Below, piece by piece: positions 1-43,796 of a DNA stretch of 43,796 bases. This stretch comes from Lachnospiraceae bacterium (GTDB lineage Bacteria; Bacillota; Clostridia; Lachnospirales; Lachnospiraceae): NCBI GenBank assembly GCA_017440375.1, contig JAFSHK010000059.1, forward strand, positions 69,045-112,840. The letters run 5' to 3'. The notes under the pieces are model-generated. The model ran no database searches and was not told where the DNA came from. It saw only the letters and a program-made list of their open reading frames with translations. Position 1 is the stretch's first letter; each line of letters starts with the position of its first letter. The position numbers were made by a program, and so were the translations under genes.

Positions 1-1055
1 GCTTCCAAATTCTCAGCAGATAATTCTGCTTTGGGAACACCGCCGTTATACTTCAATGCACGAATTGTTGCAACCAAAACAACCGCATCCGGCTTCAAAT
101 CAGCTATACGACATTTGATATCAAAGAATTTCTCTGCTCCAAGATCCGCACCGAATCCAGCTTCTGTAATAACATAATCAGCCATCTTGAGTGCAGCTCT
201 GGTTGCTCGGATAGAGTTACATCCATGCGCAATATTGGCAAACGGTCCACCATGAATAAGTGCAGGTGTATGTTCTAAAGTCTGAATCAGATTCGGTTTC
301 ATGGCATCTTTTAATAAGGCTGCCATCGCACCTACTGCCTGCAAATCTCCTGCCGTAACCGGTTCTCCGCCATAATTATATGCTACTACAATTCTGCCAA
401 GTCGCTCTTTCAAATCATTCATATCGGATGCCAGACAAAGAATTGCCATAATCTCCGAAGCTACAGTAATAACAAAATGGTCCTCTCTTACAACACCATC
501 CAGTTTATTTCCCATTCCTACTACTACATTACGAAGCACTCTGTCGTTCATATCCAAGCATCTTTTCCATACAATCTGCCTGGTATCAATGCCAAGCTCA
601 TTGCCCTGCTGAATATGGTTGTCCAAAAGTGCTGCAAGTAAATTATTTGCAGATGTAATTGCATGGAAATCCCCCGTAAAATGGAGGTTCAAATCTTCCA
701 TCGGAACAACCTGTGCATAACCACCGCCTGCCGCACCGCCTTTAATCCCAAAACATGGTCCGAGTGAAGGCTCACGAAGCGCCAAAATAGCTTTTTTACC
801 CATCTGACCAAATGCCTGTCCAAGTCCGACACTTGTAGTTGTCTTGCCCTCTCCCGCAGGAGTCGGATTGATTGCCGTTACCAGAATCAACTTTCCATCC
901 GGATTTCCTTGAATGCTTTCCATATATTCATCTGAAATTTTCGCTTTATATTTTCCATATAATTCTAAATCATCTTCTTGTAAACCAATCTGCTTCGCAA
1001 CTTTTACAATTGGCTCCATTATAGCTTCCTGTGCAATTTCAATATCTGTCTTCAT
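1..1055 (-). CDS. fhs: Formate--tetrahydrofolate ligase, C-terminus beyond the window
   Basis: ATP-dependent ligation of formate to tetrahydrofolate, giving 10-formyl-THF for one-carbon metabolism and, in acetogens, the methyl branch of the Wood-Ljungdahl pathway; cytosolic. Translation from the ATG at 1055-1053 gives an open frame to the left edge (351 codons of a family of about 556). The family nucleotide-binding motif TPAGEGKTT is at residues 65-73, followed by [15 protein letters not shown] and [20 protein letters not shown] strong ribosome binding site (minus strand TGAGGAGGAA) precedes the start. Only 15 bp separate it from the end of ftsK/spoIIIE, so it is probably in the same transcript. 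The missing part is only the C-terminal third; nothing suggests a pseudogene. Confidence 0.96.
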
Positions 1056-1070
1056 GATTTTTCCTCCTCA

Positions 1071-3794
1071 TTACAACATTTCTTCCACAAGCTGTTCAAA
1101 TTCCTCTACTGACATCAATACTTTACGAGGCTTTGTACCTTCTTCTTCACCGACAACACCGACCTCACATAGCTGATCCATAATTCTCGCCGCTCTGTTA
1201 AAACCGATTTTAAACACTCTTTGTAACATACCAATAGAGGCTTTGTCCTTCTCAATAATGAATCTTCCTGCCTCGGCAAAATATTGGTCATATTCTGAGC
1301 CGCCATCGGAACCGCCTGCACTGCTTCCCGCACCGGAACCGCTTCCCATGCTCTTAATCTTTTCTTCTATATCCTCACTATATACATTTCCGATTGCCTG
1401 ATTCTTCAAGAAATCAACTACATCTGAAACTTCCTTATCCGATACAAAAGCACCTTGCACACGCGCAGGTTTCGGATAGCCTTGCGGATAGAAAAGCATA
1501 TCGCCTTTACCAAGCAGCTTCTCCGCACCGTTCATATCCAAAATGGTTCTGGAATCCACACCACTAGATACGGCAAATGCAACACGGCTAGGCATATTCG
1601 CTTTAATCAGACCGGTGATAACATCAACAGACGGTCTCTGTGTCGCAATTATAAGATGAATACCACATGCTCTTGCGAGCTGTGCCAGACGACAAATGGA
1701 CTCTTCTACCTCTCCCGGTGCCACCATCATCAAATCAGCAAGCTCGTCTACAATAATCAGAATCTGTGGCATTTTAGACGGTGCTTCCGGATCACCTTCC
1801 GCCTTCATGCTTTCCACTTTTTTGTTATAGCCTTTTAAATCTCTTACGTTGAAATCCGCAAATTTCTTGTAACGCTCTGTCATTTCTGCCACACCCCAGT
1901 GGAGTGCTGCAGCCGCTTTCTTCGGATCTGTTACAACCGGAATAAGCAAATGCGGAATACCGTTATATACATTTAATTCTACTACTTTCGGGTCTACCAT
2001 AATTAACTTCACATCATCCGGATGTGCTTTGTACAAAATACTCATAATAATCGTATTGATACAAACAGATTTACCGGAACCCGTTGCACCGGCAATCAGC
2101 ATATGCGGCATCTTCGCAATATCTGCCACTACCGTTTGACCACCGATATCTTTACCAACTGCAAAAGCCAGATTCGACGGAAATTCTCTAAATTCCTTAG
2201 ATTCTAATAAATCTCGTAAAGCTACCGCTGAATTTTCCTTATTCGGAACCTCAATACCAACTGCAGCTTTTCCCGGAATCGGTGCTTCAATACGAATATC
2301 CGTTGCTGCCAAATTCAACTTGATATCATCCGCAAGTCCAACAATTTTACTTACTTTAACCCCCTGCTCCGGCTGTAATTCATAACGCGTAACGGATGGC
2401 CCCTGACTAATATCCGTAACCGTTACTTTGACGCCAAATGTATTTAATGTCTGCTGCAAGCGCAACGCTGTTTCTTTCAATTCTCTTGCCGAATCACCGT
2501 TATTTTTGCCGTTTCCTTTGGCTAATCTGTTATACGGTGGGAAATGATACTGCTTCGGTACATTACTCTCTGCTTTTTTCATTTCCTGTGCAATTCCGAT
2601 ATCACCAGCGTTTCCTGTTTCTTTCGCCTCTTTTGCCGGCGCTTTGGCAACCGGACGTTCCCTGCCTATACCGGTTCCGGAAGACATTGTATTACCCATT
2701 TCCACAGTATAGGAATTCTGTGGCTTAAGGGGTTCATAGTCATCTTCAATTGTCATGCCTTCTTTATGTATTACCGGAGAACTTGATGAAATTTCATTTA
2801 AATCATCTGACTCATTTTCAATAAAATGATAAGATTCCTGTGGCTTTACATCCGATATCTTGTCAACACTTTCCTCTATCTCATCTTCCGGCTCAAACAT
2901 ACCATGTATGGTTATTTCATGAATATCATCTCTTACCTTCTGCGCAACTTCCTTTTCCTTTTCCTTCTCCTTATTAAGCGCCGTATCAATCATGACACCG
3001 GAAACTTTTTTATCCATACGAAGAATTTTCTCATTCTCTCGCTCTTCTTCCTGTTGTCTGCGACGTTCCTCTTCTCTGGCACGACGCTCCTCCATTGCTT
3101 CCCGTCTCTCTCTTGCCCGCTCTCTCCGATATGCGGCATCTTCTACCGAACGCTCATATACTTTTCTACCTTGATTGGTGACGCCACCGATAAAGGACTT
3201 GTCCGTCACAATTACAGCGCAAATAATGCCAATAACAATAAGTGCTAAGACCGTTCCCACCATACCAAGTAATTTATAAAATGCAAAAGCTATCGAACCG
3301 GCTATAATTCCGCCGCCATTACGATTCTCACTACATCGTCCGTATATCTCCAATAATTGATAAGTATCTGTTTCTGTGTATTGCGCATTTACTAATTCAA
3401 AAATCATCCCCAGAATCAGAAAAAGCACGCCACCTGCAACCAACTTTCTGGTAGCAATATTATTACCCACATTGGACATTCCAAAGGCAATTGCCAGAAA
3501 AATGACAACCGGCGCCACATATGCCAATAAGCCAAATACACCGAACATAAAGCCGCTGACTGCATCACCGACTTTACCCACAATACCAAAATTACATAAA
3601 AACAAAATAACCGCAAGTGCCAGTAACACAATTAACAAAATTTCATTGCGGATAGCCAAATCCATTGGTTCTCCGCGCCGCTGTCTACTGGTATTTTTTG
3701 CTCTGCTTGAACTTCTACTATTTGTTGTTTTTCTCCTGGAAGTGCTGGAACTGCTTTTTCGCGTTCCGGTTCCTCTTCCCTGATTCGCTGCCAT
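1071..3794 (-). CDS. ftsK: DNA translocase FtsK/SpoIIIE
   Basis: Septum-anchored ATP-driven DNA pump that clears chromosome from the division or sporulation septum. About 907 aa. A basic Ser/Arg-rich N-terminus precedes about four membrane segments (roughly residues 45-205), then a charged, low-complexity Arg/Glu linker (210-430), then the FtsK motor with Walker A GATGSGKSV near residue 560 and Walker B ILIIVDELADLM. A C-terminal gamma winged helix (FKIGFNRAARIMDQL) reads polarity sequences. The chosen start is the ATG at 3794 (MAANQGRG): it has a GGAGG 7 bp upstream, whereas an in-frame ATG six codons earlier has no good site and overlaps that ribosome binding site. tepA lies upstream, the same neighbour as spoIIIE in Bacillus. 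FtsK and SpoIIIE cannot be told apart by sequence inspection. Confidence 0.97.
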   Translation of the reverse strand: MAANQGRGTGTRKSSSSTSRRKTTNSRSSSRAKNTSRQRRGEPMDLAIRNEILLIVLLALAVILFLCNFGIVGKVGDAVSGFMFGVFGLLAYVAPVVIFLAIAFGMSNVGNNIATRKLVAGGVLFLILGMIFELVNAQYTETDTYQLLEIYGRCSENRNGGGIIAGSIAFAFYKLLGMVGTVLALIVIGIICAVIVTDKSFIGGVTNQGRKVYERSVEDAAYRRERARERREAMEERRAREEERRRQQEEERENEKILRMDKKVSGVMIDTALNKEKEKEKEVAQKVRDDIHEITIHGMFEPEDEIEESVDKISDVKPQESYHFIENESDDLNEISSSSPVIHKEGMTIEDDYEPLKPQNSYTVEMGNTMSSGTGIGRERPVAKAPAKEAKETGNAGDIGIAQEMKKAESNVPKQYHFPPYNRLAKGNGKNNGDSARELKETALRLQQTLNTFGVKVTVTDISQGPSVTRYELQPEQGVKVSKIVGLADDIKLNLAATDIRIEAPIPGKAAVGIEVPNKENSAVALRDLLESKEFREFPSNLAFAVGKDIGGQTVVADIAKMPHMLIAGATGSGKSVCINTIIMSILYKAHPDDVKLIMVDPKVVELNVYNGIPHLLIPVVTDPKKAAAALHWGVAEMTERYKKFADFNVRDLKGYNKKVESMKAEGDPEAPSKMPQILIIVDELADLMMVAPGEVEESICRLAQLARACGIHLIIATQRPSVDVITGLIKANMPSRVAFAVSSGVDSRTILDMNGAEKLLGKGDMLFYPQGYPKPARVQGAFVSDKEVSDVVDFLKNQAIGNVYSEDIEEKIKSMGSGSGAGSSAGGSDGGSEYDQYFAEAGRFIIEKDKASIGMLQRVFKIGFNRAARIMDQLCEVGVVGEEEGTKPRKVLMSVEEFEQLVEEML

Positions 3795-3853
3795 GTCTAA
3801 CCTCCGTACCATACACTTTTGTCTTTCAGATTAAGCAACGTATGGCAACTTAT

Positions 3854-3882
3854 AGTATAGCATTTTCAAATATACTTGTCAT
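3854..3882 (-). promoter_or_regulatory. Sigma-A type promoter for ftsK-fhs
   Basis: Read on the minus strand: -35 ATGACA (3882-3877), 17-bp spacer, extended -10 TGCTATACT with hexamer at 3859-3854. It lies in the 91-bp gap between tepA and ftsK, so ftsK-fhs can be transcribed apart from tepA. Confidence 0.55.
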
Positions 3883-3885
3883 CCC

Positions 3886-4665
3886 TTATTTTGTATCTGT
3901 TCTTTTTCTCTCTACCATATCATGGAGATGACTGATGGCATCTCTAATCCCACCTACCTCACTGATAATCCCTTCTTCTACAGCTTCTTTTCCGACAAGA
4001 ACAGTTCCGACATCCTTGGTTAACATTCCGGTTTCCATCATTAGTTCTTCCAGACGAACTTTTGATATTTTACAATGGTCACATACAAAGCCGGTAATAC
4101 GATTCTGAATCTGTTTGAAGTAATCAAAAGTCTGTTGTACACCAATTACCATACCATTTAAACGTACCGGATGAATTACCATCGTTCCAGTTGGTACAAT
4201 ATAAGAATAATCGGTACTTACCGCAATCGGTACACCAATTGAATGACTTCCCCCAAGCACCAAGGATACTGTCGGTTTGCTCAAAGAAGCAATCATTTCT
4301 GCAATCGCAAGACCTGCCTCTACATCACCGCCCATTGTATTTAACAAAATCAAAACACCATCAATTTCCTTGCTATCTTCAATCGCTGCAAGCTGTGGCA
4401 AAATATGTTCATATTTTGTTGTTTTGGAAGAACTTCCCAGATTATCATGCCCTTCTATTTCACCAATAATCGTAATCAAATGAATATTATGCGCCAATTC
4501 GCTTTTATCAAGCGTAAGCTGCCCTGTCTCTTCAATTCTTTCATCACGATGTTTCTCTGCTTCTATTTTCTCCTCTTTCTTTGCTTCTCCGTTTTGTTCA
4601 TTATTATTTTTATTATTGCATTTATTTTCTTCTCTCTTCTTATTCTGATTATGCTTATTTCCCAT
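3886..4665 (-). CDS. tepA: ClpP-like serine protease, TepA/YmfB family
   Basis: Member of the ClpP/crotonase-fold protease family related to Bacillus TepA (YmfB), a cytosolic protein linked to protein export or quality control. About 259 aa. The first 60 residues are a Lys/Glu/Asn-rich tail, then the ClpP-like fold: LLNTMGGDVEAGLAIAEMI, the nucleophile-region LGGSHSIGVPIAV, and the putative catalytic His in TMVIHPV. The canonical ClpP nucleophile context GxAASMG is changed to GGSHSIG, as in TepA-type proteins. An upstream in-frame ATG at 4758 exists, but the ATG at 4665 has the ribosome binding site AAAGGTGGAG and avoids reading into the palindromic repeat, so it is preferred. Adjacency to ftsK/spoIIIE matches the Bacillus order. 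Confidence 0.85.
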   Translation of the reverse strand: MGNKHNQNKKREENKCNNKNNNEQNGEAKKEEKIEAEKHRDERIEETGQLTLDKSELAHNIHLITIIGEIEGHDNLGSSSKTTKYEHILPQLAAIEDSKEIDGVLILLNTMGGDVEAGLAIAEMIASLSKPTVSLVLGGSHSIGVPIAVSTDYSYIVPTGTMVIHPVRLNGMVIGVQQTFDYFKQIQNRITGFVCDHCKISKVRLEELMMETGMLTKDVGTVLVGKEAVEEGIISEVGGIRDAISHLHDMVERKRTDTK

Positions 4666-4693
4666 CCGAACAACTCCACCTTTCTGACTTACT

Positions 4694-4914
4694 ATTATTA
4701 GGCAATTGCGAAACTTCAAATTACTCTTATTATATTGTGCATGATTAACAATTACCATAAGCAGGTGCTGTGTGTCCGTCGGTACTTAGATGCTGTAGTT
4801 TAGCATCTTACGTGCCGCTACGGACAAAACTGCAGCGAGAGCGTGCCTGCGGTGGTTTGTTAATTATGCACAATTTCTACAAAGTAAATAGGAGTTTCGC
4901 AATTACCTACTACT
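4694..4914. repeat. Long imperfect palindromic (MITE-like) element
   Basis: This 324-bp gap (4666-4989) holds no gene. Arms of about 55 bp at 4694-4750 and 4857-4914 are inverted copies with roughly four in five bases matching; both contain CAATTGCGAAACT or its near copy and TTGTGCAT/TTGTGCATAA. Between them is a second nested hairpin: TGTCCGT (4773-4779) opposite ACGGACA (4820-4826), and a perfect 7-bp stem AGATGCT/AGCATCT around a 7-base loop (4788-4808). The whole can fold into one long hairpin on either strand. It encodes no protein and sits between the tepA start and the terminator of the upstream gene. The left arm carries a TATAAT pointing toward tepA (4734-4729) without a good -35. 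I see no second copy in this window. Confidence 0.75.
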
Positions 4915-4930
4915 GTTATTTCTATTACAG

Positions 4931-4960
4931 AAAAAAGAGAACCACCTTTGTGATTCTCTT
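4931..4960 (-). terminator. Rho-independent terminator of the 4990-6459 gene
   Basis: On the minus strand AAGAGAATCAC, a short AAA loop, then GTGGTTCTCTT (one mismatched pair) is followed by a run of T. It lies 30 bp after the stop of the upstream membrane-protein gene. Confidence 0.85.
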
Positions 4961-4989
4961 CTAGTCTTTGTCATATTTCTGTTTTTATA

Positions 4990-6459
4990 CTAATTTTTAA
5001 TGTCAAAATCATCATTTTCTTTGATTTCAACGTCAAATTTCATTTCATCCTCAGCTACCGTATACTGATAATCCATTTCTTTTCTTTCATGCTTCTTCGG
5101 TAACGGAAGCGGATTCTCAATAAAGCGAGGCTTCGGAGCATCCGGTTGTGGTGTTTCCTTTACAGGCTCTTCTTCCTCAATTTCTACCTGCACTTTTACA
5201 GCATCGGTCACAAAGCATTGTTGCAATCCGATTCCTGCTAAAATACTCCATATAAAAATTGAAAAAATCTGATAGGAAAGAACTCCGGATATTGCTAACG
5301 GAGTCGGCGCAAGCAATAACATAAAACATATCCACGGTGTACAATTCTGTTCCTTCTTGTGATTCCAGAATGACATAATCAAAAGTGCTGCAAGCATCAC
5401 TTGTACAAGGCATTCAAAAATGGAAAACTCTGTCTGATACAGAATATATCCCATCGGCAAATAGGACGCGTACAATGCAAACCACTCTTTGGCTACGCTC
5501 AAAAAAGAGGTTTCCAAATAGATTCCGTTCAATACAAACATCCCTATCAAAGCAAGTACAATTGCCAAAACAGAAAGCACGAACAATAAAACTGAAAATC
5601 TAAGCTTCGGTAAACGTTCCTCTTCTTGTGGATGTCGTGTTCCCGAAAAAATACCCACAAGCAGAATCATCAAAGAAACTGCAATGGCATCAATATATGT
5701 CAGACATCCAATCACAAATCCTGCCAACAATGCTCCTGAAATTGCTGTTACTACATTAAACTGATTGTTTGTATAATCACGCACAAAACTTCCTACCAGA
5801 AGCATACCTAACAAATATATTACAAAGAACAAATTTTCCGGTGTCAGAACTAAAATCTGATTCACATACACAGAAGATACCGCCAGCATAATCATTGTTA
5901 CGCATGCTGCAACCGAACCAATCATTCTTCTGATTACCACAAATGCCAATACCAGTGTAATCATCTGCAAAACAATCTGTAACCAGACTCCTGCAACCAC
6001 CTTATTTCCCAAAAAAGAAAACACGAAGGAAAGACATAGTGTATAAAGATAAGATGCCCCATGTGTCATGGGTTCCATACTCTCACCTGTTTTCACTAAT
6101 GCCTGCTGATAATACTGCGTTTCCACAATCGAATTTACCTCTGTTTGCGTACACAGATAAATCCGATATAATAAACCACCTGCAAAAACACAAACAAAAA
6201 CGAGTACTTCACATAAGACGGCAATCCGTTCATTCGTGCCGAATTTCTGCGTAATAGGAAACATCCACTTGCGAAGCAGAAAATATATTCCAACTATTAC
6301 CGCAAAAACACCCAGCACTAATGCAACCGTACCAAAACTTACCTTGGAATTTATTTCTTTTGTCCAGAATAATATTGTATAATTGGCTAACATTACACCT
6401 ATGATACAAGTGAAAACCGCCCATATCACATAACTTAACCACGTCTTCTTATACGTCAT
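4990..6459 (-). CDS. Polytopic membrane protein, possible GT-C-type glycosyltransferase
   Basis: Unrecognised 489-aa integral membrane protein. About ten to twelve hydrophobic segments fill residues 8-410; the last ~80 residues are a hydrophilic acidic tail rich in Pro, Glu and Lys, likely cytosolic. The arrangement, with a short soluble stretch after the second or third helix (around ETQYYQQALVKTGESMEPMT) and a helix pair resembling YLYTLCLSFVFSFLGN then VVAGVWLQIVLQ, recalls GT39/ArnT-like lipid-linked sugar transferases, but I see no certain catalytic motif. The start has AAGGACGATGGA just upstream. It begins 20 bp after metY and is probably the last gene of the yebC-metY transcript, closed by the terminator at 4931-4960. 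Function not assigned. Confidence 0.8.
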   Translation of the reverse strand: MTYKKTWLSYVIWAVFTCIIGVMLANYTILFWTKEINSKVSFGTVALVLGVFAVIVGIYFLLRKWMFPITQKFGTNERIAVLCEVLVFVCVFAGGLLYRIYLCTQTEVNSIVETQYYQQALVKTGESMEPMTHGASYLYTLCLSFVFSFLGNKVVAGVWLQIVLQMITLVLAFVVIRRMIGSVAACVTMIMLAVSSVYVNQILVLTPENLFFVIYLLGMLLVGSFVRDYTNNQFNVVTAISGALLAGFVIGCLTYIDAIAVSLMILLVGIFSGTRHPQEEERLPKLRFSVLLFVLSVLAIVLALIGMFVLNGIYLETSFLSVAKEWFALYASYLPMGYILYQTEFSIFECLVQVMLAALLIMSFWNHKKEQNCTPWICFMLLLAPTPLAISGVLSYQIFSIFIWSILAGIGLQQCFVTDAVKVQVEIEEEEPVKETPQPDAPKPRFIENPLPLPKKHERKEMDYQYTVAEDEMKFDVEIKENDDFDIKN

Positions 6460-6479
6460 TCCATCGTCCTTCGCTTCTT

Positions 6480-7763
6480 TTAAATCTGACTCAATGCCTG
6501 TTCTAAATCAGCAATAATATCATTTACGTTCTCAATACCAACTGATAAACGAATCAAATCCGGTGCAACACCTGCTTCTACTAACTGCTCATCATTCATC
6601 TGTCTATGTGTATGACTTGCCGGATGAAGTACACAAGTTCTTGCATCTGCCACATGTGTTACGATTGCTGCAAGCTGTAATTTATCCATCATTGCAGAAG
6701 CTGCACTTCTTCCGCCTTTTAATCCGAAGGAAATAACACCACAAGTTCCCTTTGGCATATATTTCTGTGCCAACTCATAATATTTATTACTCTTCAAGCC
6801 AGGATAATTTACCCATGCCACTTTATCATGCTTCTCCAGATACTCCGCAACTGTCTGTGCATTGTAACAATGTCTTTCCATACGAAGCGGTAATGTCTCC
6901 AGACCAACATTTAACAAAAAGGCATTCTGAGGGGACTGAATGGAACCCAAATCACGCATCAACTGACTTGTTGCTTTGGTAATATAAGCAGCTTTACCAA
7001 ATTTCTCTGTATATGTAATACCATGATAAGATTCATCCGGTGTACAAAGCCCCGGGAATTTCTCTGGATATTTTGACCAGTCAAAGTTACCGGAATCCAC
7101 AATGCATCCACCAACTGACATTGCATGACCATCCATATACTTGGTCGTAGAATGTGTGACAATATCAGCACCCCATTCAAACGGATTGCAATTAATCGGA
7201 GTTGCAAAGGTATTATCAATAATAAGTGGTACCTGATGGTTATGTGCTACTCTTGCAAATTTCTCAATATCAACTACAACCAATGCCGGATTTGCTATCG
7301 TTTCCGCAAATACGCACTTCGTATTTTCACGAAATGCTTTGTTTAACTCTTCTTCTGTTGCATCCGGATCCACTACGGTACATTCAATTCCCATTTTCTT
7401 CATGGTACAAGTTAACAAGTTGAAAGTACCGCCATATACAGTAGCGGACATAATAACATGATCCCCTGCTTCACAAATATTAAATACTGCATAATAATTT
7501 GCTGCCTGTCCGGAAGATGTAAGCATAGCTGCCACGCCACCCTCTAATTCACAAATTTTAGCTGCAACATATTCATTTGTAGGATTCTGTAATCTCGTAT
7601 AAAAGAATCCACTTTCTTCTAAATCAAACAGTCTTCCCATCTGCTCAGACGTTTCATATTTAAAAGTAGTACTCTGATAAATTGGCAGAACACGCGGTTC
7701 TCCATTTTTCGGTTTCCAACCGGACTGGATACATATTGTTTCTTTCTCATACTGTTTGCTCAT
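6480..7763 (-). CDS. metY: O-acetylhomoserine sulfhydrylase (MetY type)
   Basis: PLP enzyme that makes homocysteine from O-acetylhomoserine and sulfide (or a related aminocarboxypropyl transfer), a direct-sulfhydrylation step in methionine synthesis; cytosolic. 427 aa, usual length for MetY, which is longer than MetB/MetC. Family signatures are visible: PIYQSTTFKY near the N-terminus, SSGQAANYYAV, IIDNTFATPINCNPFEWGAD, and the PLP lysine K208 in HSTTKYMDGH. The start is the ATG at 7763, not the overlapping GTG one codon earlier: AAGGAGG lies 7 bp upstream, and the ATG shares one base with the TGA of the preceding gene (TGATG), suggesting translational coupling. Confidence 0.93.
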   Translation of the reverse strand: MSKQYEKETICIQSGWKPKNGEPRVLPIYQSTTFKYETSEQMGRLFDLEESGFFYTRLQNPTNEYVAAKICELEGGVAAMLTSSGQAANYYAVFNICEAGDHVIMSATVYGGTFNLLTCTMKKMGIECTVVDPDATEEELNKAFRENTKCVFAETIANPALVVVDIEKFARVAHNHQVPLIIDNTFATPINCNPFEWGADIVTHSTTKYMDGHAMSVGGCIVDSGNFDWSKYPEKFPGLCTPDESYHGITYTEKFGKAAYITKATSQLMRDLGSIQSPQNAFLLNVGLETLPLRMERHCYNAQTVAEYLEKHDKVAWVNYPGLKSNKYYELAQKYMPKGTCGVISFGLKGGRSAASAMMDKLQLAAIVTHVADARTCVLHPASHTHRQMNDEQLVEAGVAPDLIRLSVGIENVNDIIADLEQALSQI

Positions 7764-8557
7764 CACATATCCTCCTTATGATTTGTAATGATATACTGCT
7801 TACGCAGTTCTTCTACCATTTCTTCATATTTCTCTCTACACGCCTGATACTGTCCTGCTTCAATCATCGCAATGCAGAATTTCAGATAGTGCTCCCAAAG
7901 ATACTGGTATTTTTCCTCCGGTGCACTCTCTTTTTCAATGCGCTTCACAATCGTTGGCGCAATATTATAATATTCCTTCACAATCTGCTCACCGTCCGGT
8001 TGGTGCAGCAAATACTCGTCTCTGCACTTTTTCATCATAATAAGTTCCTGACAGTTCTGCGTTTTGTGAAGCCCCTGACATATCGCTGTCGTAATATAAC
8101 ACAATTTCTGTTTAAACCCACTCTGGATTGATGCAAAATCCGAGTATTGAATTGCATACTTCGGAAATGCTTCTTTCCAACGCTGACAAATTGCATCCGC
8201 CATTTTGCAGGCATTGCTGTCTTTTTTCTGATAGCCTTGGCATTCTATAATAGCAGGAAGCACGTAAGATACCATATAAAGATTGATATTTAACTGTTTT
8301 TTCTCTTTATTGATGCGCTTCGTCTGTGCATTTATTATTGTTTGTGCCTTCTCTATTAAAGCATCGGCAACCGCTTTCTCTGTTTCTTCGTCATTCATCT
8401 CTTCCAGAAAAAGCCTGCGAAAGCTATCCCATAACTCTTTATTATTATCCAGAAATGCTTCGAAAGAAGAGGCATACGTATCTCTTCCAAATTCTTCTAC
8501 TCTCTGCTCTTCCTGTTCTAATAATGCTGCTACTGCTTGTAAATCAATTTTACTCAT
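7763..8557 (-). CDS. Unknown helical protein with a CFI-box-like Cys motif
   Basis: 264 aa, soluble, predicted largely alpha-helical, rich in Glu, Lys and Gln. I do not know its function. Residues 152-205 resemble the CFI-box signature found at the end of many uncharacterised proteins: LCYITTAICQ (C153, C160), a further C169, CRDEYLLHQPDGEQIVKEY (R179-D180, G189), then YYNIAP. Here the motif is internal and is followed by about 60 helical residues (WEHYLKFCIAMIEAGQYQAC), unlike the usual C-terminal position. The ATG lies three bases after the yebC stop and only GGGATGA is available as ribosome binding site, so translation is probably coupled to yebC; the end overlaps the metY start by one base. 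Confidence 0.8.
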   Translation of the reverse strand: MSKIDLQAVAALLEQEEQRVEEFGRDTYASSFEAFLDNNKELWDSFRRLFLEEMNDEETEKAVADALIEKAQTIINAQTKRINKEKKQLNINLYMVSYVLPAIIECQGYQKKDSNACKMADAICQRWKEAFPKYAIQYSDFASIQSGFKQKLCYITTAICQGLHKTQNCQELIMMKKCRDEYLLHQPDGEQIVKEYYNIAPTIVKRIEKESAPEEKYQYLWEHYLKFCIAMIEAGQYQACREKYEEMVEELRKQYIITNHKEDM

Positions 8558-8560
8558 ATT

Positions 8561-9289
8561 CTATTCATCCCAGTTGTGGTACACTGCCTGAACATCGTCA
8601 TCGTCTTCTAACAAATCCAAGGTTCTCTGTAAATTCTTAATCGCTGTTTCATCTGTTAACTCAACCCAATTCTGAGGAATCATAGTAACTTCCGAAGATA
8701 CCATAGCAACACCGGCCTCATTTAAAGCATTGTTAACAGCCTCCCAATCTTCCGGAGATGTATATATTTCATAGCTGTCTTCTTCTTCGGAGAAATCTTC
8801 TGCACCTGCATCTAATGCAGTCATCATTAAATCATCCGCTTCCATATCGCACTCTTCTTTATCTACGATAATAAGACCTTTTTTATCAAACATAAAGGAT
8901 ACGCACCCCTGTGTTCCGATGCTTCCCTGTCCCTTGGTAAAAGCACTTCTTACGTTCGCTGCAGTTCTGTTTGTGTTATCCGTTAAAGCATCTACGATAA
9001 TTGCGATACCATTCGGACCATATCCTTCATAAGTAACGTATTTATAGTTTACACTGCCATTATCACCTGCAGCCTTCTTAATTCCTCTTTCAATCGTATC
9101 GTTTGGCATGTTATTCGCTTTTGCTTTTGCAATTACTTGTGCCAATTTAAAATTATTACTCGGGTCCGGACCGCCTTCTTTTACTGCTACTGCAATTTCT
9201 CTACCAATAATTGTAAAAATTTTACCTTTTGCAGCATCGTTTTTCTCTTTCTTATGTTTAATGTTCGCAAATTTTGAATGTCCTGACAT
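8561..9289 (-). CDS. yebC: YebC/PmpR family protein
   Basis: 242-aa member of the YebC/TACO1 family, described both as DNA-binding transcriptional regulators and as factors that relieve ribosome stalling on difficult peptide stretches. The diagnostic N-terminus MSGHSKFANIKHKKEKNDA is present, followed by GKIFTIIGREIAVAVKEGG, NMPNDTIERGIKKAAG and YEGYGPNGIAIIV. Length is normal for the family. Ribosome binding site AAAGGAGAG upstream. It is the first gene of a four-gene run (yebC, CFI-box protein, metY, membrane protein). Confidence 0.96.
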   Translation of the reverse strand: MSGHSKFANIKHKKEKNDAAKGKIFTIIGREIAVAVKEGGPDPSNNFKLAQVIAKAKANNMPNDTIERGIKKAAGDNGSVNYKYVTYEGYGPNGIAIIVDALTDNTNRTAANVRSAFTKGQGSIGTQGCVSFMFDKKGLIIVDKEECDMEADDLMMTALDAGAEDFSEEEDSYEIYTSPEDWEAVNNALNEAGVAMVSSEVTMIPQNWVELTDETAIKNLQRTLDLLEDDDDVQAVYHNWDE

Positions 9290-9349
9290 TTCTATTCTCT
9301 CCTTTGTTCTTTATCTGCTTACAAAATAAGTCCATAATGCATTATCTTA

Positions 9350-10753
9350 TCATTTTTCTTCCACTTCTTCAACTGTCTGCTCAATTTTTTCTTCGCCCTC
9401 TTGTGGTTCAACAATTTTAGAAGCCAATATACTTTGTACCATGCGGTCTTTTACTTCTAACATCCGAAACTGATATCCCTGACATTTGAATTCAAATTCT
9501 TCGCCTTCTTCCGGAATGTGTTCCAATTTAGAAATCACAAAACCATTTACTGTATCAAAATTTTCTTCTTCCAAAGAAATACCGAGTTTTTCTTCCAGTT
9601 CTTCTAATGGCATCATGCCATCAATAATATATTCGTCCTGACCGTTTTCTTTGATATAGCTTTCCTCTTCATCATATTCATCCTGAATATTACCTACGAT
9701 TTCTTCGAGAATATCTTCTAATGCAAGAAGTCCTGCTGTCTGTCCGTATTCATCGATAACAATTGCCATCTGGATTTTTTCAGCCTGCATTTTCTTAAAT
9801 AAATCATCTAATTTCTTAGTTTCCGTAATGAACAACGGTTCTCTAAGAAGCCCTTTTACCTTACCAATCGGTTTGCTTAACATTTTCTCATTCATCTGCA
9901 TACGCATAACGTCTTTCAGATGCAAGATACCGACAATATGGTCAATTGTTCCGTCATACACCGGGAAACGGCTATTGTGTTCGCCAAGAACAAATGCCGC
10001 TGCTTCCTGTAAGGTCACATTACAGTCAATGGCTATCATGTTATTACGATTCACCATAACATCTTTGGCTTCTTTCTCTCCATATTCAAAAATATTGGCA
10101 AGCATTTCTGCTTCACTCGCTAAAAGAACACCTTGTTCATGCCCTACATTAATCATCGATAAAATTTCTTCTTCGGTAACATCCGCCGTTTCATCCAGCC
10201 CTTTAATTCCAAACACCGATAATACTTTTTTTGCAGAAACAGATATGAACACTGTAAAAGGTGCCACTATTCGTACAAAATAATAAATCGGGCTAATAAA
10301 AAGAGAAATCCATTTCTCCGGATATCTGGATGCTGCTTTTTTGGGAATCAAAACTCCAAATGTCAACACTATGTATAGAAGGCAGATTGTAACGACGATT
10401 GCCGTCAATACCGAAAAACACTGTAATTGCCACGCTTCTAATCTGCCTATATATTTTGTTGCAACCGAATAAACACTGTTGCGGAAATAATGATTCAAAC
10501 GATATAAATATAATGCACCAAGCAACATATTGATTGTTACCAGACCAAGCTGTATAGCATTCATATATCGGGCCGGATATTCTTTAAAATACTGCAATCT
10601 AAGCGTCTTTTTATCCGGCTCTTTTTCTTCATCCTCCGATTCACCATCCCGCAGATTCTGCATTGCTGAGCTGAAGCCATATAACATCATTTCTACAATT
10701 AAAAGTACCAAAAACAACAATATGATACTACTACTCACACCACTGTCTTCCAT
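9350..10753 (-). CDS. CNNM/HlyC-CorC family membrane protein with CBS domains
   Basis: 467 aa. Order of domains: an N-terminal CNNM (DUF21) membrane region with about four hydrophobic segments (residues 6-190), a CBS pair (about 210-335; DVMVNRNNMIAID and DEYGQTAGLLALEDILEEIVG), and a C-terminal CorC_HlyC domain (about 350-440) with acidic linkers. The family includes Mg2+ and Co2+ efflux or resistance proteins; the older name hemolysin is misleading. The signature EDILEEIVGNIQDEYD is clear. It begins 45 bp after mazF and probably ends the rex-to-corC gene run. Substrate is not shown by the sequence. Confidence 0.92.
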   Translation of the reverse strand: MEDSGVSSSIILLFLVLLIVEMMLYGFSSAMQNLRDGESEDEEKEPDKKTLRLQYFKEYPARYMNAIQLGLVTINMLLGALYLYRLNHYFRNSVYSVATKYIGRLEAWQLQCFSVLTAIVVTICLLYIVLTFGVLIPKKAASRYPEKWISLFISPIYYFVRIVAPFTVFISVSAKKVLSVFGIKGLDETADVTEEEILSMINVGHEQGVLLASEAEMLANIFEYGEKEAKDVMVNRNNMIAIDCNVTLQEAAAFVLGEHNSRFPVYDGTIDHIVGILHLKDVMRMQMNEKMLSKPIGKVKGLLREPLFITETKKLDDLFKKMQAEKIQMAIVIDEYGQTAGLLALEDILEEIVGNIQDEYDEEESYIKENGQDEYIIDGMMPLEELEEKLGISLEEENFDTVNGFVISKLEHIPEEGEEFEFKCQGYQFRMLEVKDRMVQSILASKIVEPQEGEEKIEQTVEEVEEK

Positions 10754-10798
10754 ATAAATTATTACCTTTTCCTTTCACATCAGTATCTCGTACAATTC

Positions 10799-11140
10799 TT
10801 ATGTACCAAGTTCAAGACTGATCATTAAACCTGTATTTACTTCTTTCATGATTTCTTTATCCAGATGACAGACTCTGTCCTTCAAACGTTTCTTGTCAAT
10901 CGTCCGAAGCTGTTCTAATAAAATAACAGAATCCTTCACCATATCATATTTACTTGCATTCAGTTCAATATGTGTCGGCAATTTTGCCTTATTCATTTTG
11001 GATGTAATTGCAGCACATATTACAGTTGGACTATGTTTATTTCCAATATCGTTTTGAATAATCAAAACAGGTCTGACTCCACCTTGTTCTGAACCGATAA
11101 CAGGTCTCAAATCAGCATAATAAATATCTCCTCGTTTCAT
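10799..11140 (-). CDS. mazF: MazF/PemK endoribonuclease toxin without visible antitoxin
   Basis: 113-aa single-strand-specific endoribonuclease of the MazF/NdoA family. Family motifs: [56 protein letters not shown]. Length is typical. It follows alr, as ndoA does in Bacillus, but the Bacillus antitoxin gene between alr and the toxin is missing: the gap is only 82 bp (11141-11222) and has no start codon with a ribosome binding site followed by a usable frame. Ribosome binding site GAAGGAAG lies upstream. Activity and partner are unknown. Confidence 0.93.
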
Positions 11141-11222
11141 ATCTCACACTTCCTTCAATCAATCTAGCAATCTAACTGACAGCAATAGTATTGCCAATTT
11201 CTCTGAAGGTATACGCACAAAA

Positions 11223-12404
11223 CTATTGATAATCTTCAAAATAATCTTTTGTGCTTACAATCTGGTTGTTTTTGATATAAACCCTTGGAATTCTTTTACC
11301 CAAATCACAGGCAAGCTCATAATTAAATCTTCCTGACAAATCGCCTAACAATTCCATAGAGATACTTTGTTCTCCGTCTCTTCCGATTAAAGTAACCACA
11401 TCTCCTTCTTTTGCCTCCGGAATATTGTCTAAACTAACCATAAACTGATCCATACAGACTCTTCCGAGTATAGGTGCTTTTTTTCCACGAATCAGTACAT
11501 ACCCTTTATTGGATAAGCTTCTCGGATAGCCATCGCCATATCCTACCGGGATTGTTGCAACCCGCATCTTTTTCTCCGTCACATAGGTTCCACCATAACT
11601 GATAGGAACACCTGCTTCAAGCTCCTTAACATACACAATATGGCTTTTCAATTCCAGTGCCGGTTGAATGGAAATAATATCCTGTCTCACCTCATCCGAT
11701 GGCCATAATCCATACAAAGTAATTCCGGCGCGAACAACATCCATATTGGCTTTCTTCATTTCAATAATTCCGGCACTATTGGAACAATGCTTCATTGGAA
11801 TCTTGTAATGAAGTTCTTTTTCAATTCTATATACAAACTGACTGATTCGGTCAAGCTGCTCGTTGGCTGATGTTTTATCTTTTTCATCTGCTCTTGCAAA
11901 ATGGGTAAAGATGCCTTCTACCTCCAACATCTCATAAGATAATACCTTTTTCACAAAAGCAAATCCTTCCTCATCCGGTGCAATACCGATTCGTGCCATT
12001 CCTGTGTCTACTTTGATATGAACTTTTGCCTTTTTTCCAAGCTTCTTTGCACAGACTGCCAATTCTTCTAACGTATCTTCTCGAAAAATAGCAGGTCTGA
12101 TTTCCTGACAAATCAATTCTTCATAACAATACGGATAGGTATAACCCAAAATAAGTATTGGTTTCTTCAAACCGGCCTTCCGCAGAATAAAAGCTTCTTC
12201 TGCCGTAGCTGTCGCATAACCATATACATAATCTATTTGTTCTAATTCTTTGCCGATAGGCAAAGCACCATGTCCGTAACCATCTGTTTTTATCACTCCG
12301 ATTATTTGCGTTTCCGGAGCAATGTTTCCTTTCATTTGCTCCATATTATAACGGATTGCATCCAGATTTACCGTTGCATAAACTCTTTGGTAACTTTCTT
12401 TCAT
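11223..12404 (-). CDS. alr: Alanine racemase
   Basis: PLP-dependent conversion of L-alanine to D-alanine for peptidoglycan; cytosolic dimer. 393 aa. PLP lysine K39 is in the classical IGVIKTDGYGHGA. The second catalytic base is in VPISYGGTYV, and family motifs GYGDGYPRSLSNKG and GRVCMDQFMV are present. The ATG overlaps the nnr stop by four bases (ATGA), with GGAAGAGG just upstream inside the preceding gene, so the two are translationally coupled. Neighbours nnr-alr-mazF form a common Gram-positive arrangement. Confidence 0.97.
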   Translation of the reverse strand: MKESYQRVYATVNLDAIRYNMEQMKGNIAPETQIIGVIKTDGYGHGALPIGKELEQIDYVYGYATATAEEAFILRKAGLKKPILILGYTYPYCYEELICQEIRPAIFREDTLEELAVCAKKLGKKAKVHIKVDTGMARIGIAPDEEGFAFVKKVLSYEMLEVEGIFTHFARADEKDKTSANEQLDRISQFVYRIEKELHYKIPMKHCSNSAGIIEMKKANMDVVRAGITLYGLWPSDEVRQDIISIQPALELKSHIVYVKELEAGVPISYGGTYVTEKKMRVATIPVGYGDGYPRSLSNKGYVLIRGKKAPILGRVCMDQFMVSLDNIPEAKEGDVVTLIGRDGEQSISMELLGDLSGRFNYELACDLGKRIPRVYIKNNQIVSTKDYFEDYQ

Positions 12405-13912
12405 GCCTCTTCCTTCTTTCTATTCAGTTCCGTTAACTGTTCTATCATATCTGTTGCCATCATGCTACGCTCTCCAAGCAAAGCCGCCGCCTGGTCGCCA
12501 GCCAATCCATGTAAATAGACGCCACTTATTGCAGCCTTATCCGCTTCCATACCTTGTGCAACCAATCCTGCAATGACCCCTGCGAGCACATCTCCCGAAC
12601 CGGCTGTTGCCATACCGGCATTACCGGATGTATTGATATACTGCTCACTTCTATCCGGCGCTGCCACAATCGTTCTGGCATCTTTACAAACGACAATACA
12701 TCCTGTTTGATCGGCTAACTGCTTCGGATACGTTAAAAGATTTTCTTTCGCATCCGAAGTACTGCATCCAAATAATCCGGAAAATTCTCCAAGATGTGGT
12801 GTCAAAATAATTTTTCTTCCTTTTGACAAATTTTTCCATCCATCCTTCATCTCTTCTGCCAGAAGATTCAAACCGTCTGCATCAATCACCATAGGAAGTG
12901 TACTCTTTTGCAGACAAGAATGCAATAACCATTTTGCCAACTCTCCGGTTCCCATTCCGGGACCAATCAAAATACAATCAGCCCACGCAAAATTCTTTTC
13001 CAACTCTTCCGGAAACGGTTTCTTCTCATACGTGGTAATCATTGCTTCCGGCATGGTTTGTTGTAAAACCTCTCGATTTACCACATGTGTTACAATGCGC
13101 ACCATGCCGGCACCCATTCGGAAAACGCTTTTGCCTGCCATTAGTGCCGCGCCACACATACTGTCACTTCCGGCAATCACCAATACCTTTCCAAAAGTTC
13201 CCTTATTGCCATCCGGTCGGCGTATCGGCAATTTTACATCCTCTAAGTTCGTATAAGTATAATACTTCGGTACTGTCTCAAGAAAGCTTTTTTCATCAAT
13301 TCCCATATTACCGCACACTATTTTACCACAATACGATGTGCCGGGATATAAATACTGCCCTATTTTTCGAAAACCATAAGTAACCGTCAAGTCTGCTTCT
13401 ATTGCACATCCAAGAATCTGTCCCGAATCCGCGTGAACACCGGATGGTATATCAACCGCACAAACATAAGCATCGCTTCGATTTATTTCTTCTATTGTTT
13501 CTTTATATATGCCCCCAATATCTCTCGAAAGCCCGATACCAAAAATGGCATCGATTACTATATCATATTCATCTTTCGGGATTCTGTCATAAATCCGCTT
13601 TCCGTATTGCTCCACAATAGCTATCTGTAAGGCTGTCTCTTCGCTGCATTTTTCTTTTTTGCCAAGCAATACAAAATCAACCTTACATCCCTGCAACATC
13701 AAAAGTCTGCCAATGGCAAACCCGTCCCCACCATTGTTTCCGCAGCCGGATATAACCAGAACATGAAAGGAATCATTTCCTTTTTCCTTGCGAAGCTGCT
13801 CCACCGTAACCAATGCGGCTCTCTCCATCAAAACAAGGGACGGAACTTTGAAGTATTCAATTGTATTTTTATCATATTGCTTCATTTCATCCTGTGATAC
13901 GAGATACTCCAT
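12401..13912 (-). CDS. nnr: Bifunctional NAD(P)H-hydrate epimerase and ADP/ATP-dependent dehydratase
   Basis: Repairs hydrated NADH and NADPH. 503 aa from the chosen start: an N-terminal YjeF_N epimerase domain (about 1-210; SGCGNNGGDGFAIGRLL, DAIFGIGLSRDIGG, AVDIPSGVHADSG) and a C-terminal ribokinase-like dehydratase (about 225-500; GKVLVIAGSDSMCGAALMAG, GPGMG, TPHLGEFSGLFG, AGSGDVLAGVIAG). The ATG at 13912 (MEYLVSQDEM) has AGGAGTGACAAAT upstream. An earlier in-frame start at 13966 would run back through the terminator at 13926-13958 and is rejected. Overlaps alr by four bases. Confidence 0.94.
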   Translation of the reverse strand: MEYLVSQDEMKQYDKNTIEYFKVPSLVLMERAALVTVEQLRKEKGNDSFHVLVISGCGNNGGDGFAIGRLLMLQGCKVDFVLLGKKEKCSEETALQIAIVEQYGKRIYDRIPKDEYDIVIDAIFGIGLSRDIGGIYKETIEEINRSDAYVCAVDIPSGVHADSGQILGCAIEADLTVTYGFRKIGQYLYPGTSYCGKIVCGNMGIDEKSFLETVPKYYTYTNLEDVKLPIRRPDGNKGTFGKVLVIAGSDSMCGAALMAGKSVFRMGAGMVRIVTHVVNREVLQQTMPEAMITTYEKKPFPEELEKNFAWADCILIGPGMGTGELAKWLLHSCLQKSTLPMVIDADGLNLLAEEMKDGWKNLSKGRKIILTPHLGEFSGLFGCSTSDAKENLLTYPKQLADQTGCIVVCKDARTIVAAPDRSEQYINTSGNAGMATAGSGDVLAGVIAGLVAQGMEADKAAISGVYLHGLAGDQAAALLGERSMMATDMIEQLTELNRKKEEA

Positions 13913-13925
13913 ATTTGTCACTCCT

Positions 13926-13958
13926 AAAAAAAGCGCCAAAATCCTATGATTCCGGCGC
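13926..13958 (-). terminator. Terminator containing the stop codon of the coiled-coil gene
   Basis: On the minus strand GCGCC (13958-13954) pairs with GGCGC (13937-13933), with an inner AATC/GATT stem, followed by seven T (13932-13926). The TAG stop of the upstream gene (13946-13944) lies inside the hairpin, and the nnr ribosome binding site comes right after the T run. A ribosome reaching the stop codon would cover the hairpin. Confidence 0.75.
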
Positions 13959-14618
13959 ACCATCATACTCTTTCTCTTTTTTTGTACTTTTTTTGATATT
14001 TTCCGTTGTACCGCTTTGATTATACTTCATATCAAAAATTTCTATTACATCTGCTCCAAAAATATCATGCATATAGGAATACAGCTCATTATTCATTGCT
14101 TCCGCTTCCTGCTTACGCACCATTTTTTTCTTTAATTCCCGGCGTGCCTGTTCAATCCACCTTGAAATTGTTTCAATTTCTCTTGTATTATTCTTTATCT
14201 TCTTATAACATACTTCCATTGAAGCAAGCATTAACGCTCTATTCGTTTTATCAATTTCTCTAGGAAGTTCAAGTAATTCCTGCTCATACGCATCTAATTT
14301 TTCACTACACTCATTCACCAAACGCTTATGATCATCCATATCCTTCGATAACTTCTTACTGTCCGGATTTTTCACAAGTTCATCAGCAATCAACACGATT
14401 TCTTCCATCAGTTTTTTCTTGATTTTCTTAATATCCTTCGATTCTGTATTAGCCTTGCTCTGCCTTTTAATAAGCTCGTTAAGCTTGTTCTCTAACATGT
14501 GAATTTCAATCGTCATTTCAGCCTGTGTAAAAAGCTGATGCCACTTATTGTCTAATGTCAACAGCGGAATCTTCTTGTCCGCTAAGGCACTAAAAAAAAT
14601 ATCTCCTTTTTTTGCCAT
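13944..14618 (-). CDS. Coiled-coil protein of unknown function
   Basis: 224 aa, very rich in Lys and Glu, with long heptad-like helices over residues 30-185 (for example ETISRWIEQARRELKKKMV) and no membrane segment or signal peptide. The N-terminus AKKGDIFFSALADKKIPLLT and C-terminal YSYMHDIFGADVIEIFDMKY look globular. I do not recognise a named family. It follows rex by 62 bp and precedes nnr; a terminator overlapping its end could separate the two sets. Confidence 0.75.
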   Translation of the reverse strand: MAKKGDIFFSALADKKIPLLTLDNKWHQLFTQAEMTIEIHMLENKLNELIKRQSKANTESKDIKKIKKKLMEEIVLIADELVKNPDSKKLSKDMDDHKRLVNECSEKLDAYEQELLELPREIDKTNRALMLASMEVCYKKIKNNTREIETISRWIEQARRELKKKMVRKQEAEAMNNELYSYMHDIFGADVIEIFDMKYNQSGTTENIKKSTKKEKEYDGAPES

Positions 14619-14680
14619 ATAGATTCCTTAGCCCCTTCCTGTCCCTATCTTATGTCTTTTACAACCCCTTTTAACAATTG

Positions 14681-15313
14681 CTAGTTATCATGCGAAGCCA
14701 GATTATAAGATAATTTCATCAAGCTATCCGACAAATGAACATTCTCCACCTGTATTTCCTTTGGTACATTCAAATCCACATGTGCAAAATTCCAAATTGC
14801 TTTGATTCCATAAGATACAAGCTGTTCTGCAACTGCAACCGCGCCACTTTTAGGTATCGTAAGAACCGCTATATCAATATTGTTTTCTTTTACAAAAGTT
14901 TCCATCTTCTCCATCGGCTGTACTTCGATTTCTCGAATTTTCATTCCGCAAATTGCCGGATTGCTGTCAAAAATTCCTCGAAAAATAAAACCTCTGCGTT
15001 CAAAATTCATATAATTCACAAGCGCCTGCCCTAAATGACCGGCACCGATAATAATTAAATTATGCTCTTTATCCAGACCAAGTATCTTACCGATTTCTTC
15101 ATAAAGATACACAACATTATATCCATATCCCTGTTGACCAAAACCACCAAAATTATTAAAGTCCTGACGAATCTGTGATGCTGTTACCTTCATAATATCA
15201 CTTAATTCCTGTGACGAAATTCTTTCGATTCCTTCATCCTTCAGATCTCCAAGATATCTGAAATATCTCGGCAAACGGCTAATAACAGCCTGTGAAATTT
15301 CCTTTTCTTCCAC
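14681..15313 (-). CDS. rex: Redox-sensing transcriptional repressor Rex
   Basis: Senses the NADH/NAD+ ratio and represses fermentation and respiration genes when NAD+ dominates. 210 aa, normal length. Winged-helix DNA-binding domain at about 1-80 (ISSQELSDIMKVTASQIRQD, then FGGFGQQGYGY), Rossmann domain from about 85 with NLIIIGAGHLGQALV, and a C-terminal swapped helix. The gene has a consensus sigma-A promoter (15354-15382) with a possible Rex site over it. It is divergent from an ABC-F gene; in Bacillus rex lies beside the ABC-F gene ydiF, so the neighbourhood is conserved. Confidence 0.97.
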   Translation of the reverse strand: MEEKEISQAVISRLPRYFRYLGDLKDEGIERISSQELSDIMKVTASQIRQDFNNFGGFGQQGYGYNVVYLYEEIGKILGLDKEHNLIIIGAGHLGQALVNYMNFERRGFIFRGIFDSNPAICGMKIREIEVQPMEKMETFVKENNIDIAVLTIPKSGAVAVAEQLVSYGIKAIWNFAHVDLNVPKEIQVENVHLSDSLMKLSYNLASHDN

Positions 15314-15353
15314 TTTGCTGCCTCCTGTTTATAATATGAAATAATACTTTTTT

Positions 15354-15382
15354 ATTATAGCGAACTGTTAAAATTATGTCAA
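15354..15382 (-). promoter_or_regulatory. Consensus sigma-A promoter of rex
   Basis: Minus strand: perfect -35 TTGACA (15382-15377), 17-bp spacer, perfect -10 TATAAT (15359-15354), 40 bp before the rex start codon. Confidence 0.85.
15365..15382. promoter_or_regulatory. Possible Rex operator over the rex promoter
   Basis: Plus strand CTGTTAA, spacer AATT, ATGTCAA. Compared with the clostridial Rex consensus TTGTTAA-N4-TTAACAA one half-site fits at six of seven bases and the other at four. It covers the -35 and part of the spacer of the rex promoter, which would suit autoregulation. The match is partial. Confidence 0.4.
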
Positions 15383-15399
15383 TGAATTGACAGTTCCAT

Positions 15400-15428
15400 T
15401 TGACACATTCCACTTTGCCTTGTAAACT
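15400..15428 (+). promoter_or_regulatory. Promoter of the ABC-F gene
   Basis: -35 TTGACA (15400-15405), 17-bp spacer, -10 TAAACT (15423-15428, four of six bases). It lies 46 bp before the start codon; ribosome binding site AAGGAG follows. Confidence 0.6.
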
Positions 15429-15473
15429 GAGAAATGATGCGAAAAATCAGCATAATAACAAGGAGTTTTTACA

Positions 15474-17408
15474 ATGATATTATCCGTTAGTAATATACAT
15501 AAATCTTTTAACGAAATGCCTGTTTTGCAAAATGTGTCCTTTCACATTGAAGACTATGACAAAGCTGCAATTGTAGGTATCAATGGTGCCGGCAAAACAA
15601 CACTGCTTCGTATTATCATGGGCGAACTTTCTGCCGATGACGGCATTGTTACGCTCTCCAAAGATAAAACCGTAGGTTATTTATCCCAGCATCAGGCTGT
15701 TTCCAGTGACAATACCATTTACGATGAGCTTCTATCCGTAAAACAAGACATTATTGATTTGGAACGAAAAATACGTTCTGCTGAATTGCAGATGAAAACC
15801 GCTTCCGAAGAAAAACTTTCTCAGCTAATGGAAAACTATTCCAATCTGACACACGCTTTCGAAGCAGCAAACGGTTATGCTTATAAAAGTGAACTTGTCG
15901 GTGTGCTAAAAGGACTGGGCTTTGACGAAAGTGAATTTAACAAATCCATTTCTACCCTTTCCGGTGGTCAGAAAACCCGTGTCGCACTGGGCAAACTGTT
16001 ATTATTAAAACCGAATCTGATTATTCTGGATGAGCCTACCAACCATTTAGACATGTCTTCTATTACTTGGTTGGAAACTTATCTGTTAAATTATAAAGGT
16101 GCGGTTATCATTGTATCCCACGACCGTTATTTTCTCGACCGCATTGCCAATAAGGTCATTGAACTGGACAATACAAAAGCAACGGTTTTCTCTGGAAATT
16201 ATACGGCTTATGCTGCCAAAAAAGAACAACTTCGTGCGGCACAGTATAACGCCTATATGAACCAGCAACGTGAAATCAAACATCAGGAAGAAGTCATTGA
16301 AAAACTGAAATCCTTCAATCGCGAAAAATCTATCAAACGCGCCGAAAGTCGGGAAAAGCTGTTAAATAAAATCGAAGTATTGGACAAACCTTCCGAAGTC
16401 CGTTCTGATATGCATTTACACTTAGAACCAAAGGTTGTCAGCGGAAATGATGTTATTCATGTAGAAAATCTGGCAAAATCCTTCGGTGAACTGAATCTAT
16501 TTGAAAATCTTTCCTTTGACATCAAACGTGGGGAACACGTGGCCATCATCGGAGATAACGGCACCGGCAAAACGACCATTTTAAAAATGATTAACGAACT
16601 GTTGCTACCGGATAAGGGAATAATCCGTTTGGGTTCCAATGTTCAAATTGGTTATTACGATCAGGAGCACCATATTCTACATCCGGAAAAAACATTATTT
16701 GAAGAAATTTCTGACGATTATCCGACCCTTACAAATACAGAAATTCGTAACACTCTCGCTGCTTTTCTTTTTACCGGCGAAGATGTTTTCAAACAAATTA
16801 AATCTCTAAGCGGTGGCGAGCGCGGTCGTGTATCACTTGCCAAGCTCATGTTATCCGAATCCAATTTCTTGATTCTGGATGAGCCGACTAACCATTTGGA
16901 TATTATGTCAAAAGAAATTTTGGAAGATGCTATTAACAGCTATACCGGAACCGTACTATACGTTTCCCATGACCGTTATTTCATCAACAAAACTGCGACC
17001 CGAATTCTGGATTTGAATCAAAAAATACTGACCGGTTATCTCGGTAATTATGAATATTATCTGGAAAAGAAGGATGAACAGCTTGCACGTATTTTGGCAG
17101 AATCCGGCAATACTTCATCTTCTGCTATGCTCTCCGGTTCATCCGTGCAAAATGAGTCCGAAACCAAGCAGGATTGGAAAAGTCAGAAAGAACAACAGGC
17201 CGCGAAACGTAAAAAGGAAAATGATTTAAAGAAATGCGAAGAACGCATTGAACAATTAGAAACAAGAAATGCGGAAATTGATGAACTTATGGCTTCCCCC
17301 GATATTTGCACCAATGTTGCCAAATTACAAGAGCTAAACAAAGAAAAGGAAGCCAATGAGACAGAATTAGAAACGTTATACGAAAAATGGGAACTACTCT
17401 CAGAATAA
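15474..17408 (+). CDS. ABC-F family ATPase (YdiF-like)
   Basis: 644-aa soluble twin-ATPase of the ABC-F class, which acts on ribosomes (translation factors or antibiotic resistance) and not as a transporter. First cassette: Walker A VGINGAGKTT (35-43), signature LSGGQ (about 161), Walker B LIILDEPTNHLD (about 181). Second: GDNGTGKTT (about 360), LSGGE (about 445) and ILDEPTNHLD. The charged linker between cassettes (about 240-310) and a C-terminal coiled coil (about 565-640) are typical. The extended C-terminal domain resembles Bacillus YdiF, which is also next to rex. No membrane partner is nearby. A resistance role cannot be judged from sequence; a housekeeping role is more likely. Confidence 0.92.
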   Translation: MILSVSNIHKSFNEMPVLQNVSFHIEDYDKAAIVGINGAGKTTLLRIIMGELSADDGIVTLSKDKTVGYLSQHQAVSSDNTIYDELLSVKQDIIDLERKIRSAELQMKTASEEKLSQLMENYSNLTHAFEAANGYAYKSELVGVLKGLGFDESEFNKSISTLSGGQKTRVALGKLLLLKPNLIILDEPTNHLDMSSITWLETYLLNYKGAVIIVSHDRYFLDRIANKVIELDNTKATVFSGNYTAYAAKKEQLRAAQYNAYMNQQREIKHQEEVIEKLKSFNREKSIKRAESREKLLNKIEVLDKPSEVRSDMHLHLEPKVVSGNDVIHVENLAKSFGELNLFENLSFDIKRGEHVAIIGDNGTGKTTILKMINELLLPDKGIIRLGSNVQIGYYDQEHHILHPEKTLFEEISDDYPTLTNTEIRNTLAAFLFTGEDVFKQIKSLSGGERGRVSLAKLMLSESNFLILDEPTNHLDIMSKEILEDAINSYTGTVLYVSHDRYFINKTATRILDLNQKILTGYLGNYEYYLEKKDEQLARILAESGNTSSSAMLSGSSVQNESETKQDWKSQKEQQAAKRKKENDLKKCEERIEQLETRNAEIDELMASPDICTNVAKLQELNKEKEANETELETLYEKWELLSE

Positions 17409-17414
17409 AATAAG

Positions 17415-17460
17415 AATGAGCATAAACACAAAAACGGGGCTCCGGATGTTTATGCTCATT
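17415..17460. terminator. Bidirectional terminator between ABC-F and icd
   Basis: Perfect 14-bp stem AATGAGCATAAACA (17415-17428) with TGTTTATGCTCATT (17447-17460) around an 18-base loop. It lies between convergent genes, with moderately T-rich tails on both strands. Confidence 0.85.
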
Positions 17461-17469
17461 CATTACTTT

Positions 17470-18675
17470 TTAGAGTGTTTCTAATGTCTCGCGGATTGCT
17501 TTAATAAAGTTCTCGCTGTTTAATACGGTTACGTCTTTCAAAGAGGTAATCAATGCCAAGTCCTTAGTCATTTTTCCCTCTTCAATAGTCTTAATGGTTG
17601 CTTGCTCTAATTTATCTGCAAATGCCATCAAATCCTGATTATTGTCTAACTCCCCACGTTTTCTGAGTGCTCCTGTCCATGCAAAAATAGTTGCTACGGA
17701 ATTGGTGGATGTTTCCTCACCTTTCAGGTACTTGTAATAATGTCTCTGAACTGTTCCATGCGCTGCTTCATATTCATAAACACCGGATGGAGAAACAAGT
17801 ACAGAAGTCATCATCGCAAGAGAACCAAATGCAGAAGATACCATATCGCTCATAACATCGCCATCATAGTTCTTACAAGCCCAGATAAAGCCACCTTTTG
17901 CTTTCATAACACGAGCAACGGCATCATCAATCAATGTATAAAAATACTCAATGCCCGCTTCTTCAAATTTCTTTGCATATTCGTTATCATAGATTTCCTG
18001 AAAAACATCTTTGAAATTATGATCATATTTCTTAGAAATCGTATCTTTTGTCGCAAACCACAAATCCTGCTTTGTATCCAGTGCGTAGTTAAAACATGCT
18101 TTTGCGAAGCTTGTAATAGATTTGTCTGTGTTGTGGATACCCTGTAAAATACCGGCTCCGGTAAAATTATGTATGGTTTCTCTTATTTCTGTTCCATCCT
18201 CTGCTGTGAAAACAAGTTCTGCTTTTCCGGCACCCGGTACTTTGATTTCTGTATTCTTATATACATCACCATAAGCATGACGCGCTAAAGTAATCGGTTT
18301 CTCCCAGTTTTTCACACAAGGTTCAATACCTTTTACAATAATCGGTGCGCGGAAAACGGTTCCATCCAAAGCCGCACGAATTGTACCATTTGGACTCTTC
18401 CACATTTCTTTCAAATTATATTCTGTCATTCTGGCTGCATTTGGTGTAATGGTTGCACATTTAACAGCTACTCCATATTTCTTTGTTGCTTCTGCTGAAT
18501 CTATCGTAACCTGATCATTTGTCTCATTACGATGTTCTAATCCCAAATCATAATATTCTGTCTTTAAATCAATGTAAGGCAATAACAATTCATCTTTAAT
18601 CATTTTCCAAAGAATTCTTGTCATTTCATCTCCGTCCATCTCGACTAAAGGCGTAGTCATTTTTATCTTATCCAT
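17470..18675 (-). CDS. icd: NADP-dependent isocitrate dehydrogenase (eukaryote-like type II)
   Basis: Oxidative decarboxylation of isocitrate to 2-oxoglutarate with NADP+; cytosolic homodimer. 401 aa. Family motifs: [21 protein letters not shown], the substrate-binding [40 protein letters not shown] and [19 protein letters not shown]. The sequence follows the type II (mammalian IDH1-like) enzymes and not the E. coli type, as seen in several clostridia and Thermotoga. Ribosome binding site AAAGGAGACAGG. Third gene after a probable Re-citrate synthase and a GntR regulator. No aconitase gene is in the window. Confidence 0.95.
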
Positions 18676-18717
18676 AAATACCTGTCTCCTTTTTTCTTAT
18701 TCTTATACTTCAGCCTC

Positions 18718-19419
18718 TTATTCCTCTGTTGGTGTATCACCATAAATTTCATATAAACCATTTTTTACCATATTATCATATGCGTTTATCATATGCTGGT
18801 TAGCAAGTTTTTCGGCTCGGTCAGCATCTTTGGCTTTAATTGCTTCCATAATCTGTTTATGCTCATTATTAGAAGCATTTCCCCTGCTGTTGGTTGAGAG
18901 CGTCTTCTGTCTGACTCTCAAAACATACTGATGAAAATCTTTTAACAAATGCTCTAACATCTTGGAATCACTTGCTTCATACAAAATGTCATGAAAACGA
19001 TTGTCCAATTCTGCCATTTGGTCCATATGCCCTTTTCCGGCATGGAACTCCGCCAGATAAATGTTTTCTTCCATTTCCTCCATCTGCTCTTTGGTAATTT
19101 TCTCTGTTGCCATTCTGGCGCATAAACCCTCTAGCAAAGAACGAATCATATATATATCTTTTACATCCTTTGCCGTAATCCCTGTTACATAAGCACCTTT
19201 ATTCGGAATAATCTGAATCAGCCCTTCTAATTCAAGCTGTCTGAAAGCTTCTCTAACCGGAGTACGGCTAACTCCTAATTCCTCTCCAATAGCAACTTCT
19301 TTTAATTCTTCATATTCTTTGTATTTTCCGCTCAAAATGTCTTCTCTGATTTTCTGGAAGACTCTCCCCCGCAAAGAATACTTGTCATTTACCGCATGCT
19401 TGATATCATAATTATTCAT
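18718..19419 (-). CDS. GntR-family regulator, FadR/FCD subfamily
   Basis: 233 aa. N-terminal winged helix-turn-helix at about 15-80 (GEELGVSRTPVREAFRQLEL, then EGLIQIIPNKGAYVTGIT) and an all-helical FCD ligand domain at about 90-220 with the metal or ligand-binding pattern D-x3-H in DNRFHDILYEASD and later histidines (NEHKQIM, ANQHMINAY). FCD proteins bind small organic acids. Lying between the citrate synthase-like gene and icd, it probably senses a TCA or amino-acid intermediate and controls this operon. A strong palindrome overlaps the operon promoter (20934-20955). The ligand is not known. Confidence 0.92.
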   Translation of the reverse strand: MNNYDIKHAVNDKYSLRGRVFQKIREDILSGKYKEYEELKEVAIGEELGVSRTPVREAFRQLELEGLIQIIPNKGAYVTGITAKDVKDIYMIRSLLEGLCARMATEKITKEQMEEMEENIYLAEFHAGKGHMDQMAELDNRFHDILYEASDSKMLEHLLKDFHQYVLRVRQKTLSTNSRGNASNNEHKQIMEAIKAKDADRAEKLANQHMINAYDNMVKNGLYEIYGDTPTEE

Positions 19420-19493
19420 TTCAATACCATGCCTTTCCGTTTTCCTTCCCTTATTACTTGTTTCCCCTTATTTACTACTTTCTTTTCCATATA

Positions 19494-20909
19494 TCAATTG
19501 CTTTTTAAGGTCAAATTGAGTTTCTCACAAGTTTTTTCAATCTGTGACACCAACTCTTCATCTGTTAAAACGATAACTCGTCCGGAAGCATATTCTTCAT
19601 CCACCCAGATTTTTAATTCTTTCACTAATTCACAGTTTTTATCCAACACTTCATTTTCACGGAGTTTGTAATATGTATTAATCCAATGTGCAATACCTGC
19701 TAAGCCGGAAGTATTCGATACTGCACAAAGTACTGGTCTGTTTAAGAATTTATCCGTATCAAAAATATTGTAAATTTCTTCGTTTTTCAACAGTCCGTCT
19801 GCATGAATGCCGGCTCTTGTTACATTGAAATTCTTTCCGACAAAAGGCGTTCTCGGTGGAATCTCATACCCGATTTCTTTTTCATAGTATTCCGCTAAGT
19901 CTGTAATAACAGTTGTATCCATACCATTCAAATCGCCTTTTAACTGAGCATATTCAAATACCATAGCCTCCAATGGTGTATTACCGGTTCTCTCTCCAAT
20001 ACCAAATAAAGATGTATTGACTCCGGCACAACCATAAATCCATGCTGTTGTAGAGTTGGATACTGCCTTATAGAAATCATTATGTCCATGCCATTCGATT
20101 AAGGACTGCGGTACGCCTGCATGCGTATGAAGAGCATAAATAATACCCTGAACACTTCGCGGAATAACGGCACCAGGATAATTAACACCATACCCCATTG
20201 TATCGCACGCTCTAATCTTAATCGGAATTTTATATTCTTCCATCAATTTCATTAATTCCATACAAAACGGAACTACATAACCATAAATATCTGCTCTTGT
20301 AATATCTTCCAAATGACATCTTGGACTGATTCCCTCTTCCAGACAATCACGAATAACACTTAAATAATGATCCATCGCCTGTCTTCTTGTCATTTTTAAT
20401 TTCAAGAAAATATGATAATCGGAACAACTTACCAAAATTCCGGTTTCTTTCATGCCGATATCTTTTACCAATTTGAAATCTTCCTTACTGGCACGAATCC
20501 AACTTGTAATTTCCGGAAATTGATAACCACGTTCCATACATTTGTATACAGCATCTCTATCCTTCTTGCTATATAAGAAAAATTCACTGGCACGAATCAT
20601 ACCGTTCGGGCCACCTAATTTATGCAGATAATCATAAATTGTTACAATCTGCTCTGTCGTATAAGGCGCTCTGGACTGCTGTCCATCACGAAAAGTTGTA
20701 TCCGTAATCCAGATATCTTTCGGCATATTATGCGGTACTGTTCTATCGTTAAAAGGTATCTTCGGTATCTCTGAATACGGAAACATATTTCGGAATACAT
20801 TTGGCTTCGGTACATCATCCAAAATGTACATATGCTCTTCAATCTCTAATAAATTATTTTTCTCATTCATCGTTACCGGACGATTCAAAAAAGTTCTTTC
20901 GCTACTCAT
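19494..20909 (-). CDS. Probable Re-citrate synthase (isopropylmalate/homocitrate synthase family)
   Basis: 471-aa DRE-TIM metallolyase. Signature TDTTFRDGQQSR at residues 69-80, a catalytic-region RASEFFLYSKKDRDAVYKC, metal-binding HGHND, and the second family signature GERTGNTPLEAMVFEY. It has no C-terminal LeuA regulatory domain and a longer N-terminus than homocitrate synthases. Linked to gntR and icd, it best fits the Re-face citrate synthases characterised in Clostridium kluyveri and relatives (acetyl-CoA plus oxaloacetate giving citrate), which were long annotated as isopropylmalate or homocitrate synthases. Homocitrate synthase is the alternative; context favours citrate. Ribosome binding site GGGAGGAG. 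Confidence 0.82.
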   Translation of the reverse strand: MSSERTFLNRPVTMNEKNNLLEIEEHMYILDDVPKPNVFRNMFPYSEIPKIPFNDRTVPHNMPKDIWITDTTFRDGQQSRAPYTTEQIVTIYDYLHKLGGPNGMIRASEFFLYSKKDRDAVYKCMERGYQFPEITSWIRASKEDFKLVKDIGMKETGILVSCSDYHIFLKLKMTRRQAMDHYLSVIRDCLEEGISPRCHLEDITRADIYGYVVPFCMELMKLMEEYKIPIKIRACDTMGYGVNYPGAVIPRSVQGIIYALHTHAGVPQSLIEWHGHNDFYKAVSNSTTAWIYGCAGVNTSLFGIGERTGNTPLEAMVFEYAQLKGDLNGMDTTVITDLAEYYEKEIGYEIPPRTPFVGKNFNVTRAGIHADGLLKNEEIYNIFDTDKFLNRPVLCAVSNTSGLAGIAHWINTYYKLRENEVLDKNCELVKELKIWVDEEYASGRVIVLTDEELVSQIEKTCEKLNLTLKSN

Positions 20910-20933
20910 GCGTATCTCCTCCCAAACTATCTC

Positions 20934-20955
20934 GTATAATTGTATACAATCATAC
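20934..20955. promoter_or_regulatory. Operator-like palindrome over the citrate synthase operon promoter
   Basis: 22-bp palindrome with one mismatched pair: outer GTAT and ATAC arms around a perfect ATTGTATACAAT core. It covers the -10 of the operon promoter. GntR-type operators are short palindromes with GT and AC at fixed places, so the FCD regulator encoded in the same operon is the natural candidate. Confidence 0.65.
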
Positions 20956-20967
20956 CATTTATGTCAA
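20939..20967 (-). promoter_or_regulatory. Sigma-A promoter of the citrate synthase-gntR-icd operon
   Basis: Minus strand: perfect -35 TTGACA (20967-20962), 17-bp spacer, -10 TACAAT (20944-20939). It begins three bases from the end of the protease gene. Confidence 0.8.
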
Positions 20968-20969
20968 TA

Positions 20970-21857
20970 TCAATACAGCAATTTCTCAATATCAATCATT
21001 CCCCAGCCTTGCTTATTCCAAGCATCCCCCAAATCTTTTGCACTATATACAATTTTTCTTTTTACTTGTTCGTTATTTAAATATGGATATTTCTGCAAAA
21101 GTAATGCCGCTGCACCTGATACAATCGGCGTTGCCATAGAAGTACCGCTTTTTTTTACATAAAAATTTCCTTTATTACTGCAAGACATTATATCAGTACC
21201 TGGTGCTACAACATCCGGTTTACGAATTGGTTCATCCTTATCCCCTCTACCGGAATAATTTTCACACAAATCATTTCTTTTTCCAAAATAACCGCCTTCA
21301 TGACATCCTACTGTAATTATTTTTCGACTTTTTCCCAGCGGCGAAATCGTTCCATTACTTGGTCCTGCATTTCCTGCCGCACAAACTACAACAATTCCCG
21401 CATCCCAGACAGCCTCTAACAACCCGGATACTTCCTCCAGTTTTTTTCGTTCCCCATTTTGCCCAATACCAACAGAAATATTTAAAACCCGAATGCGATA
21501 ATGCAGACGATTCTTTATAACCCACAATAGCCCCTGATACATACTCTCTATAGAACCGTCACCTTCTTTATCTAATACTTTTCCTATACACAGCATACAC
21601 TGCGGTGCGATTCCTCTATACTTGCCACCAGAAGAAAGACCGTTTCCGCCAATACACCCGGCAACATGTGTTCCATGCCCACTGTCATCATATATCATAC
21701 TTTTTTGGTTTACAAAATCTTGAAAAGCTATAATTCTTCCCATAAAATCAGGATGCGGATAAATTCCAGTATCCAGTACCGCTACTGTCACCGGGCTACC
21801 TTTGCATGATTGTTGCAAAATGTCATTGCATCCAAGTTGTCTTCGAACACGAAACAT
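20970..21857 (-). CDS. Subtilisin-like serine protease (S8), no signal peptide
   Basis: 295-aa subtilase. Catalytic triad in standard motifs: D29 in VAVLDTGIYPHPDF, H61 in DDSGHGTHVAG, S240 in SGTSMATPIVSGAAALL; the oxyanion region reads VVCAAGNAGPSNG. There is no signal peptide, and only about 20 residues precede the catalytic core, so there is no long propeptide; intracellular subtilisins are organised this way. It is the last gene after the two LRR surface proteins. The ribosome binding site GGGAG is inside the hairpin at 21858-21899, seven bases before the ATG. Whether it acts on the surface proteins, the sortase or unrelated targets is unknown. Confidence 0.93.
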   Translation of the reverse strand: MFRVRRQLGCNDILQQSCKGSPVTVAVLDTGIYPHPDFMGRIIAFQDFVNQKSMIYDDSGHGTHVAGCIGGNGLSSGGKYRGIAPQCMLCIGKVLDKEGDGSIESMYQGLLWVIKNRLHYRIRVLNISVGIGQNGERKKLEEVSGLLEAVWDAGIVVVCAAGNAGPSNGTISPLGKSRKIITVGCHEGGYFGKRNDLCENYSGRGDKDEPIRKPDVVAPGTDIMSCSNKGNFYVKKSGTSMATPIVSGAAALLLQKYPYLNNEQVKRKIVYSAKDLGDAWNKQGWGMIDIEKLLY

Positions 21858-21899
21858 AAAAAAACTCCCGGCTTTTTCCTTATTTTATGCCGGGAGTTT
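21858..21899 (-). terminator. Terminator-like hairpin that contains the protease ribosome binding site
   Basis: Minus strand AAACTCCCGGC, 16-base loop, GCCGGGAG plus T: an 11-bp perfect stem followed by a T run that leads directly into the protease ATG. The GGGAG in the 3' arm is the only ribosome binding site for that ATG. The structure could end transcription of the LRR operon and, in read-through RNA, hide the protease start. Confidence 0.8.
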
Positions 21900-21925
21900 A
21901 CTTACGGTTACTATTATTCTATTGT

Positions 21926-24793
21926 CTATACTTTCTTCACACGCACGAAACGTTTCTTCCCATTATAGAAGAATAACGCAAGTCCCGTAAAAAGAAGTCC
22001 GACCCCTAAGAACCACTTCGGATGAATGCTGTTATCACCTGTATTAGGTGAATCATCCTTTTCACCGGACAATGTAGTAAAGATTGCCTGTCCGTCATTT
22101 ACCTTGGCTGTATTACCTGAAAGATAATTATAAATACCGTAATACGAGAAATGGGTTGCTTTAAAAATGATACAAGCTGTACCATCTACAGAAGAAATTC
22201 TGCTTTCAACCTCTTCCAACTGGCCATTTGCATCCAGACAAACTACATGAAGATTTTCTTCTCCAACGCCTTCCGGCATCGGTATCGTAATTTCCATCTC
22301 CTGTCTGCCAAGTCCTGTAATCGGGATGGATGTATCAGTTTCCTGCAAAGTTACATCAAATGCTTTTAAATTCGACGGAATCGCATCGCCATAATATGTC
22401 TGATAAGTTTCTTTAATTTCCTTTGCTGCACTGTCACTGTCTACAATCTTAAGAATATAGTCTTCTTCTGCGCCATCCATAATGGCACTGGCTAAACTAT
22501 CATCCTGAATTGACTTACTGCTGATTCGAACCGCAATATTCTGCATACTATTTTCATCTGTTTCTTCAGCACTCTCAGTTTCAGTATCCTGCCTCGGAAT
22601 GTTAACCTTATCAATTGGATACATCTTACCTCCAATATTAACCTCATCCGGATAATGTACCAAAGATACACCATCTGTCTGAATTTTCTTAATCTTAAGA
22701 TAAGATTCCTCTTCTTCAGAACCTTCCGGCGTCCGCATTTCTATGCTACAAATCAATCCTTTAAAACCGGATAGTTCTTCGTCCAGAACAGTCTCGTCAA
22801 AATTAGTCATATTCTGTGGCACTACAGCGATATCCACGCCCGCAAATGCCAAATCTCTATAATTATCATTATACAATTTGGTAGATGTCTTTTCAAAAGA
22901 TAATGTGGGTAAAGTATCTCCTTTAAAAATAACTACATTATCACTTTCCGAAGCAACTGAATCCGTTACGTCAAATGCCCGAAGTCCCACTTCCTCTACT
23001 GCGGATAGTATTTTAATATTCTGCATCGGACATCCTTCAAATGCTCTGTCCTTAATCTGTTTTACATTTTTGCCACCCTCTAAGGTTGTCAAATTACCAC
23101 AACCGGCAAAAGCATTTTCTCCAATTACCTCAACACTATCCGATAAAACAACTTTCGTGATGCCAATATGATTAGCAAATGCACTAGGACCGATTTTCTT
23201 TACACCATCCGGAATCGAAATAATACTATTGCTTCCACGATATGCAAGTAATATACCATCACCTACAATAAGAAATTCACCGTTTCCGTTTTCTTTCCAA
23301 TTTTCAAGCCATGCACTCTTCTCAAATGCAAAAGGCTCAATTTCTGTTACTGTTTCCGGGATGACAACATCAATCAGACTATCACAGTGATAAAAAGCCG
23401 CATATCCAATCTTTGTAACACCTTCCGGAAAATACATCATTCTTATGTCCGAACGAGCAAATGCAAAATCACCGATTTCCGTAATCGTATCCGGCAATTC
23501 AATATCTTCCCTCGAATCCCTGTAATATGCCTGATTAGCAACAATGCTTTCATCAATTATGGTATATTTCGGGAAGAGAGTCCCTTTCTTCTCTGTATTA
23601 CCTATGATACTTGCAATCTTCTCTGTTCCGTCATTTTCTGTTTCTTCAATATTATCTTCCGGTTTTCCTGAATTAACCGTAGCATTGGAATTATCAATAA
23701 AAACAAATGCCTGATTACCAATAATCTTCGTTTTTCCTTTTACAGAAGCATCTTCTTCTGCTTCCAGTGCATTGATATGCGTCACTTCATGATAATAATC
23801 AAACAGCTCTTCCTCTTCCTCCGTTATCATACCCTCATCGTTATCCTCTTCTGCTATATCCGCATCCATCGTTGTTGCAGAAGTATCTTCATATTCAGCC
23901 ACATCTATATCTTCTAATACAAGGCTGTCTGCATATGCTTTTGCAGCACTACCTTCTTCGGCTTCGATTTCTAACTTGGTACACCCATCAAAAGCAGTAC
24001 TATGAATCTCCTGTACGGACGCCGGTATTGTAATCTTACGCAATCTAATACAGTCTTCAAATGCCTTCACATCAATGCTTTTTACAGAATATGGAATTTG
24101 TACGTCCGTCAAATTCGCACAGTTCGAAAACATAAAATCAGATATTTCTGACACATTGTTACTGATAGAAACTTTCTGTATGTTCTTATTTCCCCAAAAA
24201 GCATAAGGTTGTACTTGCTCTACTGTTGACGGCATAATATAGCTTTCATTCTTTCTGCCCGCAAGTAAAGAATACAAAATGTTCCTGCCATTTTTATTAT
24301 AAATAGCCCCATCTTCACATATTAATTTCGGATTATTACTGTCAATATTTACATCTACAAGACTGGTATCTCCTGCAAAAACACCATTTCCAAGTATCTC
24401 TAATCCTTCTCCAATTTCTACCGTTTTCAAAGATGGACAACCTGCAAAAGCCGCTTGTTCAATACTTTCTACAGAATCCGGAATCATTACTTTCTCTAAC
24501 TGGTCGCATCCTTCAAAAGCACTTGCTCCAATTACTTCTACGCTACTTCCGACGATAACATTTTTAATCGTATCATTATCTGCAAAAGCCTCTGCTTCAA
24601 TTTTTTCAACGGAATTAGAAATAGACACGTCCGTTGCCGTGCCATTATATTTCACTAATGTAGTTCCATCCATTTTAAAATCAGATGCAGAAGCGGTTCC
24701 TACCGCCTCCACATCTGACACTGGTATCTGAGTAACAACAATTGCTAATGCTGTTAACATCGCACCTATTGCTTTTCTTATCTTTTTTCCCAT
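21926..24793 (-). CDS. Sortase-anchored leucine-rich-repeat surface protein (955 aa)
   Basis: Secreted wall protein with a Lys-rich signal peptide and hydrophobic core at residues 1-30. Two blocks of BspA-type LRR_5 repeats of about 22-23 residues (about 35-300 and 400-640; units such as IGASAFEGCDQLEKVMIP) are split by a strongly acidic low-complexity stretch (about 300-355). Then comes a membrane-proximal domain (about 750-895) ending in IIFKATHFSYYGIYNY, and a sorting signal at 915: SPNTGD, NSIHPKWFL, a hydrophobic segment and a basic tail. SPxTG-type motifs suit class B sortases of clostridia. The ATG overlaps the stop of the larger LRR gene by one base (TAATG), so the two are coupled. 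The ligand is unknown; BspA-type repeats occur in adhesins. Confidence 0.92.
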   Translation of the reverse strand: MGKKIRKAIGAMLTALAIVVTQIPVSDVEAVGTASASDFKMDGTTLVKYNGTATDVSISNSVEKIEAEAFADNDTIKNVIVGSSVEVIGASAFEGCDQLEKVMIPDSVESIEQAAFAGCPSLKTVEIGEGLEILGNGVFAGDTSLVDVNIDSNNPKLICEDGAIYNKNGRNILYSLLAGRKNESYIMPSTVEQVQPYAFWGNKNIQKVSISNNVSEISDFMFSNCANLTDVQIPYSVKSIDVKAFEDCIRLRKITIPASVQEIHSTAFDGCTKLEIEAEEGSAAKAYADSLVLEDIDVAEYEDTSATTMDADIAEEDNDEGMITEEEEELFDYYHEVTHINALEAEEDASVKGKTKIIGNQAFVFIDNSNATVNSGKPEDNIEETENDGTEKIASIIGNTEKKGTLFPKYTIIDESIVANQAYYRDSREDIELPDTITEIGDFAFARSDIRMMYFPEGVTKIGYAAFYHCDSLIDVVIPETVTEIEPFAFEKSAWLENWKENGNGEFLIVGDGILLAYRGSNSIISIPDGVKKIGPSAFANHIGITKVVLSDSVEVIGENAFAGCGNLTTLEGGKNVKQIKDRAFEGCPMQNIKILSAVEEVGLRAFDVTDSVASESDNVVIFKGDTLPTLSFEKTSTKLYNDNYRDLAFAGVDIAVVPQNMTNFDETVLDEELSGFKGLICSIEMRTPEGSEEEESYLKIKKIQTDGVSLVHYPDEVNIGGKMYPIDKVNIPRQDTETESAEETDENSMQNIAVRISSKSIQDDSLASAIMDGAEEDYILKIVDSDSAAKEIKETYQTYYGDAIPSNLKAFDVTLQETDTSIPITGLGRQEMEITIPMPEGVGEENLHVVCLDANGQLEEVESRISSVDGTACIIFKATHFSYYGIYNYLSGNTAKVNDGQAIFTTLSGEKDDSPNTGDNSIHPKWFLGVGLLFTGLALFFYNGKKRFVRVKKV

Positions 24794-27700
24794 TATGCCA
24801 TCCTTGTTTTTGCTGCATTCTTATCTTTCTTAATAAATAGGATAATAGACAAGCATGCAAGACCTAGTGACAAGAACCACTTCGGATGAATTGGATCTCC
24901 GGTCTTCGGTGTGACATCAAGCAAACCTTCTGTCAGATTGCCTGTATCAACATATACTGTATATGGTGAGAAGTGTGTTGCTGTAAAGGTAACGCATGGA
25001 ACACCATTAATCGTTGTAAACTTCTCACTTAATTCTTCTAACTGCGCATTTTCAACAGGATTATAATCTACTACTGCTCCCGCCATATTGTTACCGCCAT
25101 AGCTTAATAAAGCATCTGGGATCGGAATCGTAATATCAACAGACAGTCCTGTTGTATCAGTAATCTTAGTAGTACCTGTAGAATCATACAAACTGATATC
25201 CATTGCATAGTAAAGGATATTCTCAAGACTACCGTATTTGTTTGTCAATGCGCTTGCTACTGCCTGTGTTGCTTCCTGTGTCTCTGAAATCTTAACAATG
25301 AAGTTATCAGAAGAACCATTTACATTTGCAGTTGCCAAATCTTTATTGCTGATACCAGGTTTTGTAATATCTACTCTTGTATTACCATCCTGCGTATTAT
25401 CCGCATTATTATTGTTATTATTATTTGCTGTACCTGTCACTGTACTAGCTGTTGATGTGGTTGCACCATCTGTATATTCTGCCGTAATCGTAACATTATT
25501 AGACGGCATTACAAATGTTGTTGGTGACACGCTGACACTGGCAAGTGTTACACCCTGTGATTCTGTTGTCCACTTACTAAATACCTTACCAGCAGCCGGA
25601 GTATTTGCTGTAATAATTACCGTTGCTCCCGGTGCATAACTACCACTACCACTACCACCAATAACCGTTACCACGTACTGTCCTGTAGCTGCCGCCGTCG
25701 TCGATGTCGCTGACGTAGAGGACGTCGATGTTGATGTTGACGACGTCGATGATGACGTTGATGTTGCTGACGTTGATGTCGTATTACCAGATGTATTGGT
25801 TGTACCTCCGGAAGTATTTGTGGTTCCGCCGGATGTAGTACCAGTTCCACCAGTATACATCGCCAAAATTGTTAAATTCTTCTGAACATTCGAATATTCT
25901 TCACTACTCCATTTCTGGAATGTATAACCAGAATGAACAGGTGCTTGCGGTGCGATTGCTGCCTTGCCCGGCTCAATGTATTGTGTTGCACCAATTTGTT
26001 TACCATCAACCTGATCGATAAACATAACTGTATACTTACCGTTCACCATGCCACTATCTGAATATCCCTGTGCAACAAAAGTTGTATCCGAAGTAATTTT
26101 ATCACTCACTTCTACATTATTTGTTCCAAGCCATTTCTCAAATGTCCAATTAGCCTTTGCAGGACACTCCGGAACCTCACTGATATAGGTATTATCATCT
26201 ACATAAATCGGATCCCCTACCTGATTTAAATCAGAATCTAAGAAAACAACTTTCCACTGATCACTTATCTGCTCATAAGTAAGTTTATACTCATCGGAAT
26301 AAGTATCTGCATATCTACGCGCTGATGAATCCTCATATGTACGAACCATCGTCCATGCTTTCGCATCATCACTTTCAAATGCCCTTGCAGAAATAAATAC
26401 TTCGGTTCCCGGAACGGTCAATTCTACAAGCTTCAAGTCATTTACAAAGGCACCTTCTTCAATGTTATTAACACTTCTAGGTAATGCAAGTCTTGTTAAA
26501 TCGCTACAATTCTTGAAACAATCCTTCGGCACTGCTACCAAATCATCTGCTTCTGACAAATCAACAAGATTGATATACTTACATTCTTCAAAAGCGCCTT
26601 CCTGAATCGCGCTGACATTGGCAAGATTAGGATCTGTAGAAACACTGACCTGTGCTCCTCCAACCAAATTGCCTCGTGCCGGCAAACATTCTTCTATTGT
26701 ATAAGACTCATCTACATTAACGGAATAAACAATACCATTTTCTGTCTTATAGTAATCATTATCTCCAACAGAAATCAAGGAATAACAACCTCTAAACGGT
26801 GCCGTTCCAATATCCTTACAGTCAGGTCCAAGGATTACATATTGCAATCTTTCACAACTATCAAAAGCATAATCCGGCAAATACTTCACGTTACTCAACG
26901 TCACAGATTCAACCCTGTCATTTCCACGCTTATACTGCTCATAGTTTGTTTCACCGGAACTATACTTATCATAATAATAACCACTAAATAAACCAGGTGT
27001 AATATCGGTAACCGTATTTTCATCTGTTTTATTCTTGTTATTATACATGTTATAAGAATCAGTGCCAATTCGGTCTCTATCTAAATAGATTCTGGCATTG
27101 TTCTTATTCTTAGCCGCTTCCATACCTTCCCCATTGCTGAATCCATAAGCATCAATCGATTCAACTCCGGTTGGTACAACGATATTCTTCGTTGCTTCTA
27201 CCAAAGCGCGCTCTTCTTCTGTCGGAGCTCGATAAATATTACCGGATTCCGCATTCTGAATCACATCGTATGGATACGTAGTATAGAATGGTGCCGGATT
27301 ATCTGCTGCTTCTACCACAAGTGGATCAAACAACATATCTGCAAGTGCAGTGAGAACAGTTGGTTCCTCTGTATTATTAGATGATGTTAAAAATGTCTGC
27401 CAATTGTTACAGAAATCACTATTAACCCACGGACCATACTCACTTGATGCATAAACTGCCGCCTTTGCTGCCGTAGGGTCAACGGTGTCATTTACTGCCG
27501 CTTTCCATGCTTCCGCAAAAGCCTTGCGATAAGAATCATACTCGGTAGCCTTGTATATCTCATAATATCTGGATTCCATCATGTTCTCATAGGAACCGTA
27601 ATTGCCACTTGCTATTTCAATACTATGTGCATCGTTCAGAACATCGCTAATCTGATCATATTTTGGATAATCAAGCAATGTGACAAGCCGTGTATTAGCA

Positions 27701-30051
27701 TCATACATAACCGTCAAATATGTCGGTGTTAAACTCTTATAACAAACTCTGATACCATCCGTTACATTAATAAGGTTACTTTCATCCATCGCCCATTCAA
27801 ACGGTGCATAACCTTCAACAATATCACCATGGAATGTTAATTCCGGTCCAACAGTCTTAAAAGCATCTGTTCCAATCGTAAAGGAATCATGACCACCCAA
27901 AGGTGTATTAAAGGTAACATCAATCAAATTCTCGCATCCTTCAAAAGCGCTGGCTCCAATCGATGAAACTGAATTACCAATATATGCTTTCTGCAACTTC
28001 TTCCATCCCTTAAAAGCACCATCATTGATAATAGAAATGGAATTATCCTCGATGGTTAAGGTTCTTACTCTTTGATTCATATCATCATCACTGAAACAAT
28101 CTGAGGCTATTCCTGTTACCTTCGTATTGCCTACTTTTTCAGGAATAACCAAATCAATCATATCAGTGCTGCTTGCGCCATCTTTTAACGTACAGGAAGT
28201 TAAAACTCCTCTGTTGTCAACACTAAGCAGATAAGTACCATCGCTTACCTCATAATATGCCAAACCATTTTTCATATACAAATAAGGTACAACTTCTGAT
28301 ACGGCAGTGCTGGCATCCCATGTAGTCTCACGTGGAACTGCAATACTCTTGCTTCGGTCTAATTCCGGTCCCTTCACATAGAAATCCGGATTACTTACCG
28401 TAGCAAATAATTTATCAGGTGTGTAACCAGCCAAACCACAAGAACCGCTTCCATCATCCGGAAATTCCACACAAGACAAATTAAAACAATTATAAAAAGT
28501 ATTATCCGGAATCGTAGCTCCTGTTGCTCTACCAAAATCAGCCGGCATAATTACCTTTTCCAAATTAGTTCTTCCTGCCAAAGTACAGTCACCAAGTCCA
28601 ACGCCTCCAGCACTTACCTTGCTTATTTTAGAAGGGAACGTAAAACTTGTCATGGAACCAACCACACCCGACTCCACAGCAAACGCTCCATCTCCAACAG
28701 TGTCAATATTGACTGTTACAGTCGGCGAACTTGCTTTCATCATATTTACTTCATTTAATGCTATGGCATTATAAAAAGCATATTCATCAATCTTAGCCGG
28801 ACTGGTAGTAATTTTGGATAAATCAATTTTTGTCAAGGACTCACAATAAGCAAAAGCTCCCGGTCCAATTTCTTCGATTGACTGCGGGAATGTAACGCTT
28901 GTTAACCCAGAACCATAAAAAGCTTCTGTACCAAGCGTTGTCGTTCCTTCGCCCATATTAACTGCTGTTAACTGAGAACAATTTTTAAATGCAAAATCAC
29001 ATATTTCTTGTACATTGTAAAACGAAATTTCTTTGATAAACGAATTTTCAAACGCACTTACACCAATGTATTTAATTTCCTTCGGCACTGTCAGATAATA
29101 TACATTTTTGGTATCTTTAAATGCTTTATCGCCAATGCCAATAATACTGGAATCTGCTGTATACTTAAATCCCTGATCGTCAAACTTTCCACTTGGAGTC
29201 TGTCCTGTAATTTTCTGCGGAATATAAATATAATGGTTTGTCTGCCCTGATTTTTCTGAATCAATAACGTATGCCAGCTTACATCCTTTCAAACTCTCTC
29301 GGTTATTGGTCGGACTCTTATTCTCATCACAATAATATTTTAATTTCTGGTCATCCGATAAATCAGATGGAGTTTTCGTTAATAATGGTTTCTGTGGTTT
29401 TGTATCGTCCGTTGCATTAACGTCTCTTTGCCATTTTGCCAACTCCGTTTCATAGGTCTGCCACTCTTTCACATAATTCTGATAAGCAGTATTAAAATAT
29501 TCATTTAAAAATATATCATCCGGATTTTCCAAATCAGGTTTCGCGTTTACCGTATAGCTTACACCTTCATCAACACATTTCTGATAAAATGCATCATACT
29601 GTGTAGTCTCTATCTTATCATATTGATAAATGACATTTGGATTTAAAACAACGGTATCCTGCTGATATGTACTGTTATATTTACTAATAATACCTCTATA
29701 ATTTCCTTCAACTGTTGTAAGGAAAAATTTAAACTGCCAATCAAGCTGGTATGTTCCATCACTTAATGGTGTGATAATGTATGCCCGATTGTCATTATCT
29801 GGGTCAGCAGACTTTAAATTAGTTGGTCTGCATGTCACTACATTTTCATCCACTCCATACGCATACTTATCCGGAACAGGAATTGAAGTCGTCGTACCTG
29901 TACCAGTTCCACCTGTACCCGTCGCAAAGTTCTCCGGAACCGGAACAGCAGCTACACCAATAGCCGTAACCATCAATACCGCTGCAATACTACGTCTGAT
30001 ACTCCTTTTTAATCTTCTCTTTGTTTTTTTTACTGGTGCTTTCGTTGACAT
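24793..30051 (-). CDS. Giant sortase-anchored leucine-rich-repeat surface protein (1752 aa)
   Basis: Secreted wall protein. Basic signal peptide (1-45), a unique region (45-295), then BspA-type LRR_5 blocks from about 297 to 1220 interrupted by a non-repeat insert (about 760-930). Two InlB B-repeat-like modules follow (about 1260-1394; KVVFLDSD, YTVMFIDQVDGKQIGATQYI), then a Ser/Thr-rich stalk (about 1397-1453), a bacterial repeat module (about 1455-1534; VFSKWTTESQ, TFVMPSNNVTITAEYT), an Asn run, and a membrane-proximal domain (about 1560-1700) ending VTFTATHFSPYTVYV. The sorting signal is TPKTGD at 1714 followed by PIHPKWFL, a hydrophobic segment and basic tail. Ribosome binding site AAGGAGAGAG. 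It follows the sortase by 48 bp, and its stop overlaps the next LRR start. Confidence 0.93.
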   Translation of the reverse strand: MSTKAPVKKTKRRLKRSIRRSIAAVLMVTAIGVAAVPVPENFATGTGGTGTGTTTSIPVPDKYAYGVDENVVTCRPTNLKSADPDNDNRAYIITPLSDGTYQLDWQFKFFLTTVEGNYRGIISKYNSTYQQDTVVLNPNVIYQYDKIETTQYDAFYQKCVDEGVSYTVNAKPDLENPDDIFLNEYFNTAYQNYVKEWQTYETELAKWQRDVNATDDTKPQKPLLTKTPSDLSDDQKLKYYCDENKSPTNNRESLKGCKLAYVIDSEKSGQTNHYIYIPQKITGQTPSGKFDDQGFKYTADSSIIGIGDKAFKDTKNVYYLTVPKEIKYIGVSAFENSFIKEISFYNVQEICDFAFKNCSQLTAVNMGEGTTTLGTEAFYGSGLTSVTFPQSIEEIGPGAFAYCESLTKIDLSKITTSPAKIDEYAFYNAIALNEVNMMKASSPTVTVNIDTVGDGAFAVESGVVGSMTSFTFPSKISKVSAGGVGLGDCTLAGRTNLEKVIMPADFGRATGATIPDNTFYNCFNLSCVEFPDDGSGSCGLAGYTPDKLFATVSNPDFYVKGPELDRSKSIAVPRETTWDASTAVSEVVPYLYMKNGLAYYEVSDGTYLLSVDNRGVLTSCTLKDGASSTDMIDLVIPEKVGNTKVTGIASDCFSDDDMNQRVRTLTIEDNSISIINDGAFKGWKKLQKAYIGNSVSSIGASAFEGCENLIDVTFNTPLGGHDSFTIGTDAFKTVGPELTFHGDIVEGYAPFEWAMDESNLINVTDGIRVCYKSLTPTYLTVMYDANTRLVTLLDYPKYDQISDVLNDAHSIEIASGNYGSYENMMESRYYEIYKATEYDSYRKAFAEAWKAAVNDTVDPTAAKAAVYASSEYGPWVNSDFCNNWQTFLTSSNNTEEPTVLTALADMLFDPLVVEAADNPAPFYTTYPYDVIQNAESGNIYRAPTEEERALVEATKNIVVPTGVESIDAYGFSNGEGMEAAKNKNNARIYLDRDRIGTDSYNMYNNKNKTDENTVTDITPGLFSGYYYDKYSSGETNYEQYKRGNDRVESVTLSNVKYLPDYAFDSCERLQYVILGPDCKDIGTAPFRGCYSLISVGDNDYYKTENGIVYSVNVDESYTIEECLPARGNLVGGAQVSVSTDPNLANVSAIQEGAFEECKYINLVDLSEADDLVAVPKDCFKNCSDLTRLALPRSVNNIEEGAFVNDLKLVELTVPGTEVFISARAFESDDAKAWTMVRTYEDSSARRYADTYSDEYKLTYEQISDQWKVVFLDSDLNQVGDPIYVDDNTYISEVPECPAKANWTFEKWLGTNNVEVSDKITSDTTFVAQGYSDSGMVNGKYTVMFIDQVDGKQIGATQYIEPGKAAIAPQAPVHSGYTFQKWSSEEYSNVQKNLTILAMYTGGTGTTSGGTTNTSGGTTNTSGNTTSTSATSTSSSTSSTSTSTSSTSATSTTAAATGQYVVTVIGGSGSGSYAPGATVIITANTPAAGKVFSKWTTESQGVTLASVSVSPTTFVMPSNNVTITAEYTDGATTSTASTVTGTANNNNNNNADNTQDGNTRVDITKPGISNKDLATANVNGSSDNFIVKISETQEATQAVASALTNKYGSLENILYYAMDISLYDSTGTTKITDTTGLSVDITIPIPDALLSYGGNNMAGAVVDYNPVENAQLEELSEKFTTINGVPCVTFTATHFSPYTVYVDTGNLTEGLLDVTPKTGDPIHPKWFLSLGLACLSIILFIKKDKNAAKTRMA
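25690..25850. repeat. Low-complexity triplet tract coding the Ser/Thr stalk
   Basis: Imperfect repeats of GACGTC/GATGTT-type triplets and longer TCCGGA-type units inside the giant LRR gene. They encode the Ser/Thr/Gly stalk. Length changes in multiples of three would keep the frame. Confidence 0.7.
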
Positions 30052-30099
30052 GTCTCTCTCCTTCTGTCAGTAACACATATTTATCTGATAGATATACAA

Positions 30100-31281
30100 T
30101 TACTCTATTCTTTTGGCAACAACTACGAAACGTCCATCCTCTTCCGAGTTGTCACATGTCGATAAGGTTAGCAATTCGTCACCATAACTTGCTGTCACAC
30201 CTGTATCGTATAAAGATATTGCTTTCATTTCCTGCATATTGGAATTGAACTCTTTTTCGGAAGCCGCATCAAAAAACTGATAATACTTAAAAACGATTTC
30301 GTCCTCATTATAAATTCTGGAACGAAAAACATACATAATCTGATAGGTTCCTTTTTCATATATTGAATCAAACTGAATAATCGGATGCTCTTCATAATAA
30401 CTTTTATTGCTGTATTTATTAAGATTGCCGAACATCTTCCCAGACTTCATGTGATGTCCATAGATAATAAGATTTGTATTTCTCCTCACCACATCACAAT
30501 CCTTGTCCAAAAAAAGACTTCCGTTTTTGTCATATTCCTGATTGAAATTATGATCCAGATAATATTCATTATTGGAAGTCTGCATAACCGGATAGTCTAT
30601 GTTTGTATCGTCAATTTTTAGCCATCCGATTAGACTTTTGTTTTTATTATATAAAGTTTCGTATTCTTTTAATACGGTTAACTCTATTTCTTCCTCTTCT
30701 GTATAGTGTATTGTAACACTTTGCGCTCCGGTAGATAAATTACTGCCTTTCAAATCCGAAAGCTGTTCATAATCCATCTGCGTTCGATCTGCAAAATAAT
30801 AGTAAACACCATAATAGCCGAAGCAGGCAAGTGCCACAACCGCACAAAGAACAACCGTAAGCTTCCTGCGTTTCTCTTTTTGATTAAGAACTGCTTTGAT
30901 TTCCTGTTGCATTCGTTCATCATAATCTTCTAAAGAAACTTTTGTGGGTTGCTTCTGGTCGTTTTTTTTCTCTGCTTTTTCAATTTTTGTTTTCTTTTTT
31001 TTCTGCTTTTTCCTGGAAGATTTTATTTTGCTGTCCTGCGTATATCCCTGCTTCTTATACTTCTCTGCAAGTTCATATACTTCATCATCAAAATCATTCC
31101 CAACCATTGTTGTAAAATGATATTTTCCAGCTTGTAAATCTGCCGAAAGTTTAATAACTTCTCCCGGCTGTTCCATGTTTACTTTCGCTCTGATTGCATC
31201 TATCTGTGCCTGATCCCGCAATGCTGCATTGTAATCTGCCTGTGTCCGGAACTGTCTTCCTGCAACGCTAAAACCAGTCAT
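30100..31281 (-). CDS. srtB: Class B sortase with a long cytosolic N-terminal extension
   Basis: Transpeptidase that cuts sorting motifs and joins surface proteins to the peptidoglycan cross-bridge. 393 aa, longer than typical class B enzymes (about 220-260). Residues 1-140 are hydrophilic: a small domain (QFRTQADYNAALRDQAQIDA, then FTTMVGNDFDDEVYELAEKY) followed by a Lys-rich stretch. One membrane segment (141-163) precedes the extracellular catalytic domain. Catalytic residues: His276 or His277 in IIYGHHMKSG, Cys376 in TLSTC, Arg384 in DGRF. WLKIDDTNIDYPVMQT is the usual class B entry. Its two neighbours carry SPNTG and TPKTG motifs, its likely substrates. The start follows AAGGGG; promoter at 31359-31386. 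Confidence 0.92.
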   Translation of the reverse strand: MTGFSVAGRQFRTQADYNAALRDQAQIDAIRAKVNMEQPGEVIKLSADLQAGKYHFTTMVGNDFDDEVYELAEKYKKQGYTQDSKIKSSRKKQKKKKTKIEKAEKKNDQKQPTKVSLEDYDERMQQEIKAVLNQKEKRRKLTVVLCAVVALACFGYYGVYYYFADRTQMDYEQLSDLKGSNLSTGAQSVTIHYTEEEEIELTVLKEYETLYNKNKSLIGWLKIDDTNIDYPVMQTSNNEYYLDHNFNQEYDKNGSLFLDKDCDVVRRNTNLIIYGHHMKSGKMFGNLNKYSNKSYYEEHPIIQFDSIYEKGTYQIMYVFRSRIYNEDEIVFKYYQFFDAASEKEFNSNMQEMKAISLYDTGVTASYGDELLTLSTCDNSEEDGRFVVVAKRIE

Positions 31282-31358
31282 GTTTAGAACGACCCCTTCA
31301 TTCTATTATCCTGATAATATACAGAATAAACCCAATTTATCTTTTTACATACAACACT

Positions 31359-31386
31359 ATTTTACTATATCTGAAAAATTATGCAA
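31359..31386 (-). promoter_or_regulatory. Promoter of the sortase-LRR operon
   Basis: Minus strand: -35 TTGCAT (31386-31381), 16-bp spacer, -10 TAAAAT (31364-31359). The leader to the sortase ATG is about 70 bases and holds no recognised riboswitch. Confidence 0.6.
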
Positions 31387-31414
31387 GTTTTTTCTTTCTT
31401 TCGTTAGATATTTC

Positions 31415-33301
31415 TTATATCATAACGCTGTTTTTTACACTGACAAATTGTAAAAACTGATTTTCAGGAAGCGGTTTTGAGAAATAATATCCTTGGATAT
31501 AATCAATTCCTAATTCCACGATCGTTTCCATTTGTTCTTTTGTTTCAACACCTTCGGACACAATCTCAAGTTCCATATCATGAATCATATGCATTGCTGC
31601 TTCCATGACAAATTTCGCCTTCTGATTTGCAAAATATGCCTGGCTCATATCTTTATCAAATTTAACGATAGATACCGGCATATCAACAATATAATTCAAA
31701 TTACTCTCGCCATTTCCGAAATCATCCAGCGAAAACGAAACCCCATAATCAATTAACACCTGCATATTATCAAGTAGAATACTCCTTGCTTGAATGGATG
31801 CGGATTCTGTAATCTCCAGATTGATATTAGATGGATCCAAATCGTATTTTTTCATAATGCCAATATACAAATCTGCAAGTTCACGCCCTTCACATTGTTT
31901 GACCGACAGATTTACTTCCACATAATCAATCCCATAATACTCACGCAAATTATTTTCCTTGATAAAACGACAAGTCTTATCAAAGACAATTTCGCCAATC
32001 TGCCAAATCAAACCTGTTGATTCCGCCATCGGAATAAACACACCCGGCGGAATAATTCTTCCGTCTTTCTCACGAATACGTACAAGCGCCTCCGCCGAAA
32101 CAAATTTCTTTTTCTTCGTCGAATAAATAGGCTGATAGAACACTTCTATTCTATCTTCTTCTATTGCGGAAAGAATCATAGCCTCAACTACTTCTCTTTC
32201 TCGCATTTTGGCGATTTGTTTTTCATCCAACAGAACAATTCGTTCCTCTACTCTTTTTTTGCCTTCCACACGGAAGAAATGCATCATACCGAAAATTTCC
32301 TCCGGATTACGAACCAGACTTGAATCTTGTAACAGCACATAATACGGATCAAGATCAAAATATTTTTCTTTTATCCAATCTTTTACTGAATCAAAAACCT
32401 CCTGCATCTGTTCTTTATTTCTGAAAATCAGAGCAAGCTCTTTCTCAAGCGTTTTAAAAACTCTGACTTCTTTATTCTTCTCTATAAAATTAATAACTTC
32501 CTGCATCACAACATCTTGTCTGACATCATCATTTTCATTAGCTTTTGTTGATTCCGTTAACACAATCAAAATCGCCGAAAACTTTTCATTCATTGCATAA
32601 AGCTGTTTCATATATTCCACAAGCGCATGCGCATTAAATGCTCCTGTTTCTCGATCCAAATTCGCTTCCGGATTCTCCAGTTCAAAAAACAAAATAACCA
32701 TGCCAAGGACAGAAGCAAAACCTACCAATAAGAGTTTCGCATTCAAAAACTGTATTACTGCAGCAATAATCCAAATAATCATCCAAATGACAACTGCTTT
32801 TCTTCGTTTTGGATTCATTTTTTTACCTCTGGCAGTAACTTTATAAAGAGTAGCAAGTACAAACAGTAGCGCAAAAACATACGTTGCCATACAACTCGGT
32901 CCATATGTATAAACCACATTCCCGTCCAGATAATACCGAATCGGCAACGCATATATTATCGCAGTTCCTAACAGAACCATAGCTGTATAAACCTTAACAA
33001 GCTGCTTCTGTTCATCCCCATCATTAATATCCGTACTGGAATATACTAACCCAAAATAGCCAACCCATACTAATAAAACAATATATGTTTTACAGACAAA
33101 TGCCAACAACCATCCCGGTATAGACTGCATATTTACAATGGCAACAATAGATAAAATATCCAAAACAACACAAACGGTCGTAAACGCCATTGTTGTCAGG
33201 AACAATCTTTCCGAATAAAGCCCTAACGTTCTTTGTTTAAAATAAAAAAACCAAAGCAGTGCTAAAATTATGAGACCGCAACATTGTACTTCAATATTCA
33301 T
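31415..33301 (-). CDS. Membrane-bound EAL-domain c-di-GMP phosphodiesterase
   Basis: 628 aa. Residues 1-210 contain about seven hydrophobic segments (a MASE-like sensor region). Residues about 215-350 resemble a GGDEF domain but lack the GGDEF signature, so cyclase activity is unlikely. The EAL domain (about 375-620) keeps the expected catalytic and metal-binding residues: EALVRI, EVNLSVKQ, LEITES, SLDDFGNGESNL, IVKFDK, IVSEGVET, IQGYYFSKPL. It therefore likely hydrolyses c-di-GMP. Ribosome binding site GGAAGGATAAGG. It lies 133 bp upstream of the sortase start on the same strand; the sortase has its own promoter in that gap, but read-through is possible. Confidence 0.93.
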   Translation of the reverse strand: MNIEVQCCGLIILALLWFFYFKQRTLGLYSERLFLTTMAFTTVCVVLDILSIVAIVNMQSIPGWLLAFVCKTYIVLLVWVGYFGLVYSSTDINDGDEQKQLVKVYTAMVLLGTAIIYALPIRYYLDGNVVYTYGPSCMATYVFALLFVLATLYKVTARGKKMNPKRRKAVVIWMIIWIIAAVIQFLNAKLLLVGFASVLGMVILFFELENPEANLDRETGAFNAHALVEYMKQLYAMNEKFSAILIVLTESTKANENDDVRQDVVMQEVINFIEKNKEVRVFKTLEKELALIFRNKEQMQEVFDSVKDWIKEKYFDLDPYYVLLQDSSLVRNPEEIFGMMHFFRVEGKKRVEERIVLLDEKQIAKMREREVVEAMILSAIEEDRIEVFYQPIYSTKKKKFVSAEALVRIREKDGRIIPPGVFIPMAESTGLIWQIGEIVFDKTCRFIKENNLREYYGIDYVEVNLSVKQCEGRELADLYIGIMKKYDLDPSNINLEITESASIQARSILLDNMQVLIDYGVSFSLDDFGNGESNLNYIVDMPVSIVKFDKDMSQAYFANQKAKFVMEAAMHMIHDMELEIVSEGVETKEQMETIVELGIDYIQGYYFSKPLPENQFLQFVSVKNSVMI

Positions 33302-33407
33302 AAACCTTATCCTTCCGTTTATTGTATATATGGTATTAGTATATCATTATTTTAACCTGTCTGCCTTACTTTCTATAAATTTTCTTATTTTTTTGTTTTT
33401 GATGGAA

Positions 33408-33434
33408 ACACGGACCTGCCATATACATAAGATA
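33408..33434 (+). promoter_or_regulatory. Possible sporulation (sigma-K or sigma-E type) promoter
   Basis: CATAAGATA (33426-33434) fits the sigma-K -10 pattern CATAnnnTA, with ACA at 33408-33410 after a 15-bp spacer as the weak -35. No TTGACA/TATAAT promoter is evident for the gene at 33470. The motif is short and degenerate. Confidence 0.35.
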
Positions 33435-33469
33435 AACCATAAAACAAATATAAACATGGAGGCTCAATC

Positions 33470-33712
33470 ATGAGTGACTTATCAGCAACAAACTGCGGAT
33501 GCAGCAGCAACACAAATTATAGTAACAATGGATGTTGTTCCATCATCTGGCTCATCATTCTATTTTCTATCTGCGGCAACAACAACAACGATGGCTGTGG
33601 ATGCGGCAATGGCTTCGGCTTTTTCAACAACAATAATTCCGACTGCGGATGTTCCTGGATTTGGATCCTTCTTCTGCTTTGTTTCTGTGGTAATGGCAAC
33701 TCTTGCTGCTAA
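33470..33712 (+). CDS. Cysteine-rich small protein, possible spore-surface peptide
   Basis: 80 aa with 13 cysteines, many Gly and Asn, and two hydrophobic Trp-containing segments, CCSIIWLIILFSICG and CGCSWIWILLLLCFCG, which look like an internal duplication joined by NNNNDGCGCGNG-type linkers. The ATG has a strong GGAGG 8 bp upstream and the gene is closed by a perfect terminator (33742-33772), so it is probably real. Similar cysteine-rich peptides in clostridia are often annotated as high-cysteine chorion-like proteins; a spore coat or forespore role is inference from composition and a possible sporulation promoter. Another overlapping frame starting at 33474 is a shadow. Confidence 0.75.
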   Translation: MSDLSATNCGCSSNTNYSNNGCCSIIWLIILFSICGNNNNDGCGCGNGFGFFNNNNSDCGCSWIWILLLLCFCGNGNSCC

Positions 33713-33741
33713 TTATCTGCACATCTTATTTACACATCTGG

Positions 33742-33772
33742 AAAATAGGCTCTTTCTTCGAGCCTATTTTTC
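33742..33772 (+). terminator. Terminator of the cysteine-rich peptide gene
   Basis: AAAATAGGCTC, 7-base loop, GAGCCTATTTT, then more T: a perfect 11-bp stem 30 bp after the stop codon. Confidence 0.9.
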
Positions 33773-33830
33773 TCATGTAATACATATACTTTGATAAAGT
33801 CATTTACCGCATCGAAAGGTATATAGAATT

Positions 33831-34346
33831 ATGAAAGAAGAATCTTCAAACGTTGTGGCATTTGATGCCCTATACACAAACAATCAAATACAGAAATTAA
33901 AGGTTCTTCCGCCATACTTAGAACCTTCCATGCAAAAACATATGGCAATCTACATCAAATATATGGAGCTGCAATATACCATGGATTTATTTAGAAAACA
34001 CCCTTTTCATGTTTGTTCTTCAAACAGTACACCGAAACCGGATATGAAAAAATTATGTCATGATTTAAAACCTTACTGCACAGAGGCCGAAGTCAAACAC
34101 TTAGAACAGATGGCATCTATTTTCCAAACAATGGAAATGTATCAGGAAATGACTCAGACCATGAACACTATGCAGGAGCTTTTCCCTGATATGGGTGCCG
34201 GTTTATTCGGGACTTCCGGTAGTAATGATTCTGATGCAACTTCTGCCGCCATGCCGGATTCATCTATGGAAAGTCTTCTGATGGGCATGCTTTCTCCGGA
34301 GCAAAAAGCTATGTTCGAAGCCTTCAGCAATCAAACTTTATTCTAA
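33831..34346 (+). CDS. Unknown 171-aa protein
   Basis: Soluble, Met-rich, predicted helical, with no membrane segment. Two parts are visible: residues 1-120 with helices (YLEPSMQKHMAIYIKYMELQ, EAEVKHLEQMASIFQTMEMY) and four cysteines or histidines around HVCSS and LKPYC, and a Ser/Asp linker before SLLMGMLSPEQKAMFEAF. I do not recognise a family. Ribosome binding site AAAGG is 12 bp from the ATG. A CATATACT sequence at 33783-33790 resembles a sigma-E -10 but its -35 is poor. It probably shares a transcript with the next gene (47-bp gap). Confidence 0.65.
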   Translation: MKEESSNVVAFDALYTNNQIQKLKVLPPYLEPSMQKHMAIYIKYMELQYTMDLFRKHPFHVCSSNSTPKPDMKKLCHDLKPYCTEAEVKHLEQMASIFQTMEMYQEMTQTMNTMQELFPDMGAGLFGTSGSNDSDATSAAMPDSSMESLLMGMLSPEQKAMFEAFSNQTLF

Positions 34347-34393
34347 TCAAGCCATGCAACAAAATTCATTTGATATAAAGGAGGAATTTACTT

Positions 34394-34663
34394 ATGGAAA
34401 ACTGGTTAGACGACCCTGCCGTAGCACATATCGACAAATCAAAACTGGATTTTCTGCAAATGCTCGTTTTCGAAAGCAACGGTTTATCCCAAAAAGAGAT
34501 GCTACCTTTTTTAATGGCAGTTGCCAAACGCGGCAAAGAAAATAATATATCTTTCACCGAAGAAGAAATGAATGCCATCATAGATACCTTAAAGAAATAC
34601 TCCACACCGGAAGACCTTGAGAAAATGAATAAAATGATAAGCATCTACCGAAACAGACACTGA
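34394..34663 (+). CDS. Unknown 89-aa protein
   Basis: Small acidic to neutral helical protein with no signal or membrane segment; helices around KLDFLQMLVFESNGL, KEMLPFLMAVAKRG and EEEMNAIIDTLKKY. The ribosome binding site AAAGGAGG, 9 bp before the ATG, is one of the best in the window, which supports it as real. Another overlapping frame at 34354 lacks such a site. Paired with the 171-aa gene upstream. Function unknown. Confidence 0.7.
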   Translation: MENWLDDPAVAHIDKSKLDFLQMLVFESNGLSQKEMLPFLMAVAKRGKENNISFTEEEMNAIIDTLKKYSTPEDLEKMNKMISIYRNRH

Positions 34664-34673
34664 TCTTTATACG

Positions 34674-34695
34674 AAGAATTGCTCTGGCAATTCTT
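34674..34695 (+). terminator. Short hairpin after the 89-aa gene
   Basis: AAGAATTGC, TCTG loop, GCAATTCTT: a perfect 9-bp stem but without a long T run. First of two hairpins in tandem. Confidence 0.5.
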
Positions 34696-34697
34696 CC

Positions 34698-34757
34698 GGA
34701 CAAAACATAGACCTTCTAAGGCATCGTATTTTGATGCCCCAGAAGGTCTTTTTGTCC
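34698..34757. terminator. Strong bidirectional terminator between the 89-aa gene and leuS
   Basis: Nested stems GGACAAAA/TTTTGTCC, AGACCTTCT (34709-34717)/AGAAGGTCT (34741-34749) and GGCATC/GATGCC, with five T at 34749-34753. It lies between convergent genes. Confidence 0.85.
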
Positions 34758-34782
34758 TACCTTAGAACGGCTTTTTGTCCTA

Positions 34783-37191
34783 TTATTTTTGCACAATATT
34801 CACAATTCTGCCCGGAACATAGATTTCTTTTACGATTGTTCCCGTTAGCTTATCAGCAATCGCTTCTTTTGCTTTGGCAATAACATCCTCTTTCGCATCT
34901 TCTTTTCCGATTACAAGAGTTGCTTTGGTCTTGCCGTTAATCTGAACCGCAATTTCTACCGTTGCTTCTACTGTCTTAGCTTCATCATACTCAGGCCATG
35001 TTGTCTGATATACTTTTCCTTCAAAGCCTGTTATCTGCCATAATTCCTCTGTCATATGCGGTGCAACCGGATTAAGCAATGTCAGTAATGTTTTGAACTC
35101 ACCCTTTGTCACTGCATTCTTCTTATAGAAGTCGTTTATTAAAGCCATCATAGCCGCAATTGCAGTATTATATTTCAGATTTTCAAAATCGTTGCTTACT
35201 TTCTTGATTGTCTGATGCATTTTCGTTTCCATATCTTTGGAATATGCTATATCATCTGTCATAATATCCTGTAACTTCCATACTCTTTCAAGGAAACGAC
35301 GGCATCCTTTTACACCATCCTCCGACCAGGAAGCTGATAAATCAAATGCACCAATGAACATTTCATAGGTTCTTAAGGTATCTGCACCATAATCTCTTAC
35401 GATATCGTCCGGATTAACAACATTACCACGCGATTTACTCATCTTCTCGCCGTTAGAACCAAGAATCATACCATGAGATGTTCTCTTCATGTACGGTTCT
35501 GAACATGGCACTACTTTCTCATCATATAAGAATTTGTGCCAGAAACGGGAATACAGAAGATGCAATGTCGTATGCTCCATACCGCCATTGTACCAATCTA
35601 CCGGCATCCAGTAATTCAGCGCTTCTTTGCTTGCCAATGCTTCTGCATTTGTCGGATCTGTATAACGCAGGAAATACCATGATGAACCTGCCCACTGAGG
35701 CATAGTATCTGTTTCTCTCTTCGCAGCACCACCACAGCATGGACATGTCGTATTCACCCAATCTGTCATCATAGCAATCGGTGATTCACCATTGTCTGTC
35801 GGCATATAACTGTCAACTTCCGGTAATTCCAAAGGCAGTTCGCTTTCATCAATCGGAACATATCCGCATTTCTCACATTGTACAATCGGAATCGGTTCTC
35901 CCCAATAACGTTGTCTGGAGAATACCCAGTCTCTTAATTTGAAGTTCGTTTTTGCTGTACCAATGCCTTTTTCTTCTAAAAATGCAATCATTTTTTCTTT
36001 TGCTTCGGCTACATTTAAACCATCTAAGAAGCCGGAATTGCAAAGGATTCCTGTTGCAACATCCGTATAAACTTCTTCCTGTACGTTCTTACCACCTGCT
36101 ACAACTTCAATGATCGGCAGACCAAATTTCTTCGCAAAATCCCAGTCTCTCTCATCATGAGCAGGAACCGCCATAATCGCACCTGTACCATAGCTCATAA
36201 GAACATAATCAGAAATGAAAATCGGAATTTCTTTATTATTTACAGGGTTAATTGCAGTCATACCGTCAATTTTTACACCGGTCTTTTCTTTTGCAAGCTC
36301 TGCACGTTCAAAATCAGATTTTCTTGCTGCCTGCTCTCTGTATGCACTGATTTCATCCCAGTTCTTTAATTCATCCCTGTATTTATCAATAATCGGATGT
36401 TCCGGTGATACTACCATATAAGTAACACCGAACAATGTATCACATCTGGTCGTATAAATACGAAGCTTATCTTCTTTATCTTTAATAGAGAAATCTACTT
36501 CTGCACCTGTGGATTTACCAATCCAGTTTTTCTGAGATACTTTCACTTTTTCAATATAATCAACACCATCGAGACCTTCAATCAATTTGTCTGCATATTC
36601 TGTAATTTTCAACATCCACTGACTCTTAACTTTACGAACAACTTCAGAACCGCAACGCTCGCATACACCATTTACTACTTCTTCATTCGCAAGACCAACC
36701 TTACAGGATGTACACCAGTTAATCGGCATCTCAGATTTATATGCTAATCCTGCCTTGAATAATTTCAAGAAAATCCACTGTGTCCATTTGTAGTAATTCG
36801 GATCTGTTGTATTCACTTCTCTATCCCAATCAAAGGAATAACCAAGAGAATGTAACTGATTCTTAAAGCGTGCTACGTTGTTTTCTGTAACAATCTTCGG
36901 ATGAATATGATTCTGAATTGCATAGTTTTCTGTCGGAAGACCAAATGCATCCCAACCCATCGGGTAAAGAACATTATATCCCTGCATTCTTCTCTTTCTT
37001 GCAACAATATCCAACGCTGTATACGGTCTTGGATGTCCAACATGAAGCCCCTGTCCTGAAGGATACGGGAATTCTACCAATGCATAATATTTCGGTTTAG
37101 AATAATCTTCAGAAGTTTTGAATGCTTTCTCATCATCCCATACTTTCTGCCATTTTGTTTCCACTTCTCTGTGGTTGTATAACTCTGCCAT
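34783..37191 (-). CDS. leuS: Leucyl-tRNA synthetase
   Basis: Charges tRNA-Leu; cytosolic class I synthetase. 802 aa, normal for bacterial LeuS. HIGH-type motif HVGH at 50-53 in [16 protein letters not shown], zinc-ribbon cysteines in [23 protein letters not shown] and CEKCGYVPI, a CP1 editing domain in the middle, and KMSKS at about 583-587 ([16 protein letters not shown]). A sigma-A promoter lies at 37292-37319, and the about 100-base leader is too short for a T-box, which often controls clostridial synthetase genes. The gene starts 232 bp after the end of the EF-G-like gene, beyond a terminator, so it is transcribed separately. Confidence 0.98.
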
Positions 37192-37291
37192 CTCTTTTTC
37201 ATTCCTCTCATCTATTATCTATTGTAATCATACAATATCGTTCTTAGCCTAATCTTTTCCTTTATTTCTCGGCATAATCATAAACATTATA

Positions 37292-37319
37292 ATTTTACTA
37301 TACTCGAACAATTTGTCAA
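37292..37319 (-). promoter_or_regulatory. Promoter of leuS
   Basis: Minus strand: perfect -35 TTGACA (37319-37314), 16-bp spacer, -10 TAAAAT (37297-37292). Confidence 0.7.
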
Positions 37320-37325
37320 GTACAC

Positions 37326-37371
37326 AAAAAACAGGATGCCGTATTCCCCAATACATCTGCATCCTGTTTTT
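37326..37371 (-). terminator. Terminator of the EF-G-like gene
   Basis: Stem ACAGGATGC with GCATCCTGT, extended inside by AATAC/GTATT, with T runs at the outer ends. On the minus strand it is followed by six T. The leuS -35 begins seven bases later. Confidence 0.9.
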
Positions 37372-37423
37372 CCCTTCTCAAAAAGGATCTATAACTTTAA
37401 GGCAACCGCCTTTTACACACGAA

Positions 37424-39514
37424 TTAATCTTCGTTATTCGCCGCAACTTTACCTGCTCTTGCTGCAACCTCTTTCTCCTGTACATCACTCGGTGCCTGTT
37501 CATATCTTACAAACTGGTATTCATATGTACCTCTTCCGCCTGTCATGGAACGAAGCACGGTGCAATATCCGTGTAAACATGACATCGGAATATCTGCTTC
37601 AATAATCTGCTTACCATCTGAAGTAGGTGTCATTCCGAGTACGCGTCCTCTTCGTTTGTTCAAATCACCCATGATATCACCCGTATAAGAATCAGGCACT
37701 GTTACTTTCAAAGATGCGATAGGCTCTAACAGAATCGGTTTTGCTTCCATGAAACCTTTCTTAAACGCCTGAATTGTTGCCATCTTAAATGCCATTTCAG
37801 AGGAATCTACCGGATGGTAAGAACCATCATATAAAATCGCTTTCACACCAACAACCGGATAAGCTGCCATTGGTCCGCTTACTACGGAATCCTGCAAACC
37901 TTTCTCAACTGCCGGGAAGAAATTCTTCGGTACCGCACCACCAACAACAATCTGTTCAAATGCATATGGTTCTTCCAAAGAACCGGATGGTTCGAATTTC
38001 ATCTTAACATGGCCATACTGTCCATGTCCGCCGGACTGCTTTTTATACTTATATTCCACATCAGAGGTTTTCTGAATGGTTTCTTTATAAGCTACCTTCG
38101 GCTGGGATAATTTAATATCTACTTTGTATTCGCTCAGAAGTCTGCTTGTAACAACTTCTAAATGTAAATCGCCCATACCATATAATAATGTCTGTTTATT
38201 TTCGGCATCATTCACTACTTTCAAGGTCTGATCTTCGTGTGTCATTTTCTGTAATGACTGAGAAATCTTATCGATATCAGCCTTATTCTGTGCCTGATAA
38301 CGCATTACTGTATATGGTGTAGAGATTTCCGTCTTGCCATAACGAATTGTATTCGCTTTTGTTGACAAAGTATTACCGGTTCTTGCAGCGGTCAGTTTTG
38401 CAATCGCACCAATATCACCTGCATGCAATTCTTTTACTTCAATTGGTTTGCTACCCTGTAAAACATATAATTTACTTACTTTCTCTTCAATATCTTTCTC
38501 TTCGTTATAAATCATGTCTTCACTCTTGATAACGCCGGAGCAAACCTTAATCAAAGAATATTTACCGATAAAAGGATCCACAATTGTTTTGAAAATATAT
38601 GCTGATTTCGGTTTTGCAAAATCATAATTTGCGGAGAAAATTTCGTTTGTTTTCAAGTTGATGCCTGCAATTTCTCTGTTTTCCGGACTTGGCATATATT
38701 TCACAATATCGTCAAGCAAGGTATAAATACCCTGGCAAAGCACATTAGAACCCATAGACATTGGCACAATACTACTTTCCATAACATTATTACGAAGTGC
38801 TGCTCTGATTTCTGCCTCTGAGAAAGTATCTCCGCCAAAATAGCGTTCCATAAATTCTTCGCTTGTTTCTGCTACCGCTTCCATCAAAGTATCACGACAA
38901 ATCTGCAAGTTTGCCTTGCTATATTCCGGCATCTCACATTCCAAAACTTCTTTATCTTTCCAGCGATAAGCCTGCTCTGTAATAACATTGATATAACCTA
39001 CAAATTTCTCATTCTCACGAATTGGCAAATGGAACGGTGCCATCTTCTTACCATACTTCTCTGTCATATCTTCCACTACCTGACGGAAAGAAGCATTATC
39101 AATATCCATATCTGTTACAAATACAAATCTCGGAAGTTTGTACTTTTCACAAAGTTCCCATGCTTTCTCTGTTCCTACTTCTACGCCTGATTTGCCGGAA
39201 ACAACGATAATCGCTGCATCTGCTGCACTGACAGCTTCTTCTACTTCTCCCACAAAATCAAAAAAGCCCGGTGTATCTAATAAGTTAATCTTTACACCTT
39301 CCCATTCAATCGGAACAACGGAAGTGGCAATTGATATCTGGCGCTTCTGCTCTTCCTTACCATAATCACTAATCGTATTGCCATCTGCTACCTTCCCCAT
39401 ACGTGAAGTAACTCCGGCGAGATATGCCATTGCTTCCACCAAACTGGTCTTACCGCAGCCGCCATGACCCAAAAGCACTACATTACGAATTTTGTCAGTT
39501 GTGTAAACATTCAT
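37424..39514 (-). CDS. Elongation factor G-like GTPase (EF-G paralog)
   Basis: 696 aa with the five-domain EF-G layout (G domain, domains II-V; RRGRVLGMTPTSDG near the end). The G domain departs from housekeeping EF-G: the P-loop is GHGGCGKT (16-23) in place of AHIDAGKTT; G3 is DTPGFFDF (80-87), so the catalytic His of DTPGH is Phe; G4 is TDMD (134-137) in place of NKMD. It therefore belongs to the EF-G-like or EF-G2 group, not to the EF-G of the str operon; no rpsL, rpsG or tuf is near. It may be a ribosome-associated factor with altered GTP use. Annotation as plain fusA would mislead. Promoter at 39598-39626, ribosome binding site GGAGG. Confidence 0.9.
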   Translation of the reverse strand: MNVYTTDKIRNVVLLGHGGCGKTSLVEAMAYLAGVTSRMGKVADGNTISDYGKEEQKRQISIATSVVPIEWEGVKINLLDTPGFFDFVGEVEEAVSAADAAIIVVSGKSGVEVGTEKAWELCEKYKLPRFVFVTDMDIDNASFRQVVEDMTEKYGKKMAPFHLPIRENEKFVGYINVITEQAYRWKDKEVLECEMPEYSKANLQICRDTLMEAVAETSEEFMERYFGGDTFSEAEIRAALRNNVMESSIVPMSMGSNVLCQGIYTLLDDIVKYMPSPENREIAGINLKTNEIFSANYDFAKPKSAYIFKTIVDPFIGKYSLIKVCSGVIKSEDMIYNEEKDIEEKVSKLYVLQGSKPIEVKELHAGDIGAIAKLTAARTGNTLSTKANTIRYGKTEISTPYTVMRYQAQNKADIDKISQSLQKMTHEDQTLKVVNDAENKQTLLYGMGDLHLEVVTSRLLSEYKVDIKLSQPKVAYKETIQKTSDVEYKYKKQSGGHGQYGHVKMKFEPSGSLEEPYAFEQIVVGGAVPKNFFPAVEKGLQDSVVSGPMAAYPVVGVKAILYDGSYHPVDSSEMAFKMATIQAFKKGFMEAKPILLEPIASLKVTVPDSYTGDIMGDLNKRRGRVLGMTPTSDGKQIIEADIPMSCLHGYCTVLRSMTGGRGTYEYQFVRYEQAPSDVQEKEVAARAGKVAANNED

Positions 39515-39597
39515 ATCTTATCCTCCAATTCCGTTATTTTGGTATATAGCAAATAGTTACAAGCATTATTCGCATCCCCAATTGATATGATGTGTAT

Positions 39598-39626
39598 ATT
39601 CTACTAAATATTTTCAAAAATTGCAA
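39598..39626 (-). promoter_or_regulatory. Promoter of the EF-G-like gene
   Basis: Minus strand: -35 TTGCAA (39626-39621), 17-bp spacer, -10 TAGAAT (39603-39598). Confidence 0.6.
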
Positions 39627-39662
39627 CATTTTTGAATATTTTGCACATAAAATATGCGCACA

Positions 39663-39691
39663 TTGATTTTCTCTCTCTAAAATGATATATT
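39663..39691 (+). promoter_or_regulatory. Promoter of tyrA-aroA
   Basis: -35 TTGATT (39663-39668), 17-bp spacer, -10 TATATT (39686-39691), 62 bp before the tyrA ATG; no leader-peptide attenuator is visible. Confidence 0.6.
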
Positions 39692-39753
39692 ATATTGTTG
39701 GTTATAGTTGATTTACATATTACTTTTTCAAAAAAATCAAAGGAGTATCTCTT

Positions 39754-40854
39754 ATGGCTACTTTTACTTGCGGATTTATAGGGCTTGGACTCATAGGCGG
39801 TTCCATTGCCAAAGCAATTCACAACAAATTACCCGAAACCTATTTGATTGCTTATGATACGAACGTAGATTCCCTTGCTCTTGCCAAAGAAGAAGGTGTT
39901 ATTCAGGAAACCTGTTCTTATATCAATGAATCATTCGGGAACTGCGACTATATATTTTTATGCGCTCCGGTATCCCATAATGATGAAAACCTTCTTACCT
40001 TGAAAAAATATTTGTCTCCTGATACCGTTCTTACTGATGTAGGAAGTGTTAAAACAGGAATTCACGAACATATTGCTTCCATCGGACTGGAAAGCCAGTT
40101 TATCGGCGGACATCCGATGACCGGTTCGGAACGTTTTGGTTATGCGAATTCAAAAGCATCTTTGTTCGAAAATGCTTATTATATTCTGACACCTACGAAA
40201 GAAATTCCGACGGAAAAAATATCTGCTTATCAGACATTAGTGCAGACTATCGGTGCGATTCCGCTTGTTCTTCCATATAGTCAACACGACTATGTAACAG
40301 GGGCTATTTCTCATCTACCACATGTAATTGCAGCATCTTTGGTAAATCTGGTGAAAAACTCGGATTCTAAAGAAGGTATTATGAAAATGATTGCTGCCGG
40401 AGGCTTTAAAGATATTACAAGAATCGCATCCTCCTCCCCTACGATGTGGCAGCAAATATGCTTAACAAATACAGATAACATCTCTACTTTATTAGAGCAA
40501 TACATAAAAGATTTAACGGATTTTAAACAAATATTAGATAGCAAGGATAATGATGCACTCTATCATTTCTTCGATACCGCCAGAGAATATCGAGAATCCT
40601 TCATTAACGCTTCCAGCGGACCGATTAAGACCGAATATGTGCTTACTGTGGATATCGCAGATAAACCGGGTGCTATCGCTGCAATCGCCTCTCTGCTTTC
40701 CATGCATGATGTCAGCATCAAAAACATCGGCATCAATCATAACAGAGAATTGGCAGAAGGTGCTTTGCGCATTGAGTTTTATACCATTGAAGCTACGTAT
40801 AATGCCGAGAAAGTTTTAACAGAACATGGCTATACAATCCACAAAAAGGTATAA
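39754..40854 (+). CDS. tyrA: Prephenate dehydrogenase with ACT domain
   Basis: Oxidative decarboxylation of prephenate to 4-hydroxyphenylpyruvate for tyrosine. 366 aa. N-terminal Rossmann fold with GFIGLGLIGGSIAKA (7-21), catalytic-region GGHPMTGSERFGY, the helical dimer domain, then a C-terminal ACT domain (about 294-366; YVLTVDIADKPGAIAAIASL), likely for feedback by an aromatic amino acid. AAAGGAGTATCTCTT precedes the ATG. aroA follows after 80 bp on the same strand, so the two form a short aromatic amino acid unit. Confidence 0.96.
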   Translation: MATFTCGFIGLGLIGGSIAKAIHNKLPETYLIAYDTNVDSLALAKEEGVIQETCSYINESFGNCDYIFLCAPVSHNDENLLTLKKYLSPDTVLTDVGSVKTGIHEHIASIGLESQFIGGHPMTGSERFGYANSKASLFENAYYILTPTKEIPTEKISAYQTLVQTIGAIPLVLPYSQHDYVTGAISHLPHVIAASLVNLVKNSDSKEGIMKMIAAGGFKDITRIASSSPTMWQQICLTNTDNISTLLEQYIKDLTDFKQILDSKDNDALYHFFDTAREYRESFINASSGPIKTEYVLTVDIADKPGAIAAIASLLSMHDVSIKNIGINHNRELAEGALRIEFYTIEATYNAEKVLTEHGYTIHKKV

Positions 40855-40934
40855 AGCAACGCATATATAAAATACAAATGTGACGTACAATGCAAAACAA
40901 TACAAACTAATAAACGCAAGAATGGAGATTAAAA

Positions 40935-42194
40935 ATGGGATTACATGGAGAAGTTACAATACCCGGTGATAAATCAATTTCGCACAGAGCCGTAATGTTC
41001 GGTTCCCTAGCCAAAGGTACTACCGAAGTTACGAATTTTTTACAGGGTGCAGATTGCCTTTCTACCATTGACTGTTTTCGCAAACTGGGCATCGAAGTAG
41101 AAAATACCCCAGAGAAAATTTTGATTCACGGAAAAGGATTGCACGGATTATCTGCACCAACTTCTATTCTGGATGCAGGCAACAGTGGTACTACTACCCG
41201 CCTTATTTCGGGTATTTTAGCAGCACAACCTTTTGAAACAACCTTAACAGGTGATGCTTCCATTCAGAAACGCCCTATGCGCAGAATTATGGAGCCTTTA
41301 TCTATGATGGGTGCAAATATTACCAGTTTAAACGGCAACGACTGCGCTCCGCTTCGCATTCATGGCGGTTCTATACACAGCATTCATTATCATTCCAAAG
41401 TGGCCTCCGCTCAGGTAAAATCCGCTATTCTTCTTGCCGGTATGTATGCAGAAGATGGTGAAACAAAAGTAACCGAACCGACAATCAGCAGAAACCATTC
41501 CGAAATCATGCTTCGTACTTTTGGTGCAGATGTTCGTACCGAAGATACTACTGCTATTATTAAGCCACAACCTAGTTTAACTGCACAGACAATCAATGTA
41601 CCGGGAGACATTTCTTCCGCTGCTTACTTCATTGCCGCCGGACTTTGCGTACCAAACTCTGAGATACTGATTAAAAATGTAGGTATCAATCCTACCAGAG
41701 ACGGTATTTTGAAAGTCGCTCTTGCAATGGGTGGAAATATTACTCTTTTGAATGAAAATTATGATGGGGAACCAACTGCCGATTTATTAGTAAAATCCAG
41801 CGAATTACATGGTATTACTATTGAAGGCGATATCATCCCTACTTTGATTGATGAGATTCCGATTATCAACATTATGGCCGCTGTTGCTAAAGGCACAACT
41901 ATTATCAAGGATGCTGCTGAATTAAAGGTGAAGGAATCAAACCGAATTGATGTGATGGTAGATAATCTGACTGCTATGGGTGCGCAGATTACCGGAACCG
42001 ATGACGGTATGATTATTGAAGGTGGCAAACCATTACATGGTGCCTTCATCAAAACTCATTTAGACCACAGAATTGCTATGAGCTTCGCCATTGCTGCTCT
42101 GCTTGCAGAAGGTGAAACCACTTTAGAAGATAAGGAACTGGCAAATATCAGCTTTCCAACCTTCTATCATGACTTGGAAAAATTACAACGATAA
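40935..42194 (+). CDS. aroA: 3-phosphoshikimate 1-carboxyvinyltransferase (EPSP synthase)
   Basis: Joins phosphoenolpyruvate to shikimate-3-phosphate in the shikimate pathway. 419 aa, two inverse alpha/beta domains. Motifs: PGDKSISHRAVMFGSLAKG near the start, LDAGNSGTTTRLISGILA, DASIQKRPMRRI, the substrate-site KVASAQVKSAILLAG, KVKESNRIDVM, and THLDHRIAMSFAIAAL. The N-terminal PGDKSISHRA and NSGTTTRL forms match the Gram-positive (class II-like) enzymes and not the E. coli class I NAGTAMRPL. Ribosome binding site GGAG. Closed by the terminator at 42231-42268. Other shikimate genes are not in the window. Confidence 0.96.
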   Translation: MGLHGEVTIPGDKSISHRAVMFGSLAKGTTEVTNFLQGADCLSTIDCFRKLGIEVENTPEKILIHGKGLHGLSAPTSILDAGNSGTTTRLISGILAAQPFETTLTGDASIQKRPMRRIMEPLSMMGANITSLNGNDCAPLRIHGGSIHSIHYHSKVASAQVKSAILLAGMYAEDGETKVTEPTISRNHSEIMLRTFGADVRTEDTTAIIKPQPSLTAQTINVPGDISSAAYFIAAGLCVPNSEILIKNVGINPTRDGILKVALAMGGNITLLNENYDGEPTADLLVKSSELHGITIEGDIIPTLIDEIPIINIMAAVAKGTTIIKDAAELKVKESNRIDVMVDNLTAMGAQITGTDDGMIIEGGKPLHGAFIKTHLDHRIAMSFAIAALLAEGETTLEDKELANISFPTFYHDLEKLQR

Positions 42195-42230
42195 AACGGA
42201 TGCAATTCTATTCAAATCAAATATATGACA

Positions 42231-42268
42231 AAAACTCTCCTCATAAGTTTTCTTACGAGGAGAGTTTT
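42231..42268. terminator. Bidirectional terminator between aroA and the VanZ-like gene
   Basis: AAAACTCTCCTC (42231-42242) pairs perfectly with GAGGAGAGTTTT (42257-42268), with an inner TAAG/CTTA stem. The last codons of the VanZ-like gene and its TAA stop lie inside the hairpin. Confidence 0.9.
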
Positions 42269-42747
42269 ACTAATAATCGATTCATAAAATAAGAAATAAT
42301 CATGCAGGCAATTCCTGCTACACTTCCATACCAGTTCAATGTCACATCATCCATCTGAAAGTGTCTGCCATCTATATACTGTTTATAATACTCCGTATAA
42401 TAAGCAAGTAAATAACAAATAACTCCAGAACCAATTACACCAAAAATTCTATAATATCTTCTAAAAATTACCATACTCACAAAAGTCGTAACAAGCCCCA
42501 CAACAAAAAACAGACCAAGATGCGCTCCATAGCGTATCATCAAACTGACAGCTTTTATTTCTGTCTCCGCCGGATTATCATAAATCCGCTGTGCAATCAT
42601 AACTGCAATATTCATCGTATCACTGGTTGATTTATCGCCATCTTGAAATGACAGAATCATTACAAAATAAACTAATAACATCAAACCAATAATTGATGCA
42701 AAAATGACTACAAACTCCAAGAAAAGATTCTGATTATTTTTTTTCAT
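42253..42747 (-). CDS. VanZ-like membrane protein
   Basis: 164 aa with four hydrophobic segments (about 11-32, 70-92, 97-112, 135-157). VanZ-family features: an early SFQDGDKS-type segment after the first helix, KAVSLMIRYGAHLGLFFVVG, and the later DVTLNWYGSVAGI (usual form D-x2-x-N-x2-G). VanZ proteins are linked to low-level teicoplanin resistance or have no known role; the sequence gives no reason to infer antibiotic resistance. Ten bases separate it from the PilZ gene, so they are co-transcribed after queA. Confidence 0.85.
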   Translation of the reverse strand: MKKNNQNLFLEFVVIFASIIGLMLLVYFVMILSFQDGDKSTSDTMNIAVMIAQRIYDNPAETEIKAVSLMIRYGAHLGLFFVVGLVTTFVSMVIFRRYYRIFGVIGSGVICYLLAYYTEYYKQYIDGRHFQMDDVTLNWYGSVAGIACMIISYFMNRLLVKLSS

Positions 42748-42757
42748 AAATCCTTAT

Positions 42758-43096
42758 CTATTGCTCCATTGTTTCTATGGTTTCATATACTTCAATTCTC
42801 TTTGCGTCCATCTCCGGCATACCGATAAAAATAGCACCATAGTGATACTTATCCGCTTCCAGCTTCTCAATTCGAACAATTTCCATAAAAGTATGTAAAA
42901 CTTCTTTTGTCCAAATAGTGAGATTTGCTTCATAGACCGCTCCGATATTAAGAGGGCTTGCGCAAATAAATCCAACTCCTGTTTTTGAAGCATCCGAAAT
43001 CTCTATGGAAACTTCATTATCAGCTTCTCCATTCACCCCTTTCACGATTAAAGATGCCGATAAATCCATTCTTCTGTTTTTTCTTCTCTCTTCCAT
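42758..43096 (-). CDS. PilZ-domain c-di-GMP receptor
   Basis: 112-aa stand-alone PilZ protein. The two c-di-GMP binding motifs are present: RxxxR in RRKNRR (residues 3-8) and the D/NxSxxG motif in ISDASKTGVGF (about 32-42). The rest forms the expected beta-barrel pattern. It has no output domain, so it probably acts by binding a partner or as a small adaptor. It sits between queA and the VanZ-like gene, with a 43-bp gap after queA. An EAL phosphodiesterase is encoded about 9.5 kb away in the same window. Confidence 0.9.
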   Translation of the reverse strand: MEERRKNRRMDLSASLIVKGVNGEADNEVSIEISDASKTGVGFICASPLNIGAVYEANLTIWTKEVLHTFMEIVRIEKLEADKYHYGAIFIGMPEMDAKRIEVYETIETMEQ

Positions 43097-43139
43097 ATTA
43101 TCCCCTTACCTTTCTCCTAAACTCAACACTTATCTTACC

Positions 43140-43796
43140 TTATTCTTCATCCTTTGTAAAGGAATCTGTCAGAAACATAGCATCCCCAAAACTAAAGAAA
43201 CGATATTTTTCTTGAATTGCTTCCTCATAAGCATGAAGTACCTGTTCTTTTCCGGCAAGTGCTGAAACCAGCATAACAAGCGTAGATTCCGGCAAGTGAA
43301 AATTCGTAATCAGCGCATCCAGAACCTTGAACTGATAACCCGGATAGATAAAAATCTCTGTATTATCACAACACTCCTGCAATCTGCCGTTTTCGTCCGC
43401 TGCACTTTCTATGGTACGACAGCTTGTTGTTCCCACACAAACAACACGATGTCCACTTTCTTTTGCTCTATTGATTTTATCGGCTGCTTCCTGTGATATC
43501 TGGTAGTATTCCGAGTGCATATGATGTTCTAATATATTATCCACCTTTACCGGACGGAAAGTGCCAAGTCCTACATGAAGCGTTACATAAGCAATATCAA
43601 TTCCTTTCGCTTCAATCTTCGCCAGAAGTTCCTGGGTAAAATGAAGACCTGCTGTCGGTGCAGCCGCCGAGCCTTCGTACTTCGCATATACCGTCTGATA
43701 TCTGTTTTTGTCCTGTAATTTATGAGTAATATAAGGAGGCAGCGGCATTTCTCCAAGCTTATCCAAGACCTCTTCAAAAATACCTTTGTAATGAAA
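43140..43796 (-). CDS. queA: S-adenosylmethionine:tRNA ribosyltransferase-isomerase, N-terminus beyond the window
   Basis: Builds epoxyqueuosine on tRNA from preQ1 with the ribosyl part of SAM. The frame is open to the right edge; about 218 of the usual ~340 residues are present, so the N-terminal third is missing. Family motifs: PLPPYI near the window edge, [67 protein letters not shown] and the ending [12 protein letters not shown]. It precedes the PilZ and VanZ-like genes on the same strand. No other queuosine gene (tgt, queG) is visible here. Confidence 0.97.

Follow-up and report, generated by a model that had tools for sequence, protein, structure and literature searches.

Whether a protease encoded beside a sortase and its substrates takes part in surface display, or has come to lie there for another reason, is the question raised by one locus of a Lachnospiraceae bacterium. 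The locus is part of a stretch of 43,796 nucleotides (the window) of contig JAFSHK010000059.1, from an assembly of 1.94 Mb in 66 contigs that is 68% complete. Open reading frames and family models place a class B sortase (SrtB), two leucine-rich repeat (LRR) proteins and a small S8 subtilase (S8) where an earlier note, made from the sequence alone, had them. At a probability of about 80%, we read the row as two unrelated units that abut: a SrtB-LRR display operon and a putative mother-cell sporulation protease, S8, the promoter of which would lie inside the terminator of the operon.

The genes on the minus strand follow the order EAL phosphodiesterase, SrtB, LRR1, LRR2, S8, ReCS, GntR and isocitrate dehydrogenase (IDH), with LeuRS and EF-G upstream of the row and an ABC-F ATPase downstream (Table 1). 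ReCS resembles citrate/homocitrate synthases and exceeded the cut-off of none of the NCBIfam models; the name used here is short for Re-citrate synthase. The label aconitase ('ACN?') for the 644-aa gene on the plus strand was dropped, as this gene encodes the ABC-F ATPase. A search of the window against Rfam yielded 0 matches at gathering scores and thus no known riboswitch or other RNA family. The EAL-domain gene lies directly upstream of SrtB in the window genome, and no match to its product was labelled among 40 fetched SrtB or S8 stretches. Upstream of it, on the opposite strand, a small ORF encodes a Cys/Asn/Gly-rich product without an NCBIfam match.

Table 1 Features of the locus (positions within the window)
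Feature	Position	Strand	Remarks
80-aa ORF	33470..33712	+	
EAL-domain phosphodiesterase	31415..33301	-	
SrtB, class B sortase	30100..31281	-	393 aa; ORF and family model
LRR1, secreted BspA-type LRR protein	24793..30051	-	1752 aa; signal TPKTGD-PIHPKWFL
HPKWF codons, LRR1 signal	24874..24888	-	HPKWF search of genome
LRR2, secreted BspA-type LRR protein	21926..24793	-	955 aa; signal SPNTGD-NSIHPKWFL
HPKWF codons, LRR2 signal	22010..22024	-	HPKWF search of genome
Sigma-K-type -35 AC	21907..21908	-	17 nt upstream of -10; consensus from PMC3789822
Terminator-like hairpin	21858..21899	-	11-bp perfect stem and T7
Hairpin parts	5' arm 21899..21889, loop 21888..21873, 3' arm 21872..21862, T-tract 21864..21858	-	sequence, folding
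Sigma-K/E-type -10 box CATAAAATA	21881..21889	-	last base (C) of 5' arm and loop
GGGAG, Shine-Dalgarno-like, of S8	21865..21869	-	in 3' arm of hairpin, 7 nt before ATG
S8, small subtilase	20970..21857	-	295 aa; D29 H61 N163 S240
Promoter-like TTGACA-17-TACAAT before ReCS	20967..20939	-	promoter scan
ReCS, HMGL-like citrate/homocitrate synthase	19494..20909	-	profile matches
GntR/FCD regulator, conserved flank	18718..19419	-	profile matches
IDH, NADP isocitrate dehydrogenase, conserved flank	17470..18675	-	profile matches
ABC-F ATPase	15474..17408	+	644 aa; profile matches

The sortase and its leucine-rich repeat substrates

SrtB scored 162.3 bits against the class B sortase model TIGR03064, above the curated cut-off of 153.75, and matched solved SrtB structures at sequence level. 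Its catalytic residues H276, C376 and R384 are invariant in 25 aligned rows. A cytosolic N-terminal region (residues 1-138) is followed by a transmembrane segment at about 141-162, as judged by eye, and then by the catalytic domain. The N-terminal region carries the pattern FxVxGRxFRTxxDYxAALRD...DFDDEIYEL and matched no Pfam family over its cut-off; matches to it occurred in 27 of 200 genomes, mostly on sortase-length frames, and weak ones on five frames of about 180-210 aa.

LRR1 and LRR2 both contain LRR_5 domains in a profile search and end in TPKTGD-PIHPKWFL and SPNTGD-NSIHPKWFL, respectively, each followed by a transmembrane stretch and KK. By eye, the two proteins show the features of sortase substrates, namely a signal peptide, a pentapeptide, a hydrophobic stretch and a basic tail; the sorting signals had been recognized before and were found again in relatives. 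The genome of the window encodes HPKWF at just two places, one in LRR1 and one in LRR2, and the reversed control gave zero. Among 299 genomes, 34 of 86 HPKWF sites were no more than 15 kb away from a SrtB orthologue and covered 29 of the 39 genomes with such an orthologue. Of the remaining sites, 15 were found in other parts of these genomes, partly on different contigs, and 37 in the 260 genomes that lack a SrtB orthologue, where the rate was about that of the reversed control (33 in all).

Nearly all complete LRR1 proteins of the relatives end in [ST]P.T[GA]D and an HPKWF-like stretch, with slight deviations in loci L063 (NPKTGD) and L094 (TPKTGE). In L069, L080, L082, L085, L092 and L095 the signal reads PKTAD instead of PKTGD, so that the sortase would have to cut between T and A there. 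The P.TG signal is found on LRR2 in many relatives; it is missing in L068, L082, L085, L088, L092, L095 and L099, and in L062, L066, L069, L084, L094 and L096 the LRR2 frame is short and without a signal. A further 70 loci contained 70 such sorting signals, distributed over 55 loci, and TPKTGD was the commonest of them (39).

The conservation of the arrangement was assessed by a SrtB search of 299 genomes of the family Lachnospiraceae, in which scores fall gradually and the orthologue cut-off (E about 1e-86) was chosen after viewing them. The loci of 37 of the 38 closest relatives other than the window were fetched (G277 was left out), together with three further S8 stretches. The first set held 38 SrtB loci, i.e. 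37 orthologues and the cut SrtB of G208; a second set held 80 loci, 70 of which were new. An LRR gene, defined as lying within three ORFs on the same strand, was present downstream of SrtB in 34 of the 38 loci, and the other four contigs stop within 1.6 kb. Among the new loci, 60/70 had an LRR match within 6 kb downstream of SrtB; five of the other ten end within 1.7 kb, and the remaining five (L146, L147, L184, L188 and L190) continue for 2.6 kb or more, with other genes or without any. In L147, a SrtB of 72% identity is followed by relatives of two genes from the far end of the window (3886..4758 and 1071..3812) and not by an LRR gene, so that the locus is rearranged there.

In the window genome, at its 68% completeness, this SrtB is the only sortase of any class found; genomes G060, G031, G264 and G213 hold two to seven each. 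The local HPKWF signals and the single sortase support a sortase with local substrates, and together with the recurrence of the LRR genes they bear out the proposal of a conserved display unit with its own transpeptidase. The gene order recurs in several genera and is more than chance. Translational coupling of the LRR genes through a TAATG overlap had also been proposed; one base is indeed common to both frames here, but in 25 relatives the distance between the two genes lies anywhere from -20 to +98. SrtB-LRR is, as predicted from these features, a display operon of known kind with a variant of the signal, by which this gut bacterium apparently makes surface proteins and anchors them itself. 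The unit of one sortase and two LRR proteins with its own signal should be useful to predict surface proteins of uncultured Lachnospiraceae.

The small subtilase and sporulation

S8 scored 169.3 bits against Peptidase_S8. The Asp-His-Ser triad and the oxyanion Asn are all present in 60/60 aligned rows, including an intact triad in the window protein. The Bacillus intracellular subtilisin (ISP) has a short N-terminal inhibitory propeptide with a LIPY motif; in the window S8, 28 residues precede the catalytic Asp. By eye the protein has no signal peptide, in line with the earlier description. Its best NCBIfam match, the type VII secretion mycosin model TIGR03921, remained below the cut-off (141.1 vs 278.75 bits), as did the models of the Csp germination proteases CspBA (75.7 vs 1250 bits) and CspC (56.1 vs 675). 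In L063 (genome G037) an in-frame stop interrupts the S8 homologue close to the N-terminus, with SrtB and both LRR genes open.

The distribution of S8 was compared with that of the sporulation gene spoIVA and of SrtB in the 299 genomes, with an S8 cut-off of E<1e-36 that was chosen after viewing the scores. S8 and spoIVA were both present in 172 genomes and both absent from 99 (odds ratio 116, P 1e-48, kinship being ignored); the exceptions were 7 genomes with S8 only and 21 with SpoIVA only. Expressed as frequencies, spoIVA occurred in 172/179 genomes with S8 vs 21/120 without. No association was evident between S8 and SrtB, S8 being found in 19/39 genomes with SrtB vs 160/260 without (P=0.16); in these counts G208 is tallied as lacking SrtB, yet it has an island, i.e. 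a SrtB-LRR locus, that is cut by the contig end (L099). Within the SrtB-containing genomes, S8 was present in 18/21 with SpoIVA vs 1/18 without it, and only three (G100, G241 and G273) had SpoIVA and lacked S8. The sole genome with SrtB and S8 and without a SpoIVA match is that of the window itself, at 68% completeness. This genome has strong matches to a sigma-K model (E 6e-83 and 3e-72). Such matches occurred in 10/10 tested genomes with S8, its own included, and in 0/8 tested genomes with SrtB and without S8 (E 4e-20 or weaker), the curated cut-off of the model being passed by only 1 of the 18 and also missed by B. subtilis. On the SrtB tree, in which 17 of 35 inner branches are unresolved, the absences of S8 and SpoIVA are scattered, and the starred branches force at least 5 and at least 7 changes, respectively; in the sister pairs G235/G213, G264/G190 and G184/G236, S8 and SpoIVA are kept or lost together.

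In genomes without a SrtB orthologue, small S8 proteins of 43-50% identity are encoded about 6 kb or less from ReCS and/or IDH (loci L116-L119, L121 and L124-L143). Among the matches listed, S8 lay within 8 kb of IDH in 27/82 genomes without SrtB, with about 0.5% expected; the count was 28/83 before G208 was moved on account of its cut island, and the IDH positions of G082 and G142 were taken from the fetched loci. In 12 of these 25 ReCS/IDH-linked loci (L116, L121, L124, L131, L134-L137, L139 and L141-L143), no more than 1 kb separates S8 from a Csp-like subtilase gene, which is divergent in 11; 19 island and 15 unlinked stretches yielded no such gene. The term Csp-like (CspB/CspC-like) is based on matches under the curated cut-offs for 6 of 10 scanned neighbours and on tblastn identities of 44-53% to one of those; the other four scanned neighbours were cardiolipin synthase (twice), a methyltransferase and another subtilase. 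In the sister-species locus L098, a beta-lactamase-family gene (Pfam PF00144; 7589-8740) on the opposite strand separates LRR2 from S8.

The sequence of sortase, LRR, LRR and S8 genes thus does co-occur in other genomes, as had been asked of it, and this co-occurrence is explained by a shared chromosomal site. The inclusion of the subtilase in the display unit does not stand, since S8 is independent of SrtB, follows spoIVA and stays near ReCS/IDH where there is no sortase; its inversion in some islands and the terminator-like hairpin and putative sporulation-type promoter in front of it are further evidence. Judged by genome content and gene order, S8 is a sporulation-tracking small subtilase and no member of the display unit; the earlier note was right in its observation and half right in its interpretation. 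A conserved neighbourhood can mislead, as S8 behaves like a spore gene and not like the partner of a sortase.

Hairpin and promoter box upstream of the subtilase gene

The 68-bp gap between LRR2 and S8 contains AAACTCCCGGC, 16 nt and GCCGGGAGTTT, with further T's before the ATG of S8. This sequence forms a hairpin (z -4.1) that had not been mentioned before. A GC-rich 11-bp stem and T7 give it the shape of a presumed intrinsic terminator, with a large loop of 16; a terminator scan of the window, which takes loops of 3-8, did not list it. Promoters for sigma-K have the consensus AC at -35, 16-17 nt and CATANNNTA, and a pattern of this type is found upstream of S8, where a C is located 17-18 nt upstream of the box CATAAAATA. 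In the sections of PMC3789822 that concern C. difficile promoters, the -35 element is ATA for sigma-E and AC for sigma-K, with CATATAAT as an example of the sigma-K type. The -35 element of S8 fits AC and thereby points to sigma-K, sigma-E also being possible.

A set of 47 co-oriented island leaders was compiled from the window and the family genomes (18) and from the new loci (29); loci that duplicated earlier ones were left out, as were L078, L084 and L207, in which S8 is inverted. With [CA]ATANNNT at 22-75 nt upstream as motif rule and stems allowed one mismatch, CATANNNT was present in 47/47 leaders, a C at -17 or -18 in 45/47 and a stem of at least 7 pairs with 4 G-C in 40/47; in the other 7 no clear hairpin was found. 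In L091 the site picked by the rule is probably wrong, and the hairpin loop there holds AATAAAGTA. Stem positions -3, -5, -6, -7 and -8 vary between C-G, T-A, G-C and A-T with pairing mostly kept, i.e. by compensatory changes. The motif CATANNNTA was found upstream of 42/49 S8 genes vs 6/234 controls (SrtB 3/105, ReCS 2/52, GntR 1/38 and IDH 0/39), the looser CATANNNT upstream of 47/49 vs 30/234, and a C at -17/-18 before CATANNNT in 45/49 S8 vs 8/234 control leaders.

S8 genes outside the islands lack the hairpin and carry the box or a variant in which A replaces C. The motif [CA]ATANNNTA was missing from 2/20 island, 7/25 ReCS/IDH-linked and 4/15 unlinked S8 leaders, and the unlinked ones mostly show A for C. 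Among the motif-bearing leaders only (18/20 island, 18/25 ReCS/IDH-linked and 11/15 unlinked), a hairpin was present in 13/18 island vs 0/29 non-island cases. We infer that the putative promoter is that of S8, and that the hairpin is part of the end of the neighbouring operon.

Proposed mechanism, alternatives and related systems

As known for the family, SrtB in the membrane would cut between T and G in the [ST]P.TGD signal of LRR1, and usually of LRR2, and would link the secreted LRR proteins to peptidoglycan. S8 would be a small cytosolic protease of the mother cell during spore formation that acts there or in the forming spore, probably on spore or mother-cell proteins that it matures or turns over; the Csp-like neighbours suggest a role in the maturation of spore or germination proteins. 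In the operon RNA, the hairpin would serve as transcription terminator and hide the ribosome site of S8; as DNA, it would carry a sigma-K-type -10 box over the end of the 5' arm and the loop, with a C at -17/-18. An RNA started at the loop box would lack the 5' arm, so that the long stem could not form and GGGAG would be free for translation of S8. In folding of the shortened RNA, GGGAG was mostly located in a small loop and not in the long stem. We give even odds to the fuller proposal of a conserved three-in-one element, consisting of a terminator, the -10 box of a mother-cell promoter in the loop and a Shine-Dalgarno sequence in the 3' arm, together with S8 as an undescribed family of sporulation or germination subtilases often paired with Csp-like genes. 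With such an element, no spore protease would be expressed from the vegetative surface operon, and S8 would be freed only by sigma-K polymerase starting in the loop. It would be a compact regulatory element of 42 bp that joins terminator, promoter and ribosome-site switch, backed by the compensatory changes.

That the four genes form one functional island, in which the LRR proteins or the sortase are substrates that S8 processes or sets free, intracellularly or after non-classical export, is most improbable. S8 is adjacent and on the same strand in most S8-bearing islands, and the island S8s form a clade of their own (19/20), so that there may be some island-specific co-evolution of S8. This model is opposed by the lack of association with SrtB and the strong one with SpoIVA, the inverted orientation in L078, L084 and L207, the position near ReCS/IDH even without a sortase, the intervening hairpin and putative promoter, and the absence, by eye, of an export signal. 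Islands without S8 are also common: of 53 new loci that extend for at least 9.9 kb downstream, 30 gave an S8 match. The proximity to ReCS/IDH both with and without a sortase could instead tie S8 to the citrate synthase-GntR-isocitrate dehydrogenase genes, in metabolic turnover and not in spores. We consider this very unlikely, because ReCS/IDH remain in islands that lack S8 in SpoIVA-free genomes (e.g. L070, L075, L080 and L087), 15 S8 loci have neither gene in the fetched stretch, and promoter-like sites precede S8 and ReCS alike.

The hairpin, with its stem-loop and T-tract, has the ordinary shape of an intrinsic terminator and might be a terminator only, with CATANNNT in the loop as a by-product and S8 expressed by read-through. 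This is highly unlikely in view of the -10 box and upstream C at S8 genes that have no hairpin or LRR gene, the loop box that is kept while stems change, and the rarity of CATANNNTA in control leaders. The abutting of a display operon and a sporulation protease remains the preferred reading, and its less ordinary part is the sporulation-tracking subtilase with a conserved, terminator-like hairpin that holds the predicted promoter box and ribosome site.

Among the matches listed in a search of the open-access literature, as judged by titles and abstract openings, there was no account of a SrtB-LRR-S8 locus or of the hairpin. C. difficile SrtB (PMC4371152) is, like the sortase of the window, a class B sortase with an S/P-P-x-T-G signal (SPKTG is cleaved there) and a putative adhesin as substrate, and in both the typical haem-binding substrates are absent. 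In the window, the sortase and two LRR substrates stand in an operon-like row, the signal is [ST]P.TGD with a conserved IHPKWFL, and a long cytosolic N-terminal region precedes the transmembrane segment. According to PMC3789822, isp (CD2000) of C. difficile is controlled by sigma-E and annotated as an intracellular serine protease; it resembles S8 in annotation and in its mother-cell sigma factor, which is putative for S8, and differs in that the -35 element of S8 fits sigma-K (AC) better than sigma-E (ATA).

The LRR adhesin HupY/LrrG is likewise an LRR surface protein, and its model gave 106 bits to LRR2, far below the cut-off of 1250. Its anchor is of the LPXTG type. The Csp germination subtilases (CspB/CspC/CspBA) are spore-linked members of the S8 family, unlike which the small S8 has 295 aa and no prodomain. 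Because its distribution across a large gut family follows sporulation, the small subtilase S8 is a testable candidate for a role in spore maturation or germination in commensals.
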